From: Streptomyces sp. Mut1
GTDB lineage: Bacteria; Actinomycetota; Actinomycetes; Streptomycetales; Streptomycetaceae
Reading direction: 5' to 3'
Assembly: GCF_030719295.1 (NCBI RefSeq)
Contig: NZ_CP120997.1
Span: forward strand, 4,413,501 to 4,477,500
Length of the DNA stretch: 64,000 nt
In this document: piece after piece, positions 1 to 64,000 of the stretch
Layout: every line of letters starts with the position of its first letter
Numbering within the stretch: the stretch's first letter is position 1
Translations under genes and position numbers: made by a program
The notes under the pieces: model-generated
The model's database searches: none
Told to the model about the DNA's origin: nothing
What the model saw: only the letters and a program-made list of their open reading frames with translations

Positions 1-598
1 CCACGCCCGAGCCGCCGTGCCAGAACCCCTCGACCGCCTGCTGCTGATACGGGCGCAGCGCCCAGCCGCTCTCGTCCAGCTCGATCGGGTGCGCCTCGCC
101 GTCCACGTACCCCGCGAGGTCCTCGGCCGGCCAGCCCAGCTTCAGCAGCGTCTGCTTGACCTGCCCGCGCTCGGACGGGTGCACCGCCACGGTGTCCGGG
201 TCGATCCGCGTCCCGACCAGCGGCTGGACCTTCTTCGACCGGAGGATCTCCTCCAGGACCGGCCGGTCCGTCGTCGTCAGCACCAGGCCGTGCACGGGGT
301 GCTTCGACAGCGTGAGGCGGCCGTACCGGTCCATCGTCTCGGCGATGTCGACGAGCAGGGCGTGCGGTACGGGGTAGCGGGAGAACGTCACGAGCGCGTC
401 CACGACCTGCTCGGCGTCGTGCCCGGCCGCTCGGGCGTTCCACAGCCCGAGCGGGGTCAGCCGGTAGGTGTGGATGTGCTCGGGCGCGCGCTCCAGCTCC
501 GCGAACGGCGCGATGGCCCTGCGGCAGGCGTCGGCCTGCTCGTGGTCGACTTCGAGAAGGAGCGTTTTGTCGCTCTGGACGATGAGGGGTCCGGTCAC
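1..598 (-). CDS. DNA repair helicase XPB, N-terminal part (cut by window edge)
   Basis: GTG start at 598 and an open frame to the left edge give the first 199 codons of an XPB/Ssl2-type superfamily 2 helicase, a 3'-5' DNA helicase/translocase linked to repair. The visible part begins MTGPLIVQSDKTLLLEV, holds the N-terminal damage-recognition-like domain, and reaches ALRPYQQQAV, the Q-motif-like segment just before Walker A, which lies outside the window. The next gene upstream on the same strand (1425-3866) is the helicase-associated WYL protein usually found beside it, which supports the call. The roughly 830-base gap between them is unusually long and full of repeats. Confidence 0.9.
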   Translation of the reverse strand, partial: MTGPLIVQSDKTLLLEVDHEQADACRRAIAPFAELERAPEHIHTYRLTPLGLWNARAAGHDAEQVVDALVTFSRYPVPHALLVDIAETMDRYGRLTLSKHPVHGLVLTTTDRPVLEEILRSKKVQPLVGTRIDPDTVAVHPSERGQVKQTLLKLGWPAEDLAGYVDGEAHPIELDESGWALRPYQQQAVEGFWHGGSGV

Positions 599-683
599 GC
601 GCGTGTGCCCTTTCGGGTGGGGGAAACCTCCAGTGTGCCGTATGGGGGGCGGGGGTGCGGGGGTGCGGGGGTGAGGGGTGCGG

Positions 684-709
684 GGTTCCGTCCTCAATCG
701 CCGGACGGG
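684..709 (-). repeat. single copy of the dispersed GTCCGGCG-N-TTGAGGACGGAA repeat
   Basis: CCGTCCTCAATCGCCGGACG on the plus strand is the reverse complement of the repeat core found in tandem at 1071-1400 and again near 5.1-5.4 and 12.5-12.9 kb. The core is itself an interrupted palindrome (CCGTCC...GGACGG). It lies downstream of the stop-proximal repeats and upstream of the XPB start. Confidence 0.8.
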
Positions 710-766
710 CTTGGGGGCGTCGTCGTCCGTGGGGTGCGGGTCGCCCACCGTCCGGTGGGTGGGGGC

Positions 767-1037
767 GGGGTCCCTCCGGGCAGACTCCTCAAAAATGGCG
801 TGTTCACCCGACGACGCGGAGGACCCCGGTCGTACGCCATTTTCTGCGGGGACTGCCCTGCACGCCCCCACCCACGTCCACCTGCGTCTGTACGCCGGTG
901 GTACGTCTGTCGCAGACGCGTGGCGGCCGGTCCGGGGGCGTGCAGGGGAGTCCCCGCAGGACGACGAACGGATACCCGGGTACGACTGCGTACCCGCCGA
1001 ACGTTCGTCGTCTGAGGAGACGCCCCGGAGGGACCCC
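767..1037. repeat. large nested inverted repeat with cloverleaf-like fold
   Basis: Outer arms 767-790 and 1014-1037 are reverse complements with a few mismatches. Inner arms 844-869 and 934-959 pair over 26 bases with one mismatch. Between outer and inner arms sit two separate hairpins: 792-801 with 834-843 (perfect 10 bp, AAAATGGCGT/ACGCCATTTT) and 960-970 with 1002-1012 (perfect 11 bp, GACGACGAACG). A small terminal hairpin built on GCGTCTG/CGCAGACGC closes the inner stem. No credible gene lies inside. It could be a MITE-like element, a structured RNA, or a bidirectional terminator/attenuator. Confidence 0.75.
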
Positions 1038-1070
1038 GGACCCCACCCGGGACGCGCAGGCGTGCTCTTC

Positions 1071-1400
1071 AGCCCGTCCGGCGCTTGAGGACGGAACGGG
1101 TCGGCCGGACCGGGGCAAACCCGCGGGGGCCGACGCCCCATCCAAGCCCGTCCGGCGCTTGAGGACGGAACCCCTCGCCCCGGACCGGGGCAAACCCGCG
1201 AGGGCCGACGCCGCAGCCAAGCCTGTCCGGCGATTGAGGACGGAACCGGTTGGCTCGGGACGGGGTAAACCCGTGGGGGCCGGCGCCCCACTCAAGCCCG
1301 TCCGGCGATTGAGGACGGAACCCTCCGCCCCGGACCGGGGCGCCCCGGGGATGCCGCCCGCCCAAGGGCCCCGCCCGTCCGGCGGTTGAGGACGGAACCC
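1071..1400. repeat. five tandem units of about 75 bp carrying the GTCCGGCG-TTGAGGACGG core
   Basis: The core GTCCGGCG begins at 1076, 1150, 1225, 1300 and 1377, so the spacing is 74-77 bases. Units share the core plus a spacer of the type CCGGACCGGGGCAAACCCG. The array ends just beyond the stop codon of the 1425-3866 gene. All units point the same way. Confidence 0.85.
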
Positions 1401-1424
1401 CGCGGCCCGGACCGGGGTGGCGGG

Positions 1425-3866
1425 CTACTCCGCCAGCTCCGCCACGCCCGTGATCCGGTGGAGGGGATACGTGCGGATCTCGTCCGCCGTGTGGTCGTAC
1501 GCGGTGACGAAGCCGCCCTCCACCCGGACCGGGGCGATGACGCGCTGGCTCGCCGTGCCCTCCGCGTTGACGTAGCCGATCCAGACCGCGGAGCCGGTCA
1601 TCGCGGCGGCCTGGACGGTGACCAGGGTCTCCGCCGAGGAGGTGCGCGGCAGCGCTCCCGGCGACGCGGTGGCCTCGGCGTCCTTGTGGACGATCGTCGC
1701 GGCGGTCTCCCCGGCCCGGATCGCCCGGACCGCCGCGCCGAGCAGCGTGGGGTCGGGCACGGGCGGGCCCTCGGGTACGGGGGAGGGCGCGGTGCGCGGT
1801 GGGGTGCGGTGCGCGCCGGCCCGGGTGATCAGGACGTCGCCGTCGGCGGACTCCGCGGCGGGCGCGTAACCCATGTCGCGCAGGCCGTCGAGGAGGGACG
1901 CCGGATCGGTGCGGGCGGCCAGGACGGTGGGGGCGAGCCGGCGCAGCCGCAACGCGGCGGACCGCTTGTCGGCCAGGATCTCGTTGAGGACGGCCTCGTC
2001 GTCGCAGCGCACGTACGAGGACGCGGCGCCGATCCGCAGGTGCCCGTGGCGGCGGGCCACATCGTCGATGAGGTAGCTGAGCGGCTGAGGAACGGGCGTA
2101 CGGCTGTGCGCGGCGAGGAAGGCGTGCACGTCGGTGGCGGTCTGCCCGGCGTCCAGGGCGCGTCGTACGGACCCGGGCGTGAACCGGTACACCGTCGCCC
2201 CGCCCTTCGACTCGATGTCCGCGAGCGCGCCGAGCATCTCGGCGAGGGGGCGTTCCAGCGGGCCGGGCGCGACGGCGGTCAGGTCGGCCTGGAGGAGGAC
2301 GTGGTCGAGGGGTTCGGGGAGGAGCGGGGCGAGCCGGGCGGCGGCGTCGGCGGGGTGGCCGGCGAGCAGCGCACGGGTCGGGGAGGCGAGCGCGCCGCGT
2401 CCGGTGATGCCGAGGAGCTCGGACTCGTTCAGCGTCCACAGCGCGATCCGGGACCGCAGGTCCATCGCGTCCCCGGCGGTCGTGGCGGCCCCGCGCAGGG
2501 GGCGTTCCCAGCGGAGCCGGGCGAGCACGGTCTCGGGGTCGGGCGCGGTGCCGGCGGGCAGCTCGGCGAGCAGGGCGAGGACGCGGTGGCGGACCTCGGG
2601 CGCGGCGGAGCGGTCCAGGTCGGGGCCGAGGGCGGACAGGGCGCGGCCCTTGGCGTCCTGGCCGCCGACCAGACCCGACGTGCGGGTGGCGGAGAGCCAG
2701 GCGGTGGCGAGGTCGGCCCAGCGGTCCTGGGCGGGCAGCTCGGCCCACTCGTCGGCCGCGGGCGTCGGCGCGTACCGTTCGTCGGCCTCGCCGTCGGAGG
2801 CCAGCAGCCCCGCCGCGTAGGAGAGTTCGACCCAGAACGCGGCGGTGGGTTCGGGGACGTCCAGCGCGGCGGCGGTCTTCTTCAGCTCGCGGACGCTGAG
2901 GCCGCCGGCCCGCAGGACGGTGGGGCCGCCGCCGTCCCAGGTCTTGAGCAGTTCCTCGACGGTGGTGACCGCCAGGAACGCCTGGCCGGCCGCGGCGCTG
3001 TCCACAGCCTGTGGATCGCGTTCGGCGGCGGCGGCCACGGCGGGCGGCTGCGGCTCGGGTACCCGGTGGGCGCGCCCGGCCCGCAGATGCAGGGCGGCCT
3101 CGCGGGGCAGGACGACGGTGCGGGTCGATACGGGCAGCAGGAGGCCCCGGTCGCGCAGCCACTTCACGGGCGGGGTCGGGTTCGGCGTCACCTCGCCGTA
3201 CGGCGGGCCCCAGACGAGCCGGTCGAGCACCGCGAGGGCTTCCATGGGGGCGGTGTCGAGGAGTTCGCCCATTCGGGTGCGGTCGGTGAACAGCGCGGTC
3301 AGGGCGGTCACGGCGGAGACCGGGTCGTGGGTGGCGGGCAGCCCGGCGGCGGCCAGGATCTCCTGGAGCCGGCCGGGCGACATACCGGCGGTGGCCTCCG
3401 CGACGGTCGGCCCGAGACCGGTGGGGGAGGGGTGCTGCGGCGAGGGGGACAGCAGTTCCCTGGCCGTACGCACCAGGCGCAGCCGGTCGTCCTCGCCCCA
3501 CACGAGGGCCTGTTCGCGCAGGGTCCCCAGCGCGCCGGGCAGCGCGGCCACGATCGCGGCGCCCGCGTCGTCGCGGTGCTCGCCGTCGTCCTGCCCGTCA
3601 CCCGTGAGCAGGCCGAGCAGGGTGGCGTACGGGGCGGGGTCGGGAGCGACCGCCAGCGCCTCGGCGGTCTGGAGGGAGAACCGGTCGAGGTGCTCCAGGG
3701 CGCGGACGACGGACGCACGGGTGCCGGCGCGCGTGGCGAGCTGGGTGATGTCGCCCGGCACGGGGGAGAGGAGGTCGGGCCGCGCCCGCAGCAGCCCGGC
3801 GAGTGACTCGTCGTCCCGGGCGCGCAGAGCCTCGGCCAGCGTCCGCGGTGGTGTGGTCGTCCCCAT
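1425..3866 (-). CDS. helicase-associated (XPB/Ssl2-like) protein with C-terminal WYL domain
   Basis: About 813 residues. The protein starts MGTTTPPRTLAEALRARDD and is rich in Leu/Ala helical repeats, as in the helicase C-terminal-associated family found beside actinobacterial XPB. The last 55 residues (VWIGYVNAEG...RTYPLHRITGV) look like a WYL-type ligand/nucleic-acid sensing domain. Its exact role is unknown; the conserved pairing with XPB suggests DNA damage handling or regulation of the helicase. The start is taken as ATG 3866; GTG 3875 is also possible. It is divergent from 3949 with a gap under 90 bases, so the two promoters must sit close together. Confidence 0.85.
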   Translation of the reverse strand: MGTTTPPRTLAEALRARDDESLAGLLRARPDLLSPVPGDITQLATRAGTRASVVRALEHLDRFSLQTAEALAVAPDPAPYATLLGLLTGDGQDDGEHRDDAGAAIVAALPGALGTLREQALVWGEDDRLRLVRTARELLSPSPQHPSPTGLGPTVAEATAGMSPGRLQEILAAAGLPATHDPVSAVTALTALFTDRTRMGELLDTAPMEALAVLDRLVWGPPYGEVTPNPTPPVKWLRDRGLLLPVSTRTVVLPREAALHLRAGRAHRVPEPQPPAVAAAAERDPQAVDSAAAGQAFLAVTTVEELLKTWDGGGPTVLRAGGLSVRELKKTAAALDVPEPTAAFWVELSYAAGLLASDGEADERYAPTPAADEWAELPAQDRWADLATAWLSATRTSGLVGGQDAKGRALSALGPDLDRSAAPEVRHRVLALLAELPAGTAPDPETVLARLRWERPLRGAATTAGDAMDLRSRIALWTLNESELLGITGRGALASPTRALLAGHPADAAARLAPLLPEPLDHVLLQADLTAVAPGPLERPLAEMLGALADIESKGGATVYRFTPGSVRRALDAGQTATDVHAFLAAHSRTPVPQPLSYLIDDVARRHGHLRIGAASSYVRCDDEAVLNEILADKRSAALRLRRLAPTVLAARTDPASLLDGLRDMGYAPAAESADGDVLITRAGAHRTPPRTAPSPVPEGPPVPDPTLLGAAVRAIRAGETAATIVHKDAEATASPGALPRTSSAETLVTVQAAAMTGSAVWIGYVNAEGTASQRVIAPVRVEGGFVTAYDHTADEIRTYPLHRITGVAELAE

Positions 3867-3948
3867 CCGCCCCACGGTAGTCGCTCCGGACAGCCGCGAG
3901 GGCGCTACCGTCGGTGCAGGCGGCAGGGGAACCGAGGGGAACCATCGC

Positions 3949-5028
3949 GTGGGGATCGAGAGCGACCAGCTGGTCTACGACTATCTGAGCCGGGTCGGGG
4001 ACCTGGCGCAGCAGCAACAACTGTCGTCGGGCACCCGGATGCGGCTCGTGTCGGAGCTCCGGAGCGAGATCGAACGGCAGCGCAGGACGCAGGCGGCGGA
4101 CACGCCGGGGGCGATACGCCGCATCATCGGCACGCTCGGTACGCCGGACGAACTCGTCGAGGCGGCTGCGCGGACGGGCGTGGCGGCGCCGGTCCCGGAG
4201 GCCCGGGAGGAGGCCCGCCCGCAGGGCCGGCCGGAGGTTCGGCCGGAAGCCACGGGCATCCCGACCCCCCGCCGGCCGAAGCTCCGCCGCAAGGACCCCC
4301 TGCGCAAGGACCCCCTGCGCAAGGACCCCCCGCGCAAGGGCGCGTCGGCGGCGCCGGAGCCGGCTCCGCCGGCACCGGTTCAGCCCTCCGCCCCGCATCA
4401 GGCCGGCACGGACGAGCTGGGTGCCGACGGGGGTGAGCCGGAGTGGTGGAGCGTCGAGCCGGGCCCGTTCGGGGAGTTCGGGCCGGGTACGGAGGTCCCC
4501 GGGTTCCGGGGCGGGGTGGAGATCCCGGCGATCCTGAGACCCCCGGCGCCGGAGGAGTACGAGTACGAGGACGAGGACGAGGAACCGGCGGAGCCGGAGG
4601 AGGACGAGGAGGCCGCGCTCCCTGAGCGGCGGCGGAGGCGCTGGCTGCCGAAGGTGCGCCGCTCCCGGGGGGAGGCGGCCGCCGCCTCCCCCCGGGGCTT
4701 CGCCCACCCCATGCTCCTGCTGGCGGCCGCCCTGCTGGTCACCGGGGCGGTGATGGGCTCGCTGCCGGTCCTGGGCGGCGGCTGGCTGCTCGCGTACCTC
4801 TCCCGCAAGCTGTCGCGTACGGAGGCGAAGTGGGCCGTCATGGGCCTGCCCGGAGTGGTCGCGGCAGCCGCCGTGGTCTGGCTGTGGGGCCGTATGGAGG
4901 GCCGCTGGGGCGCCCCCATCCCGGAACACGGCATGGCGGACGCGCTGAGCGACGTATGGCCGGTGACGCTCCGCACGGCGGCGGTGGCGTCAGCGGCGTT
5001 CCTGGTATGGCGAGCGAGACGCAGATAA
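3949..5028 (+). CDS. membrane protein with N-terminal HAAS-like helical domain and acidic linker
   Basis: About 359 residues from GTG 3949. Residues 1-75 (SDQLVYDYLSRVGDLAQQQQ, ELRSEIERQRR, RRIIGTLGTPDELVEAA) resemble the short HAAS/DUF1700-type helical domain linked to regulated membrane proteins. A Pro/Ala/basic linker follows with three KDP repeats encoded by a 15-base tandem repeat, then a strongly acidic run (EYEYEDEDEEPAEPEEDEE), and finally three to four hydrophobic segments ending in a short basic tail. It is probably an inner-membrane protein with a large cytoplasmic N-terminus. Function not recognised. Confidence 0.75.
   Translation: MGIESDQLVYDYLSRVGDLAQQQQLSSGTRMRLVSELRSEIERQRRTQAADTPGAIRRIIGTLGTPDELVEAAARTGVAAPVPEAREEARPQGRPEVRPEATGIPTPRRPKLRRKDPLRKDPLRKDPPRKGASAAPEPAPPAPVQPSAPHQAGTDELGADGGEPEWWSVEPGPFGEFGPGTEVPGFRGGVEIPAILRPPAPEEYEYEDEDEEPAEPEEDEEAALPERRRRRWLPKVRRSRGEAAAASPRGFAHPMLLLAAALLVTGAVMGSLPVLGGGWLLAYLSRKLSRTEAKWAVMGLPGVVAAAAVVWLWGRMEGRWGAPIPEHGMADALSDVWPVTLRTAAVASAAFLVWRARRR
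4284..4338 (+). repeat. 15-base tandem repeat inside the HAAS-like membrane protein gene
   Basis: Three consecutive units of the type CGCAAGGACCCCCTG encode RKDPL, RKDPL, RKDPP. The unit keeps the reading frame, so copy-number change would only lengthen the basic linker. Confidence 0.8.
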
Positions 5029-5048
5029 CCCCACCCACCCGTCGCCCT

Positions 5049-5386
5049 TCCAGCCCGTCCGGTCCAGCCCGTCCGGCGCTTGAGGACGGAACCGTCGGCC
5101 GGGGTGTCTCCGGGGTTCACGTGCGGGGACGCCGCAGGGCCGCGGGCTTACGTGCGAGGGTGCCGCAGGGCCCCGGGGCTCCCGCACTCCTGCCTCGCCC
5201 GTCGCCCCTTCCAGCCTGTCCGGCGTTTGAGGACGGAACCGTCGGCCGGGGGTCTCCGGGGTTCACGTGCGGGGACGCCGCAGGGCCGCGGGCCCACGTG
5301 CGCGGACGCCCCAGGCCCCCCGCGCCCCCGCACTCCCACCCGCCCGTCGCCCCTTCCAGCCCGTCCGGCGCTTGAGGACGGAACCC
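5049..5386. repeat. three dispersed-repeat copies in a 146-base tandem arrangement
   Basis: The core GTCCGGCG-TTGAGGACGGAACC starts at 5071, 5218 and 5363, spacing 147 and 145. The segment between the first two copies (CTCCGGGGTTCACGTGCGGG, GACGCCGCAGGGCCGCGGGC) is repeated between the second and third. It fills the gap between 5028 and the HAD gene and carries no convincing gene. Confidence 0.8.
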
Positions 5387-5469
5387 TCCACCCGGGCCCC
5401 CGGGGCATCACGCACCCGCTCACCCCAAGGCCCCACACCCCCACCCCCCCCCGGAGGGGACCCGGCACA

Positions 5470-6090
5470 ATGGATTCCATGGCTCTCCCCCTCACGGTCG
5501 GCTTCGACCTGGACATGACGCTCATCGACTCCCGCCCCGGCATCAAGGCCGCCTTCCTGGCGCTCTCCGCCGAGACGGGCGCCGTGATCGACGCCGATCT
5601 GGCGGTGAGCCGGCTCGGTCCGCCGCTCGACCACGAGCTCGCGCACTGGTTCCCGCCGAGTGAGGTGCCCGCGATGGTGGACCGGTACCGGGAGATGTAC
5701 CCGGAGTACGCCATCACCCCGTCGCTCGCCATGCCGGGCGCCCGGGAGGCGGTCGAGGCGATACGGGAGCGGGGCGGGCGGACGATCGTCGTCACCGCCA
5801 AGTACGAGCCGAGCGCCAAGCTGCACCTGTCGTACCTCGGCATCGAACCGGACGTGACCGTCGGCGGCCTCTGGGCGGAGGGCAAGGCGGTGGCCCTGCG
5901 CGAGTACGGCGCAGGGATCTACGTGGGCGACCACATAGGCGACGTGCGCGGTGCCCGCGCGGCGAACGCCGTCTCGGTGGGCGTCACGACCGGCCCGTGC
6001 GACGCGGACGCCCTCCGGGAGGCCGGTGCGGACGTCGTCCTGTCGTCGCTGACCGAGCTGCCGGCCTGGCTGGAGACGTACGCGGCCTGA
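5470..6090 (+). CDS. HAD-family hydrolase (phosphoglycolate-phosphatase-like)
   Basis: 206 residues, a cytosolic haloacid dehalogenase-type phosphatase. Motif I is FDLDMTLID (DxDxT) near residue 15, motif III is the K of EGKAVAL, and the acidic metal motif is GDHIGD near residue 160. The small cap between motifs I and II fits the phosphoglycolate phosphatase/5'-nucleotidase-like subgroup; the substrate cannot be told from sequence. The start at ATG 5470 is set by GGAGGGGA at 5453-5460; the second ATG at 5479 is in frame but too far from it. Confidence 0.85.
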   Translation: MDSMALPLTVGFDLDMTLIDSRPGIKAAFLALSAETGAVIDADLAVSRLGPPLDHELAHWFPPSEVPAMVDRYREMYPEYAITPSLAMPGAREAVEAIRERGGRTIVVTAKYEPSAKLHLSYLGIEPDVTVGGLWAEGKAVALREYGAGIYVGDHIGDVRGARAANAVSVGVTTGPCDADALREAGADVVLSSLTELPAWLETYAA

Positions 6091-6099
6091 GCCCCGGAC

Positions 6100-6333
6100 C
6101 TAGTCCGCGGCCCGCGCCCCCGCCCCCGCCCGTACCGACCGCACCACGCCCGCCGCCGCGATCACGAATCCGACGCCCATCAGCATGCACAGGGACCAGA
6201 AGACGGACGGCAGGGGATGGGTGCCGAGGAAGAGGGGGGCCATGGTGGCGAGGGTGCAGAGGGCGCCGATGAGGAAGACGATCGCGCCGATCCGGACGAG
6301 CCGGTCACCGGGGCCGGAAGATGGAGTGCTCAC
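6100..6333 (-). CDS. small two-helix membrane protein
   Basis: 77 residues with two hydrophobic segments (about 12-34 and 43-64) and a short basic, Ala-rich C-terminal tail (VRSVRAGAGARAAD). It is convergent with the HAD gene, leaving only 9 bases between stops. No family recognised. Confidence 0.65.
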   Translation of the reverse strand: MSTPSSGPGDRLVRIGAIVFLIGALCTLATMAPLFLGTHPLPSVFWSLCMLMGVGFVIAAAGVVRSVRAGAGARAAD

Positions 6334-6551
6334 CCCGCCAGGGTAGTTCCCGGATGCGGCGCGACCGTGCGCCGGGCGGCCTGCGGGTGAAGCAGGTGTC
6401 GTTTCCGGACACAGTCCGGATGACCAGGCTTGACGAGGGGTACTTCACCTGTGGAGGCTTCAGCCAGCAGGGGAGCACGACCACAGGACGGCCTGACCTG
6501 CTGAGGGCTTTGTTCCGGTTCCGGCATACGGGTTGAGATGGGGTGCGTGCT
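6334..6551. promoter_or_regulatory. upstream region of the cold-shock gene
   Basis: There is no gene here. Short inverted repeats are visible (TCCGGA-CACAG-TCCGGA near 6400-6420; CAGCAGG...CCTGCTG near 6466-6502) in what is probably the leader of the cold-shock gene. Cold-shock genes are often controlled by structured leaders, so these may matter; that is inference. Confidence 0.35.
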
Positions 6552-6935
6552 TTGCCGACTGGCAAGGTCAAGTGGTTCAACAGTGAGAAGGGCTTCGGCT
6601 TCCTCTCCCGCGACGACGGCAGCGACGTCTTCGTGCACTCGTCCGTGCTCCCCGCCGGGGTCGACGCTCTCAAGCCCGGCCAGCGCGTCGAATTCGGTGT
6701 GGTCGCCGGTCAGCGCGGTGACCAGGCGCTCTCCGTGGTGATCCTCGACCCCACACCGTCCGTCGCGGCCGCCCAGCGCCGCAAGCCGGACGAGCTGGCG
6801 TCGATCGTCCAGGACCTGACCACCGTGCTGGAGAACATCACACCGATGCTGGAGCGCGGCCGGTACCCCGACAAGGCCGCGGGCGCCAAGATCGCCGGCC
6901 TGCTGCGTGCGGTCGCGGACCAGCTCGACGTCTGA
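6552..6935 (+). CDS. cold-shock-domain protein with C-terminal extension
   Basis: About 127 residues. Residues 1-68 form a cold-shock domain with RNP1-type GKVKWFNSEKGFGFL and RNP2-type DVFVHSSVL, a single-stranded nucleic acid binder. Unlike the usual 67-residue Csp, it has a 58-residue helical tail (RKPDELASIVQDLTTVLENI ... LLRAVADQLDV). The TTG at 6552 gives the N-terminus MPTGKVKWFN expected for the family; GTG 6543, three codons upstream, is the alternative. Neither has a strong Shine-Dalgarno sequence. Confidence 0.85.
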   Translation: MPTGKVKWFNSEKGFGFLSRDDGSDVFVHSSVLPAGVDALKPGQRVEFGVVAGQRGDQALSVVILDPTPSVAAAQRRKPDELASIVQDLTTVLENITPMLERGRYPDKAAGAKIAGLLRAVADQLDV

Positions 6936-7042
6936 GCGACGACGCGAAGGGTGCGGGAGGTCCTACGGGTGCGGAACCCGGGCACGGCGTCCCGCACCGC
7001 TTCCGGGACGCGACGGGACGGCCGCGTCCGTTCCTGGGCGCC

Positions 7043-7636
7043 GTGAGATCCGGACCGCCCCACTCGGCGGGCCGCCTTCCGGCGCGCCAGTCGGTGGTCT
7101 ACCGCACCATCGCCGTCTGCGGCGGGATCGCCGTGGCCGTCACCCTTCTCGTTCTCGGGGTGGCGGTGGCGACGTGGCCCAGCCCGCCGCCGCCCGGTAC
7201 GACGGACGAGAGGCAGCTGCGTTACAGCATGGAGCGCGGTGCCGGGGAGTACGCCCACTCTCTTTTCGACGCTTCCCGAAGCGGCCCGCTCACCGAGGCG
7301 GGACTCGCCGCCGTTCCGCTGCCCGCCGAGGGGGCCGTCGAAGTCGCCGGACTCTCCCGGGACAGCGACGTCACGGTTGTGACCTTCTCCATGCACGCGC
7401 TCTACGGCCGTCCGGGCGACCTCAAGAAGACGACGGCCTGCTACCGGGTCGAACTGGTCGAGAGGCTCGATTACCCCAACCTGAAGCCGGAGGCCGACGC
7501 GGCCTGTTCCGCACGGACCCGGCCGCGGGGCGCGGAGCCGCGCGGCGCTCAGACGAACGACAGCGCGTCCGGGCCGAGCGGCGGTACCAGGCCCTCGGCT
7601 GCCGCGCGGGTCAGCAGGCCACGGATCGCCGCGTAG
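7043..7636 (+). CDS. single-pass membrane-anchored protein of unknown function
   Basis: About 197 residues. A basic N-terminus is followed by one hydrophobic helix (about 22-44, TIAVCGGIAVAVTLLVLGVA), then a Pro-rich linker and an outside domain with SMHALYGRPGDLKKTTACYR. Codon third positions are strongly G/C, which supports coding. The last 88 bases overlap the 3' end of mqnD on the other strand. No family recognised; it probably faces the cell envelope. Confidence 0.6.
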   Translation: MRSGPPHSAGRLPARQSVVYRTIAVCGGIAVAVTLLVLGVAVATWPSPPPPGTTDERQLRYSMERGAGEYAHSLFDASRSGPLTEAGLAAVPLPAEGAVEVAGLSRDSDVTVVTFSMHALYGRPGDLKKTTACYRVELVERLDYPNLKPEADAACSARTRPRGAEPRGAQTNDSASGPSGGTRPSAAARVSRPRIAA

Positions 7637-8412
7637 CCGTCCTCGCCGAGGTCGGCGGTGAACTCGTTGACGTACAGGCCGATGTGCTGGTCGGCGACGG
7701 ACGGGTCCATCTCCTGCGCGTGCTTCTGGACGTAGGGCCGGGACGCCTCCGGGTCGTCCCACGCCATCCGGACCGACGCGCGCACCGACTCGGCCAGCAC
7801 CTTCAGGGTCTCCGCGCCCAGGGACCGCTTGGCGATGATCGCGCCGAGCGGGATCGGCAGGCCGGTGGTGTCCTCCCAGTGCCGGCCCATGTCGGCCAGG
7901 TTGTGCAGGCCGTAGTTCTGGTACGTGAAGCGGGCCTCGTGGATGACGAGACCGGCGTCGACCTCGCCGTCCCGTACCGCCGGCATGATCCGGTCGAACG
8001 GCATGACGACGATCTCACCGACCCCGCCCGGCACCACCTCGGCCGCCCAGAGGCGGAACAGCAGGTATGCGGTGGAGCGTTCGCTCGGTACGGCGACGGT
8101 CTTCCCCGTCAGGTCCGCGCCCGGCTCGCGGGTCAGGACGAGCGGTCCGCAGCCCCGGCCCAGCGCCCCGCCGCACGGCAGCAGCGCGTACTCGTCGAGG
8201 ACCCAGGGCAGCACCGCGTACGACACCTTGAGGACGTCCAGCTCGCCGCGCTCGGCCATGCCGTTGGTGAGGTCGATGTCGGCGAAGGTGACATCGAGCT
8301 CGGGCGCGTCGGGGACCCGGCCGTGCGCCCAGGCGTCGAAGACGAACGTGTCGTTCGGGCACGGCGAGAAAGCGATGCGCAGCGCGTCAGCCTGCGGTGT
8401 CGTCTCGGTCAT
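7549..8412 (-). CDS. mqnD: 1,4-dihydroxy-6-naphthoate synthase
   Basis: 287 residues. MqnD converts cyclic dehypoxanthinyl futalosine to 1,4-dihydroxy-6-naphthoate in the futalosine route to menaquinone. The family signature SPCPNDTF lies at residues 16-23, followed by a periplasmic-binding-protein-like fold with DIDLTN, SYAVLPWVLDEYAL and the GLVIHEARFTYQNYGL segment that carries the catalytic His. The 26-base overlap with the upstream mqnB start shows a two-gene operon, and the partner acts earlier in the same pathway. Confidence 0.95.
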   Translation of the reverse strand: MTETTPQADALRIAFSPCPNDTFVFDAWAHGRVPDAPELDVTFADIDLTNGMAERGELDVLKVSYAVLPWVLDEYALLPCGGALGRGCGPLVLTREPGADLTGKTVAVPSERSTAYLLFRLWAAEVVPGGVGEIVVMPFDRIMPAVRDGEVDAGLVIHEARFTYQNYGLHNLADMGRHWEDTTGLPIPLGAIIAKRSLGAETLKVLAESVRASVRMAWDDPEASRPYVQKHAQEMDPSVADQHIGLYVNEFTADLGEDGYAAIRGLLTRAAAEGLVPPLGPDALSFV

Positions 8413-9094
8413 GGCGGGTCCAGCCTTCCAGTACGGGTATGAGCTTCCCGAACGCCTCGGTCAGCGCGGTCAGCGCGTCGCCGATGCGCCAGGCGTCGCG
8501 GTCGCGCGGGCCGACCGCGTTCGACACGGCCCTGATCTCCAGGACGGGCAGGTCCCGCAGCCCGGCTGCCTCCGCGACCCCGAAGCCCTCCATGGCCTCG
8601 GCGACGGCGCCGGGGTGCGCGGCGAGCAGGGCGGCGGCGCGGTCGGCGCTGCCGGTCACCGTGGAGACGGTGAGGACGTCGCCGGGCCGGGCGCCCGTCG
8701 CGGCGGCCGTCTCCCGTACCAGCGCGGGCGGCGGCACGAACCGGTCGCGGCCGAAGCCGAGCGCTGTCACCGGAAGGAAGCCGTCCGGGGTGTCCGCGCC
8801 CAGGTCGGCGGCCACGATCTCGCTCGCGACGACGAGGGAGCCGACCGGGGCGACGCCCGCGAAGCCGCCGCCGATGCCGGCCGAGACCACCAGGCCGTAG
8901 CCGCCCGCCGCCAGGGCGTACGCGGCCGAGGCCGCCGCCGCGGCGGGTCCCGCACCGCCCGCGAGGACGTCGAGCGGGCCCGCGCGGTGGATCTCCGCGC
9001 CCGGCACCCGGCGTACGGAGATCTCACCGGCCCCGCACGCACGCGTGACCGCGTCCCGTTCCACCGGGACAGCGGTCACGACAAGCACACGCAC
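8387..9094 (-). CDS. mqnB: futalosine hydrolase
   Basis: 235 residues. A nucleosidase of the MTAN/purine-nucleoside-phosphorylase fold that removes hypoxanthine from futalosine to give dehypoxanthinyl futalosine. Visible family features are the N-terminal RVLVVTAVPVERDAV, the glycine-rich VVSAGIGGGFAG, the AEAMEGFGVAEAA segment (catalytic/ribose-binding Glu) and EIRAVSNAVGPRDRDAW. It is co-transcribed with mqnD. Confidence 0.95.
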   Translation of the reverse strand: MRVLVVTAVPVERDAVTRACGAGEISVRRVPGAEIHRAGPLDVLAGGAGPAAAAASAAYALAAGGYGLVVSAGIGGGFAGVAPVGSLVVASEIVAADLGADTPDGFLPVTALGFGRDRFVPPPALVRETAAATGARPGDVLTVSTVTGSADRAAALLAAHPGAVAEAMEGFGVAEAAGLRDLPVLEIRAVSNAVGPRDRDAWRIGDALTALTEAFGKLIPVLEGWTRHDRDDTAG

Positions 9095-9163
9095 GAGGGC
9101 GGTCCTCCGAGGTCAGGAGGGGGCGGAGCAAGGGGGGGAGGGCGGGGCAGGGCGCAGGGGGCG

Positions 9164-9643
9164 TCAGTCGGTCTTCTTGAGCTCGAAGTGCCAGATGCCC
9201 AGCAGGTCCTTGCCCTTGGTCTCCACGATGCTGATCTGCGTCTTGTCCGTGGTCTCGCCGGTCTGGCTGGAGAAGAAGGCGCTGCCCGGGATGGACCGGT
9301 AGGTCTTCTTGTTCGGCTCCTGCTCGGCCTGCTGGCCGTTGACGAAGATCGTCCAGCCGTTGTCCGCGATGTCGGGGTCGACGCCGAAGCGGACCTTGTC
9401 GTCCATCGAGACCTTGACGGTCTTCTCCGCCTTCTTGTTCAGGCAGCTCTTGTACTCGGATTCCTTGAGGGCCTTGCCGTCGTTGTAGCAGGCGGCCTCG
9501 GCGCTCACCGAGTTGTCGCCGACCGTCACGGTGGCGAGCGGCGTCGGCTTGTCGCAGGCGGAGAGGACAAGGAGTCCCGCGGACACGGCACCAAGAGCGA
9601 CGCCGATTCGACGGCCCTTACCGGAGAAGAACGCAACGGTCAT
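9164..9643 (-). CDS. DUF2771-type lipoprotein
   Basis: 159 residues with a basic N-terminus, a hydrophobic helix and a lipobox LVLSAC ending at about residue 30, so lipid-anchored outside the membrane. The mature part has four Cys in total and ends GIWHFELKKTD. It fits the actinobacterial DUF2771 family found near mqnB; its role is unknown. It lies 69 bases upstream of the mqnB start on the same strand and may share its transcript. Confidence 0.8.
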   Translation of the reverse strand: MTVAFFSGKGRRIGVALGAVSAGLLVLSACDKPTPLATVTVGDNSVSAEAACYNDGKALKESEYKSCLNKKAEKTVKVSMDDKVRFGVDPDIADNGWTIFVNGQQAEQEPNKKTYRSIPGSAFFSSQTGETTDKTQISIVETKGKDLLGIWHFELKKTD

Positions 9644-9670
9644 GGGCCGAAGGCTATCGGTCGCCGCGGC

Positions 9671-11101
9671 TCACGCCACGCGGGGGTGCGGCGAGCCGCG
9701 CCGCGCGGCGCCCAGCAGCCCCCGTACGGACGTGGACGCGCCCAGTGCCAGGAGGCCCGCGGCAACCGACATGCCCAGTACTCCGTTGAGGGGGAGGGCG
9801 ATCCCGATCGCGCCGCCGGCGACCCAGGCCATCTGGAGCAGTGTCTCGGAGCGGGCGAACGCCGAGGTCCGTACCTCCTCCGGCACATCGCGCTGGATCA
9901 TCGCGTCCAGCGACAGCTTCGAAAGGGCCTGGGTGAGACCCGCCGTCGCGGCCAGCGCGGCGACCATGACCGTACTGAAGAAGACGGCCGCCAGGACCGC
10001 GACGCCCAGGGCCAGGCCCAGCACCGAGGCGATGATGATCTCGGGGCCGCGCGCCCTCAGCCAGGAGCCGACCGCCGTGCCCAGCGCGTTGCCCACGCCG
10101 GCCGCCACGCCGACGATGCCCAGCGAGATCGCGGCGCTCTGCCCGGCCAGCGGGTGCTCGCGCAGCAGGAACGCCAGGAAGAAGATCAGGAAGCCGGAGA
10201 GCGCGCGGTGCGAGGCGTTGGCCTGGAGCCCGTGCAGGACGGACGGGCCGACGGAGCGCAGCCCCGGGCGCCGCTCGCCGTTCTCCTTCCTCTTCCGCTC
10301 CCTGGACCCGGCCTGCCGGGAGGCGATCCGCAGCGGCTCCGGCCGGGGCGCGCCCTCGCTGTGCGGCGGCACCAGCTGCGCCTTGCGCTCGCCCTTGGCC
10401 GAGTCCACCTTCGGCGGAAGGGTGAACGCGAGGACCGTGCCGCCGACGAAGATCGCGCACGCCCCGTACAGCGGCCACGGCGGGCCGATGGTCTGGAGCC
10501 CCGCCCCGATCGGCGCGGCGGCCCCGGTGGCGAGCAGACCGGCGAGGGTCACCCGGGAGTTCGCCTTCACCAGCGAGAAACGCGGTGGCAGCAGCCGGGG
10601 TACGACGGCGCTGCGCACCACCCCGTACGCCTTCGAGCAGACCAGCACGCCGAGCGCCGCCGGGTACAGCTCCAGACCGCCGGTGGCGACCGCGCCCGAC
10701 ATGGTGAGCGCGAGCAGCGCGCGGGCCAGCATGGCACCGGCCATCGCGGCGCGGCGGCCGTGCGGCAGATGGTCCAGGAGCGGGCCGATGACCGGGGCGA
10801 GGAGGATGAACGGTGCCATCGTCACGGCCAGGTACAGCGCGACCCGGCCGCGCGCCTGGTCCGTCGGTACGGAGAAGAACACGGTCGACGCGAGCGCCAC
10901 GGTGATCATCACGTCGCCCGCGCCGTTCACCGCGTGCAACTCGATCAGCTTGCCGAGGCCGCTCTCGCCGGCGCCGTGCGCGTGCGTCGCCTTGCGGATG
11001 GAGCGGGCGGTTCCGGTGAACGGGGTCCTCAGGGCATGACCGATCGTCCGCCCCGTCCTGCGGAGCGCGCTGGGACCGTCGTGCGACCTGGCAGAAGCCA
11101 C
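9671..11101 (-). CDS. MFS transporter
   Basis: 476 residues, GTG start. About 12 hydrophobic segments in two halves, separated by a long basic central loop (GERKAQLV ... RERKRKENGERRPGL). A basic N-terminal extension of about 45 residues precedes the first helix. The substrate is not evident; it resembles actinobacterial exporters of unknown substrate. The ATG codon PFI/APVIGPLLDHLPHGRR motif is the typical loop 2-3 signature region. Confidence 0.8.
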   Translation of the reverse strand: MASARSHDGPSALRRTGRTIGHALRTPFTGTARSIRKATHAHGAGESGLGKLIELHAVNGAGDVMITVALASTVFFSVPTDQARGRVALYLAVTMAPFILLAPVIGPLLDHLPHGRRAAMAGAMLARALLALTMSGAVATGGLELYPAALGVLVCSKAYGVVRSAVVPRLLPPRFSLVKANSRVTLAGLLATGAAAPIGAGLQTIGPPWPLYGACAIFVGGTVLAFTLPPKVDSAKGERKAQLVPPHSEGAPRPEPLRIASRQAGSRERKRKENGERRPGLRSVGPSVLHGLQANASHRALSGFLIFFLAFLLREHPLAGQSAAISLGIVGVAAGVGNALGTAVGSWLRARGPEIIIASVLGLALGVAVLAAVFFSTVMVAALAATAGLTQALSKLSLDAMIQRDVPEEVRTSAFARSETLLQMAWVAGGAIGIALPLNGVLGMSVAAGLLALGASTSVRGLLGAARRGSPHPRVA

Positions 11102-11499
11102 TTGGTCATACTGCCCCAGTACCGGGCGATGCGAACCGGGATCGATGCGGGGCGCGGGCGGGACCGCCCCGTCGGGTCAGTGATCGACCAGGTGGCGGGG
11201 GGTGCGGAAGGTCCCGCCGGGGGCGGGACTCGGTGCCGGATACGGCGTCGTTCGGGACGGGCAGGTGGGCGGGGAGCGGCGGAGAGGGTAGCGTGCGTAG
11301 CGCGCCACCGGCGGTTGTTCTCGGCCGCGCGCCTCTCGGCGATCCCGCAGAATGGATTGCGGAAGGCGTGCCCGAGACTGGCCCAACGGGTGTGGACGTC
11401 GACGCGGCCCCCAGGTCCGCTCCGTCCGCGACCGTACGGCTGGAACCGATGGATGTGCTGGCGCGCTCGTGAGACTGGCGTAGGAGAGAAGCGAGACCT
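11102..11499. promoter_or_regulatory. divergent intergenic region
   Basis: 398 bases between the MFS gene and the DUF3027 gene. It must hold both promoters. A 79-codon plus-strand frame (GTG 11233 to 11472) is present but its third-position GC is well below that of the neighbours, so it is not called. No clear terminator or repeat seen. Confidence 0.4.
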
Positions 11500-12426
11500 G
11501 TGAGTGCTGCGACGACACGAGGCCGTACGGCCCGTACCGCCCGGACCCCTGCTCCCGACCGTTTGTGCGCCGAGGCGGTAGACCTCGCCCGCGCGGCGGC
11601 CGAGGAGGCCGCCGCGCCAGGGGTCGTGGGTGAGCATGTGGGCGTGGTCTCCGAGGGGGACCGGGTCGTCACGCACTACTTCGAGTGCGAGGACCCCGGT
11701 TACCGGGGCTGGCGCTGGGCCGTGACCGTCGCCCGTGCCTCCCGCGCGAAGAACGTCACGCTGGACGAGACGGTGCTGCTGCCGGGCGACGACGCGCTGC
11801 TCGCGCCGGAGTGGGTGCCGTGGAGCGAGCGGCTGCGGCCGGGCGACATGGGGCCGGGCGATCTGCTGCCCACCGAGGCGGACGATCTGCGTCTGGAGCC
11901 CGGGTACACCGGTGCGGACGAGCCGCCGCCGAATTCCGTGGTCACCGGCGAGATGGCCGACCTGGTCGACGTCGAGGACGCGGAGCTGACGACGCGCCCG
12001 GAGCCGCCGCGGCGCGGTTCCATCGCGGCGGTGGCGGAGGAACTGGGCGTACGGCGGGTGCGGGTGCTGTCCCGTTACGGGCTGCACGCGGCGGCCGACC
12101 GCTGGGACGAGGAGTTCGGCGCGAAGACGCCGATGGCGCAGGCGGCGCCGGCCTCGTGCGTGTCGTGCGCCTTCCTGATGCCGCTGGCGGGCTCGCTGCG
12201 GCAGGCGTTCGGGGTGTGCGCGAACGAGTTCGGGCCGGCGGACGGGCATGTGGTGTCGCTGGCGTACGGGTGCGGGGGGCACTCGGAGGCGGCGGTGATG
12301 CCGAAGCCGCCGAAGCCGGCGGCGCACGCGTTGGACACGATGCGGGTGGACGAGTATTCGCTCCGGGCGGAGGCCGAGGAGGCCGTGGAGGCCGAGGAGG
12401 CCTCGGAGGAGCTGGGCAAGGGGTAG
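11500..12426 (+). CDS. DUF3027 family protein
   Basis: 308 residues, GTG start after GGAGAGAAG. The DUF3027 body runs from about residue 22 to 285: a domain with ECEDPGYRGWRWAVTVARA, then a conserved helix-turn-helix-like stretch (GVRRVRVLSRYGLHAAADRW) and a Cys-rich part (SCVSCAF, GVCANEF, YGCGGHSEA) that may bind a metal. The C-terminus is a Glu-rich tail. The family is widespread in actinobacteria and without a proven function. Confidence 0.85.
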   Translation: MSAATTRGRTARTARTPAPDRLCAEAVDLARAAAEEAAAPGVVGEHVGVVSEGDRVVTHYFECEDPGYRGWRWAVTVARASRAKNVTLDETVLLPGDDALLAPEWVPWSERLRPGDMGPGDLLPTEADDLRLEPGYTGADEPPPNSVVTGEMADLVDVEDAELTTRPEPPRRGSIAAVAEELGVRRVRVLSRYGLHAAADRWDEEFGAKTPMAQAAPASCVSCAFLMPLAGSLRQAFGVCANEFGPADGHVVSLAYGCGGHSEAAVMPKPPKPAAHALDTMRVDEYSLRAEAEEAVEAEEASEELGKG

Positions 12427-12463
12427 CCGGGCCCGGGGCCCGGGGCGCCCGTGACCTCGGGTG

Positions 12464-12636
12464 CTCCGGCGTGCCGGTTCCGTCCTCAATCGCCGGACGG
12501 GCTTGGTTGTGGGCGCTGTGCTCCGGCGTGCCGGTTCCGTCCTCAATCGCCGGACGGGCTTGGTTGTGGGCGCTGTGCTCCGGCGTGCCGGTTCCGTCCT
12601 CAATCGCCGGACGGGCTTGGTGGGGCCGGCCGGTCT
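12464..12636. repeat. 57-bp unit repeated three times, containing the dispersed repeat in reverse orientation
   Basis: The string CTCCGGCGTGCCGGTTCCGT starts at 12464, 12521 and 12578, exactly 57 bases apart, and each unit contains CCGTCCTCAATCGCCGGACG. The units are practically identical, which points to recent expansion. It lies directly downstream of the DUF3027 stop. Confidence 0.85.
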
Positions 12637-12664
12637 CGATGAGTGCGGCCGGGTGCCGGTGAAA

Positions 12665-12800
12665 CCCCAACCCGTCCACCTCAGCCCGTCCAACCCAACC
12701 CGTTCACCCCAGCCCGTTCACCCCAGCCCGTCCATCCCAACCCGTTCACCCCAGCCCGTTCACCCCAGCCCGTCCATCCAGCCCGTCCACCTCAGCCCGT
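12665..12800. repeat. 14-bp minisatellite (CCCAGCCCGTTCAC-type)
   Basis: About nine units of CC(C/A)A(G/A)CCCGT(T/C)CA with period 14 (13 in the last unit) run directly into a dispersed-repeat copy whose first half (CAGCCCGTCC) matches the unit. The minisatellite therefore looks like slippage of the repeat's own edge. Confidence 0.8.
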
Positions 12801-12899
12801 CCGGCGTTTGAGGACGGAAGCCTCGGGCCGGGCCGGGTGGCTCGGTGTGGTCGGCTGCGCGTGGGAAACCCAGCCTGTCCGGCGTTTGAGGACGGAAGC
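12793..12899. repeat. two direct copies of the dispersed GTCCGGCGTTTGAGGACGGAAG repeat
   Basis: Copies at about 12793-12820 and 12871-12899 in forward orientation, opposite to the triplicated units just upstream. They end about 115 bases before the start of the sacsin-like gene. Confidence 0.8.
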
Positions 12900-13014
12900 G
12901 TTCGGGGCGGGGGCGCCGGACCGGGGTGGGCGTTGTAGCGGGGGCCGCGACCCGCACCCCCGCGCACCCGGTAGCTTCGGGCGCACACTGGAAGCCGGCA
13001 GAGGGAGTCAGCGC

Positions 13015-16000
13015 GTGGGCATCAATGCGACCGAGGGCGCCGACCCATTCGGCACCGCGCGGCTGCGGCGCGGGGTGCTCGACGCCTGGGGCGCCGGTCC
13101 CGCCCGCTTCCGGGAGGACGCCAACGCCGAGGAGGACCTCGCGCTCGGCGGCTACCGCGACCGCCTCGTCGTCGAGCTGGCCCAGAACGCCGCCGACGCC
13201 GCCGCCCGCGCCCAGGTCCCCGGCCGGCTCCGCCTCACCCTGCACCCGGCCGCCGACGGCACCCCCGCCGTGCTCGCCGCCGCGAACACCGGCGCACCGC
13301 TGGACGCGACCGGCGTCGAGTCGCTGTCGACGCTGCGGGCCTCCGCCAAGCGCGAGGGCCACGAGGGAGCCGTGGGCCGGTTCGGCGTCGGGTTCGCCGC
13401 CGTGCTCGCGGTGAGCGACGAGCCGGCGATCGTCGGCCGGCACGGCGGCGTGCGCTGGTCACTCGCCGAGGCCCGCGCGCTGGCCCGCGAGGCGGCCGTC
13501 GGCAGCCCCGGCCTGGGCGACGAGCTGCGCCGCCGCGACGGCCACGTACCGCTGCTGCGCCTCCCGCTGCCCGCCGAGGGCACCGCACCCGACGGCTACG
13601 ACACCGTGGTCGTCCTGCCCCTGCGCGACGGGGTCGCCGAGGACCTGGTGGGCCGGCTGCTGGCCGCCGTGGACGACGCGCTGCTGCTCACGCTGGCCGG
13701 GCTCGAAGAGGTCGTCGTGGAGACCCCGGAGACCGTACGGACGCTGCGCCGCTCCCAGCACGGCCCGTACACGCACATCGAGGACTCCGCGCACGGCACG
13801 AACCGCTGGCGCACCGCCGCCCACCACGGCCCCATCGAGCCGGCCCTGCTCGCCGGCCGTCCGCTGGAGGAACGGCTGCGCCCGCACTGGTCGGTGACCT
13901 GGGCCGTCCCGGTGGACGAGGCCGGCGCCCCGGTGCCTCCCCGTACCGCACCCGTGGTGCACGCGCCGACGCCCACCGACGAACCGCTCGGCCTGCCCGC
14001 GCTGCTCATCGCCTCGCTGCCGCTGGACACCACCCGCAGGCACCCCGCGCCGGGGCCGCTCACCGACTTCCTGGTGGAGCGCGCGGCCGACGCGTACGCG
14101 GAGCTGCTCGGCGCCTGGGAGCCGGTGTCCGTCGCGACGATCGCGCTGGTGCCGGGCCCGCTCGGGCAGGGCGGGCTGGACGCCGCGCTGCGCGGCGCGA
14201 TCCTGGAGCGGCTGCCACGCGTGGCGTTCCTGGAGCCGGCCGCCCCGCGCGACCCGGCCGCCGATGAGGACCGGTGGGACGGCTGGGACGGGGACGAGGC
14301 CGTCCGCAAGGACACCGTCGCGCTGCGGCCGGTCGAGGCCGAGGTGGTGGAGGGGGCCGGCGCGCGGACCGTCGCGGTCCTCGCCGAGGTGCTCCCCTGC
14401 CTGCTGCCCGCCGGTCTTGAGCGGCGTGTCGAGCTGCGGACGCTCGGCGTCGCCCGGGTCCCGCTGACCGAGGCGATCGACCGGCTGGCCGGTCTTGAGC
14501 GCGATCCGGCCTGGTGGCGGCGGCTGTACGACAGCCTGGCCGGGGTCGACCCGGACCGGCTGTCCGGGCTGCCCGTGCCGCTCGCCGGTACGGAGTCCGC
14601 CGGGCCCGACCCGGACGTCCCGGCCCTGCCGCGCACCACGATCGGCCCCCGGCAGGTCCTCCTCCCGCTCCCGGACGCGCTGACCGGACCGGTCCTGGAC
14701 CGGCTCGCCCGGCTCGGGCTGAAGGTCGCCCACCCGGACGCCGCGCACCCGCTCCTGGAGAAGCTGGGCGCCCTGCCCGCCACCCCGCGCGCCGTGCTGA
14801 CGACCCCGCAGGTGCGGGCCGCCGTCGCCGGTTCGCTGGACGCGGGCGAGATCTGGGACGAGGACGCGCTCGACGGCGACGAGCTGGCCGACACCGTGCT
14901 CACGCTGGTCCGGGACGCCGGTCTTGAGCCGGGCGACGAGCCCTGGCTCGGCGCGCTCGCGCTGACCGACGAGGACGGCGAACTCGCCCCGGCCGGTGAG
15001 CTGGTGCTGCCCGGCAGCGCGTTCGCCTCCGTCATGCGCGAAGGTGAACTCGCCCTGTGTGACACGGAGTTGGCGGACCGCTGGGGCGAGCAGCCGCTCA
15101 CCGCCTGCGGGGTGCTCGCCACCTTCGCCCTCGTACGCGCCACCGATGTCGTCCTGGACCCGGACGAACTGGAGCCGCGCGACGGCGACTTCGCCGAACC
15201 CGACGACGCCGGGCTGCTCGACGCCGTCGACGTGTGGTGCGAGGACATCCTCGACCAGCTGCCGGACAGTCCGGTGCCGCCGGTCGCCACGGAACTCGTC
15301 GCCGTCCGCGACCTCGACCTCGTGGACGACGACGCCTGGCCCCAGGCCCTCGCCCTCCTCGCCCGGCCCCCGCTGCGCGACGCCCTGACCCAGCCGGTGC
15401 GGGTGCTGCTCCCGGACGGCACCACGCAGTCCGTACGCCCGTACACCGCCTGGTGGCTGCGCGGCCACCCGGTGCTCGACGGCCGCCGCCCGGCAGGGCT
15501 GCGCGCCCACGGGGGCGACCCCCGGCTGGCCGGCCTGTACGACTCCGCCGACGCGACCGGCTTCGACGACGCCGAGGTGCTGCGCGCCCTCGGCGTACGG
15601 ACCTCGCTCGACGCCCTGCTGGACGAGCCGGGCGGCGCGGCCGAACTCCTCGGCCGGCTCGCCGACGAGGACCGCCCGGTCGGCTCCGTACAACTCCACG
15701 CCCTGTACACGGCGCTGGCCGCGCTCGACCCGGAACAGGTCACGCTCCCCGACGACCTGCGGGCGGTCGTGGACGGCGAGGTGCGGGTGGTCGACGCGGC
15801 GGACGCGGTCATCGCGGACGCGCCGGACCTGCTGCCGCTCACCGAGGGGCTGCCGCTGCTGCCCGTCGCCCCGGCGCACGCGGCGGAACTGGCCGAGCTG
15901 CTCCAGGTGCGGCGGCTCGGCGAGAGCGTCGAGGCCCGGGTCACCAGCGACGGCGAGGAGCACGAGGTCCCCGAGCCGGTCCGCGTCCTGCTGGGCGCCG

Positions 16001-16224
16001 GCACGCCGGACACGTACATCGAGCACGGCGAGCTGCGCGCGGGCGGCGTCGAGCTGGACTGGCGCCGCACCCCGGACGGGGTGGTGCACGCCTCGACACT
16101 GGAGGGCGTCGCGGCGGGCCTGGCCTGGGCGGCCGGCCAGTGGCCCCGCCGCTTCGAGGTCGCCGCCCTGCTGGAGGACCCCTCCCGCACGGCGGAGCTG
16201 GCCCGGGACCGCTGGTTCGACTGA
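13015..16224 (+). CDS. sacsin-like GHKL ATP-binding protein
   Basis: About 1069 residues from GTG 13015 (AGGGAG upstream). The first 200 residues form a GHKL/Hsp90-like ATP-binding domain of the sacsin N-terminal type: VELAQNAADAA is the N-box, AANTGAPLDATGVESLSTLR supplies the G1 region, and VGRFGVGFAAVLAVS is the G2 lid. The remaining 870 residues are acidic, Leu-rich and poorly conserved. Its role is unknown; a chaperone-like or conformational ATPase is the family guess. It faces DUF3027 across the repeat cluster. Confidence 0.8.
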   Translation: MGINATEGADPFGTARLRRGVLDAWGAGPARFREDANAEEDLALGGYRDRLVVELAQNAADAAARAQVPGRLRLTLHPAADGTPAVLAAANTGAPLDATGVESLSTLRASAKREGHEGAVGRFGVGFAAVLAVSDEPAIVGRHGGVRWSLAEARALAREAAVGSPGLGDELRRRDGHVPLLRLPLPAEGTAPDGYDTVVVLPLRDGVAEDLVGRLLAAVDDALLLTLAGLEEVVVETPETVRTLRRSQHGPYTHIEDSAHGTNRWRTAAHHGPIEPALLAGRPLEERLRPHWSVTWAVPVDEAGAPVPPRTAPVVHAPTPTDEPLGLPALLIASLPLDTTRRHPAPGPLTDFLVERAADAYAELLGAWEPVSVATIALVPGPLGQGGLDAALRGAILERLPRVAFLEPAAPRDPAADEDRWDGWDGDEAVRKDTVALRPVEAEVVEGAGARTVAVLAEVLPCLLPAGLERRVELRTLGVARVPLTEAIDRLAGLERDPAWWRRLYDSLAGVDPDRLSGLPVPLAGTESAGPDPDVPALPRTTIGPRQVLLPLPDALTGPVLDRLARLGLKVAHPDAAHPLLEKLGALPATPRAVLTTPQVRAAVAGSLDAGEIWDEDALDGDELADTVLTLVRDAGLEPGDEPWLGALALTDEDGELAPAGELVLPGSAFASVMREGELALCDTELADRWGEQPLTACGVLATFALVRATDVVLDPDELEPRDGDFAEPDDAGLLDAVDVWCEDILDQLPDSPVPPVATELVAVRDLDLVDDDAWPQALALLARPPLRDALTQPVRVLLPDGTTQSVRPYTAWWLRGHPVLDGRRPAGLRAHGGDPRLAGLYDSADATGFDDAEVLRALGVRTSLDALLDEPGGAAELLGRLADEDRPVGSVQLHALYTALAALDPEQVTLPDDLRAVVDGEVRVVDAADAVIADAPDLLPLTEGLPLLPVAPAHAAELAELLQVRRLGESVEARVTSDGEEHEVPEPVRVLLGAGTPDTYIEHGELRAGGVELDWRRTPDGVVHASTLEGVAAGLAWAAGQWPRRFEVAALLEDPSRTAELARDRWFD

Positions 16225-16307
16225 CGCGGCGCCGGGGACGGGCCCGTGGCCGCTGGTTCGGCTGACCGCCGCGCCGCAGACGGGCCCGCGCCGGGGACGG
16301 GGCGCCG

Positions 16308-18779
16308 CTACACCGGGAAGCGGCGGCCCACCAGCCGCCAGGCGTACTCCAGGAGCGCGGACGCCGCCACCGCGATGGCCACCGCCGCCCACGGCATCTG
16401 CGTACCCACCAGCTTCAGCGCGAAGAAGTCCTGGAGCCACGGCACCGCGAGCACGATCAGGAAGGCCAGGCCCATCGCGGCCACCAGGCAGATCCGCCAC
16501 CAGGTGTAGGGGCGGGCGATGATCGCCAGGACCCACATCGAGACCAGGAACAGCGTGAGCGTCGCCGCGCTCGTCTCCGCCTCCAGGGCGCCCGTGCCGG
16601 CGTAGTGGTGGCGGGCGATCAGGTACGTCACGAAGGTCGCGGCGGCGGCGATGACGCCCGAGGGCACCGCGTACCGCATGACGCGCCGCACGAAGTGGGG
16701 GTGCGCGCGTTCCTTGTTGGGGGCCAGGGCCAGGAAGAACGCCGGGATGCCGATCGTCAGCGTGGACAGCAGCGTCAGGTGGCGGGGCAGGAACGGGTAC
16801 TCGACCTGGAAGCAGACCACCAGGACGGCCAGCAGCACCGAGTACACGGTCTTCGTCAGGAACAGGGTCGCGACCCGGGTGATGTTGCCGATCACCCGGC
16901 GGCCCTCGGCGACCACGGACGGCAGCGTCGCGAAGCTGTTGTTCAGCAGCACGATCTGGGCGACCGCGCGGGTCGCCTCGGAGCCCGAGCCCATCGAGAC
17001 ACCGATGTCGGCGTCCTTCAGCGCGAGGACGTCGTTGACCCCGTCACCCGTCATCGCCACGGTGTGGCCGCGCGACTGGAGGGCCGCGACCATCTCCCGC
17101 TTCTGCTGCGGGGTGACGCGGCCGAACACCGCGTTCTCCTCCATCGCGGTCGCCATCTCGTCCGGGTCCGTGGGCATCCGGCGCGCGTCCAGGGCGTGTT
17201 CGGCGCCCGGCATGCCGAGCTTCGCGGCCACCGCGCCGACCGACACGGCGTTGTCACCGGAGATGACCTTGGTGGCGACCCGCTGCTCGCCGAAGTAGGC
17301 GAGGGTCCGCCCCGCGTCGGGGCGCAGCCGCTGCTCCAGGACGACCAGGGCGGCCGGCTCGGCACCCTCGGCCGCGCCCGGGGCGTCCAGCTCGCCCCGC
17401 GCACGGGCCAGCAGCAGCACCCGCAGCCCCTGCTCGTTGAGCTGCCCGATCTCGTCCAGCGCCGGGTCGTCCTCCGCCAGCAGCACGTCGGGGGCGCCGA
17501 GGAGCCACGCGGACGACGTACCGCCGCCCTCCGTGAAGGCGGCCCCGCTGTACTTGCGGGCGGAGGAGAACGGCAGCGTCCCCGTGACGTCCCAGTCCTC
17601 CCCGTCCACCGGGGCCGGGTAGGCGTCGATGATGGCCTGGAGGCTGGCGTTGGGCCGGGGCTCGGACGCGCCGAAGGCGGCCAGCACGCGGTGCAGATAC
17701 GGCTCGTCGGTGCCGTTCAGCGCGCGGACCTCGGTGACGTCCATACCGCCCTCGGTGAGCGTGCCGGTCTTGTCCAGGCACACGACGTCGACCCGGGCCA
17801 GGCCCTCGATGGCGGGCAGCTCCTGGACGAGGCACTGCTTGCGGCCGAGCCGTACGACGCCGATCGCGAAGGCGACCGAGGTCAGCAGGACCAGGCCCTC
17901 CGGGATCATCGGGACGATGCCGCCGACGGTCCGGGCGACCGAGTCCTTGAAGTTGTGCTCCTTGACCACCAGCTGGCTGATGATCAGGCCGATCGCGGTC
18001 GGCACCATCATCCAGGTGACGTACTTGAGGATCGTGGAGATGCCGGTGCGCAGCTCGGACCGTACGAGCGTGAAGCGGGACGCCTCCTCGGCGAGCTGCG
18101 CCGCGTACGCCTCGCGCCCGACCTTCGTGGCGGTGAACGCCCCGCCTCCCGCGACGACGAAGCTGCCGGACATCACCGGGTCGCCGGTCCGCTTGACGAC
18201 CGGGTCCGCCTCGCCGGTGAGCAGGGACTCGTCGATCTCCAGGCCGTCCGCCTCGGCGACCGTGCCGTCCACGACCACCTTGTCCCCGGGGCCCAGCTCG
18301 ACCAGATCGCCCAGGACGATCTCCGAGGTGTGGATCTCGGCCGCCGCCCCGTCGCGCCGGACGGTCGGCTTCGCCTCGCCGATGACCGCGAGGCTGTCCA
18401 GTGTCTTCTTGGCCCGCCACTCCTGCACGATGCCGATGCCGGTGTTGGCGATGATCACGAAGCCGAAGAGGCTGTCCTGGATCGGCGCCACGAACAGCAT
18501 GATCAGCCAGAGCACACCGATGATCAGGTTGAACCGGGTGAAGACGTTGGCCCGGACGATCTCGGTCAGGGACCGCGAGGAGCGCACCGGTACGTCGTTG
18601 ACCTCGCCCCGGGCGATCCGCTCGGCGACCTCGGCGGCGGTCAGCCCGCGCCCGGCCGGCGGGTCCGGCAGCTCGACGGGGTGGACCGGGTCGAGCTCCG
18701 CCCCCGCGTCGATCGTCGCCGGGGTCCCCGAGGGACCGGTTCGCTGCTCCCCGGAGGGGTCGGATGCCCGCTGCGTCAT
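16308..18779 (-). CDS. P-type cation-transporting ATPase
   Basis: 823 residues. An integral membrane pump of the E1-E2 type: the phosphorylated Asp lies in DKTGTLT (about residue 336), the actuator motif is LLTGEADPV, and the hinge GDGVNDVLALKDADIGVSMG lies near residue 576. Eight to ten membrane segments are predicted. There is no N-terminal heavy-metal (CxxC) domain and no CPC motif, so it belongs to the P2/P3-like group (calcium, magnesium or monovalent cation), not the copper/zinc type. The ion is not decided by sequence. Confidence 0.85.
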   Translation of the reverse strand: MTQRASDPSGEQRTGPSGTPATIDAGAELDPVHPVELPDPPAGRGLTAAEVAERIARGEVNDVPVRSSRSLTEIVRANVFTRFNLIIGVLWLIMLFVAPIQDSLFGFVIIANTGIGIVQEWRAKKTLDSLAVIGEAKPTVRRDGAAAEIHTSEIVLGDLVELGPGDKVVVDGTVAEADGLEIDESLLTGEADPVVKRTGDPVMSGSFVVAGGGAFTATKVGREAYAAQLAEEASRFTLVRSELRTGISTILKYVTWMMVPTAIGLIISQLVVKEHNFKDSVARTVGGIVPMIPEGLVLLTSVAFAIGVVRLGRKQCLVQELPAIEGLARVDVVCLDKTGTLTEGGMDVTEVRALNGTDEPYLHRVLAAFGASEPRPNASLQAIIDAYPAPVDGEDWDVTGTLPFSSARKYSGAAFTEGGGTSSAWLLGAPDVLLAEDDPALDEIGQLNEQGLRVLLLARARGELDAPGAAEGAEPAALVVLEQRLRPDAGRTLAYFGEQRVATKVISGDNAVSVGAVAAKLGMPGAEHALDARRMPTDPDEMATAMEENAVFGRVTPQQKREMVAALQSRGHTVAMTGDGVNDVLALKDADIGVSMGSGSEATRAVAQIVLLNNSFATLPSVVAEGRRVIGNITRVATLFLTKTVYSVLLAVLVVCFQVEYPFLPRHLTLLSTLTIGIPAFFLALAPNKERAHPHFVRRVMRYAVPSGVIAAAATFVTYLIARHHYAGTGALEAETSAATLTLFLVSMWVLAIIARPYTWWRICLVAAMGLAFLIVLAVPWLQDFFALKLVGTQMPWAAVAIAVAASALLEYAWRLVGRRFPV

Positions 18780-18893
18780 GGTTCCGACGGTACGGGCGGA
18801 ACGTCCGGTGCACCCGCCGGGGGTGTGAAGATCAGACCGGGGGAGGAGCGGGATGGTCCCCCGGTCGTACGGGGCCGGTGCGGAGCTCCACGC

Positions 18894-19193
18894 TCAGGCG
18901 GTCGCGCCCGGCGTTTCCTCTGATCCGGACGGTCCGGAGCCCTCCGCCGCTGCCGCCGCCCGCTTGAGGGCCGCGTCGCGTCCGCGCACGTACCAGATGC
19001 CGATCAGGCCGAGGCCCGCGCCCGCCAGGCAGGTCCACACCCACCACAGGTGGCCGTGGTCGTCGAACCAGCCGTAGAACGGGATCTGGACCAGGAAGAG
19101 GACGAACCAGAGGATCGTGCCGCCGGTGATGGTCGCGACGACGGGCCCCTCCAGGGGCTCGGGTGCCTCGTGCTTCGGTGTCCACTTCGCCAT
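18894..19193 (-). CDS. DUF2530 family membrane protein
   Basis: 99 residues. Two membrane segments (about 20-40 and 50-68) with the family's WFVLFLVQIPFYGWFDDHGH and GLIGIWYVRGRDAALKR features. Cytoplasmic tails. Function unknown. Separated from the ATPase start by 114 bases. Confidence 0.8.
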   Translation of the reverse strand: MAKWTPKHEAPEPLEGPVVATITGGTILWFVLFLVQIPFYGWFDDHGHLWWVWTCLAGAGLGLIGIWYVRGRDAALKRAAAAAEGSGPSGSEETPGATA

Positions 19194-19379
19194 GCGGTCA
19201 GTGTATGCGGCGCGTATGTAAGCGCCGTCGGGTCAGTCGGCCCATGGGTCTACGCGCGGAGATAGCGATCTTCGCCTTATGTATTCATACTGAATCTGCT
19301 TACGGCTGGCTCGAATTATTCGTGTGAACGTCCAAAGCTGACCACTTTTAACCCCCTCTACGTACGACTGAGGTCATAC

Positions 19380-20834
19380 ATGTCCCCCTCGGCCACCGCT
19401 CCGGTCGACGCCACGCCTCCCCCGGCTCCACAGCCCACCGGCGGCCTGGACCGTTTCTTCAAGATCTCCGAGCGGAAGTCGTCGGTGGCCCGCGAGGTCC
19501 GCGGCGGATTCGCGACCTTCTTCGCGATGGCCTACATCATCGTGCTGAACCCGATCATCCTGGGCGGCGCGAAGGACATCAACGAGAACTACCTCAACCA
19601 CGGCCAGCTGGTCACCGCGACGGTGCTGACCGCCGCGTTCTCCACCCTGCTCATGGGTGTCATCGGCAACGTGCCGATCGCGCTGGCCGCGGGCCTCGGC
19701 GTCAACACCGTCGTCGCCCTCCAGCTCGCCCCCCGGATGACCTGGCCCGACGCCATGGGCATGGTCGTCCTCGCGGGCATCGTCGTCATGCTGCTCGTCG
19801 CGACCGGGCTGCGGGAACGTGTGATGAACGCCGTACCGGGCTCACTGCGCAAGGGCATCGCGATCGGCATCGGCCTGTTCATCCTGCTGATCGGCCTCGT
19901 CGACTCGGGCTTCGTCTCGCGCATCCCGGACAAGGCGGAGACCACCGTCCCGCTCCAGCTGGGCGCCGACGGCCACCTCAACGGCTGGCCGGTCCTGATC
20001 TTCGTCCTCGGCGCGCTGCTCACCCTCGTGCTGATCGTCCGCAAGGTGCCGGGCGCGATCCTGATCTCCATCGTGGCGATGACGGTCCTCGCACTGATCA
20101 TCAACGCCATCGCCGGTCTGCCGGCCGAGGCGTGGGGGCTGACCGTGCCGGAGTGGCCGGGCAATCCGGTCGCCACCCCGGACTTCGGGCTGCTGGGTCA
20201 CTTCAGCCTGTTCGGCGGCTTCCAGAAGGTGGGCATCCTCACCGGCATCCTGTTCGTCTTCACCGTGCTGCTGTCCTGCTTCTTCGACGCGATGGGCACC
20301 ATCCTCGGCGTAGGCGACGAGGCGAAGCTGACCGACAAGGACGGCAACTTCCCCGGCATCAACCGGGTGCTGTTCGTCGACGGCATCGGCGTCGCCGCGG
20401 GCGGTGCGAGCTCCTCCTCCGCCTCGACCTGCTTCGTGGAGTCCACGGCGGGGGTCGGCGAGGGCGCCCGTACGGGCCTGGCGAGCATCGTCACGGGGCT
20501 GCTGTTCACGGTCTCGCTGTTCCTCACACCGCTGGCGACCATGGTCCCCTCGCAGGCGGCCACTCCGGCCCTGCTGGCGGTGGGCTTCCTGATCATCGCG
20601 GGTTCCGTGCGGGACATCGACTGGAGCGACTACACGCTCGCGATCCCGGCCTTCCTCGCCATGGTCATGATGCCGTTCACGTACTCGATCACCAACGGCA
20701 TCGGCATCGGCTTCATCGCGTTCAGCGTGCTGCGGCTGGCCGCTGGGCGTGGCCGCGAGGTGCCGGCCGCGATGTACGCGGTGTCGGCGGTCTTCGTCTT
20801 CTACTACATGATGCCCGCGCTCGGCCTCACGTAA
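19380..20834 (+). CDS. AzgA/PbuG-type purine permease (NCS2 family)
   Basis: 484 residues with 12-14 membrane segments. The N-terminus RFFKISERKSSVAREVRGGF and the following FATFFAMAYIIVLNPIIL match the hypoxanthine/guanine/adenine permease branch of the NCS2 family; the substrate-site segment FFDAMGTILGVGDEAKL and the later GASSSSASTCFVESTAGVG are also typical. It probably imports purine bases by proton symport. The 186-base leader shows no purine riboswitch that I can recognise. Confidence 0.85.
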   Translation: MSPSATAPVDATPPPAPQPTGGLDRFFKISERKSSVAREVRGGFATFFAMAYIIVLNPIILGGAKDINENYLNHGQLVTATVLTAAFSTLLMGVIGNVPIALAAGLGVNTVVALQLAPRMTWPDAMGMVVLAGIVVMLLVATGLRERVMNAVPGSLRKGIAIGIGLFILLIGLVDSGFVSRIPDKAETTVPLQLGADGHLNGWPVLIFVLGALLTLVLIVRKVPGAILISIVAMTVLALIINAIAGLPAEAWGLTVPEWPGNPVATPDFGLLGHFSLFGGFQKVGILTGILFVFTVLLSCFFDAMGTILGVGDEAKLTDKDGNFPGINRVLFVDGIGVAAGGASSSSASTCFVESTAGVGEGARTGLASIVTGLLFTVSLFLTPLATMVPSQAATPALLAVGFLIIAGSVRDIDWSDYTLAIPAFLAMVMMPFTYSITNGIGIGFIAFSVLRLAAGRGREVPAAMYAVSAVFVFYYMMPALGLT

Positions 20835-20862
20835 GGGCGGCGCGGGGGCCCGGCCCGGGAGG

Positions 20863-21069
20863 TCAGGTGACCTCCTCGGCCGGCACCCCCTCCGCCCCGT
20901 AGAACTTCTCCGTCTCGTCGACCGCCGACTGGAAGCGCTCGTCGAAGTCATCGCGAATGAGCGTCCGGACCACATAGTCCTGGACGCTCATTCCGCGTTT
21001 GGCGGCGTGCTGCTTGAGCCGGTCGAGCAGCTCACCGTCTATGCGCAGGCTGAGCACTGTCGATCCCAT
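20863..21069 (-). CDS. ribbon-helix-helix (CopG-like) small protein
   Basis: 68 residues from ATG 21069. STVLSLRIDGELLDRLKQHA followed by GMSVQDYVVRTLIRDDF is a ribbon-helix-helix DNA-binding fold; the C-terminal 20 residues are acidic. A longer start at 21102 adds 11 residues of no clear homology. Such proteins act as dimeric repressors or antitoxins; no toxin gene is adjacent, as its neighbours are the permease and a divergent MarR gene. Confidence 0.7.
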   Translation of the reverse strand: MGSTVLSLRIDGELLDRLKQHAAKRGMSVQDYVVRTLIRDDFDERFQSAVDETEKFYGAEGVPAEEVT

Positions 21070-21187
21070 GGCAAGCAGGGTTACGTCCTGCGGGCCCGCC
21101 ATGCGTGATTTTCCGCCGCAGACTCACTCGTTTGGGTGATCGATTGTGATCCGGCTCTCGCGCGTGTACCACCAAGTGGTATTTAGG

Positions 21188-21203
21188 GTAAGTAATGAGT
21201 TAC
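21188..21203. promoter_or_regulatory. likely MarR operator
   Basis: GTAAGTAATGAGTTAC is an imperfect 16-base palindrome (six of eight pairs) lying 10 bases before the MarR start codon, in an AT-rich patch that probably contains the promoter. MarR regulators commonly bind such sites in their own promoter. Confidence 0.4.
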
Positions 21204-21213
21204 GCTAACAAAC

Positions 21214-21654
21214 ATGCCTGACCTGATCCACGACAGCGACAGTGCCGCCGCCGTGAGCTCCCTTCGTTCCGCCGTCATGCTGCTCGGCCGGCGCCTCAAG
21301 CACCAGCGCGTCGACGAGTCGCTGAGCCCGACCGAGATGTCGGTCCTCGGAACACTGGCCCGTTGCGGCTCCGCCACCCCCGGTGAGCTGGCCCGCAAGG
21401 AGCATGTGCAGCCGCCGTCGATGACCCGCATCGTCGCGTTGCTGGAATCGAAGGGTCTGGTCAGGCTGGAACCGCACCCCGATGACCGTCGTCAGAAGAT
21501 GGTCAGCCAGACCGAGCAGGCCGAGGCCATGCTCGCCGAGAGCCGCGACAAGCGGAACGCCTGGCTGACCACCCTCGCCGAAGGCCTGGACGAGGACGAG
21601 TGGGAGACGCTGCGCAACGCGGCGCCCGTGCTGGAGAAGCTCGCCCACCTGTAG
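21214..21654 (+). CDS. MarR family transcriptional regulator
   Basis: 146 residues. A winged-helix MarR fold: LSPTEMSVLGTLARCGSATP, then the recognition helix region GELARKEHVQPPSMTRIVAL and the wing LVRLEPHPDDRRQKMVSQTE. It lies 94 bases upstream of an MFS gene on the same strand, so it likely controls that exporter and itself. Confidence 0.9.
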   Translation: MPDLIHDSDSAAAVSSLRSAVMLLGRRLKHQRVDESLSPTEMSVLGTLARCGSATPGELARKEHVQPPSMTRIVALLESKGLVRLEPHPDDRRQKMVSQTEQAEAMLAESRDKRNAWLTTLAEGLDEDEWETLRNAAPVLEKLAHL

Positions 21655-21748
21655 CGGAAGGGGCCGCGCCGGGCAGCACCGGCGCCCGACCCCGCCGCCG
21701 CATCCCCGTCAGCACGCGCAATGTCCACGCCCGAGGAGGCGAACCCTT

Positions 21749-23083
21749 TTGAGTACGGGATCCGGAGCAGACTCCGCCCCCGCACCGACTTCCACCCACG
21801 AGAGCAAGCCCGGCGGGACCTTCTCGTCGCTGAAGATCCGCAACTACCGCCTGTTCGCCACGGGCGCCGTGATCTCCAACACCGGTACCTGGATGTCCCG
21901 CATCACGCAGGACTGGCTCGTCCTGAGCCTCACCGGGTCCGCCGCCGCCGTCGGCATCACCACGGCACTCCAGTTCCTCCCGATGCTTCTCTTCGGCCTG
22001 TACGGCGGCGTCATCGCCGACCGGCTGCCGAAGCGCAAGCTCCTGCTCATCAGCCAGGCGGCCCTCGGCGCCTGCGGTGTCGTGCTCGCGGTCCTCACGC
22101 TCTCGGGCGTGGTCCAGGTGTGGCACGTCTACCTGATCGCGTTCCTGCTCGGCATGGTCACGGTCGTGGACAACCCGGCCAGGCAGGCCTTCGTCTCCGA
22201 GATGGTCGGCCCCGCGCAGCTGCGCAACGCGGTCAGCCTGAACTCGGCGAACTTCCAGTCCGCCCGCCTCATCGGTCCCGCCGTCGCGGGTGTGCTGATC
22301 ACCACGGTCGGCAGCGGCTGGGCCTTCATGTTCAACGGCCTGTCGTTCCTCGCGCCGCTGGTCGGCCTGATGATGATGCGGACGAGCGAACTGCACAAGG
22401 CCGTCGTCGTGCCACGCGCCAAGGGCCAGCTCCGGGAGGGGCTGCGCTATGTGTCGGGCCGCCCCGAGCTGATCTGGCCGATCGTCCTGGTCGGCTTCGT
22501 CGGCACGTTCGGCTTCAACTTCCCGATCTGGCTGACGGCCTTCGCGGACGAGATCTTCCACGGCGGTGCCGGGATGTACTCGTTCTTCAACATCCTCATG
22601 GCGGCCGGCTCCCTGGCCGGTGCGCTGCTCGCCGCCCGCCGCCGCTCCTCGCGGCTGCGGATGCTGGTCGCCGCCGGTACGGCCTTCGGCCTGCTGGAGA
22701 TCGTCGCCGCGCTCGCGCCGTCCGTCTGGATGTTCGCGATCCTGCTCGTGCCGATCGGGATGATCGGTCTGACGACCAACATCAGCGCCAACACCAGCGT
22801 CCAGATGGCGGCCGACCCGGCCATGCGCGGCCGGGTGATGAGCCTGTACATGATGGTCTTCGCCGGTGGTACGCCGGTGGGCGCCCCGATCGTCGGCTGG
22901 ATCAGTGACGCGTACGGCCCCCGCACCAGCATGGTGGCCGGCGGCGCGCTGTCGCTGGTGGCCGCGATCGGTGTCGCCGTGATGCTGGCCCGCGTCGGCG
23001 GGCTGCGCCTGAAGGTGGACCTGCGTCCGGGCCGCCCGCACGTGCGCTTCGTTCCGCGCGAACGACTGGCGACGGTGGCCTGA
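21749..23083 (+). CDS. MFS exporter (DHA-like), partner of the MarR regulator
   Basis: 444 residues from TTG 21749, set by GAGGAGG at 21733-21739. Twelve membrane segments; GTWMSRITQDWLVLSLT and LYGGVIADRLPKRKLLL (motif A-like loop) are typical of the actinobacterial Bcr/enterobactin-exporter-like MFS group. The C-terminal cytosolic tail is basic (LKVDLRPGRPHVRFVPRERL). Probably drug or metabolite efflux under the upstream MarR protein. Confidence 0.85.
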   Translation: MSTGSGADSAPAPTSTHESKPGGTFSSLKIRNYRLFATGAVISNTGTWMSRITQDWLVLSLTGSAAAVGITTALQFLPMLLFGLYGGVIADRLPKRKLLLISQAALGACGVVLAVLTLSGVVQVWHVYLIAFLLGMVTVVDNPARQAFVSEMVGPAQLRNAVSLNSANFQSARLIGPAVAGVLITTVGSGWAFMFNGLSFLAPLVGLMMMRTSELHKAVVVPRAKGQLREGLRYVSGRPELIWPIVLVGFVGTFGFNFPIWLTAFADEIFHGGAGMYSFFNILMAAGSLAGALLAARRRSSRLRMLVAAGTAFGLLEIVAALAPSVWMFAILLVPIGMIGLTTNISANTSVQMAADPAMRGRVMSLYMMVFAGGTPVGAPIVGWISDAYGPRTSMVAGGALSLVAAIGVAVMLARVGGLRLKVDLRPGRPHVRFVPRERLATVA

Positions 23084-23100
23084 GAACCGCTGTGAACGCC

Positions 23101-23138
23101 ACGCGGCCCCGCCCGGATGATCCGGGACGGGGCCGCGT
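23101..23138. terminator. bidirectional terminator hairpin
   Basis: ACGCGGCCCCG-CCCGGA-TGA-TCCGGG-ACGGGGCCGCGT forms a long GC stem between the convergent MFS and M23 peptidase genes. A near-identical palindrome occurs at 24443-24479. Confidence 0.75.
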
Positions 23139-23253
23139 TCGCGTTGCCCGCTGGACGGTGTGCGGTCCGGCGCGTCCCGGCACCGACCACGGGGCCGGGA
23201 GGCCCCCACGCGGGGCTGGAGCGGGCGCGCTGTTGGCGCGGGGCGGCGTGCCC

Positions 23254-24231
23254 TCAGCCGACCAGCGCCTTCCAGGTCACCGGACCCGCCTCGCCGTCGA
23301 CCACCAGCCGGTTGAGGCTCTGGTAGGTGCGCACGGCGGACGTGGTGACCGCGCCGAACGTACCGTCGACCGCCAGGCCGGCGCTGCGTCGGTTGAGGGC
23401 GTTCTGGAGGGCCCGGACGTGCGATCCGCTGCCGCCCTGCCGCAGGGTGTAGACGAGATGGGGCCAGGTCGCCGGGCCCACCTGGCCGTCGGCCACCAGG
23501 CCCTTGGCCTTCTGGAACTGCTTCACGGCGGCGGACGAGACCGAGCCGTACTGTCCGTCGGCGACCAGACTGTAGCCACGCTGCGTCATCAGGTACTGGA
23601 TGACGACGACCGTCTTCCCGCTCGCGCCGGGGTCGATCCTGGGCCAGCCGCCGCCCAGGTCCACGCCCCGGGTGGCCATGAAGGTGACCGGGTTGACCGT
23701 CACGCCGATCCCTCCGGAGTGGGTCTCGAAGTGCAGATGGGGTCCTGTCACATTGCCGGTGGCGCCCATGTCGGCGATGCGCTGTCCGGCGGCGACCGTG
23801 GCGTTGAGTGCGACCCGGTACACGCTGAGGTGGCCATAGTAGGTGTACTGGCCGTTGCCGTGCGAGACGACCAGGGCGTTGCCGGTCCGGCCGGCGATGC
23901 CGCCGCCCCATGACCGGCGGACGACCGTGCCGGCCGCCGCCGCGTAGACCGCGGTACCCGTCGAGTTCGAGACGTCCTGCCCGGCGTGTGCGCCGCCGCC
24001 CCGGGGGGCGCCGTACTGTCCGCCGGCGGGGAAACGGCCGAGGGCGGGGTTGAGCCATGCCCCGTTCTTCGCCGTGGCCGCGGAGGCCGTCGTGGCCCCC
24101 GTCAGCAGTCCCAGCGCGGAAAGGGCCAGTCCCAGCCCCGTCCCGGCGATCACCCCGCGACGGGAGAGCCCGCCGCGCTGTTCCCTTCCGTCCGCCGTCG
24201 CCTCGTCCGCCGTTGAGCAGGAATCGCACAT
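23254..24231 (-). CDS. Tat-exported M23 peptidase with two peptidoglycan-binding domains
   Basis: 325 residues from ATG 24231 (GAGGGAG upstream). A twin-arginine signal LSRRGVIAG at 22-30 leads into a hydrophobic core ending TTASA, so it is exported folded. The M23 LytM-type zinc endopeptidase domain has H82xxxD86 and H165-L-H167, the usual ligands/catalytic residues. Two PG_binding_1 domains follow, about 205-255 (AVKQFQKAKGLVADGQVG) and 265-322 (AVRTYQSLNRLVVDG). It acts on cell-wall cross-links outside the cell. The gene is flanked on both sides by copies of one palindrome. Confidence 0.9.
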   Translation of the reverse strand: MCDSCSTADEATADGREQRGGLSRRGVIAGTGLGLALSALGLLTGATTASAATAKNGAWLNPALGRFPAGGQYGAPRGGGAHAGQDVSNSTGTAVYAAAAGTVVRRSWGGGIAGRTGNALVVSHGNGQYTYYGHLSVYRVALNATVAAGQRIADMGATGNVTGPHLHFETHSGGIGVTVNPVTFMATRGVDLGGGWPRIDPGASGKTVVVIQYLMTQRGYSLVADGQYGSVSSAAVKQFQKAKGLVADGQVGPATWPHLVYTLRQGGSGSHVRALQNALNRRSAGLAVDGTFGAVTTSAVRTYQSLNRLVVDGEAGPVTWKALVG

Positions 24232-24442
24232 GTTCGCTCCCTCAGGTCCACTGAATCGGGCACCGGCTGTCGGCGTGACCACTTCGCGGAACAAGTATTG
24301 AAGTGAGCACGCCAAGATATCTACCCGCATAGACTTTAGGGACGTGGTACCGATCCGGCCATAGGCGCGCGGCCCCGTCCGGCCCCGTCCGGCCCCGCAC
24401 GGCTGCGCCACGCGGTCGGCCTGAACGCTGCACTGAACGCGT

Positions 24443-24479
24443 CGCGGCCCCGTCCCGGATCATCCGGGACGGGGCCGCG
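24443..24479. repeat. perfect 37-base palindrome, second copy of the 23101 hairpin
   Basis: CGCGGCCCCGTCCCGGAT, one C, then the exact reverse complement. The flanks TGAACGC before and CGCGTT after also match the copy at 23101-23138. Here it sits between two divergent genes, where a terminator is not expected. Confidence 0.85.
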
Positions 24480-24516
24480 TCGCGTTCACGTATGCCGGGC
24501 CGGTTACGCTCGTCGG

Positions 24517-24603
24517 GTGGACCCGAAGACCAGAAACCGCATCATGGCAGCCGTGCTCGTGCTGATGTTCGCCGTCGTCGCCGTGGCGGCCGCCCTCGGC
24601 TAG
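24517..24603 (+). CDS. 28-residue membrane peptide
   Basis: GTG 24517 to TAG 24603 encodes MDPKTRNRIMAAVLVLMFAV followed by VAVAAALG. A charged N-terminus plus one hydrophobic helix is the pattern of a small membrane peptide. It lies between a divergent M23 gene and a convergent aldo/keto reductase, 15 bases from the latter's stop. No database check was possible. Confidence 0.5.
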   Translation: MDPKTRNRIMAAVLVLMFAVVAVAAALG

Positions 24604-24618
24604 GACGCCTTTACGGAC

Positions 24619-25614
24619 CTACCAGGCGAAGTTCTCCGGCGACGGGCCGGGGCCGGGGAAGATCTCCTCCAGGGCCGCCAGCACCTCCGCCGAAAGCTCC
24701 AGCTCCACCGCCCGCAGCGCGGAGTCGAGCTGCTCCCGCGTGCGCGGGCCCGAGATCGGACCGGTGACGCCGGGCCGGGTCAGCAGCCACGCCAGGCCCA
24801 CCTCGCCGGGCTCCAGACCGTGCTTGTCCAGCAGGTCCTCGTACGCCTGTACCTGCGCCCGCACCTTGGGGTCGGCCAGCGCCTCGCCGGAGCGGCCGGA
24901 GGTGGACCGGGCGCCGCCGCCCTCGCGCTCCTTGCGGATCGCGCCGCCGAGCAGCCCGCCGTGCAGCGGCGACCAGGGGATGACGCCGAGGCCGTACTCC
25001 CGGGCGGCCGGGATGACCTCCATCTCGGCGCCGCGCTCCATCAGGTTGTAGATGCACTGCTCGCTGACCAGCCCGTAGCTGCCCCGCTGCCGGGCGACCT
25101 CGTTGGCCTGGGCGATCTTGTAGCCGGCGAAGTTGGACGAGCCGGCGTAGAGGATCTTGCCCTGCTGGATCAGTACGTCGATGGCCTGCCAGATCTCCTC
25201 GACCGGGGTCGACCGGTCGACGTGGTGGAACTGGTACAGATCGATGTGGTCGGTCTGGAGCCGCTTCAGGCTGGCATCGACGGCCCGGCGGATGTTGACG
25301 GCGGACAGCTTGTCGTGGTTGGGCCACGCCTCGCCGTCCGGGCCCATGTTCCCGTAGACCTTGGTGGCGAGCACGACCTTGTCGCGGCGGTCGCCGCCCT
25401 GCGCGAACCAGGTGCCGAGGATCTCCTCGGTGCGGCCCTTGTTCTCGCCCCAGCCGTAGACGTTCGCGGTGTCGAAGAAGTTGACGCCCGCGTCCAGGGC
25501 GGCGTCCATGAGCGTGTGGCTGTCGCTCTCGTTGGTCTGGGGGCCGAAGTTCATCGTCCCCAGGACGAGGCGGCTTACTTTGAGTCCGGTGCGTCCGAGC
25601 TGCGTGTACTTCAT
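24619..25614 (-). CDS. aldo/keto reductase
   Basis: 331 residues, ATG 25614. A TIM-barrel NADPH-dependent oxidoreductase: MKYTQLGRTGLKVSRLVLG start, FFDTANVYGWGENKGRTEEI with the catalytic Asp and Tyr, a Lys in VVLATKVYG, and QFHHVDRSTPVEE for the His. The GPRTREQLDSALRAVE segment binds the cofactor phosphate. It resembles the YajO/Kv-beta-like AKR group. Substrate unknown. Confidence 0.9.
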   Translation of the reverse strand: MKYTQLGRTGLKVSRLVLGTMNFGPQTNESDSHTLMDAALDAGVNFFDTANVYGWGENKGRTEEILGTWFAQGGDRRDKVVLATKVYGNMGPDGEAWPNHDKLSAVNIRRAVDASLKRLQTDHIDLYQFHHVDRSTPVEEIWQAIDVLIQQGKILYAGSSNFAGYKIAQANEVARQRGSYGLVSEQCIYNLMERGAEMEVIPAAREYGLGVIPWSPLHGGLLGGAIRKEREGGGARSTSGRSGEALADPKVRAQVQAYEDLLDKHGLEPGEVGLAWLLTRPGVTGPISGPRTREQLDSALRAVELELSAEVLAALEEIFPGPGPSPENFAW

Positions 25615-25673
25615 GGACCCCAACCCAACTCCTTCGAGCGCGCTCGAAGCAAGCACCGCCCCGGGGACACGGC

Positions 25674-26651
25674 CTACGCCCCCGCGAACCGGTCCAGGGC
25701 CGCCAGCACCGCGCGGGTGGACGCGGCGCCGCCGAGGTGGCCCGTGTCCCCGATCACCGTCAGCTCCGCGTCCGGCCACGCCTTCGCCAGCTCCCACGGG
25801 GTGATCAGCGGCCCGCCCATGTCCATCCGCCCGTGCACCAGCACCCCGGGAATCCCGGCCAGCCGCCCCGCGTCCCGGATCAGCTGCCCCTCCTCCAGCC
25901 AGGCGCCGTGCGAGAAGTAGTGCGAGCAGATCCGCACCAGCGCCGCCCGGTCCCGGCCGGGCCTGCCGCTGAACGGGGGCGGTCCCGTGTACGCCTCCTG
26001 CGAGAGCACCGCGTCCTCCCAGGCGCACCAGCCGGCCGTCGCCCGCGCCCGTACGGCCGGGTCGGGGTCCACGGTCCGCCGGGCGTACGCGGCGAGCACG
26101 TCCGGGGTCGCGTCGCTCGCGGCCTCCGGCACACCCGCCCGGAAGTCGTCCCACGCCTCGGGGAAGAAGCGGCCCGCGCCCCGGTACAGCCAGTCGATCT
26201 CGGAGCGCCGGGTCGTCGTGACGGCCGGGATCACGATCTCGGTGACCCGCTCCGGGTGGCGCTCGGCGTACGCGAGGATCAGCGTCGAGCCCCAGGAACC
26301 CCCGTGCAGCAGCCACCGGTCGATGCCGAGGTGGACGCGGAGGCGCTCCATGTCGGCGATCAGGTGGTCCGTGGTGTTGTACCGCAGGTCGACGGCCGGG
26401 TCGCTCGCGTGCGGGGTGGAGCGGCCGCAGTTGCGCTGGTCGAAGAGGACGACGCGGTAGCGCTCCGGGTCGAAGCTCGACCGGGCCCGCTCGGTGCATC
26501 CGGACCCCGGCCCGCCGTGGACGACGGCCGCCGGCTTGCCCTCGGGGTTGCCGCAGACCTCCCAGTACACGAGGTTGCCGTCGCCGACGTCCAGCATGCC
26601 CCGGTCGTACGGCTCGATCGGCGGGTACTTCTCATCGGGGTGGCGCCCCAT
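25674..26651 (-). CDS. pip: prolyl aminopeptidase
   Basis: 325 residues from ATG 26651 (GAGGGAG upstream). A cytosolic alpha/beta-hydrolase of family S33 that removes N-terminal Pro from peptides: oxyanion motif HGGPGSG, FDQRNCGRSTPH, nucleophile in GGSWGS (about residue 117), acid in VHGRMDMGGP and His in GDTGHLG. Length and motifs match the family closely. It lies downstream of nothing on this strand, and is divergent from the cupin gene. Confidence 0.92.
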   Translation of the reverse strand: MGRHPDEKYPPIEPYDRGMLDVGDGNLVYWEVCGNPEGKPAAVVHGGPGSGCTERARSSFDPERYRVVLFDQRNCGRSTPHASDPAVDLRYNTTDHLIADMERLRVHLGIDRWLLHGGSWGSTLILAYAERHPERVTEIVIPAVTTTRRSEIDWLYRGAGRFFPEAWDDFRAGVPEAASDATPDVLAAYARRTVDPDPAVRARATAGWCAWEDAVLSQEAYTGPPPFSGRPGRDRAALVRICSHYFSHGAWLEEGQLIRDAGRLAGIPGVLVHGRMDMGGPLITPWELAKAWPDAELTVIGDTGHLGGAASTRAVLAALDRFAGA

Positions 26652-26738
26652 GACGTTGTCTCCCTCGTTCGGTGGCACGCGGCAAAGAGGCACAGCCTAA
26701 GGGCAGTCCGCGGGGCCCGGCGGTCGTAGCCTGGCTTC

Positions 26739-27230
26739 GTGAATGCGACTCCTGAGGTTCTGGCCGTACTGGACGATCTGCTCGCCGCCGCAGCCCCCGA
26801 CGATCGCGGGGCGCTGTGGCAGCTCGACCGGCAGGGGAGGGAGCTGGACGCCAATCTGGTGCGGCTGCCCCCGGGCGCGGAGGTGGGGGAGCACCAGGAG
26901 AACGTGCTCGACGTCCTCCTCGTGATCCTCGCCGGCAGCGGCCGCCTCGTCCCCGGCGACGGCGGTACGCCCCTCACCCTCACCGCCACCACCGCCACCT
27001 GGCTGCCCCGCACCTCCCGGCGCTCCCTGAAGGCGGGTCCGGACGGCCTCGCCTATCTGACGGTGCACCGCCGCCGCCCGGGGCTGACGATCAAGTCGGC
27101 GGCGCCGGCACGGGAGGGCGGCGAGGCGCCCTGCGCGCTGGACCGGGTCTGCCCCGCGTGCGGGCGGATGTCCCAGGAGTCCGCGCCGGTGTACTGCGGC
27201 GCGTGCGGGGAACGCTTCCCGGACCGCTGA
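26739..27230 (+). CDS. cupin-like protein with C-terminal zinc ribbon
   Basis: 163 residues, GTG start. Residues 25-105 form a cupin-like beta barrel (LVRLPPGAEVGEHQENVLDV, LVILAGSGRLVPGDGG, ATWLPRTSRRSL). The last 30 residues hold CPAC-N11-CGAC, a four-Cys zinc ribbon. Cupin plus ribbon suggests a small metal-binding regulator or sensor; function not known. Confidence 0.75.
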   Translation: MNATPEVLAVLDDLLAAAAPDDRGALWQLDRQGRELDANLVRLPPGAEVGEHQENVLDVLLVILAGSGRLVPGDGGTPLTLTATTATWLPRTSRRSLKAGPDGLAYLTVHRRRPGLTIKSAAPAREGGEAPCALDRVCPACGRMSQESAPVYCGACGERFPDR

Positions 27231-27254
27231 GCCTTCCCCGCCCGGGGGCACTCA

Positions 27255-27306
27255 AGGCCTGTCCGGCGGATCTTCGCGGCCCCGCGAACATCCGCCGGAC
27301 ATGCCC
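27255..27306. terminator. terminator hairpin after the cupin gene
   Basis: TGTCCGGCGGAT at 27260-27271 pairs with ATCCGCCGGACA at 27290-27301, with TCGCGG/CCGCGA extending the stem inside. It separates the cupin gene from the TetR-controlled operon. Confidence 0.75.
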
Positions 27307-27346
27307 TGGTCGTACGTGCCTCCCCGGTGTCCGCACGCCCATTGAC

Positions 27347-27408
27347 TTGAGCACTCGCTCAAACTCCCCTACTCTCTGCTGCACCGCGATTTGAGCGACC
27401 GCTCAAAT
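27347..27408. promoter_or_regulatory. two palindromic TetR-type operators
   Basis: Site 1, 27347-27362: TTGAGC-ACTC-GCTCAA. Site 2, 27387-27408: GATTTGAGCG-AC-CGCTCAAATC, a perfect 10-base-arm palindrome. Both share TTGAGC/GCTCAA half-sites and lie immediately before the first gene of an operon that ends in a TetR regulator (29047-29754), the obvious candidate to bind them. Confidence 0.7.
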
Positions 27409-27419
27409 CGCCGGAGGGG

Positions 27420-28373
27420 GTGCGGGGCGTGGGCGGTGGCCTGTACATCGAGGCGCGGATACGGGCCGGTCTGGAGTGCGTCTGGGAACGCACCCAGGAC
27501 CCGGCACAGCACCAGCGCTGGGACCTGCGCTTCACCCGCATCGCCTACCTGCCGCGCGCCGAGGGGGAGCCGCAGCGGTTCACCTACGGGGTACGGGTGC
27601 TGCCGGGGCTCCTCGTCGCCGGGACCGGCACCAGCGCCGGCGAGCGCCACCGCCCCGACGGCACCCGGACGTCCGCCCTCCGCTTCGCCTGCGCGCACCC
27701 GCTGTCGTTCCTCACCGAGGGCCGGGGCTACTGGCGGTACGTGCCCGTGCCCGTGCCCGTGTCCTGCGAGGGCGGCCGGGCGGGCGGGGTCGGCCCGGAG
27801 GACGAGGGCATCCGGGAGGGCGAGGGCGACGGCGGCCCGGCGGACGGCGGCACCCCGGAGGACGGGGGCGGCCGGGCGGGCGGCGGCGGCCCGGAGGGCA
27901 GCGGCATCCGGGAGGGCGGGGTCGGCCCGGAGAGCGAGGGCGGCCGGGTGGGCGGCGGCATCCGCTTCCTCACCGGCTACGACTACGAGCCCCGCTGGGG
28001 CCGCCCCGGCCGGCTCGCCGACCGTCTGCTCTTCCGCCCGCTGATGGGCTGGGCCACCGCCTGGTCGTTCGACCGGCTGCGGCTGTGGTGCGAGCGGGGG
28101 ATCACGCCGGAGCGCGCGCTGCGGCGCGGACTCGCGGAGGCGGCGGTCCGGCCGGCGGTGGTGGTCCTGGCGGCGTGGTCGGCGTCCCTCGCCCCCGTGC
28201 CGTCGCCGCTCGCCGGCGTACCGGCCCTCCTGCTCGCCGTACCGGTCCTGCTCGCCGCCGTCCTCCTGCCGCCGCTGCCGGGCACCCCGTCGGCCGCCCG
28301 CTGCCTGCGCCGCCCGCCCGAGCGCGGTGCCACCGCGCCGCCCGCCCTTCTCCACCGTCTGGAGCGACCATGA
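27420..28373 (+). CDS. SRPBCC-like membrane protein
   Basis: About 317 residues from GTG 27420 (GTG 27429, in frame, is an alternative; GGAGGGG just upstream). The N-terminal part (LYIEARIRAGLECVWERTQD, RWDLRFTRIAYL) and the later TGYDYEPRWGRPGRLADRLL fit a polyketide-cyclase/START-like lipid-binding fold; the C-terminus has two hydrophobic helices. It overlaps the next gene by ATGA. A Gly/Glu-rich insert of about 65 residues interrupts the fold (see the repeat entry). Confidence 0.75.
   Translation: MRGVGGGLYIEARIRAGLECVWERTQDPAQHQRWDLRFTRIAYLPRAEGEPQRFTYGVRVLPGLLVAGTGTSAGERHRPDGTRTSALRFACAHPLSFLTEGRGYWRYVPVPVPVSCEGGRAGGVGPEDEGIREGEGDGGPADGGTPEDGGGRAGGGGPEGSGIREGGVGPESEGGRVGGGIRFLTGYDYEPRWGRPGRLADRLLFRPLMGWATAWSFDRLRLWCERGITPERALRRGLAEAAVRPAVVVLAAWSASLAPVPSPLAGVPALLLAVPVLLAAVLLPPLPGTPSAARCLRRPPERGATAPPALLHRLERP
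27767..27960 (+). repeat. in-frame GC-rich repeat insert in the SRPBCC-like gene
   Basis: Degenerate units encoding GGRAGG-GPE--GIREG occur two to three times (GIREG at two places, GRAGG and GRVGG three times). The insert starts after YVPVPVPV and ends before IRFLTGYDY, which would be adjacent beta strands in an uninterrupted domain. Confidence 0.7.
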
Positions 28374-29050
28374 CCTCGATCTTCCAGCAGGCCCTGGGGG
28401 CCGACTTCGACCGCCTCCACCCGCGCGTACAACGCCGCTTCTCCGTCGGCCTCGACAGCGGCGAATCCTGCGTCGGGCGCGGCGTGATGGACCGGGTGTG
28501 GCACGGCGGCCCGTGGATGCGGCCGTTCCTCGCGCTGGGCGGGATACGCCACATCCTCGTCCCGCGCGCCGGCCGCGATGTCCCGTTCACCATCGAGAAC
28601 GTCCCGTTCACGGACTCCTTCGGCCGCGAGACGGTGACCTTCGTGAGGACGTTCGCCTTCCCGGACGGGCCCCGGCGGTTCGACGCGACGATGGTCCACA
28701 GCCCGGAGCGCGGCTGTGTGGTGGACTACCTGGGTACGCATCAGCACCTGGCCACCGACCTGCACCTGGCGGTGGACGAGGCCGGCGCCCTGGTCATCCG
28801 CTCCGGCGAACACCGCTTCCGCGAGGGCCCGGTGGACGCCCGGGTGCCGGATCTGATCGGGGGCGACGCGGTGGTCAGGGAGTCGTTCGACGAGGCGGCG
28901 GGCCGCTTCCGTATCCAGGTCTCGGTCACCAACCGCCGCTTCGGCCCGCTGTTCGGCTACGAGGGCTCGTTCACCGCGGAGTACGCGGACGTGGAGGCGC
29001 ACGGCGTACGCCCGGACCTGCGCCCGGTACGCGAGGAGGCACGGGCGTGA
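28370..29050 (+). CDS. DUF4166 domain protein
   Basis: 226 residues, ATG 28370. The start MTSIFQQALGADFDRLHPRV and the later DYLGTHQHLATDLHLAVDEAG match the DUF4166 family, often fused to saccharopine-reductase-like or found in membrane-lipid contexts. It overlaps both neighbours by four bases, so it is translationally coupled. With the SRPBCC-like partner it suggests handling of a hydrophobic ligand; unproven. Confidence 0.85.
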   Translation: MTSIFQQALGADFDRLHPRVQRRFSVGLDSGESCVGRGVMDRVWHGGPWMRPFLALGGIRHILVPRAGRDVPFTIENVPFTDSFGRETVTFVRTFAFPDGPRRFDATMVHSPERGCVVDYLGTHQHLATDLHLAVDEAGALVIRSGEHRFREGPVDARVPDLIGGDAVVRESFDEAAGRFRIQVSVTNRRFGPLFGYEGSFTAEYADVEAHGVRPDLRPVREEARA

Positions 29051-29754
29051 GCGAGCGGAAGCGCGCGGCCACGGGCGCGGCGCAGCGGACGGGCACCGGC
29101 CGGACGCCCTCCGGCGAGGACACCAGGACGAAGCTGCTCGCCGGCGCCCTCGCCACGCTCACCGAGCAGGGCATCGCCAAGACCTCCGCGCGGAGCATCG
29201 CCGCCGCCGCCGGGGTCAACCAGGCGCTGGTCTTCTACCACTTCGGCACTGTCGACGAACTGCTCGCCGCGGCCTGCCGCCACGGCGCCGAGCAGCGCCT
29301 CGCGACCTACCGCGAACGTCTGGACCGGGTCCGCTCCCTGGGCGAACTCCTGGCCGTGGCCCGCGAGCTGAACGCCTCCGAACGTGCGGGCGGCCATGTC
29401 GCGGTGCTGGGGCAGCTGCTCGCCGGCGGCCAGACGCAGCCGCGCCTCGCGACCGCCACGGCCGCGGGCCTCACGCTGTGGACCGAGGAGATCGAGCGGG
29501 TCCTCGGCCGGGTCCTGGCGGGCACGCCGCTCGCCGAGTTCGTGGACGTCGCGGGCCTCGCGAAGGCGGCCTCCGCGGCCTTCGTCGGCCTGGAGCTGTA
29601 CGAGGGCGTCGACCCGGACGGGGCCGGTCAGGCGCTGGCCGCACTGGACCAGCTCGCCGCGCTCGCCGCCGCGCTGGAGGGCCTCGGCCCGGTCGCGCAG
29701 CGCGCCGTACGCTCCAGGCTGCGCAGGGCCGGGGGGAACCGCTCGCACCCGTAG
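29047..29754 (+). CDS. TetR/AcrR family regulator
   Basis: 235 residues, GTG 29047 overlapping the previous stop (GTGA). The HTH is LATLTEQGIAKTSARSIAAA and AGVNQALVFYHFGTVDELLA, about residues 30-75. The C-terminal ligand domain is Leu/Ala-rich. Last gene of a three-gene operon and probable repressor of it through the palindromes at 27347-27408. Confidence 0.9.
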   Translation: MSERKRAATGAAQRTGTGRTPSGEDTRTKLLAGALATLTEQGIAKTSARSIAAAAGVNQALVFYHFGTVDELLAAACRHGAEQRLATYRERLDRVRSLGELLAVARELNASERAGGHVAVLGQLLAGGQTQPRLATATAAGLTLWTEEIERVLGRVLAGTPLAEFVDVAGLAKAASAAFVGLELYEGVDPDGAGQALAALDQLAALAAALEGLGPVAQRAVRSRLRRAGGNRSHP

Positions 29755-29801
29755 ACCCGTCCTCGGAAGCGACGACAGGGGCGGACGGGACACATGGGGA
29801 C

Positions 29802-30803
29802 ATGGTGAAGCAAGCGGTCAGTGGTGCGGCTGGGGCGGCGAGGTCCGCCTTCTCCCGGCGGGCGTGGGACCGCCCCGGCCGTTGGCGGCGGGGGCGCGTC
29901 CTGGCCGCGCTCGCCGCGCTGACGGCGCTCCTGCTCGTCGCCCACCGGGCGGTGCCCAACACCCCGGGCCGCCTCGGCAGCCTCCTTGAGGCGTTCCTGC
30001 CCTGGCTGGGCCTGGCCGTCGTCCCCCTGCTCGCCCTCGCCGTGCTCCGCCGGTCCCTCCTCGCACTCCTGGCGCTGCTCCTGCCGGTGACGGCCTGGTC
30101 GTACGCGTTCGGCGGCCTCCTGCTCCCGGCGCCGGACCCGGGCGCCCGCGACCTGGTCGTGGTGCAGCACAACGTCAGCGATGTGAACGCCGACCCGGCG
30201 GGGACCGCCCGAGCGCTGGACGCCGTGGGCGCCGACCTCATCGCGCTGGAGGAACTGGTGCCCGAGGCGCTGCCCCGGTACGAGAAGGCCCTCGCCGCGC
30301 ACTACCCGTTCCACGAGGTCCGGGGCACGGTCGGCATCTGGTCCAGGCACCGCCTCTCCGGCACCCGGGTGGTCGACATCAAGCCCGAGGACATCACGGA
30401 GGGCTGGAGCCGAGGCCTGCGCACGCTCGCCCACACCCCGCACGGCGAGGTCGCCGCGTACGTCGCCCACCTGCCGTCCATCCGGATCGGCCCCGGCGGT
30501 CTCGCCTCCGCCCGACGCGACGAGAGCGCCCGCCTGCTGGGCAACGCCCTGGCCGCCGAGGAGACGCACGCGGTGATCGTGCTGGGCGACCTCAACGCCA
30601 CGGTGGACGACCGAGGCCTGACCCCCCTGACCTCCCGGCTCAACGCCCCGGAACGCGGCTTCGCGTTCAGCTTCCCGGCGTCCTTCCCGCTGGCCCGGAT
30701 CGACCAGGTGATGGCCCGCGGAGCCACGGTCGGCCGCATCCACACCCTCCCGGCCACGGGCAGCGACCACCTGCCGGTGACGGCACGGGTGGCGCTGGAC
30801 TGA
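29802..30803 (+). CDS. VanJ-like membrane EEP-family protein
   Basis: 333 residues. Three hydrophobic segments in the first 110 residues, then an endonuclease/exonuclease/phosphatase domain: VVVQHNVSDVN, LIALEEL, VLGDLNATVDD and GSDHLPVTARV hold the expected Asn, Glu, Asp/Asn and Asp/His. This layout matches VanJ of Streptomyces coelicolor, a membrane EEP protein linked to teicoplanin resistance, in which the domain faces outward. Whether this copy gives resistance is unknown; there are no van genes beside it. Confidence 0.8.
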   Translation: MVKQAVSGAAGAARSAFSRRAWDRPGRWRRGRVLAALAALTALLLVAHRAVPNTPGRLGSLLEAFLPWLGLAVVPLLALAVLRRSLLALLALLLPVTAWSYAFGGLLLPAPDPGARDLVVVQHNVSDVNADPAGTARALDAVGADLIALEELVPEALPRYEKALAAHYPFHEVRGTVGIWSRHRLSGTRVVDIKPEDITEGWSRGLRTLAHTPHGEVAAYVAHLPSIRIGPGGLASARRDESARLLGNALAAEETHAVIVLGDLNATVDDRGLTPLTSRLNAPERGFAFSFPASFPLARIDQVMARGATVGRIHTLPATGSDHLPVTARVALD

Positions 30804-30841
30804 GGGGCACCCCAAAAAACGGGGTGCGCCCTCCGCACCCC
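30804..30841 (+). terminator. hairpin after the VanJ-like gene
   Basis: GGGGTGCG (30821-30828) pairs with CGCACCCC (30834-30841); an upstream GCACCCC at 30807-30813 can pair with the same left arm, giving two competing hairpins. Confidence 0.55.
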
Positions 30842-30891
30842 GTCCCTAGGCTGCGCGGGCGCCCCGCCAACGATTCGGAGACGTACGGAAC

Positions 30892-31605
30892 ATGACGCCC
30901 CACCTGTCAGCGATCGGCTTCCATGCGACCGACCCGGCGGACCTGGCCCGCTTCTGGGCCGCGCTCCTGAACCGGGAACAGGCCGAACCGAGCCCCGCAG
31001 CCGATGAGTTCACGGTCCTGGCCCCCGACGCCCACGGCTTCGACCTCCGCTTCGTCACGAACCAGGAGGCCAAGGACCTCACGAGCCGGGGCCACTTCGA
31101 CCTGACGAGCGCCACCCCGGAGGCCCAGCAGCGGACGGTGGCCCGCGCGCTGGAGCTGGGCGCCCGGCACATCGACGTCGGTCAGAAGCCGGAGGAGGGC
31201 CATATCGTCCTCGCCGACCCGGAGGGCAACGAGTTCTGTGTGATCGAGGCCGGCAACAAGTTCCTCGCCGACACCGGCGCCATCGGGGCGGTCGCCTGCG
31301 ACGGCACCCGGGCGGTCGGCTACTTCTGGGGCGAGGCGCTGGGCTGGCCGCTGGTCTGGGACCAGGACGAGGAGACCGCGGTCCAGTCCCCGCACGGCGG
31401 CACGAAGCTCACCTGGGGCGGCCCGCCGGTCGCCCCGAAGACGGACCCCAACCGCCTGTACTTCGAGCTGACACTCCCGCCGGACGCGGACGAGGCGGCG
31501 GAGACCACCCGCCTGACCGGCCTGGGCGCGCGGCGAGGACCGGACGGGGGCGTGCTGCTCGACCCGGACGGCAACGAGTTCACGCTCCGGAAGGCGCGGC
31601 CATGA
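30892..31605 (+). CDS. two-domain VOC family protein
   Basis: 237 residues. Two glyoxalase/VOC modules, each of beta-alpha-beta-beta-beta form: residues 5-115 (AIGFHATDPADLARFWAALL ... VLADPEGNEFCVIE) and 125-235 (ACDGTRAVGYFWGEALGWPL ... LLDPDGNEFTLRK). Members are metal-dependent dioxygenases, lyases or antibiotic-binding proteins; substrate unknown. Overlaps the next VOC gene by four bases. Confidence 0.85.
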   Translation: MTPHLSAIGFHATDPADLARFWAALLNREQAEPSPAADEFTVLAPDAHGFDLRFVTNQEAKDLTSRGHFDLTSATPEAQQRTVARALELGARHIDVGQKPEEGHIVLADPEGNEFCVIEAGNKFLADTGAIGAVACDGTRAVGYFWGEALGWPLVWDQDEETAVQSPHGGTKLTWGGPPVAPKTDPNRLYFELTLPPDADEAAETTRLTGLGARRGPDGGVLLDPDGNEFTLRKARP

Positions 31606-31991
31606 CCAGCAGGTTCACCGAACTCGCCGTCGACTGCCACGACCCGGAACGCCTCGCCGCCTTCTGGTGCGAGGTCCTGGACTTCACGGTGATCGACCGC
31701 GCCGAGGGCAAGGTCGAGATCGGCTCCTGGGTGCCGACCGTGGAGGAGGTACGGGCCCGCCAGATGCCGCCCACGGTGGTCTTCCTCCAGGTGCCCGAGT
31801 CCAGGGCCGGAAAGAACCGCCTCCACCTCGACGTCAGCCCCATCGACCGCACCACCGAGGAAGAGGTCACCCGCCTCCTCACCCTCGGCGCCACCCGCAC
31901 GGACGTGGGCCAGGGCCCGGACCGCACCTGGGTCGTGATGGCGGACCCGGAGGGCAACGAATTCTGCGTGCTGCGGACGCTGGCGCCGTAG
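31602..31991 (+). CDS. single-domain VOC family protein
   Basis: 129 residues, ATG 31602 inside the previous stop. One VOC module: FTELAVDCHDPERLAAFWCE and VVMADPEGNEFCVLRTL. Translationally coupled to the two-domain VOC gene, so the products may act together. Confidence 0.85.
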   Translation: MTSRFTELAVDCHDPERLAAFWCEVLDFTVIDRAEGKVEIGSWVPTVEEVRARQMPPTVVFLQVPESRAGKNRLHLDVSPIDRTTEEEVTRLLTLGATRTDVGQGPDRTWVVMADPEGNEFCVLRTLAP

Positions 31992-32140
31992 CGGCACCCG
32001 GGGTGCTGGTTCGGGGCGGAATCCGGCGTCCCCGGCCGCGCCTGCGTCGACCTCCCGGTCATCGGGGATGTGCCCGGTCGTTCACGGGGCAGCCGTCGTA
32101 TCGGCCTCGGCATGTGCGTCGCCCTCACCCCTGACCGGCG

Positions 32141-32755
32141 TCAAGGGCGCCCCGGCCCTCCGCTGTGACGGGGAGCGGGCGCGCGCCGGATTCCGTCAAG
32201 GAGGTAGATGGTGCGGCGGTCGTAGCCGTCCCGGGGAGGCCGTTCGCCGTGCTTGAGGGCGAGGGCGTTGTCCACGACGAGTGCGTGCAGGTCGCCCGCC
32301 GTGAACTCCGGCCGCAGCACATCGGCGGCTCGCGCCGCTGCGACGATCTCCTCGTTGGCCTCGCTTCCGACCCGGCAGATCTCCATCAGCTGCTGTGAAT
32401 GCGGATACGTCTGCAACAGCACGTCGTTGAAGGCGGGCTGGCGGTACTGGAGGTCGCGGAGCTCGGTGAGGTAGTACGTGATCCGCTCACCCACGTCATC
32501 GATGGCCCGCGCATGGTCGATGACGGCGAACAGCTGACTCGCCACGAGTTCTTCGATGACGGCTTCGATGAGGCCGATCCGACCGCCGAACCGGTTGAAG
32601 ATCGTGGCCTTGCTCACCCCCGCCGCCTCGGCGACCTTCTCCAGCGGCACCGTCAGGCCCTGCCCCCGGAAGGCGCCGATCGCGGCAGAGCGGATCTGTT
32701 CGGAATTTCGCCGGGCGTCGGCGCGCAGCCGGGGTTCCGAAGGCACCGCACTCAC
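32141..32755 (-). CDS. TetR/AcrR family regulator
   Basis: 204 residues, GTG 32755. HTH: GAFRGQGLTVPLEKVAEAAG and VSKATIFNRFGGRIGLIEAV. Divergent from the NmrA-like gene with two matching palindromes between them, so it probably represses both genes. Confidence 0.9.
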   Translation of the reverse strand: MSAVPSEPRLRADARRNSEQIRSAAIGAFRGQGLTVPLEKVAEAAGVSKATIFNRFGGRIGLIEAVIEELVASQLFAVIDHARAIDDVGERITYYLTELRDLQYRQPAFNDVLLQTYPHSQQLMEICRVGSEANEEIVAAARAADVLRPEFTAGDLHALVVDNALALKHGERPPRDGYDRRTIYLLDGIRRAPAPRHSGGPGRP

Positions 32756-32782
32756 CGTCCCGTTCCGCTCGCCGGTACAACT

Positions 32783-32843
32783 TGACTCATGTGGTCAGTT
32801 TACTTACGGTCGTGACCGGAACAAAATCTGACCCCGGTGGTCA
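32783..32843. promoter_or_regulatory. paired TetR operators in the TetR/NmrA divergent promoter
   Basis: TGACTCATGTGGTCA (32783-32797) and TGACCCCGGTGGTCA (32829-32843) are 15-base sites with TGAC/GTCA arms; the second is a near-perfect palindrome. They are 46 bases apart, between the two divergent start codons. Confidence 0.65.
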
Positions 32844-32869
32844 ACTTACGAGCCCGAGAGGCCAAAACC

Positions 32870-33724
32870 ATGATCGTTGTGACTGGCGCCACGGGTGGGC
32901 TGGGCGGTACCACCGTCGAGCACCTGCTCAAGCGCGTACCGGCCGACCGGATCGGCGTCAGCGTGCGCGATCCCGCCAAGGCGCGGCACTTCGCCGACCG
33001 CGGCGTACACGTACGGCAGGGCACCTACGAGGATCCGGACGCACTGCGCGCCTCCTTCGCCGGTGCCGAGCAGGTTCTTCTGGTATCCGGGAACGACCCG
33101 CACGCCGACATGGTCGGCCTGCACCGCAACGCCGTCGAGGCCGCGGTCGCGGCCGGAGCCCGGCGCATCCTCTACACCAGCCAGCAGGGCGCCGTCCCCG
33201 GCAACCCGTACGGACCGTCGGGCATCCACATCGCCACCGAGGCGATTCTCGGCGATTCGGGCGTCGCCTGGACCGCGCTGCGGAACGGCGCCTACGGTCC
33301 ACTTGACCAGGTGCTCGGCCCATGGCAGCGGACCGGCGTGATCGCCCAGCCGCAGGACGGCCCCGTCCCCTATACCGACCGTTCCGACATCGCCGAGGCC
33401 ATCGCGGTCGTTCTCGCCGGGGACCGCGCTTTCGACGGCTCCGTCGATCTCACCGCGCCGAACGCGGTCACCTTCGGCGAGGTCGCCAAGACTGCCTCCG
33501 ACCTCACCGGTCGTCCGGTTGAGCGTGTCGTCCTGGACGACGAACGGTGGTTGGCCGACCAGGTCGCGATCGGTGTCCCGGAGCAGATGGCCCGGCTCAT
33601 GCTCACCTGGTACCAGGCTGCCCGCGCCGGCCATTTCGCCGAAACCGGCCCCCTGCTGGCCGAACTGCTCGGCCGCAACCCCCGCACCGTCGCCGAACGG
33701 CTCGCAGCTCACATCGCAGTCTGA
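32870..33724 (+). CDS. NmrA-like NAD(P)-binding oxidoreductase
   Basis: 284 residues from ATG 32870 (GAGAGG upstream). Rossmann start MIVVTGATGGLGGTTVEHLL, SVRDPAKARHFADRGV, and HRNAVEAAVAAGARRILYTS place it in the atypical SDR/NmrA group, near QOR2-type quinone reductases (YtfG). No catalytic Tyr-xxx-Lys. It is the likely target of the divergent TetR regulator. Confidence 0.88.
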   Translation: MIVVTGATGGLGGTTVEHLLKRVPADRIGVSVRDPAKARHFADRGVHVRQGTYEDPDALRASFAGAEQVLLVSGNDPHADMVGLHRNAVEAAVAAGARRILYTSQQGAVPGNPYGPSGIHIATEAILGDSGVAWTALRNGAYGPLDQVLGPWQRTGVIAQPQDGPVPYTDRSDIAEAIAVVLAGDRAFDGSVDLTAPNAVTFGEVAKTASDLTGRPVERVVLDDERWLADQVAIGVPEQMARLMLTWYQAARAGHFAETGPLLAELLGRNPRTVAERLAAHIAV

Positions 33725-33956
33725 GGCAGTGGCGAGGCGTCGTGACCGTACGAGAAGGCCGCCACCATCTGCCCGGCAGAGGGCCACCTCGCCCGCGTCT
33801 TCCGTCGGTCCGCCGCGTGATCCGAGCGAAACGGCCTGATCGACGGCCTAGTCGGTGGCCCGGCCGAGTCCGGCGGCCCCGGCCGAAACCCCGCCGATGA
33901 GTTCCGCGTTCGCGAACGGTCCATCCAGTGACGCGATCGTTCACGACAGGAGTGCC

Positions 33957-34325
33957 ATGTCCACCATTCAGCCCGTCATCCTGACCGCCGACCAGGACGT
34001 TCTGGTCGGCTTCTATACGGATCTGTTCGGCGCCGAGGAGATCTTCCGGGTGCCGGCGGAGGGCCCGGCCTTCTACCTCGGCCTGCGCATCGGTGACACC
34101 GATCTCGGGGTGGTGGCGAAGCCGGACCTGGAGCCGGGGGCGGCGCCGCGCATTCTGCTGAGCATCGGCGTCGATGACGTCCGCGCCACGTTCAACCGGG
34201 TGGAGGCGCTGGGCGGCTCGGTCAGTGGTGGCCCCAGCGACATGCCGTGGGGACAGCGCGTCGCCCACATCCGCGACCCCGACGGCAACGCGGTGAACCT
34301 CACCCAGCCGATCCCGCGGGGATAA
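33957..34325 (+). CDS. VOC family protein
   Basis: 122 residues from ATG 33957, set by AGGAG at 33947-33951. VOC fold: VILTADQDVLVGFYTDLFGA and VAHIRDPDGNAVNLTQPI. Alone on its strand, with a 230-base leader in which I see no other gene. Substrate unknown. Confidence 0.85.
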   Translation: MSTIQPVILTADQDVLVGFYTDLFGAEEIFRVPAEGPAFYLGLRIGDTDLGVVAKPDLEPGAAPRILLSIGVDDVRATFNRVEALGGSVSGGPSDMPWGQRVAHIRDPDGNAVNLTQPIPRG

Positions 34326-34339
34326 GGCCCCGCGAACCA

Positions 34340-35008
34340 TCAGCGCCCCGGCAGCCCCAGCTCGCCCGCCCGCAGCCCCGCCTGGAAGCGGGAGCCGGCC
34401 TCCAGGGTGACCAGCAGGTCGGCCACGCGGCGCCGGTACGTGCGCAGGGAGAGGCCGAGGCGGCGGGAGGCCGACGCGTCGGTGAGGCCGGAGCCGAGGG
34501 CTTCGAGGATCACGCGGGCGTCGGCGTCCAGGTGCGGGGTGTCGGTGCGCAGGTAGGCGTCGTAGTCCGTCGACTGGTCCCACATCGCGGAGAACAGCGA
34601 GTGGACGCCGTCGATCATGTTCTGCGACGTCGTCACGGAGTACTCGCGGCCGGTCGGTGAGTCCCGGCCGGCCAGGATCATCACGCGCCGGTCGATGATG
34701 ATCGTCTCGTGCGGCAGCACCGAGTCGGTGATCCGCACCTGCGCCCCGTTGCTCCGTACCTGCCGCAGGTGCGCGCGGGACCCCTCATCGGTCAGCGCGA
34801 CCGGGCTGAGCAGCTTGCGCGTGGTGAAGCCCGGGGAGGCCGCGGGGCGCATCCGGCGCTGGATCGCCGCCCTGGCCTCCGGCTGCGCCCAGGTGCTCAG
34901 GTCCCGGGCGGCGCACAGGAAGTCCGTGCGGGCGGACTCGAAGAAGTGACCGGCGCGCGCGAGAAGCTCCGCGTCCCCGCGGACGGAGAAGATCTGTTCG
35001 TTCCGCAT
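34340..35008 (-). CDS. LuxR-type HTH regulator with N-terminal PLD-like sensor region
   Basis: 222 residues. The C-terminal 60 residues (DADARVILEALGSGLTDASA, SRRLGLSLRTYRRRVADLL) form a LuxR/FixJ-type helix-turn-helix. The N-terminal part (HFFESARTDFLCAARDLSTW, HETIIIDRRVMILAGRD) resembles the phospholipase-D-like ligand module of the TrmB/actinobacterial HTH group. Divergent from an aldo/keto reductase gene 66 bases away, which it may regulate. Confidence 0.8.
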   Translation of the reverse strand: MRNEQIFSVRGDAELLARAGHFFESARTDFLCAARDLSTWAQPEARAAIQRRMRPAASPGFTTRKLLSPVALTDEGSRAHLRQVRSNGAQVRITDSVLPHETIIIDRRVMILAGRDSPTGREYSVTTSQNMIDGVHSLFSAMWDQSTDYDAYLRTDTPHLDADARVILEALGSGLTDASASRRLGLSLRTYRRRVADLLVTLEAGSRFQAGLRAGELGLPGR

Positions 35009-35074
35009 TCCGTAAGTCTGGCAGCAAACTGCCACGGACTGGGACGCGCCGGGAGCCCGCGACACCATGAGGCC

Positions 35075-35929
35075 ATGACGATCTCCACGCACCCCAGCAC
35101 CTTCGACCTCGGCGGCGACCTCCCCGTCAACCGCCTCGGCTTCGGCGCCATGCGCCTGCCGATGAGCACGTTCGACGGCCCCACCCGCACCCCGGAGAAC
35201 GGCATCGCGGTGCTCCGCCGCGCCGTGGAGCTGGGCGTGAACCACATCGACACGGCCGCCTTCTACGCCCGGGGCGACGTACGGGCCAACACGCTGATCC
35301 GCGAGGCCCTGGCCCCCTACCGCGACGGCCTGGTCATCGCGACGAAGGTCGGCCCGCTCCCCGGACCGGACGGCATGCCGAGCGTGCAGGCTACCCCCGA
35401 CCAGCTGCGCGGCCTGGTCGAGGCCGACCTGCGCGCCCTGGGCGTCGACCGCCTCGATCTCGTCAACCTCAGGGTCGGCGGCCTCAGCGCACCGGGCGGC
35501 GAGTCCGTGGCCGAGCGGTTCGCCGCGCTGGCCGAACTCCGCGAGGAGGGCCTGATCCGGCACCTCGGCGTCAGCAACGTCGACGCCGCCCAGCTCGCCG
35601 AGGCGCGTACCGTCGCGCCCGTGGCGTGCGTACAGAACCCGTACGCCGACGACCTGGCGCTGCTGGCGGAGTGCGAGGCCGCCGGGATCGCGTACGTGCC
35701 GTTCTTCCCGCTCGGCGGCGGCCGTGAGCCCCTCGACACGCGGCGGCTGGAGAAGGTCGCGGCCCGGATCGGCGCGACGGTCGCGCAGGTGCAGCTCGCC
35801 CTGCTGCTCGCCTCGTCCCCGGTGATGCTCGCCATCCCCGGCACGGGCGACCTCGCCCACCTGGAGGAGAACATGGCGGCCGGCGACCTCGTCCTCAGCG
35901 AGGAGGACATCGCCGAGCTGCGGGGCTGA
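35075..35929 (+). CDS. aldo/keto reductase
   Basis: 284 residues, ATG 35075. TIM-barrel AKR: NRLGFGAMRLP, NHIDTAAFYARGDVRANTLI (catalytic Asp, Tyr), VIATKVG (Lys), LVNLRVGG where many members carry His, so this position is changed. The second AKR in the window, but only distantly like the first. Probably controlled by the divergent LuxR-type gene. Confidence 0.88.
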   Translation: MTISTHPSTFDLGGDLPVNRLGFGAMRLPMSTFDGPTRTPENGIAVLRRAVELGVNHIDTAAFYARGDVRANTLIREALAPYRDGLVIATKVGPLPGPDGMPSVQATPDQLRGLVEADLRALGVDRLDLVNLRVGGLSAPGGESVAERFAALAELREEGLIRHLGVSNVDAAQLAEARTVAPVACVQNPYADDLALLAECEAAGIAYVPFFPLGGGREPLDTRRLEKVAARIGATVAQVQLALLLASSPVMLAIPGTGDLAHLEENMAAGDLVLSEEDIAELRG

Positions 35930-36045
35930 CCACCCCGGCCGGGCATGCCCTCGCCCCTGGCGTGATCTTGCCCGCGGCCTCGACGCGCGCGGCGCGTTCG
36001 GGGAACAGTGGGAGGGGGGTGTCCGGCGGGGGAGGGCGGTTGGCG

Positions 36046-36882
36046 GTGCGGAGGGCGTGGAGGGCCGGGGTCCGGTGGGTGGCGCCCGCCGTTGTCGTCG
36101 CCGAGATCTGCCTCGTGTGGGGCGGAGTCTTCGGCCCGGGTGAGGCCGTGGCCGTGGGGCTGCTGGTCGAACTGTTGCTGGCCGGGATCGTCCTCACCGA
36201 GTTCGCCCTGGCCGGGCGGGCGTACAAGGCGTCCAGGGCCCGGGGCGCCGACGGGCAGGAAGCCCTCGACCGGGCGTTGGCCGCTGTGCTGCCGTCCCCC
36301 GTCGCCAGGGCGGTGGGCCTGGAGTTCGGCCTGTTCCGCGCCCTCTGGCTGTGGATACGTCGTAAGCCGGACGCACCGGCCGGGTATGACGTTCTGACCT
36401 ATGGCTCGGAGATCAAGCCGGTCATGTGGGCGATGGTCTTCCTCGTACCGTTGGAGATCGGCGCCGTCGAGTTCCTGGTGCCCTGGTCCGCCGTGCGTGT
36501 CGTGCTGCTCGTGATCTCCGTCTACGGGACCCTCTGGGTCCTCGGCTTCGTCGCGGCGCTGTCCGTCCGCCCGCATGTCGTCGGTGACGGCAGGATGGTG
36601 CTCCGCTTCGCCCACTTCGTGCGGATCGAGATCCCTCTCGACCACGTCGAGTCCGTCCGCATGAGCCGCCACAGTGGCTACCGAAGGGCCGTCCAGATCC
36701 ACGAGGGTGTCCTCGCGATGCCCATCGGCGACTCCACGACACTGAGCGTCACCCTGCGCGAGCCCTGCCCCGTCGTGCCCAAGCCCGGACAGCCGCCGCA
36801 GGACGTACGGGAGGTCCGGTTCGCCGTGGACAGCCCCCGGGAGGCGGTGCGCGTACTCTCCGCCCACCTCGCCGCCGAATGA
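36046..36882 (+). CDS. four-helix membrane protein, function unknown
   Basis: About 278 residues. Four hydrophobic segments in the first 170 residues, the second pair containing MWAMVFLVPLEIGAVEFLV, then a cytosolic C-terminal domain of about 90 residues that looks like a bacterial PH-like beta barrel (VVGDGRMVLRFAHFVRIEI, HVESVRMSRHSG). The start is GTG 36046 because GGAGGG at 36031-36036 is well placed for it; TTG 36040, GTG 36019 and GTG 35962 are in frame upstream. Confidence 0.7.
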   Translation: MRRAWRAGVRWVAPAVVVAEICLVWGGVFGPGEAVAVGLLVELLLAGIVLTEFALAGRAYKASRARGADGQEALDRALAAVLPSPVARAVGLEFGLFRALWLWIRRKPDAPAGYDVLTYGSEIKPVMWAMVFLVPLEIGAVEFLVPWSAVRVVLLVISVYGTLWVLGFVAALSVRPHVVGDGRMVLRFAHFVRIEIPLDHVESVRMSRHSGYRRAVQIHEGVLAMPIGDSTTLSVTLREPCPVVPKPGQPPQDVREVRFAVDSPREAVRVLSAHLAAE

Positions 36883-36921
36883 CGTCCGCCGCCTGCCCGG
36901 GAGGGGCAGGCGGCGGACGTC
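36881..36921. terminator. strong bidirectional terminator
   Basis: GACGTCCGCCGCCTGCCC pairs exactly with GGGCAGGCGGCGGACGTC (18 bp, 5-base loop). It overlaps the stop codon of the membrane protein gene and faces the convergent lipoprotein gene. Confidence 0.85.
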
Positions 36922-36952
36922 ACTGGCGGCTCGGGCTCCGGGCCCGCCTCGA

Positions 36953-37729
36953 TCAGTTGTGGTTCTCGTCAATGGCGACGGCGATACCGTCCTTGACGTC
37001 TACGACGACGATGATGTCGCCCTTCTTGGCCGCCGCTTCGAGCTCGTCCTCGGTGCACTGCTTGGTGGACTGGCCGTCCGGGTCCCCGCAGATCCACCCG
37101 GCGCCGTTGATCTTGGTGGTGGTGGCGGTGAAGAACATGCGGTCCGGGCCCTCGAACGTCTTCGTCAGGGTGTACTTGCCCGGGGCCATGTATCCGAGCG
37201 TCCCCGTGAAGAGGCCGGTCGCCTCGCCCTTGCCCGAGTCGTCGTCGGTCCCGCCGCCGCTGTCGGCGTGGTCCTCGATGATGCTGACCGCGACACCGTT
37301 TTCGAGCTTGACCGTCGCGCCGAAGCCCCTCTTGGCCGCCGCTTCGAGCTGGTCCTCGCTGCAAGGGGTCGCCGCCTGGCCGTCCGCGTCGCCGCAGATC
37401 TTGCCCGCGCCCTCGATGTCGGTGTCCTCCGAGGTGAAGAACGCCTGACCCGCCTCTCCCTTGCGGGTCACCATGTACTTGCCCGGCGCCATGTAGGAGA
37501 CGGCGCCGGCCCAGCTGCCGCTCACCTTGTCGCCCGAGCCCTGGCCCGCCTGCGCGTCGTCGCCGCCCTTGCCGCCGGCCCCGCCCTTGGCTGCCGATTC
37601 GGACGCCGAGGGCGCGTCCGACACGCCGACGCCTTCCGCGTCCCCGTCCTGGCAGGACGTGAGCAGCAGCGTCGTGGCCAGCAGGGCGGAGGCGGTGAGG
37701 ACGGTCTTGCGAAGGTGGCTGCGAAGCAT
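36953..37729 (-). CDS. lipoprotein with an internal tandem domain duplication
   Basis: 258 residues. Signal peptide with lipobox LLTSC at about 22-26, then a Ser/Gly/Ala linker and two copies of an 80-residue domain: YMAPGKYMVT ... GKICGDADGQ ... EDQLEAAAKRG, and YMAPGKYTLT ... GWICGDPDGQ ... EDELEAAAKKG. Each has two Cys, probably a disulfide. Extracytoplasmic, binding role likely, ligand unknown. Confidence 0.85.
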   Translation of the reverse strand: MLRSHLRKTVLTASALLATTLLLTSCQDGDAEGVGVSDAPSASESAAKGGAGGKGGDDAQAGQGSGDKVSGSWAGAVSYMAPGKYMVTRKGEAGQAFFTSEDTDIEGAGKICGDADGQAATPCSEDQLEAAAKRGFGATVKLENGVAVSIIEDHADSGGGTDDDSGKGEATGLFTGTLGYMAPGKYTLTKTFEGPDRMFFTATTTKINGAGWICGDPDGQSTKQCTEDELEAAAKKGDIIVVVDVKDGIAVAIDENHN

Positions 37730-38080
37730 GGCGGGTTCCCCCAATGGGTCGTGAACGGGTCGTGGTGATGCGGCCGAAGCTTGGTCATGGCTGGCTCGCA
37801 TCCGTACTTGATCATGACTCTGCCCGTTGCCGCGACCAACGGGAGCCGCGGTTACGAAGCCATGACGCGATCGGGATGATCGCAGTACCGGACGCTCCCG
37901 GCCCTCCCAACAGCGGCGCGGGCGGCGAGGACAGCCCCCCGGCTGCCCCGACTGCCTTGCCCGGCAAGCGAGTTCACCGTCCGTTCGCCGCGCAACCTTC
38001 TCCCCGTCGTACGTGTCTCCCATGCGAGCCCTCATACCTCGTACGCCATTGGCTCCGCGTACGCGACCAAGGAGGATTTT
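37730..38080. promoter_or_regulatory. divergent promoter region
   Basis: 351 bases between the lipoprotein gene and the FG-GAP gene. It holds both promoters and a strong AAGGAGG at 38069-38075 for the FG-GAP gene. No repeat, hairpin or credible small gene seen. Confidence 0.4.
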
Positions 38081-39589
38081 GTGGGCATGCGCACCACGCT
38101 GGCCATAGCCGTCTGCGCGGCCGCGGCATTGTCGGCCGGTACGGCCGGCACGGCCGTCGCAGCTCCCGGCGGGACGTCCGCGGGTACGGCCGCGCCCGGG
38201 GGTACAGCAGCCACCACCACCACCGTGCGCGAGGACTTCAACGGGGACGGCTATCAGGACCTCGCCGTCGCCGCCCCCGCCGCCACGGTGGACGGCCATG
38301 CCCGAGCCGGCTACATCGCCGTCAGCTACGGCTCGGCCAATGGTCTGACGACGGCGAACACCACGGTCATCGATCAGAACACCCCGGGCGTGCCGGGCGC
38401 GCCCGGTGACGATCACGGCTTCGGCTACCGGCTGCTCGCCGAGGACCTCGACCACGACGGGCTGACCGACCTCGCTCTGGTCACCCATGAAAGGTTCCTG
38501 CTCGAAGGCTCCGCCATCAACGGCTCCGTCATCGTGCTGTGGGGCAACACCGACGGCATCACCGGGCAGGGCGCGGTCCGTATGCCGGCCGCGCCCGACA
38601 CCCAGCTGGGAGACAACCTCACCGCCGGTGACTTCGACGGCGACGGGACGACGGACCTGATGATGCTGCACGGGGACGACGGGGATCAGCGCAGCGTGCT
38701 CTACGGGCCGTTCACCCGGGACGGGGCACCCACCCGCGAGCAGCGGATCTTCATGTCCGACACGGGCAGCTCCATGTCGGGCACCGCGGCCGGCGACTTC
38801 AACGGTGACGGCATCGACGACCTGTGCACGTTCTTCGTGAGCAACAACCACGCCGACGGCGGCAAGCTGTGGCTGGGCACCCCGAACGGCCTGTCGAAGT
38901 CACCGACCGCGCTCCCGAGCGCCGGGGCCACCGCGGTCGGTGACTTCGACAACGACGGTAAGGCCGACCTCGCCACCCGGGTGATCCCCAACGGCAACGT
39001 GGAGGACCTGGCCACGGACCCCGGAACCATCAAGATCTACTACGGTTCCGCGTCCGGTCCGAGCACCACCCGGACCACGACGATCACCCAGGACACCGCG
39101 GGCGTGCCCGGGGTCAGCGAGAAGGGTGACCAGTTCGGTGCCCGGCTCAGCGCGGGTGACGTCAACGGCGACGGTTACGACGACCTGGCCGCAGGTGTGC
39201 CGTTCGAGGCCATCGAGGAAACCCAGGGAGCCGGCGCGGTGGTGCTGCTGAAGGGCGGCCCCGGCGGTCTGAGCGGCACCGGTTCGCAGGCCTTCCACCA
39301 GGAGACCGCCGGTGTGCCGGGCGTGGCGGAGACCGGTGACCACTTCGGCGCATCGGTCCGGCTGCTCGACATCGACAACGACGGCAAGGCGGACCTGGCG
39401 GCCGGCGCCCCCGACGAGGACCTCGACGCGGTCGCGGACGGCGGCGCGGTGTGGTCCCTGCGCGGCACCGCCTCGGGCCTGACCGCGACGGGCGCGTTCG
39501 CCTTCAACCCGGTCGACCTGGGCGCCCCGGTGCTCAACGCCCGCTTCGGCCTGGACCTGTCCAACGACAACGGCCCGGACATCGGCTGA
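38081..39589 (+). CDS. secreted FG-GAP/VCBS beta-propeller protein
   Basis: 502 residues from GTG 38081. A Sec signal peptide ends near TAVAAPGG (residue 30). Seven or so FG-GAP blades follow, each with a calcium-loop of the DxNxDGxxD type: DFNGDGYQDL, DLDHDGLTDL, DFDGDGTTDL, DFNGDGIDDL, DFDNDGKADL, DVNGDGYDDL, DIDNDGKADL. An integrin-alpha-like propeller that is exported and probably binds calcium and a partner outside the cell. Confidence 0.9.
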   Translation: MGMRTTLAIAVCAAAALSAGTAGTAVAAPGGTSAGTAAPGGTAATTTTVREDFNGDGYQDLAVAAPAATVDGHARAGYIAVSYGSANGLTTANTTVIDQNTPGVPGAPGDDHGFGYRLLAEDLDHDGLTDLALVTHERFLLEGSAINGSVIVLWGNTDGITGQGAVRMPAAPDTQLGDNLTAGDFDGDGTTDLMMLHGDDGDQRSVLYGPFTRDGAPTREQRIFMSDTGSSMSGTAAGDFNGDGIDDLCTFFVSNNHADGGKLWLGTPNGLSKSPTALPSAGATAVGDFDNDGKADLATRVIPNGNVEDLATDPGTIKIYYGSASGPSTTRTTTITQDTAGVPGVSEKGDQFGARLSAGDVNGDGYDDLAAGVPFEAIEETQGAGAVVLLKGGPGGLSGTGSQAFHQETAGVPGVAETGDHFGASVRLLDIDNDGKADLAAGAPDEDLDAVADGGAVWSLRGTASGLTATGAFAFNPVDLGAPVLNARFGLDLSNDNGPDIG

Positions 39590-39604
39590 CGTACCCGAAG
39601 GAAG

Positions 39605-39648
39605 CGGGGTGGTGCTGTTTCGCGGCTGCGCGGAACAGCACCACCCCG
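39605..39648 (+). terminator. terminator after the FG-GAP gene
   Basis: CGGGGTGGTGCTGTT pairs with AACAGCACCACCCCG (15 bp, 14-base loop). It also faces the convergent CAT gene. Confidence 0.85.
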
Positions 39649-39680
39649 CGTCGCGTCCCGGACGGTCGCGTCAGACCCTC

Positions 39681-40361
39681 TTACGCGCCCTCGCCCTCGC
39701 GCCGCGCGGTCAGCCACGCCGAAGACTCCGCCATCAGTTCCTCCAGCTCGTTGACCAGTCGCGCCGTATGGAACCCGTCAGCGGCGGCGTGATGGATCTG
39801 TACGGAGACGGGGAGCAGGGTGCGGCCCTCGCGTTCGGTGTAGCGGCCGAGGGTGAAGATCGGCGCCAAGTGGTCCCAGCCGCCACCGATGTTGAGGTTG
39901 AACCCGGTGAACGACGCCCACGGCAGGCTCGACACGTCGAACGCGTTCGGTGGCGGTGGCCCCTGCGGGAAGAAGTCCGTGGCCCGGCCGTGCTCCGCGA
40001 GCAGTGGGGCCGCGGTGTCGTGGAACGCCCCGAAGTCGGGGTCGTACGGCGCCCATACGCACGCGAACGTCTCACGTTCCGGGTTGAACACCGTGAACGC
40101 CGGGTGCACGACCGGCCAGACCGCCGGGTCGCCCGACCCCGTAAGGCACATCCTGAACTCTTCGTGCCGGTTGACCACCGTGGCCAGCGCCCACACCTGC
40201 GCGATGTACGACTTGCGCGGCGACCGGCGCAGCGCCGCCGTGAACTCGGTGACGTCGACCTCCACCGTCATCGAGTACGTGCACGGCACGCGGTCCCGGT
40301 AGTGCGCGAAGTGCTGCGCGCGCGGCCAGGTGCTCAGGTCGATGGGGGCGGGGGCGTCCAT
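39681..40361 (-). CDS. cat: type A chloramphenicol O-acetyltransferase
   Basis: 226 residues. Transfers acetyl from acetyl-CoA to the 3-hydroxyl of chloramphenicol. The catalytic motif HHAAADGFH lies near residues 188-196, with the family's WALATVVNRHEEFRMCLTG and FTGFNLNIGGGWDHLAPIF segments. Length is normal for trimeric CAT. Chromosomal cat genes are common in Streptomyces, so no mobility is implied; there is no resistance cassette around it. Confidence 0.9.
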   Translation of the reverse strand: MDAPAPIDLSTWPRAQHFAHYRDRVPCTYSMTVEVDVTEFTAALRRSPRKSYIAQVWALATVVNRHEEFRMCLTGSGDPAVWPVVHPAFTVFNPERETFACVWAPYDPDFGAFHDTAAPLLAEHGRATDFFPQGPPPPNAFDVSSLPWASFTGFNLNIGGGWDHLAPIFTLGRYTEREGRTLLPVSVQIHHAAADGFHTARLVNELEELMAESSAWLTARREGEGA

Positions 40362-40433
40362 CGGCTCATGATGGCAGCGCCGGGGCGCGGACCGTAACGA
40401 ATTTCCGGCCGCGCCGACTGCGGGAAGCGCGCC

Positions 40434-40673
40434 TCAGGCAGCGGTGTGCTGTACGAACGCGGACCAGGCGCCGGGGGAGAGCGTGAGGGCGGGGACGGTG
40501 ACGTCCTTGGAGTCGCGCACGTGGACGGTGTGGGGGCAGGCGGCGACCTCTACGCAGTTGCCGCCGTTCGTGCCGCTGTAGCTGGACTTGGACCAGGAGA
40601 GGGCGACCTCGACGCAGTTGCCGCCCTCTGGGCCGCTGTAGCTGCTCTTGAACCAAGTGAGGTCAGTGTTCAT
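40434..40673 (-). CDS. DUF397 protein with doubled N-terminal motif
   Basis: 79 residues. The DUF397 motif WxKSSYSGxxGGNCVEVA occurs twice (about 6-24 and 25-44), followed by the usual HVRDSKD and LSPGAWSAFV tail. DUF397 proteins pair with XRE/DUF5753 (Scr1-type) regulators in Streptomyces; here the partner overlaps by four bases upstream. Confidence 0.88.
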   Translation of the reverse strand: MNTDLTWFKSSYSGPEGGNCVEVALSWSKSSYSGTNGGNCVEVAACPHTVHVRDSKDVTVPALTLSPGAWSAFVQHTAA

Positions 40674-41482
40674 AGTCCTTCTGCCATTTGCTTGATCAAC
40701 TCGCGCGACTCTTCCGGTCCGAGAGCCTGGGTCCGCAGCATGCCATACGTGGCGAACAGGTCTCCCAAGTAGGGCTGCTCGCTCGCAAGGAAGTTCCGCC
40801 CCTGGACCTCCATGTACCCAAGTCGCCGCCGATCGTCGGTCTCCAGCAGGACAAAAGAGCCGCCCAGGCCGGAGTGGGATTCCCGCCGAGGTGACATCAA
40901 CTGGATGTGCACATGACGCAGTCGACTGACCTCAAGAATGTGCTGGAGCTGCGCTCGGTGCACGTCCCGTCCGCCGATGGGGCGCTTGAGTGCGCTGACC
41001 TCCAGGACGAAGCTGATGTCCGGCAGCGGCTTGCGGATCAGCAGGGTCTGCCGTGCCAGACGTCCGGCGACCAGTCTCTCGATCTCGTCGTCATCAAGAG
41101 GCGGGCATGCTTGGCTGAACACGGCACGCGCGTGTGCCTCGGTCTGCAACAGGCCGGGGATGACGTGGCTCTCGTACTCGTACCGCGCTACGGCCTTGGC
41201 CTCTTCCTCGGCGAATGGTTCGAACCAGGAAGCCACGCGACTGAACTGCAACTTCACCGCCGCAGCGATCAGAGCACCGTTGGCACCGAGCGCCACATCG
41301 GCCAGCGGGATGAAGTCCCCCTTCGGCGGCCTCTGCCCCCGCTCCACCATCGCAACCTGCGACTTGGAGAAACCGATCCTGCTCCCCAAGCCCTCCTGTG
41401 ACAGCCCGGCCAGTTCGCGGTAGTGCCGCAACAACGCCCCGAACATCTCGGCTGTCCCGCCACCGGTACTACTGGAGTGCAC
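40670..41482 (-). CDS. XRE-family regulator with DUF5753 (Scr1-type) domain
   Basis: 270 residues from GTG 41482, set by GGAGGTGGGG; ATG 41443 is the later option. The N-terminal XRE HTH is LRHYRELAGLSQEGLGSRIG and SKSQVAMVERGQRPP. The DUF5753 domain has WFEPFAEEEAKAVARYEYES, HVIPGLLQTEAHARAVFSQA and LLETDDRRRLGYMEVQ. Such pairs influence development and antibiotic production in Streptomyces. Overlaps the DUF397 gene by ATGA. Confidence 0.9.
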   Translation of the reverse strand: MHSSSTGGGTAEMFGALLRHYRELAGLSQEGLGSRIGFSKSQVAMVERGQRPPKGDFIPLADVALGANGALIAAAVKLQFSRVASWFEPFAEEEAKAVARYEYESHVIPGLLQTEAHARAVFSQACPPLDDDEIERLVAGRLARQTLLIRKPLPDISFVLEVSALKRPIGGRDVHRAQLQHILEVSRLRHVHIQLMSPRRESHSGLGGSFVLLETDDRRRLGYMEVQGRNFLASEQPYLGDLFATYGMLRTQALGPEESRELIKQMAEGL

Positions 41483-41563
41483 AGCCCCACCTCCAAGTGC
41501 ACAACAGTGCACAGACGCCTTGTGTCCCTGGTCACGGTACGTGCGGGGGTCGACGCTTTCCGT

Positions 41564-41989
41564 ATGGAACCGAAAAATTCACCGGACCTGATGCCCTCGT
41601 GGATTCCCGCGAGCGGGCACGCCCTGCGGCACGCGGGGATTCACTTCGACGCCATCCGGATCTCCGGGCTGCTCGGCGAGCAAGTGGCGTACGAGATCAT
41701 GCAGTTCACGGACTTTCAGGCCGGCCCGATCGTCCGGTCCCGGATCGGGGAGCGGAGCATGTACTTCCTCGTCCCGCCCGGCACGGCGAGTGCCCATCTG
41801 TGGCCGGCGAGGGTCGACGCGCTCGTGCGCAAGGGATCGGACTTCGTCGGAGTGCCCGCGCTGGACGGGCTGACGTACCCGCTGGACTGGCGTTCGCGGC
41901 CGACGGCGCAGGATCCGTTTGTGGAAACGGCACTGCTGTTCGAGCTGCTGATGAAGGTGGTTGCGGACGAGATTCCTGCTGTACGGTGA
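41564..41989 (+). CDS. hypothetical protein, divergent from the XRE gene
   Basis: 141 residues. Mixed alpha/beta, with HALRHAGIHFDAIRISGLLG, MYFLVPPGTASAHLWPA and a final helix. Proteins of this type recur beside XRE/DUF397 and HTH loci in Streptomyces; I do not recognise a named family. Divergent from 41482 with an 81-base gap. Confidence 0.65.
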   Translation: MEPKNSPDLMPSWIPASGHALRHAGIHFDAIRISGLLGEQVAYEIMQFTDFQAGPIVRSRIGERSMYFLVPPGTASAHLWPARVDALVRKGSDFVGVPALDGLTYPLDWRSRPTAQDPFVETALLFELLMKVVADEIPAVR

Positions 41990-42101
41990 CGGAGTCATTA
42001 CGCTCCGTGCGCTTCAGCGCATGGGGCGGCCCCCGGGGGTGCTACCAACACCCGGACCGAGGGCCTTCACCCAACGATGGATGCTAAGAGGTCCACCGAG
42101 A

Positions 42102-43127
42102 ATGCTTTGGCATGCTATCTCGCCTTCCTACGGCTATGTGAAGGCGGCGCACGACATTGTGCGCAATCCGAAACTCAGCAGTGACGCCAAGATCTTGATC
42201 ACGTACGTGCAGGGCCTGCCCGAGAGGCGTGCGGGCATGGCGTTGAGCGACCATGCCAAGAGGCTGGGGATCAAGGGGCGGGCGTACCAGAAGGCCAAGG
42301 AGCAGTTGAAGGGATGCGGGTTCGTCCACGAGTGGCGCCGCCAGGGTGAGGGCGGGCTGTGGGTGACGGACCAGCTGTTCTCGAACGTACCGCTCACCGA
42401 CCACGAGGCACGGCGGCTGAGAGACGCAAACGCGCAGGTGGCACCGGGTGATCAGTATCCGACGGTCGGTGATCCGGGGACTCGGTCGATCGGTGGTTAC
42501 CAACCGGAGGTTGAAGAACGTGAGAAGAACTTCTCCCACCCACCCTCCGAAGCACCTGCGGCCGAACCGGCGGAACCGGCTGAACCAGCCGAATCAGCCG
42601 AATCAGCCGAACCGCTCGAATCAGCCGAACCGGCGGAGCCCGTGGCGCGCGCCCCCGAAGTCGTGGAGGCCGAGCGCGTGTTGCTGTCGCTGCGCCACGC
42701 CAGCCCGCAACTGCACCTGGGCGTACGGGAGGCGCGGACCCTGTCCGGGGCGGCGGCCGACTGGCTGCGGCGCGGCGTGAAGGCGGCGGAGCTGCGGCTC
42801 GCGCTGGTGAGCGAACTGCCCGCGGACGGGGTGCGGTCGGCGTTCGGGTTCGTACGGCACCGGCTCGTACAGAAGCTGCCGGAGGAACCGGCGTACGCGC
42901 CTGCGGTACGGCCGCACGTGCCGTGCGAAGGGGGAGGGCCGGAGCATGTGTTCCGGCCCCGGGCGGACGAGACGGTGTGCCCGACGTGCGTACGGGCGGA
43001 GGCCTGGGAGGCGCACGAGGCGAAGTGGCCGCGGTCGCGGCCGGGAGAGGACTTCGAGGAGCCGGACCGGCTGCCCTGGCGGGAGCGGGTCGCGGCGGTC
43101 CTTGAGAAGGATGCCGGGGAACGGTGA
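42102..43127 (+). CDS. helix-turn-helix domain protein with Pro/Glu/Ala linker
   Basis: 341 residues from ATG 42102 (AAGAGG upstream; ATG 42081 in frame is possible). The N-terminal 100 residues form a winged helix-like replication-initiator/MarR-type domain (LSSDAKILITYVQGLPERR, LGIKGRAYQKAKEQLKGCGF). A linker of EPAEPAES repeats follows, then a helical domain (HLGVREARTLSGAAADWLRR). The C-terminus has CPTC. Function not known; the family is common near mobile or regulatory loci in Streptomyces. Confidence 0.75.
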   Translation: MLWHAISPSYGYVKAAHDIVRNPKLSSDAKILITYVQGLPERRAGMALSDHAKRLGIKGRAYQKAKEQLKGCGFVHEWRRQGEGGLWVTDQLFSNVPLTDHEARRLRDANAQVAPGDQYPTVGDPGTRSIGGYQPEVEEREKNFSHPPSEAPAAEPAEPAEPAESAESAEPLESAEPAEPVARAPEVVEAERVLLSLRHASPQLHLGVREARTLSGAAADWLRRGVKAAELRLALVSELPADGVRSAFGFVRHRLVQKLPEEPAYAPAVRPHVPCEGGGPEHVFRPRADETVCPTCVRAEAWEAHEAKWPRSRPGEDFEEPDRLPWRERVAAVLEKDAGER

Positions 43128-43222
43128 GGCGCAAGGCTGTTCGCCGGTGTGGCGGTTCCGCCGTAGACGCGGTGGAACGAGCAGAGTGGGCGGCGGGGGC
43201 CGGGACGGACTGAGGAGGACCC

Positions 43223-43900
43223 GTGGTGGATACCGTGGTGGAACTTTGGGACGGAGTAAGGGCGGTGCGTGACCCCGCGCGGTGCCGGGCACAACTGATG
43301 GCGGCCGGAAGGACGTTGTTCGCGGTGTACGGCTACGCCCATACGTCGGTCGAGCATCTGTGCGCCGAGGCGCAGGTGGAAGTCAGGGACTTCCGCCGTG
43401 AGTTCGAGTCGCGCGAGGCGCTGCTCACCGACCTGTACGACCAGGTCGCGATGGCCGGTATGCAGGCGTCGCAGGCCGAGCTGGCGGCCGAGGGCATGGA
43501 GACCTGTCCGACGGAGGAGCGGGTCCACAGGCTGTTCGCCGCCTACGTCCGGGCCGTCACGCCCGACCCGCACGCGGCCAGGGTGGCGTTCGTGGAGGTG
43601 CTGGGCGTGAGCCCGGCGATGGACGAGCACCTCACGATGTGGCGCCAGGTGTGGACGGACTTCCTGGGCCACGAGGCGGAACGCGCCCGGGGGCGCGGGC
43701 ACGCGGTGGACGGGGACCTGGAGGTGGTCGTGAAGGTCCTGACCCGGTCCGTGGACGAGCTGCTCGCCCACCACGGCCGCCACCCGCGCCAGATGCCGCC
43801 GGACCTGCTGACCAGCGAGCTGACCAGGCTTTCGATGGCGATGATCGGCCCGGCGGACGGGTCGGTGGGCGCCACCGGGGCGGCCACCGGGGCTTCCTAG
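43223..43900 (+). CDS. TetR family regulator
   Basis: 225 residues, GTG 43223 after GAGGAGG. HTH region: LMAAGRTLFAVYGYAHTSVE, HLCAEAQVEVRDFRREFESR, unusual in lacking the normal Tyr-x-His/Tyr-Tyr-H signature after the recognition helix. The C-terminal ligand domain is large and helical. Target unknown. Confidence 0.85.
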   Translation: MVDTVVELWDGVRAVRDPARCRAQLMAAGRTLFAVYGYAHTSVEHLCAEAQVEVRDFRREFESREALLTDLYDQVAMAGMQASQAELAAEGMETCPTEERVHRLFAAYVRAVTPDPHAARVAFVEVLGVSPAMDEHLTMWRQVWTDFLGHEAERARGRGHAVDGDLEVVVKVLTRSVDELLAHHGRHPRQMPPDLLTSELTRLSMAMIGPADGSVGATGAATGAS

Positions 43901-43907
43901 CGGGCCT

Positions 43908-43959
43908 CCGGGGTCTCTTCCGGGGTCTCTTCCGGGGTCTCCTCCGGTGTCCCTTCCGG
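43908..43959. repeat. 12-base tandem repeat (CCGGGGTCTCTT)
   Basis: Four units at 43908, 43920, 43932 and 43944 (CCGGGGTCTCTT, same, CCGGGGTCTCCT, CCGGTGTCCCTT), ending directly at a TTGACA box. Confidence 0.8.
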
Positions 43960-43995
43960 TTGACAAGGCCGCTTGCCGGGTCGGCAAATGGATTC
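43960..43995 (+). promoter_or_regulatory. promoter and operator of the XRE-cupin gene (leaderless)
   Basis: TTGACA at 43960-43965 is a consensus -35. A -10 at the proper distance falls about 43983-43989, placing the transcription start at or next to the ATG at 43996, so the mRNA is probably leaderless; no Shine-Dalgarno is present. The palindrome TTGCCG-GGT-CGGCAA (43973-43987) covers the spacer and -10 and is a natural autoregulatory operator. Confidence 0.55.
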
Positions 43996-44655
43996 ATGGC
44001 AGCGAAGGAACGGAACGACGGCGGCGGCGGCGATGGCGACGGCGGCGGACCCATGAAGGACGACGAGCTGGCGTCCGTGCTGACGGGCGTCGGCCCGCGC
44101 CTGCGGGCGCTGCGCACCGAGCGCGGGACGACGCTGACGCAGCTGAGCGAGACGACGGGGATCTCGCTCAGCACGCTCTCCCGCCTGGAATCGGGTGGCC
44201 GCAAACCGACCCTCGAACTGCTGCTCCCGCTCGCCAAGGCGTACGGGGTCCAGCTGGACGAACTGGTCGGCGCCCCGGACACGGGCGACCCCCGGGTCAC
44301 CTTCCGGCCCTTCAAGCGCCACGGCATGACCTTCGTCCCGCTCACCCGCCACCTCAGCGGCGTGAACGCGTACAAGCAGGTCATGCCTGGCGCGACGGCC
44401 CCTCCGGGCCCGGTCGAACAACGGGTGCACGAGGGCTACGAGTGGCTGTACGTGCTCTCCGGCCGGCTCCGCCTGGTCCTGGGCGACCACGACCTGATCC
44501 TCACGGCGGGGGAGGCGGCCGAGTTCGACACCCACACCCCGCACTGGTGGGGGGCGGCGGGCCCGGACCCGGTGGAGTTCCTGAGCCTGTTCGGACCGCA
44601 GGGGGAACGCATGCACGTACGAGCGAAACCGAAAAGAGGTACGGGGGGAACGTGA
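43996..44655 (+). CDS. XRE-cupin transcriptional regulator
   Basis: 219 residues. A Gly/Asp-rich N-terminus, then an XRE HTH (GPRLRALRTERGTTLTQLSE, SLSTLSRLESGGRKP) and a C-terminal cupin_2 domain (residues 115-205: HEGYEWLYVLSGRLRLVLGD, EFDTHTPHWWGAAG). The cupin senses a small ligand. Overlaps the next gene by four bases. A decayed copy of its 3' end lies at 51078-51215. Confidence 0.88.
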   Translation: MAAKERNDGGGGDGDGGGPMKDDELASVLTGVGPRLRALRTERGTTLTQLSETTGISLSTLSRLESGGRKPTLELLLPLAKAYGVQLDELVGAPDTGDPRVTFRPFKRHGMTFVPLTRHLSGVNAYKQVMPGATAPPGPVEQRVHEGYEWLYVLSGRLRLVLGDHDLILTAGEAAEFDTHTPHWWGAAGPDPVEFLSLFGPQGERMHVRAKPKRGTGGT

Positions 44656-45287
44656 GCGGTAACGAGGGTTCGACGGCCTGGTTCGAGGGGCTGCCGGAAG
44701 TCATCACGCGGGCCGACTTCGGGTCCCTGGTGGGGCGGCCCCCACGCGGCGCCGAGCGGATGGCGGCACGGGGCCTTCTCGCCGCCCCCGCCTACCGCAA
44801 CCGCGGCAAACTGGTGTGGCACGAAGCGCCCGCCCTGGCCTGGTTCCGCTCCCTCCAGGAGCACGCGGTGATCGTGTCCGCGAACGCCCGGACCATGGCG
44901 GACCTGAAGGAGCACGGGGCGTATGTGTGCCAACTGGGCAGCGGCGCGCATGTGGGGCTCGCGCGCCCCAAGATGCTCGTCATGTACCAGCGGGGCGGCG
45001 AGGGCCTGGTCTTCGGGGTCGACGCGGTCGAGACGGTCAACCAGCAGATCGACGGAACCCGCCCCGCGAGCGCCCGAACCCGCGCCATCCTGTGCGACGG
45101 CGAACGGCTGGACACCTTCGGGACACCCTGGACGATCTTCCACCTCCGCGAGGCCGGCAGGATCGCCAACATCACCCCGAGCATCAAACAGGGCCGCTAC
45201 CTCCGCCTCGACGACGTCCTGGACGCCCTGACGACGGGCCAACTGACGGTGCCTACGCAGGACGAGGCGTTCCCCAGCCGAATGTGA
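44652..45287 (+). CDS. hypothetical protein coupled to the XRE-cupin gene
   Basis: 211 residues, GTG 44652 overlapping the previous stop. A compact mixed fold: VITRADFGSLVGRPPRGAER, AVIVSANARTMADLKEHGAY, PKMLVMYQRGGEGLVFGVDA, RAILCDGERLDTFGTPW. I do not recognise the family. Tight coupling suggests it is the effector of the regulator, or a co-regulator. Confidence 0.7.
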   Translation: MSGNEGSTAWFEGLPEVITRADFGSLVGRPPRGAERMAARGLLAAPAYRNRGKLVWHEAPALAWFRSLQEHAVIVSANARTMADLKEHGAYVCQLGSGAHVGLARPKMLVMYQRGGEGLVFGVDAVETVNQQIDGTRPASARTRAILCDGERLDTFGTPWTIFHLREAGRIANITPSIKQGRYLRLDDVLDALTTGQLTVPTQDEAFPSRM

Positions 45288-45329
45288 GGGGGCGCGGGGA
45301 CGCGCCGGGGCGTGGAGCGGACGGGCGCC

Positions 45330-45527
45330 TCAAAAGGGCCCGTCATCCCTTGCCTTGCCTGCGAGGCGTCGTTGAAGGAATCGCCCCAGGAGGGCCGCCG
45401 ATCCTATGGCGAAGGCGGGCGGCAGGATGACTGCGTAAAGACCACCGAGCCATCTGGCCCATGTCGTGACCGCCACTATCAGAATCCCCAGAGGGATCAG
45501 ATGGATCAGGTATTTGCTGCGTGCCAT
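45330..45527 (-). CDS. small two-helix membrane protein
   Basis: 65 residues from ATG 45527, with a strong GGGAGGAG upstream. Two hydrophobic segments (5-24, 28-47), then a basic C-terminus (RFLQRRLAGKARDD). The first of a set of small membrane proteins in the 45.3-52.2 kb island. Confidence 0.7.
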   Translation of the reverse strand: MARSKYLIHLIPLGILIVAVTTWARWLGGLYAVILPPAFAIGSAALLGRFLQRRLAGKARDDGPF

Positions 45528-45664
45528 ACCCGATTATCTCCTCCCATCCTGCCTACTGACTCGGCGCAGTGTGGTGTTCCGGCTCTTGCCGGCCACTGAA
45601 CGTCATTCAGAGCGCGCCGAAACCGGTGAGAACTGCGAGAACGGCGCACAAAATGAGAGAGGCG

Positions 45665-45937
45665 TCAGCGCTCGCACACCGTGTGCATGAGGTCGGGGCG
45701 CGACGGAGGCATCGAGAACCATCGTCGCGCAGCCAGAGCGAATCCATTGGCGAATCTCGCGAGAATTTCCGCCAGTGCCAACGAAGACTCTGCGATGTGC
45801 AGGGTCACCTCGATCAACGGGTTCAGGACCGGATGGCAAGGAGCCGGCATCGCGACCCCGAGACCTGCGATCAATATGTCGCAGCGGGTGGGCCAGGAAC
45901 GGCGGCGTAATATTTCGTCGCGCGCTGTAAATGTCAA
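45665..45937 (-). CDS. hypothetical short protein
   Basis: 90 residues, TTG start after GGGGGG. It has an amphipathic or membrane-associated helix (PLIEVTLHIAESSLALAEIL). Other frames here are open too, so this is a weak call. Confidence 0.3.
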   Translation of the reverse strand: MTFTARDEILRRRSWPTRCDILIAGLGVAMPAPCHPVLNPLIEVTLHIAESSLALAEILARFANGFALAARRWFSMPPSRPDLMHTVCER

Positions 45938-45985
45938 GCATCCCCCCCATTCCTGGCTGCACGATGCCTGGGCAACTCGGCGACA

Positions 45986-46174
45986 TCACGAGCCCAACCT
46001 CAGCAGTGCCACTGATCCGACCACCACCCACCCTATGGCGATCGCAACCATGAGTGGCCTGCGCAGTCCGTATCCCTCAAGCTCGGACTTGAAGCCGTCC
46101 GCCCACCCTCCAGGATTCCAGAGAAAGAGCACCCCGAGCGGCAGGAAGAGAGAGAGGATCAGTGATGACGGCAT
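45986..46174 (-). CDS. small two-helix membrane protein
   Basis: 62 residues. LILSLFLPLGVLFLWNPGGW then LMVAIAIGWVVVGSVALLRL: two membrane helices separated by a short charged loop. The WNPGGW pattern recalls small actinobacterial membrane proteins of the DUF6199 type; that match is tentative. Confidence 0.5.
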   Translation of the reverse strand: MPSSLILSLFLPLGVLFLWNPGGWADGFKSELEGYGLRRPLMVAIAIGWVVVGSVALLRLGS

Positions 46175-46221
46175 CTCGTGGACCTAGTTAAAATAGAGGG
46201 AAGGGGGGGGGAGGGTGGAGT

Positions 46222-46452
46222 TTACTGCGCGAAGTGTCGAATTGAGAAGTATATGAAACTCAGGAATGTGATGCCGCCCACGCCGATAAAAACTCCCCCA
46301 GAGGCTCTAGTTGCATGCCATGCCCACGACCTCTCGTGCACCAATGGTCTGTGGCTTACATGTTTACCGGAGAGCTGGTCTGTTACGCCCCACCAATTTC
46401 TCCTAATCGCCAATCCGATTGTTATAAATATGGCAGAGAATACGAGCAGCAT
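46222..46452 (-). CDS. small two-helix membrane protein
   Basis: 76 residues. MLLVFSAIFITIGLAIRRNW, a polar middle, then GVFIGVGGITFLSFIYFSIR. Lower GC than the core genes. Same topology as 45986-46174 though not clearly homologous. Confidence 0.5.
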   Translation of the reverse strand: MLLVFSAIFITIGLAIRRNWWGVTDQLSGKHVSHRPLVHERSWAWHATRASGGVFIGVGGITFLSFIYFSIRHFAQ

Positions 46453-46558
46453 TGGATTTTCTCCCCTCGGGGCGCGCCAAGTAGTGGTCTTGCGTCAGCA
46501 CGTCCACGAGACGTCACTGAAGATATGAACTTGTCGGTTAGTTGAATTGGAAGACCCC

Positions 46559-46797
46559 TTGTCGGCGCTACGCTCGGCCACGAAAGCGCGGGCCCAGCCG
46601 GCCGCCGGGTTCGGCATCGGGATCGCGACGGTCTCCTGGGTGTTCATGCCGTGGCGTTTGTGTTTCCCGGAGTAGTAGGGGCTGCCGTGGGCCGCAGGTA
46701 AGCATCGACGGCATTCCTCTGGTTGGCCGACTGCGAGCAGGCCATGGCCATTCTCAAGAACTGGCGCCTCCTACGCAAGCTCCGTTGGCGTACCGTT
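46559..46797 (+). mobile_element. scrambled remnant of a DDE_Tnp_4-type transposase
   Basis: Three pieces of one transposase type in disagreeing order. The plus strand at 46559-46640 encodes QPAAGFGIGIATV (helix-turn-helix region). The minus strand at 46641-46699 encodes PYYSGKHKRHGMN (DDE core). The plus strand at 46720-46797 encodes AMAILKNWRLLRKLR (C-terminal end). No frame joins them; stops and an inversion break the gene. Confidence 0.7.
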
Positions 46798-46799
46798 TC

Positions 46800-46998
46800 G
46801 GGGGCGGCACCTCAAGCGGTGGACCGGCTCGCCCAGAGCGACTGAGACTTCTTCCCTGCTCTGACCGAACCGCATGGGCCCCACGGACTTCAATGGATCC
46901 CACCTCCATTCAGGACGCTCCCCGTCCCAGAGGAACCTCTCCGCGAACCAGACCAACGAACCCACCCCGTAGAAGCCTGCGTGCAGGAAGCCTTGCAA
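46800..46998 (-). pseudogene. 5' fragment of a hypothetical gene cut by the transposase remnant
   Basis: The minus frame encodes LVWFAERFLWDGERPEWRWD, PLKSVGPMRFGQSREEVSVA and then LGEPVHR before it runs into the transposase-derived sequence. FG-S-EEV--ALG is a pattern seen in small Streptomyces proteins of unknown role. The start (TTG 46998) is uncertain and the 3' part is missing. Confidence 0.45.
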
Positions 46999-47275
46999 GG
47001 CGTGTTGCCGGCGGCACCACGCGCCTGACTGCCTGACTGCCTGACCACGAACCCGGGCGACTGCGGTGGCCTCGCCCGGCCAAGGGGCGCGAGATGTCCG
47101 GCAACAGCCCGGGTAGCGCTCACTCCTGGTGGCATCGCATCACGACCATGGTCCAGGCAGCCCTCCTCCACCACGCCTCAGCGTGAGGTCGGAAGAGGCT
47201 CCGTGTTCACGCCTTTGTGTTTCCGCCAGTCAGCTGAATAGCTATGTCCGTAGAACATTTCTAGCCTGCCGCAGC

Positions 47276-47413
47276 TTATCGCTGTTCTCGGGATCTACCG
47301 ATCGCACTCCCGAGACCTATCCCGAAAGTCACAGGAACAACAATATTGAAGGGGTTCGGTAGTGGGTTGGATGCGATGAAAACGCCGATGGTCGCAATTC
47401 CTCCAATGGTCAT
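47276..47413 (-). CDS. possible small membrane protein with upstream in-frame stop
   Basis: ATG 47413 to TAA: 45 residues with two hydrophobic stretches (GGIATIGVFIASN, NIVVPVTFGIGLGSAIG). Twelve codons upstream in the same frame is ATG 47449 preceded by AAAGGA, but a TGA at 47419-47417 interrupts it. It could be a broken gene or a start shift. Confidence 0.3.
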   Translation of the reverse strand: MTIGGIATIGVFIASNPLPNPFNIVVPVTFGIGLGSAIGRSREQR

Positions 47414-47562
47414 TTTTCATCGGTACCGGAGTGGAGCTCTAGCTCCCATTTGCATCCTTTCTCATTTGGTTCAACGTGCGTTCCAGTCGCCAAAGCGAGG
47501 ATCGCATGAGTACGGAATTCCCTACTGAGCCCTTTTCAGCCACCAGTCAGGTTGGAAACGTC

Positions 47563-48009
47563 TCACTTTCGCATTCTCGTTAGGAGCATTTTCCAAGTGT
47601 CTCGCTCCGGGCTTTTCTGATAAAAGGTATCGGGTTGCACGGGATCGCACATCGCCACGAGTACATCCCCTTTTCGGAATAGCACCTCTTGCTCAAAGTT
47701 GGTCCACTCACTTCTCCGTGCACGAATTACCCGAAATGTAAGGACATGTCGACCTGGGGTTAGATCGATAAATTTCGTACGCTTGAGGGTTGTGCTGTCC
47801 ATCTTGCAAAGCACCTGCCCCCCCTCCTCGACGGATGCGATCGACCACTTTCGGTTCACATTTCGGAAGCCGTTCCGCATGGTGCAGTAGAACAGCAGCC
47901 CCGACCGTTCACGTCGTTTTGCACGCTGCAGCGTGCGGCGAGCAGAGAAGGGTACCTTGTCTTCATGCTCAATCGAGAGAATGTGAGGGGGCTGGGGCTG
48001 CTGCTTCAT
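47563..48009 (-). CDS. hypothetical protein of the accessory island
   Basis: 148 residues, ATG 48009 after AAGGAAT. Beta-rich (LLFYCTMRNGFRNVNRKWSI, GRHVLTFRVIRA) with several Arg/Lys. Lower GC than its surroundings and codon use unlike the core genes, which suggests acquisition. No family recognised. Confidence 0.65.
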   Translation of the reverse strand: MKQQPQPPHILSIEHEDKVPFSARRTLQRAKRRERSGLLFYCTMRNGFRNVNRKWSIASVEEGGQVLCKMDSTTLKRTKFIDLTPGRHVLTFRVIRARRSEWTNFEQEVLFRKGDVLVAMCDPVQPDTFYQKSPERDTWKMLLTRMRK

Positions 48010-48272
48010 TGTCGTGATTCCTTACGCGCCTAATCCCTGTTTGATTCCATAATAGGGGTGTTGATAGCCAGGGTCGCCGCCAGAACGGAACCCGCGTCAG
48101 TGACCCGTCCACCCCCTGCAGAAGGCGCCACTCTATCGAGGTCAAGCCTCCCTTGGCCCTTCCGAATGAGCTGGCGCCTTTGTGGATGGAGTTGGCTGCT
48201 TTGGCTGCTCCAAAGCCCACCCCGCAAACCTTAGCCCTACAGCTCCAGTCTCACAGCCATTCCAATTATTCC

Positions 48273-48436
48273 TCACACATGCGTCTCTGTCGTTGCGGCG
48301 GCAAGGGCGGTCCCCAAGTAGAAGGCCGCGACCGCAACGCCACCGAGTGGCGTGATCATGGACGCGATTCCGAGCCCACGCCGACGTAACCGAGGAGAGT
48401 GGAATGGTCATTGATTGTGTCCCTCACCTTATCCAT
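48273..48436 (-). pseudogene. small membrane protein split by a frameshift
   Basis: ATG 48436 encodes MDKVRDTINDHSTLLGYVGV and then a stop after SESRP. The adjacent frame continues naturally with GLGIASMITPLGGVAVAAFY to TGA at 48273. One base change would join them into a single hydrophobic protein of about 54 residues. Confidence 0.35.
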
Positions 48437-48461
48437 CCCACTCTTAACCTCGAAGTGTCGT

Positions 48462-48496
48462 GACGGGCCGACGATTCCGTCGGTGGCCCGTTTTCG
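48462..48496. terminator. hairpin followed by TTTT
   Basis: CGGGCCGACG-ATTC-CGTCGGTGGCCCG then TTTT on the plus strand. It lies right after a 19-codon plus-strand frame (48404-48463) with GAGGAG before its ATG, and next to an IS1380-like remnant, so it may belong to either. Confidence 0.5.
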
Positions 48497-48599
48497 TGCC
48501 GTGAGCTGAGGTTGGGCAGGTCGAAGGCCCGAGTGTCATCTCGGGGAGGCGCCGAGTTCCACTGCTCCGATGTCGGGCTGCTGTCGTAGGGACGAGAAA

Positions 48600-48735
48600 G
48601 TTACTGGTCAGCCGGGGTTCGGCAGGAGTGCGAGCTGGTCCAGTGCGGCGGTGGTGTGGAGGGGCAGGTTGCGCAGGCCGGTGGCTCGGGCGGCCCGGAT
48701 ACGGTCCTCGGCCAGGGCCCGCAGCCGGTGACGGA
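48600..48735 (-). mobile_element. IS1380-like transposase 3' remnant
   Basis: The minus strand encodes RLRALAEDRIRAARATGLRN followed by LPLHTTA, the conserved C-terminal segment of IS1380-family transposases, then quickly diverges and stops. It abuts the IS5-like remnant on the other strand. Confidence 0.65.
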
Positions 48736-49313
48736 GCTCGAGTCGAGGTCCTCCTCGCCAAGCTCCGCAGCGCGGACGCCCTGGACCTTTCCCGGGCCGC
48801 GGTCGACGGCTCCCACATTTGCGCATTAAAGGGGGCTCCAAGACGGGACGAAGCCCTGTTGACCGGGGCAGAAGCGGCAGCAAGCATCACTTGATCACCG
48901 ACGCCACCGGCATTCCGCTCGCCGCCACCTTGACCGGCGGCAATCGCAACGACGTCACCCAGCTGATCCCTCTTCTCCAGGCCGTGCCGCCGGTGCGGGG
49001 CAAGCGCGGCCGGCCCCGGCGCCGCCCGGACGTGGTGCTGGGCGACCGCGGCTACGACCACGACAAGCACCGTCGCCTGGCCCGGGACCTCGGCGTGAAG
49101 CCGTTGATCGCCCGCCGCGGCGCCGGGCACGGCTCCGGCCTGGGCACCCAACGCTGGGTCGTTGAGCGCGTGTTCGCCCATCTGCACTGGTTCCGTCGCC
49201 TGCGGATCCGCGGGGAGATACGCGACGACATCCACGAATCCTTCCTCACCCTCGGATTCGCACTCATCTGCCGGCGGCGACTGTGTGCTCCGGCGAGCGA
49301 TGCCCTGGGCTAG
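48736..49313 (+). mobile_element. IS5-like transposase, truncated and frameshifted
   Basis: The first frame gives LLAKLRSADALDLSRAAVDG, SHICALKG; a one-base loss in the run AAAGGGGG near 48830 moves the reading to the next frame, which continues GGSKTGRSPVDRGRSGSKHH to FFLTL-type end (VERVFAHLHWFRRLRIRGEI). The N-terminal half is missing. The DDE residues D (VDGSH), D (LGDRGYDHD) and E (VVERV) are recognisable but the gene cannot work. Confidence 0.75.
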
Positions 49314-49654
49314 TCAGCCGCCGTCAGCCGGTTGAGAACTTCCATGGGAGTGAAATCCCAGCCGACCAGGCGCGGCCCACTCCAGTTGATGCCGATCTTG
49401 AGTCCATCCCGGGCGTAATCGGGCAGTTCGCGATCGCGCCAGGTCTCCAGCGGCATGGATTCAACGCGTAGCCCATGCCCCCAGATCTTCGCTGCCCTCT
49501 GGGCGCGGGCCGGGGTCGACCAGAAGGGAAGACTTCGCGCGCCGTCCGCGGAGAGGTGGCTCGGCATTCCGTCGTCATCCCGGACGAGCCAGACGACTCT
49601 GCTTTGGCGGACATCCCGGAAGAACGCTGCCGCTTGCGAACCGCTCTGACTCAT
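49310..49654 (-). CDS. DUF2750 family protein
   Basis: 114 residues from ATG 49654 (GTG 49660 also in frame). Pattern VVWLVRDDDGMPSHLSADGA, SLPFWSTPARAQRAAKIWG, LKIGINWSG, a good match to the DUF2750 family of small proteins often found as immunity-like or orphan genes. Overlaps the IS5-like remnant end by four bases. Confidence 0.75.
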   Translation of the reverse strand: MSQSGSQAAAFFRDVRQSRVVWLVRDDDGMPSHLSADGARSLPFWSTPARAQRAAKIWGHGLRVESMPLETWRDRELPDYARDGLKIGINWSGPRLVGWDFTPMEVLNRLTAAD

Positions 49655-49930
49655 GGCCACAGAGACTAGCGGTACCCGCCACTCATTTCGTCAGGGGTTC
49701 TTAGTCGATCAGGGGTCGTGTACTCCTTCTCCACCCCTGTGACGTATGTTCCACCGACGTTCGTGCAGCGCGGCTCGGTCCCGCTGATGACGCAGGAGTC
49801 CTGTGCCGCCGTCGCCGCCCCAAGCGACATCTGACCTGGACGACGCCCGTCCCGACCCGGGCGTACACCTGGTACGGCACGGTGGTTTCGCCATGAGTCT
49901 GCCGGTCGGACGTCCCGATGTGGGTCCGGC

Positions 49931-50015
49931 CTTGATCAGGACGCGGGCGGAGGCGGGGTTGTCGGGGTGGTGTATGGCCTCCAGCCGGTTGAGGCCGCAG
50001 TGGTAGAGGCGACGT
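49931..50015 (-). pseudogene. fragment of a GNAT acetyltransferase gene
   Basis: The minus strand encodes LNRLEAIHHPDNPASARVLI then KAG, the C-terminal acetyl-CoA-binding signature of RimI-like GNAT enzymes. Nothing before or after it in the 401-base gap (49655-50055) continues the family, so it is a stray fragment. Confidence 0.6.
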
Positions 50016-50055
50016 GCGGATGTCCCTCCACTCGGTGGGGATGTGCTCGAACACG

Positions 50056-50589
50056 TCAGAGTATTCTGAAGAAGGGGGTGCGCAGGAAGTAGGCCATGTC
50101 GGCCCACACGAAGAGGCAGATACTCATTATTCCTGCTGCTGAGGGTGTGACGATGTCCCAATCGCCTGCGACTGCCGTGGCTACGCAGTTGTCACCTTCA
50201 TGGACGTAGATCTTTAGCCTGCGCACGGTGAATGTGATCCCCAGGCCGTCAAACGCAATGATTCTGGCGGATCGACGAAGAGACGAGTGGGTGCGGATGC
50301 TGAACTCCGTACCGTTCAACTCACCCTCGGCTCCGGACTCCAGACGCTTTCGACCCGCGTAGAGGGGTACGCCCAGGTCCCTGACCTTTACCTCGGCTAC
50401 CCCTGTCAGGGTAACGACCCAATCCTCCCAGGCGTCAGCCAGGGCGACTGGGGTGCGAGTGCTGGACGGGCCGCGAAGCAGTGTGACCTCGCCAAGTGGC
50501 GTATCCACTCTCGAGTAAACCGCTTCGGTCTTCGCGGGCGAGCTCCACAGCGCCCCAGAGATGTCGTATTTGAAGTCCTTGTATCTCAC
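50056..50589 (-). CDS. hypothetical protein with C-terminal membrane helix
   Basis: 177 residues, GTG 50589 after GAGGAA. A beta-rich body (RVDTPLGEVTLLRG, VVTLTGVAEVKVRDLGV, ITFTVRRLKIYVHEGD) and a final hydrophobic helix AAGIMSICLFVWADMAYFL. No family recognised; island gene. Confidence 0.55.
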   Translation of the reverse strand: MRYKDFKYDISGALWSSPAKTEAVYSRVDTPLGEVTLLRGPSSTRTPVALADAWEDWVVTLTGVAEVKVRDLGVPLYAGRKRLESGAEGELNGTEFSIRTHSSLRRSARIIAFDGLGITFTVRRLKIYVHEGDNCVATAVAGDWDIVTPSAAGIMSICLFVWADMAYFLRTPFFRIL

Positions 50590-50740
50590 AATTCCTCGCG
50601 AAGTTCGGGTGACGCACCGGGGGCCCTGGTGGGTACAGGGACCCCGATGTGCCGAATCTTAGTGGTCTTGCCACGGGTCTCCGGCAGGAATCGCGTGCGG
50701 GTCAATTCCGCCACTCCATGCTGGGCCCGACGCGAAGTTC

Positions 50741-51019
50741 ATGAGCCAGGAACCTCGCCTCTACACGGGAACCGGCCCAGCGGGTGAAGGCCTTGGCCAC
50801 ACCACCATCGACCTCAAATCCAGCGGCTGGGACAGCAATACCCACCCGCTGATCACTTCCGAAGGCGACAGCAACGGCGATGGCAAACCCGACCTCTATG
50901 CCACGAGCCACGACACCAACAAGGGAATCTATTTCTACCCGTCCATCACCACGACCGGCATAGGATCACCTACCGTCGCCGGCACCACCGGATGGCTCAA
51001 CTTCCAAGCGCTCAGCTGA
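50741..51019 (+). pseudogene. C-terminal fragment of an FG-GAP/VCBS-repeat protein
   Basis: 92 codons: RLYTGTGPAGEGLGHTTIDL, EGDSNGDGKPDLYATSHDTN, and a closing TTGWLNFQALS. The last propeller blade of a Streptomyces secreted VCBS protein without signal peptide or other blades. Probably a truncated gene. Confidence 0.6.
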
Positions 51020-51030
51020 AGCAGCACGTC

Positions 51031-51079
51031 CACTGTGGGAGGGCTGCCTGCTGCTCTTGAGAGCAGCCCTCCCCCAGTG
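51031..51079 (+). terminator. terminator of the FG-GAP fragment
   Basis: CACTGTGGGAGGGCTGC pairs with GCAGCCCTCCCCCAGTG across a 15-base loop. It directly follows the fragment's stop, so the ancestral gene end is preserved. Confidence 0.65.
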
Positions 51080-51215
51080 GGTTCGACACCTGTTTCGGCA
51101 CTGATGGTGCGCGGAGGGGCTGGAGCCGGTGGAGATTTTGGGCCGGTCCGGGCCGCAGCGGCAACGGATGCACATTCGAGCGAAGCTCAAGCGGGGACCG
51201 GGGGCACATGAGCGG
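51078..51215 (+). pseudogene. decayed 3' end of an XRE-cupin regulator
   Basis: The DNA aligns with 44524-44655: TTCGACACC, GCACTG-TGG, CCGGTGGAG and ATGCACATTCGAGCGAAG all correspond. The translated pieces are EPVEILG, GPQRQRMHIRAKLKRGPG against PVEFLSLFGPQGERMHVRAK of the intact gene. A one-base gap and a TGA in place of the Trp codon disable it. Confidence 0.65.
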
Positions 51216-51277
51216 CGGGGTGCGGTGGCGGAGGGAAGACGGGCGGCAGCCCCTGCGATCTTCGTCGGTACGGCTCG

Positions 51278-51847
51278 TCATGACACGTGAAAGATGTATC
51301 TCAAGGATCCATACAGTAGCGCGTGAAGCGCTGCGACAATCAATGGAACTCTGAGAGACAAGGAAAAGGTCTGCACTATCCTTTCGTTTTCGTGAGGATC
51401 AGCACTGCTCATGAACGGGAGGATTTTGCACCTGAGTAGCTTGGCTGATGGATAGCCCGCGAGCTGGCCGATCATCGAAGTGCCCACCACGCGTCCCTTG
51501 ATTTCGCTACCGTCTCTGAGCTTGAAGGTCAGCCCATCACTGACGCTCACTCTGTTTATTTGTCCGTACGGGATGACGCTCTCCGTTACAAAATTGCGCA
51601 CCGTGACGGATTCGTCGGACAGCGTCACCTGCGGGCGGACGGTGAGTACCCACGCCATCCAGGCGATTGTCACGCTAATGGTTCCACCTGTGAGTGACCT
51701 ATTGATCAGCGATTCCTCCACTTTCCCTGGAACTATCGCAAGGGATGCTCCTGCCCCGAACATTGCTACGGTTGCAGTCAGTCCTAGGTAACGAACCTTA
51801 CTGTGGAACGTTCTGCCTCTCTGGGTGACAGCTGTGAACTTATTCAA
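51278..51847 (-). CDS. membrane protein with PH-like domain
   Basis: 189 residues, TTG start. Two helices near the N-terminus (TATVAMFGAGASLAIVPG, ISVTIAWMAWVLTV), then a bPH-like beta domain (VTLSDESVTVRNFVTESVIP, GQINRVSVSDGLTFKLRDGS), and a final helix. Island gene with ordinary rather than extreme GC. Function unknown. Confidence 0.6.
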   Translation of the reverse strand: MNKFTAVTQRGRTFHSKVRYLGLTATVAMFGAGASLAIVPGKVEESLINRSLTGGTISVTIAWMAWVLTVRPQVTLSDESVTVRNFVTESVIPYGQINRVSVSDGLTFKLRDGSEIKGRVVGTSMIGQLAGYPSAKLLRCKILPFMSSADPHENERIVQTFSLSLRVPLIVAALHALLYGSLRYIFHVS

Positions 51848-51901
51848 GGTGGTGGATTCTCGCTCCCTCTGGGTTGGTGGGGCTCTTGGGAGAGGTTGAG
51901 G

Positions 51902-52168
51902 CTAGAACCCAAAAAGTAGGATTTTGATGTTTATGAAAGCGAATGCGGTACCCATTATTGCGGCGAATCCGGCTGGAAGCCTCAGGATGAGGTCATTGCG
52001 GTAGAAGGCCGAAAATATCATCTCCCCCAAGAAGTCGGCGACTGCCTCGGCGCAGCCTCGAATGTTGAACGCAAGGAGCGAGCCGATCACGGCCACAAGA
52101 ACTCCCGCGATGAGCTCTCCGTAGTTCACGGAGTGCGAGGTTCGAGCCGCAAGGACCATCTCGTACAT
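51902..52168 (-). CDS. small two-helix membrane protein
   Basis: 88 residues from ATG 52168 after GGAGG. Hydrophobic segments LIAGVLVAVIGSLLAFNI and LPAGFAAIMGTAFAFINIKI. Strong ribosome site supports it. No family recognised. Confidence 0.6.
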   Translation of the reverse strand: MYEMVLAARTSHSVNYGELIAGVLVAVIGSLLAFNIRGCAEAVADFLGEMIFSAFYRNDLILRLPAGFAAIMGTAFAFINIKILLFGF

Positions 52169-52451
52169 TTTTGCCTCCGGGGGCGCGTGAGACAGCAGGC
52201 CCGCACGCCCCGTGTGGTCGTGGAATTCACAGATGATGGGGTGGCCTATTCTGTTGTGTATGAGATTTTGCGTTCCCACTTCGGCTCCAGCGCCGGCTCC
52301 TACGGACAATGGGATGGCATGGTGCGTACCAGCCTCGACACTAATTGAGACACCGTCGGCGGACCCTCAAGAAAGATCGAGGTTAAAGAATTTCTCGCAT
52401 TCCTTCGACGGCCCAGAGCATCCCGATGGGAGTTCTTTGTCGTGATATTGG

Positions 52452-52985
52452 TCAGAAACTCATGGGCTCCTCGTCCAGGACGTAGCGGACGTCGGACATC
52501 GCGTTCACGGAGAACCGGTTCCCGGTCCGGCGGGCAATCGGCGTCGTGCCTTCGGCGCCCCAGGTGCGGCCGGTGACCTGGTCCGAGCTGATCCCGGCCT
52601 GGGCGCCGAAGAGAACTTCACCATTGTCCGCCTTCGCCCTGGCCCGGATCGCCCGCCAGGTCTCCTCGTGCCAGACCCGGACCGCTTCCGCGTCCTGCTC
52701 TACCGCCCGCTTGTTGGACGCTGGAAGGTCAGCTCCCAACGCTTGAGGTACCTACCCCCCCCGGGCTCGGTGAAGCGGATCCCGTACATCTTGAAGATCA
52801 GCTCGGCCATCTGCCCCCGCCCACAGCCGACCCGAAAGCGCCAGGTCGGAGGGGATGTGATCGAGGACAGCCTGCCGCACGGCGGCCTGCTCGGCCTCCG
52901 ACAGGACCTGGTGCTCTCCCACGCGACGACCCTGCGAGCGGGAGAGCAGTGCGTCCCGCCCGCCGGCCAGTCACTTCGCCAACCA
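52452..52985 (-). mobile_element. IS630-like transposase remnant
   Basis: From the 5' side the frames give ALLSRSQGRRVGEHQVLSEA, then GQMAELIFKMYGIRFTEPG, then AVEQDAEAVRVWHEETWRAI and GISSDQVTGRTWGAEGTTPI, GNRFSVNAMS. These are consecutive parts of an IS630-family transposase, broken by at least two frameshifts and ended early. It marks the right side of the island. Confidence 0.75.
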
Positions 52986-53017
52986 GTCGTCCACAGCCCC
53001 GGCCGACATCCCCGTAC

Positions 53018-53365
53018 ATGCCGGGCGAGTGGAACGAGTTCGACGTCCCCGAGAACGAGGTCACCGGGCAGGCGGGGCTGAGGCAGATTCTGGCCGCCGT
53101 GCATCTGGTGTACTCCCGCTGGGAGGGCCTGCACTTCAAGCCCGGATGGGAGTTCAGGCCGCTGGGCGGTGAGCGGCGCCTGCGCGTCGGCGGGGAGGAG
53201 ATTCACGCGGACCGGACGGTTCGGCTGCCGGAGCCGGGCCCGCCCCTCGCGGTCGAGCCGACGGTATGGCGTTCCATGCGCTTTCCCCCCCGTCACGAGT
53301 CGGCCGCACCCGTGAAAGGGACGCCTGGTGGGCCCGTTTCCCCCTGGGCTCGGTGTGGCCCGTGA
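53018..53365 (+). CDS. hypothetical protein or gene fragment beside the dihydroorotase gene
   Basis: 115 codons from ATG 53018: EWNEFDVPENEVTGQAGLRQ, ILAAVHLVYSRWEGLHFKPG, RRLRVGGEEIHADRTVRLPE. No family recognised and no strong ribosome site; it starts just past the IS630 remnant and ends 22 bases before the convergent dihydroorotase stop. It may be a truncated gene. Confidence 0.35.
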   Translation: MPGEWNEFDVPENEVTGQAGLRQILAAVHLVYSRWEGLHFKPGWEFRPLGGERRLRVGGEEIHADRTVRLPEPGPPLAVEPTVWRSMRFPPRHESAAPVKGTPGGPVSPWARCGP

Positions 53366-53387
53366 CGGCAACCACGAGGGCCTCGGC

Positions 53388-54764
53388 TCAACCGGTGGAG
53401 CTGGACACCGGAGGGTTGTCGGCATCGGCCGTCGGGAAGGCCAGCCGGCGGCCGATGTCGGCGGTGACACGGCCCTCGACCATGGTGGCGACGACGCGAT
53501 GGCCGAACGTCATGCCGTGGAACGGGGTGTTGTCCGACGCGCTGACCGACTCCGTCCGGTCCACCCGCCAGTCGGCCTCGGGGTCCACCAGGGTGAACGT
53601 CGCGGGCTCCCCGGCGCGCAGCGGACGGCCCGCTACGTCGGCGAGTCCCGCGATACCGGCCGGCCGGGTCGACATCACCGTGGCCAGGAGGCCCCAGTCC
53701 GGTTCGCCGCCGTCGCCCAGGGCCTTTGCGACCACGGGGAGCGCAGTCTCCAGGCCCAGCATGCCGAAGGGCGCCTCGCACCAGTGGTTGTCCTTGCTCA
53801 ACGCGGTGTGCGGGGCGTGGTCGGTGGCAACGGCGTCGATGGTCCCGTCGCGCAGGGCCGCGCGCAGCGCCGCCACGTCCCCGGCGGTGCGCAGCGGCGG
53901 GTTCACCTTGTGCAGGGGGTCCCCGTCGCGCGCCAGGAGATCGGTGAGCAGCAGGTGGTGGGGGGTCACTTCGGCCGTCACCGGCCAGCCGCGCGACTTG
54001 GCCCACCTGACGATTTCAACGGTCCCCGCTGTGGAGACGTGGCAGATGTGCAGCCGTCCGCCGGTGGCCCCGGCGATTACCACGTCACGGGCGACGATCG
54101 TCTCCTCGGCCGTAGCCGGCCAGGGCGGCAGACCAGTGGCGTGCGCCGCCGCGCCGGCGTTGACCTGGCCGCGCTCCGCGAGACGCGGGCACTGCGCGTG
54201 CTGGGCGACGAAAGTTCCGGTGCGGCGGGCTGCCTCCAGTGCCCGCAGCAGGAGCCTTGGGTCCTCGACACATACACCGTCGTCGGAGAACATCAGAGCG
54301 CCGGCGGCCGCCATGGCGTCGAGGGGGGCGAGGCTGCGGCCGGCGAGCCCGCTGGTGACGGCCCCCACCGGGTGCACCCGGCAGGACGCGGTTCGTGCCG
54401 CCCGCTCGATGATGTGCCGTACCCGCTCGGGGGTGTCGGTCGCCGGCACGCAGTTGGCCATGGCGAGCACGTCGGAGTACCCGCCGTGCGCCGCCGCCCC
54501 GGTACCACTCGCGATGGTCTCCGAGGCCGCGTCGCCGGGCTCGCGCAGGTGGGTGTGGAGGTCCACCAGGGCCGGCAGCATGATCAGGCCGTCGCAGTCG
54601 GCTGTCGTCGTGTCCGCGGCACTCGTGCCGCCCGCGTTCCCGGGGGACGTCACGGTGGCGATCCGGCCGTCCCGTACGGTCACGTCCCGGGGTGGGCCGC
54701 CGAGGGGCCGTACTCCCCGCAGGGTCATCATCCTTGCGGGGCCGTCCGCCCAGGTGCCGTTCAC
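53388..54764 (-). CDS. dihydroorotase-like amidohydrolase
   Basis: 458 residues. Metal-dependent cyclic amidase of the amidohydrolase superfamily; dihydroorotases interconvert dihydroorotate and N-carbamoyl-L-aspartate. Class I signature: DLHTHLREPG near residue 66, CHVSTAGTVE, TAEVTPHHLLLTD and the catalytic Asp in AVATDHAPHT. Last gene of the operon, overlapping the PyrK-like gene by four bases. Company with an N-carbamoylase argues that it opens the ring (catabolic direction); a dihydropyrimidinase-like or allantoinase-like substrate is possible. Confidence 0.85.
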   Translation of the reverse strand: MNGTWADGPARMMTLRGVRPLGGPPRDVTVRDGRIATVTSPGNAGGTSAADTTTADCDGLIMLPALVDLHTHLREPGDAASETIASGTGAAAHGGYSDVLAMANCVPATDTPERVRHIIERAARTASCRVHPVGAVTSGLAGRSLAPLDAMAAAGALMFSDDGVCVEDPRLLLRALEAARRTGTFVAQHAQCPRLAERGQVNAGAAAHATGLPPWPATAEETIVARDVVIAGATGGRLHICHVSTAGTVEIVRWAKSRGWPVTAEVTPHHLLLTDLLARDGDPLHKVNPPLRTAGDVAALRAALRDGTIDAVATDHAPHTALSKDNHWCEAPFGMLGLETALPVVAKALGDGGEPDWGLLATVMSTRPAGIAGLADVAGRPLRAGEPATFTLVDPEADWRVDRTESVSASDNTPFHGMTFGHRVVATMVEGRVTADIGRRLAFPTADADNPPVSSSTG

Positions 54765-55648
54765 CGGTCGGTGTCCGGGCGCGTGAGGCGGAAGACCGGT
54801 CCGTCCGCGCAGATCAGCGGGGACTCCTCGGGACCGCTCCTGGTCCCGGTGGCGCAGCCATGGCAGTACCCGAGGCCGCAGGCCATGTGGGCTTCCAGCG
54901 ATACCTGGACGTCCGATGCCCAGCGTTGGCCGAGCTCCTCACAGAGCCGGGCCAGCCGTTCCGAACCGCACGTCAGGATCTGCTGCGGAGGGGCCTGGTC
55001 GAGGTCTGCGGTCAGCATGGCCCGGAGCCGGGTCACGTCGCTGCTGCCGGTGTCGTCGGTGACCTCGTGCAGTCGGGTCACGCCGGCCGCCCGGTAGACG
55101 TCGGCACCTACGACTCTGTCCGCGCTTCTGCCGCTGGCCACGGCGACGATCTCGACTTCGGTCCCGGCGCACTCCTGGGCGACCGTGGTCAGTGAACAGG
55201 TGCCGATACCGCGTCCGACCAGAAGAACGCGCCGCGTTCGCGGGGCGATCCGGAATCCCTGGCCCAGCGGTCCCACGACCAGCATCCGTTCGCCGGGGCG
55301 GAAGGAGGCCAGCCGGCGGGTGCCGTCACCGACCACCCCGAGGACGATGTCGAGGGTGCCGGCCTCCGGGTTCCGGCTGTACACGGCCATGGGGCGCGGC
55401 AGGACGGGGCCCGTGTCCCCGTCCCGGGCCGCGGTCAGCATGACGAACTGTCCTGCCCGGCATGTACGGGCGATGCTCGGTGCTTCCAGGCGCAGGAGGT
55501 GGTAGCCCCGGCCGTGCGGGGCGGAGGCGAGGACCCGGGCACGGTGCCAGGTCGGGGCGGGCCGGTCGGTCTCGGACCCGGACAGCGGTGTCACGCTGTC
55601 CCGGACCGGTACGCCGGCCGCTGTGTCCGTTATGTCGAGGGTGTTCAT
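54761..55648 (-). CDS. PyrK-like dihydroorotate dehydrogenase electron-transfer subunit
   Basis: 295 residues. Ferredoxin-reductase-like flavoprotein: FAD domain LPRPMAVYSR, LGVVGDGTRRLASFRPGERM, NAD domain VLLVGRGIGTCSLTTVAQEC and a C-terminal 2Fe-2S site with Cys in ACGLGYCHGCATG and PLICADGPVF. Such a subunit links the class 1B enzyme (58088-59065) to NAD(H). It is separated from that enzyme by three genes. N-terminal extension of about 35 residues is longer than usual. Confidence 0.88.
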   Translation of the reverse strand: MNTLDITDTAAGVPVRDSVTPLSGSETDRPAPTWHRARVLASAPHGRGYHLLRLEAPSIARTCRAGQFVMLTAARDGDTGPVLPRPMAVYSRNPEAGTLDIVLGVVGDGTRRLASFRPGERMLVVGPLGQGFRIAPRTRRVLLVGRGIGTCSLTTVAQECAGTEVEIVAVASGRSADRVVGADVYRAAGVTRLHEVTDDTGSSDVTRLRAMLTADLDQAPPQQILTCGSERLARLCEELGQRWASDVQVSLEAHMACGLGYCHGCATGTRSGPEESPLICADGPVFRLTRPDTDR

Positions 55649-56943
55649 GCTACGAGGGCCTCCTGTGCGGACAGCCGGGCCTCAAGTCGCAGGAGACTCG
55701 CTGCCAGGATGTCGGTTCCGACGGCGAGTTCGGCCGGACGGGTCAGCTCCTCGGGGCTGTGGCTGACCCCGCCGTTGTGACTGGGGACGAAGATCATGCC
55801 GGTGGGCACCACATGGTTGATCATCTGTGCGTCGTGACTGGCCCCGCTCGGCATGACCCGGTGTGCGACCCCGGCCTCCGTCGCGGCCTCGGCGACGGTG
55901 TCCCGGAGCCATCGGGGAAGGATGACGGGGGAGGCGTCGGCCAGCAGCCGGGATTCGTATCCGATTCCGCGCCGGGAGCAGATGCTCTGTGCGCCTTCGA
56001 CGATCTCCGCAGCGGTCAGCCGCTGTCGGTCGTTGTCGACGTCCCGGACGTCGACATACACCTCGACGCTCCCTGCGATCGTGGTGAGGGACCCAGGTGA
56101 GACATTCATACGTCCGACGGTTGCGCGGGTGCCGTGATGGCGGCTGTCGTTGGCGAGGGACTCGATCATCAGGATGATCTCCGCCGCCGCGGCCATCGCG
56201 TCGGCCCTCAGCCGCATCGGGGTCCCCCCGGTGTGCGAGGCCCGTCCGGTGAGATCGAGGCGCAGCCGGGTGCTGCCCGAGATCAGGTCGACGAGTCCGA
56301 GGGGAACGGACTCGGACGCCAGCAGGGATCCCTGCTCTATGTGCAGTTCCAGGAAGGCGGCCCAGTCCTCGCCGCGCCAGCGGGCCGCCTCGGTGTCGTT
56401 CGGATCGAGGCCGACAGCTGTCATGGCCTGCGCCAGCGACACGCACTCGGCGTCCTGCTTGGTCTCCAGGTCGGCCGGACCGGTCAGTCCTGCGGCGATC
56501 CGGCTGCCCGTGCACGCCTGTCCGAAGCGGGCTCCCTCCTCGGCGGCGAAGGCCACGAACCGGACCGGACGGGTGAGCCGGGTCTCGCTGGAGACATACA
56601 GCTGCGCCACCTCCATCGCCGCGACCACACCGGCTATGCCGTCGTACGCGCCGGCGCCCGGCACGCTGTCGAGATGGGAGCCAGTGCCGAGGCCCGGCAG
56701 TTCGGGGGTCGTGCCGGGCAGTTCGGCGATCGTGTTGCCGGCCGTGTCCGTGCGCACGTCCAGGCCGAGCGCCCGCATGTGCGCGGCGTACCTGTCGTGG
56801 GCCCGGCGTTCGAGCGGGGTGTACGCGAGTCGGGTGACGCCAGGGCCCCGGCCGGGCTCCGACAATCCGGCGAAGGCGTCCAGGTGCGCTTGGAGCCGGC
56901 CGGCGTCGGCGCGCGGGAGGGAGGCGAGGGCGGGCGCGGTCAT
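55645..56943 (-). CDS. M20 family N-carbamoyl-L-amino acid hydrolase / allantoate amidohydrolase type
   Basis: 432 residues. Binuclear metallopeptidase fold of the HyuC/AllC/ureidopropionase group: GTGSHLDSVPGAGAYDG (His, Asp ligands), FAAEEGARFG (Glu pair), ELHIEQGSLLASESVPLGLV (His) and the dimerisation insert SHTGGTPMRLRADAM. It hydrolyses N-carbamoyl groups to free amine, ammonia and CO2. In this operon N-carbamoyl-aspartate from the dihydroorotase is the natural candidate substrate. Confidence 0.88.
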   Translation of the reverse strand: MTAPALASLPRADAGRLQAHLDAFAGLSEPGRGPGVTRLAYTPLERRAHDRYAAHMRALGLDVRTDTAGNTIAELPGTTPELPGLGTGSHLDSVPGAGAYDGIAGVVAAMEVAQLYVSSETRLTRPVRFVAFAAEEGARFGQACTGSRIAAGLTGPADLETKQDAECVSLAQAMTAVGLDPNDTEAARWRGEDWAAFLELHIEQGSLLASESVPLGLVDLISGSTRLRLDLTGRASHTGGTPMRLRADAMAAAAEIILMIESLANDSRHHGTRATVGRMNVSPGSLTTIAGSVEVYVDVRDVDNDRQRLTAAEIVEGAQSICSRRGIGYESRLLADASPVILPRWLRDTVAEAATEAGVAHRVMPSGASHDAQMINHVVPTGMIFVPSHNGGVSHSPEELTRPAELAVGTDILAASLLRLEARLSAQEALVA

Positions 56944-57422
56944 CGGAGTCCGGCCGACGCGGCTTCCGCCTCAGAGAGCAGCGATACCACGGGGACGGAA
57001 CCCGCGGCGTCGAGTGCCGGCGTGTGCAGGACAGCTGCCACCGCGGCCACTTCGGCGTCCGCGCCGTGCAAAAGGCTGAGCAGGGCCTTCAGCCAGCGCG
57101 GCTCCCAGGCGGTCGCCAGCAGCACGACCCGGTCGCCGGGGGTGATGGTGGGGGTGACGGTGGCGATTCCGGACGCGTCGGTGACCCGTAGGACGGTCGC
57201 GCCCGTCGCCAGGGCCACGATGTGGGCGAGCACGGCGTCGTCGCTGCTCTCCCACACCGCGATGTGGTCCGGCCTCAGGTCGCGTACGGCGTCGGCGACG
57301 GCCCGGCCGATGAGATCGGCCGTGGCCGGGGACACCTGTGTGTTCAGGGTGGTGCCGTAGGCGTCCGTGGCCGCGCCGAGTTCACGGGCGGCGGACAGGA
57401 TCGCGAGGGTGCTTTCGGTCAT
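56940..57422 (-). CDS. phosphoribosyltransferase-fold protein B, degenerate PRPP loop
   Basis: 160 residues, ATG 57422. Looks like an orotate-phosphoribosyltransferase-type fold (ATADLIGRAVADAVRDLRPD, HIVALATGATVLRVTD) but where active enzymes carry two Asp in the PRPP loop this one has PGDRVVLLATAWEPRWLKAL. Overlaps both neighbours by four bases. Probably not a standard transferase; perhaps a subunit or sensor together with protein A. Confidence 0.6.
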   Translation of the reverse strand: MTESTLAILSAARELGAATDAYGTTLNTQVSPATADLIGRAVADAVRDLRPDHIAVWESSDDAVLAHIVALATGATVLRVTDASGIATVTPTITPGDRVVLLATAWEPRWLKALLSLLHGADAEVAAVAAVLHTPALDAAGSVPVVSLLSEAEAASAGLR

Positions 57423-58003
57423 CGGGGATCGTCCTCCTTCTGGTCGGCCGCGGGCCCGAGCGGGGCCCGCGAAGGGGTGGCGGAGAAGAGCGCGTGGAAC
57501 CGTACTCCGTACTGTTCCAGGAGCGTGTCCGCCACACCGTTGTCGCTGCGGTTGAGCACGCTGAGGACGTGGGAGACCCTCATCCCGGCTTTCAGGGCGG
57601 CCCGCAGCGGTGGTGCCGCGTCCTGCGCTGTGCGCATCAACGGCACGACGGCGACGGTGTACTCGCCCGCGTGGGCCTCGCCGGTCAGGCGGGCGTCCTG
57701 TCCGCTTCCGGTCACCGTCGCGAACGGCAGCCCCGTGTGCAGGGCCAGGGCGGTGGTGGCGGCGATGCCGTCGGGGGCGGCGCACACCAGCCGGTCGGTT
57801 CCGGGGGGGAGCGCCTCGGAGAGCAGCGCCGCGGTGCGGCGCAGGATGGACGGCCGGCTCTGGACGGCTACGACGTCGACCCGGCCGTCGCCGGCGGGGG
57901 CCACCGCGAGTATGTCGGCGTACAGTTCGGCGCTTCGTTGCTGGGCGCTCTGAAAAGCGCTGGGGACGTCGGGTGCCGTGTGCAGGGCCTGGGCAAGGTT
58001 CAT
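57419..58003 (-). CDS. phosphoribosyltransferase-fold protein A, degenerate PRPP loop
   Basis: 194 residues. VDVVAVQSRPSILRRTAALL, VCAAPDGIAATTALALHTGL and the later LRAALKAGMRVSHVLSVLNR follow the order of orotate phosphoribosyltransferase (substrate strand, GG loop, PRPP strand/helix), but the loop reads VAVVPLMRTAQD, lacking the acidic pair. Directly upstream of and overlapping protein B, suggesting the two form a complex. Confidence 0.6.
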   Translation of the reverse strand: MNLAQALHTAPDVPSAFQSAQQRSAELYADILAVAPAGDGRVDVVAVQSRPSILRRTAALLSEALPPGTDRLVCAAPDGIAATTALALHTGLPFATVTGSGQDARLTGEAHAGEYTVAVVPLMRTAQDAAPPLRAALKAGMRVSHVLSVLNRSDNGVADTLLEQYGVRFHALFSATPSRAPLGPAADQKEDDPR

Positions 58004-58087
58004 GGGGGCTCCGTGGATGGGAGTCGGTGGAGACCGCGCGGGGTCGGGGTAAGGCGCCGGGAGGTGTGGCCCGGCCGCGGAGAGGAG

Positions 58088-59065
58088 TCAGGTCCGCACC
58101 GTGCCGCGTTCGTCCGCGAGACGGGCGATGCCGAGTTCGCGGCACAGGGCGTCGAGGTCCCGCAGGATCCCGGTCATGGCGTACGGGCGGGTGAACGTCG
58201 CCGTGCCGATCTGTACGGCGGTGGCTCCGGCCAGGACGAACTCCAGGACGTCCCGCGCGGTGCTGATGCCGCCGCATCCGATGACGGGTATCCCGACGGC
58301 CGAGGCGGCCTGCCACACCAGGCGCAGCACTATGGGCCGGACCGCGGGCCCGGACAGTCCTCCCACTCCGTTGCCCAGCACCGCGCTCCGCCCGGTCACG
58401 TCGATGGCCATGCCGGGGAAGGTGTTGGCGACTGTCACGGCGGTCGCGCCCGCCTGCTCGGCGGCCCGCGCGATGTCACTGATCGATGTCACGTTCGGGG
58501 TCAGTTTGACGATGACGGGCAGTGAAGTGCGCGCCACGACACCGGAGACGACGCGCTCCACGGTCGACGCGTCCGTTCCGATGGCGAGCCCACCGTGCTC
58601 AAGGTTCGGGCAGGAGACGTTCACCTCCAGTGCCCTGCAGGGGGCGTCCGCGAGATCCTCGGTGATCCGCCAGTACTCCTCCACGCTGAGGCCTCCGACG
58701 CTCACCACGACGGGCACCCCGAACGACCGATAGCGGGGCAGCACCGTGCGGATGAACTCCGTCGAGCCCGGACTGGGGATCCCCACGCTGTTCAGCATGC
58801 CCTCTGCGCTCTCGGTGAGCCGGTGCGAGGGGTTGCCGGAACGCCGTTGCGAGAAAAGCGTCTTGGTGACCACCGCGCCCAGCTCATGTACCGGCAGGAG
58901 AGCGGCGAGCTCAGGACCGAAGCAGCCCGACGCGGGCATGACGGGGTTGGCCAGACGCAGCGGGCCGAGCCGGACCGCGAGGTCGGTCCGGTACGCGGCG
59001 TGGTCCGCGAAGTGCCGGTCACGGTCGTCGAGCACTGCGGGACTGTGGTCCTGGACCTCCATCAT
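58088..59065 (-). CDS. dihydroorotate dehydrogenase, class 1B
   Basis: 325 residues. FMN TIM barrel catalysing dihydroorotate/orotate interconversion. Class 1 features: ANPVMPASGCFG, VTKTLFSQRRSGNPSHRL, catalytic Cys in NVSCPNLEHGG, VKLTPNVTSISDIARAA, VANTFPGMAID, GGLSGPAVRPIVLRLVWQAA. The catalytic Cys rather than Ser and the PyrK-like gene in the operon mark class 1B, which uses NAD(H). A N-terminal extension of about 25 residues is present. Biosynthetic pyrimidine genes (pyrBC, carAB, pyrF) are not adjacent. Confidence 0.9.
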   Translation of the reverse strand: MMEVQDHSPAVLDDRDRHFADHAAYRTDLAVRLGPLRLANPVMPASGCFGPELAALLPVHELGAVVTKTLFSQRRSGNPSHRLTESAEGMLNSVGIPSPGSTEFIRTVLPRYRSFGVPVVVSVGGLSVEEYWRITEDLADAPCRALEVNVSCPNLEHGGLAIGTDASTVERVVSGVVARTSLPVIVKLTPNVTSISDIARAAEQAGATAVTVANTFPGMAIDVTGRSAVLGNGVGGLSGPAVRPIVLRLVWQAASAVGIPVIGCGGISTARDVLEFVLAGATAVQIGTATFTRPYAMTGILRDLDALCRELGIARLADERGTVRT

Positions 59066-59171
59066 GGGGGCCTGCCTTCTGCGTCGGAGGGATCGGGGGA
59101 AAGGGGGCGGAAGCGCGCCGGGCCGGCCGGTGTCCGGGCCACCGGCGCGGGGGCGGCGGGGGCGCGGGGCG

Positions 59172-59966
59172 TCAGCCGCCGAATCGCTCGGTGAGCTTGC
59201 GCTCGGCCCAGCCGATGAGGGCGTACATGACCCACGCCATGAGGCAGAGCAGCCCGAGGCAGATGATCACGAGCTTGATGTCGTCGTTGTCCTGGGCCTG
59301 CTTCTCCAGGTAACCGAGCCCCGACTGCGCTCCGATGAACTCGCCGATGACCGCCGCTGTCACCGCCTGCAGAACCCCCAGGCGCAGACCTACGGCGATG
59401 GCCGGCAGGCTGTACGGCAGGTCGATTTTGACGGCTCTGGCGACCGGCCCGATGCGCAGCAGGCGGACCAGGTCGTCGATGCTCGTGGGCATGGACCGGA
59501 GCCGTGTCACCATGTTGATCATGATCGGATAGAAGGACACCATGGCCACAAGAGCGATCTTGGAGCCGATGCCGAGCCCCAGCCAGAGCACGATCAGCGG
59601 GGCGATCGAGATCTTCGGGGTTACCTGCGCCACGATGACCAGCGGCATCAGAATGCGTTCGACGAGCGGCACGCGGGTGAAGAGGATCGCCAGGACGACC
59701 CCTGCCACCAAGCCGATCAGTACACCCTGCACCACCTCGGCCAGCGTCTGCTGGATGTGCACCGTGAGCACGCCGTCCCCGGTGTACTGCCAGGCCTGAC
59801 TGGCCACCGTGGCCGGGCTCGGCAGCTTGTAAGCCGGTATACCGAAGGCCGCTGTGGCCAGCCACCAAAGTGCGACACCGGCCAGCAGGGACAGCATGCC
59901 GATCAGTACCGGCCGGACGGCGTCGGCCGTCCGGCCAGGGCGGGCGGCCGCCTCAGTCGAGGTCAT
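59172..59966 (-). CDS. ABC transporter permease (NitT/TauT/SsuC type), second
   Basis: 264 residues with six membrane helices and the inner-membrane signature PYSLPAIAVGLRLGVLQAVT AAV... region that contacts the ATPase (EAA-like loop). Overlaps the binding-protein gene by 14 bases. With 61014-61853 it forms the heterodimeric channel of the importer. Confidence 0.88.
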   Translation of the reverse strand: MTSTEAAARPGRTADAVRPVLIGMLSLLAGVALWWLATAAFGIPAYKLPSPATVASQAWQYTGDGVLTVHIQQTLAEVVQGVLIGLVAGVVLAILFTRVPLVERILMPLVIVAQVTPKISIAPLIVLWLGLGIGSKIALVAMVSFYPIMINMVTRLRSMPTSIDDLVRLLRIGPVARAVKIDLPYSLPAIAVGLRLGVLQAVTAAVIGEFIGAQSGLGYLEKQAQDNDDIKLVIICLGLLCLMAWVMYALIGWAERKLTERFGG

Positions 59967-60981
59967 CCGGCTTCACCACCAGATCACTCGCGTCGAAGGA
60001 CGTGTCGAGCAGCTTGAACTGCTTCTGGGAGTCGATGGCCTTCTGCCAGCGGGCGAGGTCAGGTGAGCCCAGGCCGTTCTTCTGCGTGTTGTCCGACTGC
60101 CACAGGCTCTTGACGAAGAGGTCCTCGACGATCGTGGTGATCTCCTCCTCCTGGCCCTTGAACGAGGTGGCGTACTTCTTTACCGACATATCGACCGCCT
60201 TACGCGGGTTCTTGACGGTGTACTCGATCCCCTTGTTCAGCGCGCTGCCGAACGCCTTGACCGTGTCCGGGTCGCTCTTGACGGCATCCTCACCAGTGAT
60301 GATCACGTTGCCGAAGGAGGGCAGGTACTTGTCGCTCAGGATCTGGTTCACCTCGACCCCGGCGGACTGGAGCGCGTAGTACCGCAGGCGCGAGAAGATG
60401 ATCGCGTCGACCTGCCCGTTCTTCAGCGCGTCCACGATGACGCCAGTGCCCAGGGTGCGGACCTTCACGTCGGAGACCTTCAGACCGGCGCTCTGGAGCA
60501 TCGCCTGGAGCTGAATGTAGTTCGGGCTGCCGAGGTCGGTGACCGCGACGGTCTTGCCCTTCAGGTCCGCGGGGGAGTCGATGTTCGCGGAGGGCTGGGA
60601 GAGCAGCGAGCCGATGCCCTGTTGATAGGTGGTGTGCACGACCTTGGTCTTGATGCCCTTGCCGTACGCGGTGACGACCGAGTCGCCGTTCGGGAAGCCG
60701 AAGTCGACGTTGCCCGACGCCACGTTCTTCACGATGTCGGAGCCCTGGGCGTAGGTGAAATCGACGTCCAGGCCCGCGTCGGAGAAGTAGCCCTGTTCCT
60801 TGGCTTCGTACAGCGGGGCGTAGTACGGCACCGCGGCGCCGTCGATCTGGACGGTGACCTTCTTGGTGCCGTCGGACGATGTCTTCGCCGAGCCGGAGGA
60901 GCCAGGGCTGCAGGCGGCGAGAAGAGCGGCTACGGCCAGGGCGGCGGGGATACCGACCAGCTTCTGGGACCTTCTGTTCAT
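59953..60981 (-). CDS. ABC transporter solute-binding lipoprotein (NMT1/THI5-like)
   Basis: 342 residues. Lipobox LLAACSPG at about 20-24, so membrane-anchored outside. The body is the NMT1/SsuA type 2 binding fold (YYAPLYEAKEQGYFSDAGLD, DFGFPNGDSVVTAYGKGIK, GKTVAVTDLGSPNYIQLQAM, KNGQVDAIIFSRLRYYAL). This group includes binders of pyrimidine precursors, riboflavin, aromatic and sulfonate ligands. AAGGAAAG precedes the ATG. The operon suggests an orotate- or pyrimidine-like ligand. Confidence 0.88.
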   Translation of the reverse strand: MNRRSQKLVGIPAALAVAALLAACSPGSSGSAKTSSDGTKKVTVQIDGAAVPYYAPLYEAKEQGYFSDAGLDVDFTYAQGSDIVKNVASGNVDFGFPNGDSVVTAYGKGIKTKVVHTTYQQGIGSLLSQPSANIDSPADLKGKTVAVTDLGSPNYIQLQAMLQSAGLKVSDVKVRTLGTGVIVDALKNGQVDAIIFSRLRYYALQSAGVEVNQILSDKYLPSFGNVIITGEDAVKSDPDTVKAFGSALNKGIEYTVKNPRKAVDMSVKKYATSFKGQEEEITTIVEDLFVKSLWQSDNTQKNGLGSPDLARWQKAIDSQKQFKLLDTSFDASDLVVKPDDLD

Positions 60982-61013
60982 GATCTTTCCTTGGGGCGAG
61001 GTGGGAGTGAAAC

Positions 61014-61853
61014 TCAGCGGTTCCAGTGCAGGAGCTTGCGCTCGGCCAGGGAGACGAGGCCGAAACCGAGGAGCCCGACCGCCACCGTGATGAGGACTGC
61101 GGCTATCAGCAGGGGGGTGTCACTGGAGGTGTTGCCGAGCACCATGAGGTATCCCAGGCCACGTTCGGAGGCGAGGTACTCCGCCAGGAACGCGCCGGTC
61201 ATGGCGTCGATGACGGCGATCTTGGCGCCGGCCAGCAGCGCGGGGACAGCCGCGGGCAGCTGGATCTTCCGCAGATACTGCCAGCGGGACAGGTGCAGCA
61301 GCCGGCCGAGTGAGCTGACGTCCGCGGTGACCTCCTTCAGCCCGAGCATCGTGGCCATGGCCATCGGGAAGAAGACCAGCAGCAGGATGAGCGCGTACTG
61401 AGAGGTCAGGCTGAGACCGAACCAGAGCACCAGCAGCGGTGCGACGGCGATCTTGGGAGCGGCCTGGAGCAGCACCATGTAGGGCGCGAGGATCTCCCGC
61501 ACCGTACGGGAGGCCCACAGCACCCAGCCCAGGGCGATACCGATCAATGACCCGCCGAGGAATCCCAGCACGATGTTGCGCAGGGTGTAGCTGAGGTTGG
61601 GCCACAGCGTGCCGTCCGTTACCAGCTTCACCCCCGCGTCCAGTACGTCGCCGGGAGCGGGCAGCAGATAGGACGGTACGTCGGCCAGCCTGACATAGGT
61701 GCTCCAGGCCGCCAGCACGGCCGCCGCGTAGGCGAGCGGCGTCAGTATCCGTACGGTCCTGCGGAGGGCGCCGCTGTGGCGGAGGCCGGATCCTGCGGGA
61801 CGCTTCCCGTCCCGGCCGGGAGCCGGGCGGCGGGTGAGGGTTTCCGTACTCAC
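61014..61853 (-). CDS. ABC transporter permease (NitT/TauT/SsuC type), first
   Basis: 279 residues; basic Arg/Pro-rich N-terminus, then six membrane helices and the EAA-like loop QLPAAVPALLAGAKIAVIDA. Starts inside the end of the ATPase gene (ATGA overlap). Confidence 0.88.
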   Translation of the reverse strand: MSTETLTRRPAPGRDGKRPAGSGLRHSGALRRTVRILTPLAYAAAVLAAWSTYVRLADVPSYLLPAPGDVLDAGVKLVTDGTLWPNLSYTLRNIVLGFLGGSLIGIALGWVLWASRTVREILAPYMVLLQAAPKIAVAPLLVLWFGLSLTSQYALILLLVFFPMAMATMLGLKEVTADVSSLGRLLHLSRWQYLRKIQLPAAVPALLAGAKIAVIDAMTGAFLAEYLASERGLGYLMVLGNTSSDTPLLIAAVLITVAVGLLGFGLVSLAERKLLHWNR

Positions 61854-62686
61854 ACCAGCTCCTGACGGAGCATGCCGGAGAACTTCGCGAATTCGGGCAG
61901 CTGCCTGGTCTCGGGGGTGCGGTCACGGTCCAGGGGGACGGTGTGGATGGCCTTGATGCGGCCCGGCCGTGCCGACATCACGGCCACACGGTCGGCGAGG
62001 TAGGTGGCCTCCTCGACGCTGTGGGTGACCAGGACGATGGTCTTGTGGGTCGTTTCCCAGATGCGTAGCAGGTCGTCGTGGAGCCGGTCCCTGGTGATGG
62101 CATCCAGCGCCCCGAAGGGTTCGTCCATGAGCAGGATCCGGGGGTTGTAGGCCAACGCGCGGGCGATGGCGGTGCGCTGGCGCATGCCGCCGGACAGTTC
62201 CTTGGGGAACGAGTCGGCGAAGTCGGTGAGACCGACCAGGTCGAGCAGGTTCGCCACCTGCTCGCGCCCCTGCTCCGAGGTGTCGCGCTGCGCCTCCAGA
62301 CCCAAGGCGACATTGCGCCGGACTGTGCGCCACGGAAGCAGCGCCGGCTCCTGGAAGACGAAGCCGATGTCCTTGCCCGGACGCGGAGGGACACTCCAGT
62401 CCAGGTCTCCTTCGAAGTCTGTGTCCAGGCCGGCCATCATCCTCAGCAGTGTCGACTTGCCGCACCCGGAGGGCCCGATGAGCGCGACGATCTCGCCCTC
62501 GCCCACGTCCAGATCTACGTCCTCCAGAGCCACCACCGTCGAGCGCTTGGCAGAGGTGTAGGTCTTGTGGACCCCTCGGACCGACAGGAGAGGGCTCATG
62601 CGGACCCCGCCCCCCGACATCGCACGGTCCGAGACGCTCGTGCCGCGGTGACACCCGTCATCGGTGTGTGTGGAGTGGTGTGGCAT
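61850..62686 (-). CDS. ABC transporter ATP-binding protein
   Basis: 278 residues from ATG 62686, chosen for the strong GAGGAG just upstream; the normal family N-terminus (MSPLLSVRGVHKTY) begins at ATG 62599, so there would be a 29-residue His/Asp/Ser-rich extension. Walker A GPSGCGKST, signature LSGGMRQRTAIARALA, Walker B ILLMDEPFGALDAITRD, switch His in LVTHSVEEA. First gene of the operon. Confidence 0.9.
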   Translation of the reverse strand: MPHHSTHTDDGCHRGTSVSDRAMSGGGVRMSPLLSVRGVHKTYTSAKRSTVVALEDVDLDVGEGEIVALIGPSGCGKSTLLRMMAGLDTDFEGDLDWSVPPRPGKDIGFVFQEPALLPWRTVRRNVALGLEAQRDTSEQGREQVANLLDLVGLTDFADSFPKELSGGMRQRTAIARALAYNPRILLMDEPFGALDAITRDRLHDDLLRIWETTHKTIVLVTHSVEEATYLADRVAVMSARPGRIKAIHTVPLDRDRTPETRQLPEFAKFSGMLRQELV

Positions 62687-63002
62687 GAAGATCTCCTCAA
62701 TCGTCACGGCGTCGGTGCCCGTACGGAGCCCAGCGGGATCGTTCCGGATCACCGGCACACCACCAAGATTTCCGTATTTGGAAAACGGGCTTCCACTTCG
62801 CTAGTCAGAGACTGGATGCTTTTTCGGCCATAGTCAAGGCCCTAGATCTCGGCCCGCAAATCGGGTATACCGTCAGGCGTGTTCGCTTTTTCCGGATGTG
62901 TGGGGCCGACGCAGGAGCAACCCGCGTGCTGGAAAGTTACGTTCCCGGTCACACACTTCTTCCACTCATGAAAATTGAGTCTTCATAAGGAGGTCGTCGC
63001 CG
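62687..63002. promoter_or_regulatory. divergent control region with palindromic sites
   Basis: 316 bases between the operon and the phosphorylase gene. TTTCC-GTATTT-GGAAA at 62769-62784 is a perfect-armed 16-base palindrome beside the operon promoter; GGAA-AGTTACG-TTCC at 62931-62945 lies nearer the phosphorylase gene. The TTCC-N6-GGAA form is IclR-like, and an IclR-type gene appears to begin at 63929. AAGGAGG at about 62988 serves the phosphorylase gene. Confidence 0.5.
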
Positions 63003-63824
63003 ATGGCGAGAAGCGCACAGGATCCATGGCGCAAGGGGGCGCCGCCCCATCTCCCGGCCGGAGCCGGCACCCTCCCACCGGTCTGTCTGCTCCCGGGAGA
63101 CCCCGCCCGGGTCGACCTGGCCGCCGAGGTGCTCGACGACTTCCGAATCCTCGGCCAGAACCGAGAGTTCAGGATCGGTACCGGCCGAGCACCCGGCGGC
63201 CGGCGGATCGCGGTTTGCTCGACCGGTATCGGAGGCCCCTCCACCGAGATCGCCGTTGTCGAGCTCGCCCGGCTCGGAGTAACGACCGTTCTGCGCACCG
63301 GCGGCATGGGCGCCCTGACCGGCCGTATCCCACCGGGTACCGTGTGCGCGGCTGTTCGGGCGGTACCCGGCAGCGGCGCCGCCTCGCACTATCCCGGCGA
63401 CCCGGATGGGCCGACGGCCCATCCGGCCGTGCTGACCGCCCTCCGGCAGGCAGCGCGCGGCCTGGACGTACCGCTCACCGAGATCTCCGTCGCCACCGTC
63501 GACTCGTACTACCTCGGGCAGGGACGGCCACTTCCCGGACACGAGGAGCGCGCGGCCGCCAGGATGGACGTCCTGCGAGGACTGGGCATCGACGGCCTGG
63601 AGATGGAGACCGAGACGGTGCTGGCGGTGGCCGGGGCCCTCGGCGTACGAGCAGGTGCCGTGCTGGTCGCGCACGCCAACCGTGCCACCGACGACTGGCT
63701 TGAGGACTACCGCCCCGCGCAACTCGCCATGCTGCGGGTGGCGGTGAGCGCGGCGGCGCTACTCTCGGACGACGGCGATCCGCAGGCGGGCACCGCGATC
63801 ACGACCTCGACAGCGCACGGGTGA
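63003..63824 (+). CDS. uridine-phosphorylase-like nucleoside phosphorylase
   Basis: 273 residues. NP-I fold: LLPGDPARVDLAAEVL (phosphate-binding GDP-R), AVCSTGIGGPSTEIAVVELA, LRTGGMGALTGRIPPG and DGLEMETETVLAVA (ribose-binding Glu-Met-Glu). Uridine-type phosphorylases release the base and ribose-1-phosphate from a nucleoside. Divergent from the pyrimidine operon and probably co-regulated, so it may feed that operon with a base; strict substrate unknown. Confidence 0.85.
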   Translation: MARSAQDPWRKGAPPHLPAGAGTLPPVCLLPGDPARVDLAAEVLDDFRILGQNREFRIGTGRAPGGRRIAVCSTGIGGPSTEIAVVELARLGVTTVLRTGGMGALTGRIPPGTVCAAVRAVPGSGAASHYPGDPDGPTAHPAVLTALRQAARGLDVPLTEISVATVDSYYLGQGRPLPGHEERAAARMDVLRGLGIDGLEMETETVLAVAGALGVRAGAVLVAHANRATDDWLEDYRPAQLAMLRVAVSAAALLSDDGDPQAGTAITTSTAHG

Positions 63825-63928
63825 CTGCACATCACTGGAGCACTCGCGAGCGGGCGTGACAACGGCGCCAGGACGATGTCCTCCGTCCGCGCCCGGTAGC
63901 CCCTTGCCCCCGACGAACGGACGGACCG

Positions 63929-64000
63929 CTGAGTACCGACAGTTACACCAGAACGCTGCGCATCCTGCGGGTCATCGCGGCCCATTTGCGCGGCATGTCG
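63929..64000 (+). CDS. IclR-type regulator, N-terminus only (cut by window edge)
   Basis: Open frame to the right edge: STDSYTRTLRILRVIAAHLR GMS, like the first helix of IclR N-terminal HTH domains (RTLRIL-VIA). The only start codon in frame after the TGA at 63857-63859 is a CTG at 63929. It follows the phosphorylase gene by 104 bases. The call rests on 24 residues and position beside a catabolic operon. Confidence 0.45.
   Translation, partial: MSTDSYTRTLRILRVIAAHLRGMS

Follow-up and report, generated by a model that had tools for sequence, protein, structure and literature searches.

Gene content and organisation of the locus

The window analysed here, a stretch of 64,000 nucleotides from Streptomyces sp. 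Mut1, raises the question of why an aerobic bacterium groups homologues of pyrimidine biosynthesis genes with an M20-family N-carbamoyl hydrolase, an enzyme which, to our knowledge, has no place in that biosynthesis. We propose that the operon very probably serves the uptake of orotate, or of its nucleoside, and its degradation to aspartate, ammonia and CO2, a reading drawn from sequence comparisons. The features of the locus are as follows.

53388..54764, minus strand: class I dihydroorotase (TIGR00857, metal motifs)
54761..55648, minus strand: PyrK-like FAD/2Fe-2S electron-transfer subunit (PF10418, Cys pattern)
55645..56943, minus strand: M20 hydrolase of N-carbamoyl amino acids, with N-carbamoyl-L-aspartate as the proposed substrate (ureidosuccinase; TIGR01879)
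56940..57422, minus strand: PRTy, a second PRT-fold, apparently non-catalytic homologue (profile comparison)
57419..58003, minus strand: PRTx, a degenerate orotate phosphoribosyltransferase (OPRT) homologue, or pseudo-OPRT (profile comparison)
58088..59065, minus strand: class 1B-type dihydroorotate dehydrogenase (DHODH), proposed orotate reductase subunit (NF005574, TIGR01037, residues, tree)
59172..59966, minus strand: ABC importer permease 2 (113 bits against permease 1 in phmmer)
59953..60981, minus strand: NMT1/THI5-type substrate-binding lipoprotein (PF09084, 158 bits)
61014..61853, minus strand: ABC importer permease 1 (PF00528; GTGA overlap with the ATPase)
61850..62758, minus strand: ABC importer ATPase (PF00005; true start probably downstream of 62758)
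62770..62783, no strand: palindromic candidate operator TTCCGTATTTGGAA, within the divergent promoter region
63003..63824, plus strand: divergent uridine-phosphorylase-like nucleoside phosphorylase (PF01048, 103 bits)
63930..64000, continuing to 64732 beyond the window, plus strand: IclR-type regulator, 5' end (PF01614 and PF09339 on L015:86-832)

The genes described in the first-pass annotation, ten on the minus strand and the phosphorylase gene on the plus strand, all have open frames at these coordinates, and Pfam and NCBIfam searches assign them to the families it had named. It had also described five four-base ATGA overlaps; all five overlaps exist, but only three are ATGA (57422/57419, 56943/56940 and 55648/55645), the other two being GTGA (54764/54761 and 61853/61850). 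The permease 2 and binding-protein genes overlap by 14 bases; between genes, 84 bases lie between DHODH and PRTx, 106 between permease and DHODH, and 32 between binding protein and permease. The genes are likely to lie on one transcript. The order DHODH-PRTx-PRTy-M20-PyrK-dihydroorotase is also found in Nonomuraea pusilla (L042) and in another Streptomyces genome (L131), indicating that the arrangement is not due to chance. The operon is strain-variable, being absent from one genome of the same species, which lacks the ~12.5 kb that holds it. This variability, the IclR gene and the kinship of the two small genes with OPRTs were no part of the first-pass annotation.

Proposed pathway

As judged from gene content and residues, candidates for an orotate reductase, a dihydroorotase and an N-carbamoyl-aspartate hydrolase are encoded together, the direction of the first and the substrate of the last being presumed. 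The ABC importer would take up orotate or an orotate nucleoside, from which the divergent phosphorylase may free orotate, if the nucleoside is orotidine. DHODH and PyrK would then act opposite to the biosynthetic direction, reducing orotate to L-dihydroorotate with NAD(P)H, and the dihydroorotase would open the ring to give N-carbamoyl-L-aspartate. The M20 enzyme is expected to hydrolyse the latter to L-aspartate, CO2 and NH3, thus supplying nitrogen and carbon. The IclR regulator probably controls the operon, and a presumptive role for the two pseudo-OPRTs is discussed below.

The DHODH and its PyrK-like partner

The DHODH scores above the curated class 1B PyrD cut-offs, with 346.1 bits to NF005574 (cut-off 269) and 283.3 bits to TIGR01037 (cut-off 270). 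The orotate ligands and the catalytic Cys are kept (K68, N92, N149, C152, N214 and T215, with roles that we take from Lactococcus structures), and the neighbouring motif reads GIPSPG. In an alignment-based count, GI(P/Q)S.G occurs in all 18 M20-associated DHODH rows and GL(Q/E/A)N.G in all 22 CarB-associated rows, while the six orotate-contacting positions are all kept in 17 of the 18. A single tree branch splits the M20-associated enzymes from the CarB-associated, biosynthetic class 1B DHODHs, with a support of 94/84 that falls slightly below the star criterion of 95/80. Both the motif count and the tree left out L009 and L012, which have a class 2 DHODH, and the window duplicates L010, L016 and L036; the tree further omits the DHODHs of some loci, e.g. 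L031.

These features bear on two other substrates. One is a modified orotate, another 6-carboxy-pyrimidine or an imide, for instance derived from a natural product, on which the same chemistry would be performed. This is suggested by GIPS.G replacing GLQNPG beside the substrate pocket, and by the clade relatives L030, L034, L087 and L100, which have lost the Asn ligand and, in the two neighbourhoods read, lie in other contexts, among Rieske, xanthine-dehydrogenase and asparaginase genes. Such losses and contexts imply that the substrate can shift within the DHODH clade, but the orotate-contacting residues are kept in the DHODH of the window. Two Cryobacterium rows (L043 and L065) also carry the motif and the Asn, and have no M20 gene nearby. 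The other is uracil or thymine, or a hydantoin, broken down reductively: the phosphorylase would free uracil, the DHODH-like enzyme would yield dihydrouracil, and a hydantoinase-like enzyme with a beta-ureidopropionase would complete the route. The DHODH indeed matches the dihydropyrimidine dehydrogenase PreA, but with 131 bits against the 346 obtained for class 1B PyrD, and its residues are of the PyrD type.

The PyrK-like protein matches PF10418 with 41.5 bits (cut-off 23.9), and the PyrK equivalog models with ~103 bits, under their cut-offs. Its translation contains four Cys arranged as C-x4-C-x2-C-...-C, a 2Fe-2S pattern, and the motif RPMAVYS.

In database records, several of the M20-associated class 1B DHODHs bear the label 'pyrimidine nucleotide biosynthetic process'.

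The dihydroorotase and the M20 hydrolase

The cyclic amidohydrolase reaches 376 bits with TIGR00857 (cut-off 279) and 536.1 bits with NF006836, ~2 bits short of the cut-off of 538. It harbours the motifs HTHLREPG, MAN, HICHVST and TDHAPHT, the first two of which were seen aligned to 3MPG and presumably provide the metal motif and the carboxylate-binding Arg and Asn of dihydroorotases. This HxHxR...N signature of a dihydroorotase argues against uracil or hydantoin breakdown, with which the phosphorylase and M20 families would themselves be compatible.

With regard to the M20 protein, it scores 367 bits with TIGR01879 (cut-off 204) and 360 bits with the ErtE model (cut-off 520), and the presumed active-site residues H90, D101, E135, E136, H201 and H395 are present. 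It shares only ~30% identity with the proteobacterial M20s, so that the exact substrate of the Streptomyces enzyme does not carry over by homology. Arg226 was considered as a marker for recognition of the aspartate side chain and rejected, as it is found in operon-linked M20s, yet also in this genome's own paralogue L149 and in a second M20 of L066, and hence does not discriminate.

Sister operons across bacteria

We compared 97 loci picked by similarity to the window proteins rather than at random, of which three have no DHODH and 44 have neither M20 nor CarB. An M20 gene lies within 6 kb of the DHODH gene in 28 of the 97; PyrK is present in all of these and CarB in none, and M20 and CarB together near DHODH were found in none of the 97 similarity-picked loci. 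The number of 28 derives from this 6-kb limit and better ORF handling, whereas the 18 rows of the motif and tree set were labelled with a limit of 5 kb. The PyrK-DHODH-M20 core occurs in Actinomycetota, Chloroflexota and Pseudomonadota, plus one ambiguous Bacillota locus, Halalkalibacter L044, whose amidohydrolase scores 361 bits against an allantoinase cut-off of 357.85 and 324 bits against a dihydroorotase cut-off of 279; this locus, kept in the counts, may represent another pathway.

Dihydroorotases of three distant subfamilies accompany the core, namely the PRK09357 type, the PRK09236 type (a P. putida plasmid protein, at 701 bits) and class II TIGR00856 (418 and 411 bits). No dihydroorotase was found within 6 kb in 12 of the 28 loci, although in L133 a match lies slightly farther out, and a housekeeping or another enzyme must therefore serve there. 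OPRT or a homologue is present in 20 of the 28 loci, and many proteobacterial versions carry OPRT. In one case, that of Roseibium, PyrF (OMP decarboxylase) adjoins OPRT. The L035 TRAP binding protein, representing the TRAP version of the operon and not the ABC importer of the window, matches PDB 4NN3 with 438.8 bits, the next structure reaching 178 bits; PMC11668362 reports 4NN3 with orotic acid bound.

The OPRT, PyrF and 4NN3-type TRAP protein of the sister operons favour the route from orotate through dihydroorotate and N-carbamoyl-aspartate to aspartate. The import and degradation of orotate put forward in the first-pass annotation thus finds support in these proteins, in the DHODH motif and tree, and in the three dihydroorotase subfamilies, although for the window itself the pathway is predicted. 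As the same sister-operon proteins point to plain orotate, a modified substrate appears improbable; they likewise speak against uracil, thymine or hydantoin breakdown, which we regard as about equally improbable.

Housekeeping pyrimidine genes

A catabolic role had been taken to depend on second pyrD and pyrC genes in the genome. Both were found, in a separate operon, pyrR-B-C-carA-carB-pyrD-pyrF, whose pyrD is of class 2, and pyrE is also located elsewhere; the pyrC and pyrD homologues of the window are thus not the sole copies, as genes of de novo biosynthesis would be. The reported lack of biosynthetic partners was borne out by Pfam and NCBIfam, as no pyrB, carAB or pyrF is present among the ten genes. 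A second, biosynthetic pyrimidine gene set, which the clustering of pyrC, pyrD and pyrK homologues with OPRT-like genes might evoke, has a next to negligible probability in view of the separate pyr operon and pyrE, these missing partners, the M20 hydrolase in the set, the degenerate OPRT homologues and the absence of the operon from the same-species genome.

Relation to known systems

Orotate fermentation by the anaerobe Clostridium (Zymobacterium) oroticum has been known biochemically for decades, and proceeds through an NAD-linked class 1B-type DHODH, a dihydroorotase and then a 'ureidosuccinase' acting on N-carbamoyl-aspartate. These steps of reduction, ring opening and hydrolysis are those proposed for the operon, but Streptomyces is an aerobe with an ABC importer, a phosphorylase, an IclR regulator and two pseudo-OPRTs, and an M20 enzyme is the proposed hydrolase. 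We know of no gene assigned to EC 3.5.1.7. Among the matches listed in the open-access literature, which most subscription journals lie outside, there was neither a paper on the genes of the C. oroticum fermentation nor a gene-level account of an orotate catabolic operon.

The biosynthetic class 1B PyrD-PyrK enzymes (e.g. PDB 1EP1) are alike in their two subunits, orotate-site residues and 2Fe-2S/FAD subunit, whereas the operon DHODHs lie across the tree branch, carry GIPS.G instead of GLQNPG and are without CarB in the loci seen. The reductive uracil pathway, composed of PreTA/PydA, dihydropyrimidinase and beta-ureidopropionase, shares the logic of reduction, opening and decarbamoylation, as well as an M20 hydrolase, but the ring-reducing and ring-opening enzymes of the operon are of the orotate and dihydroorotate type. 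In the ErtD/ErtE branch of ergothioneine use, hydantoin-5-propionate is converted to N-carbamoyl-glutamate and then glutamate by a homologous amidohydrolase and an M20 N-carbamoyl-dicarboxylate hydrolase; the operon proteins, however, are under the cut-offs of the corresponding models, and the ErtD/ErtE scheme is not known to include a DHODH or PyrK.

In the comparative set, every step, N-carbamoyl-aspartate hydrolysis included, has its candidate gene, in soil, marine and plasmid-borne settings. With relatives of the operon in many aerobic bacteria and plasmids, an old pathway of an anaerobe can be linked to testable genes, and the GI(P/Q)S.G versus GL(Q/E/A)N.G motif sets M20-associated class 1B DHODHs apart from CarB-associated ones.

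Pseudo-OPRTs, importer, phosphorylase and regulation

PRTx and PRTy have no Pfam match at cut-off, and PRTx reaches only 24.7 bits with TIGR00336 (cut-off 106.8). Profile comparison relates both to OPRTs (PRTx: 98.8%, E 6.5e-17; PRTy: 94.1%, E 1.3e-7), and the PRTy HMM retrieves true OPRTs elsewhere. The PRPP-binding motif and catalytic loop that mark an OPRT are found in neither: PRTx has lost the SG..S..Y, catalytic-loop and PRPP motifs, and the canonical PRPP motif is absent from all 11 aligned PRTy rows. Weak actinobacterial PRTy matches occur in 37 genomes besides its own; of 19 such loci checked, 18 show the PRPP motif of ordinary OPRTs and were rejected as operon copies. A proteobacterial 108-residue protein, considered as a PRTy relative, was judged a different protein on reading the sequences. 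No PRTx relative in a viral contig was found among 34 pattern matches.

The importer ATPase matches taurine/sulfonate/nitrate-type models below their cut-offs. Plasmid records from Microvirga, Neorhizobium, Agrobacterium and Enterococcus encode relatives of the binding protein with 46-51% identity, together with a similar phosphorylase gene. In the phosphorylase, the base-binding Gln/Arg and the phosphate Arg are kept, and in its subfamily Thr94 is replaced by Gly and Ile220, the residue of Vibrio uridine phosphorylase, by His (numbering and residue roles are those we take to apply to uridine phosphorylases). A His in this pocket could also suit a modified orotate.

The two adjacent degenerate OPRT homologues and the phosphorylase subfamily with His at the Ile position appear to be new. 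We tentatively suggest, with considerable doubt, that in the actinomycete operon OPRT and a paralogue became a tandem pair of pseudo-enzymes, kept as a non-catalytic partner of the degradative enzymes that perhaps senses orotate or nucleotides, and that the His-pocket phosphorylase is an orotidine phosphorylase, the ABC importer thus feeding orotidine besides orotate.

The IclR gene lies downstream of the phosphorylase gene; its frame is open from about 63930, with a first listed start at 63986, and ends at window coordinate 64732 (L015:832). The palindrome TTCCGTATTTGGAA at 62770-62783 may be considered a weak candidate operator: it is the sole TTCC-N6-GGAA match in the window, yet 39 of 100 shuffles have one, and it is found at the same place in L131.

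Gene layout and separate biosynthetic genes

The ten-gene minus-strand operon of the first-pass annotation, facing a uridine-phosphorylase-like gene, is present with the coordinates and order claimed:

62758-53388, minus strand: ABC ATPase, permease, NMT1-type binding protein, permease, class 1B-type dihydroorotate dehydrogenase (DHODH), PRTx (58003-57419), PRTy (57422-56940), M20 N-carbamoyl-amino-acid hydrolase, PyrK-like FAD/2Fe-2S partner of DHODH, dihydroorotase, in this order
63003-63824, plus strand: uridine-phosphorylase-like gene, divergent from the operon
end at window coordinate 64732, beyond the window: IclR-type regulator, after the phosphorylase gene

Five gene junctions had been described as ATGA overlaps; all five span four bases, which read ATGA at three junctions and GTGA at the two others.

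The housekeeping pyrBC, carAB and class 2 pyrD genes, looked for elsewhere in the genome (8.0 Mb, four contigs), were all found in one pyr operon, pyrR-pyrB-pyrC-carA-carB-pyrD-pyrF, at 1.06-1.07 Mb of contig C1 and away from the window operon. Its pyrD is of class 2 (TIGR01036, 415 bits, cut-off 200) and its pyrC scores 771 bits to NF006836, while carB was assigned by position and length and, as a query, matches long genes upstream of pyrK-pyrD elsewhere. A pyrE lies at 3.57 Mb of C1 (113 bits, cut-off 106.8). Besides the housekeeping pyrD, the window DHODH is the sole full-length PF01180 match in the genome. The window operon is not the biosynthetic pyrimidine set.

Evidence for orotate as the probable substrate

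The operon very probably serves orotate catabolism, a reading strongly supported by comparative genomics. The import and degradation route first proposed draws support from the dihydroorotase subfamilies, the OPRT (orotate phosphoribosyltransferase) and PyrF genes of sister operons, a TRAP binding protein and the catalytic residues of DHODH, dihydroorotase and M20, which are present at the positions checked. Dihydroorotases in the module context fall into three distant subfamilies, namely, the PRK09357 type (window, 536.1 bits, 2 below the cut-off; Nonomuraea pusilla, 526 bits, with sequence read to 15400 only), the PRK09236 type (L180, 701 bits, cut-off 535) and class II (TIGR00856; 418 bits in L033 and 411 in the Klebsiella plasmid L179, cut-off 293). 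The recruitment of different subfamilies for one step argues for dihydroorotate as the intermediate. Many proteobacterial versions include an OPRT (396 bits to NF001729 in the Nitratireductor locus L035, cut-off 245), followed in Roseibium by PyrF (231 bits, cut-off 110.6); OPRT, with PyrF in Roseibium, would form a salvage arm drawing on the same substrate as degradation.

In the Nitratireductor version, the TRAP binding protein matches PDB 4NN3 with 438.8 bits, the next structure reaching 178 bits. 4NN3 is reported with orotic acid bound and, at position 152, with a Lys in place of the Arg seen in the others (PMC11668362). TRAP proteins of five further loci (L045, L047, L060, L063, L183) score 464-561 bits to the Nitratireductor protein, and more distant ones 178 (L044) and 188 bits (L107). 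Search listings of the open-access literature returned no gene-level account of an orotate catabolic operon.

Recurrence of the module in other bacteria

Similarity to the window proteins yielded 97 loci. A scan of the genome collection with a DHODH alignment gave the best 80 loci by similarity, and plasmid searches added further regions. Loci are labelled M20-associated (proposed catabolic context) or CarB-associated (biosynthetic context) by their neighbours, not by activity. In 28 of the 97, an M20 hydrolase encoded on the DHODH strand lies no more than 6 kb from DHODH, accompanied by PyrK (28), OPRT or PRTx (20), PRTy (5), class II dihydroorotase (11) or class I-type dihydroorotase (5), and never by CarB. 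The other 69 comprise 22 with CarB and no M20, 44 with neither and 3 lacking DHODH. Nonomuraea pusilla shares the window order DHODH-PRTx-PRTy-M20-PyrK-dihydroorotase, plus an IclR gene, but carries an MFS transporter instead of the ABC importer; among module versions, the transporter is of the NMT1 ABC, TRAP or MFS type. Plasmid records bear the module in Agrobacterium, Neorhizobium, Variovorax, Roseomonas, Nitratireductor, Paracoccus, P. putida and Klebsiella.

Of 171 plasmid records in which DHODH finds a match, 57 are from Klebsiella; in one record (L179, 5533-12770), MFS-PyrK-DHODH-M20-pyrC-regulator lies near copper and lac genes. The M20 of Agrobacterium/Neorhizobium (L032, 10670-12328; L184, 1712-3382) has about 550 residues, and its C-terminal part resembles a separate small protein found after OPRT elsewhere (39 bits for that of L183), a fusion hinting that both work together.

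In the DHODH alignment (84 sequences; five rows left out), the loop that follows the Asn ligand is GIPS(K/P/R)G in 17 of 18 M20-associated enzymes and GIQSKG in the other, and GL(Q/E/A)N(P/N)G in all 22 CarB-associated ones. The six orotate-contacting positions are intact in 17/18 and 22/22, respectively. Among the 44 other rows, four GIPS-bearing DHODHs (L030, L034, L087, L100) have lost the Asn ligand; the two with neighbours read, L030 and L034, occur with xanthine-dehydrogenase and asparaginase genes, L030 with a Rieske oxygenase gene too, and may reduce another N-heterocycle. The Cryobacterium DHODHs (L043, L065) have GIPSRG and keep the Asn, with no M20 seen nearby. A single branch of the tree divides M20- from CarB-associated rows, in 200/200 bootstrap trees and with support of 94/84, just short of the tool's 95/80 criterion, the bootstrap having not yet settled. 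The window DHODH groups with those of Nonomuraea, Cryobacterium, a Chloroflexota locus and a second genome from the window's genus.

Importer and phosphorylase block

Among the best 25 of 667 records, the window binding protein is 46-51% identical to plasmid proteins of Microvirga, Neorhizobium, Agrobacterium and Enterococcus, and at most 33% identical to the matches listed beyond these genera; its best structural matches are weak (4NMY, 67.5 bits; ThiY-type 3IX1, 65.4 bits). In these plasmid records, the cluster itself or its vicinity also includes a phosphorylase gene resembling the window's. This ABC-phosphorylase block lies next to the DHODH operon in Agrobacterium, Neorhizobium and Roseibium; no DHODH stands beside it in Enterococcus or in the 20.9 kb examined of Microvirga, which makes it a separable uptake block. 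In Enterococcus, a PucR regulator and phosphopentomutase accompany it, an E. gallinarum plasmid (L178, 3521-10661) clustering the NMT1 ABC importer, PucR regulator, MFS, nucleoside phosphorylase and phosphopentomutase.

In Roseibium marinum (L063, 5892-18489), one OPRT/PyrF orotate operon is accompanied by a 4NN3-type TRAP importer as well as by the NMT1 ABC-phosphorylase block, and orotidine is for this reason a reasonable guess for the block's substrate. Seven ABC-linked phosphorylases were aligned (window, L032, L063, L131, L178, L181, L184; those of the window and its congener L131 being near-copies), and all of them have His at the Ile220 position of Vibrio uridine phosphorylase and Gly for Thr94; the L182 phosphorylase, which is not ABC-linked, has neither. 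Since the Enterococcus enzyme, without adjoining orotate genes, also has the His, orotidine remains a guess, and the substrate may be plain uridine.

PRTx and PRTy

Profile comparison places PRTx (98.8% probability, E 6.5e-17) and PRTy (94.1%, E 1.3e-7) among PRT-fold relatives of OPRT, and the PRTy profile picks up ordinary OPRTs elsewhere in the phylum, in 18 of the 19 loci that were checked. PRTx scores as an OPRT in Chloroflexota L049 (127.7 bits) and in L017, from a genome of the same class as the window's (G097, 127.4 bits; cut-off 106.8), both of which keep the N-terminal, loop and EDV..TG motifs; all three are gone from PRTx of the window, Nonomuraea and Amycolatopsis. A canonical PRPP motif was found in none of 11 aligned PRTy rows, L049 coming nearest.

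A comparison of the window with G226 gives a dN/dS of 0.39 for PRTx and 0.71 for PRTy, the remaining nine genes ranging over 0.15-0.36. With dS at only 0.15-0.28, the PRTy figure is uncertain; constraint on PRTy is possibly relaxed. Of 41 protein-collection matches to PRTx, 35 align over 89% of the query or more, five from Amycolatopsis over 53-63%, and one is a partial record. This near-full coverage, together with the recurrence of the PRTx/PRTy pair in five loci, argues against plain decay, and our leading guess is a non-catalytic sensing or scaffold role.

Strain variability within the genus

A clear PRTy (E <= 1e-25) occurs in 4 of 392 genomes of the genus, the window's own included, with two further weak matches. 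None was found in G194, a genome labelled as the same species, where the only DHODH match is 29% identical (45 bits). The two genomes match to the right of the operon, starting at window coordinate 64803 (97.6%), and to its left over 51245-52303 (87.5%); the operon and its surroundings, about 12.5 kb, are missing from G194, where different DNA of about 3.4 kb occupies the site. The left edge of the missing segment is only approximate, since the left flank (44894-52303) is rearranged, with pieces in another order. This flank carries one further feature:

48819-49313: transposase gene

In another genome of the genus (G155; L132, 2172-16258), the operon is apparently split: M20-IclR-MFS-DHODH lies on one side, about 7 kb from PRTy-IclR and a fragment of DHODH.
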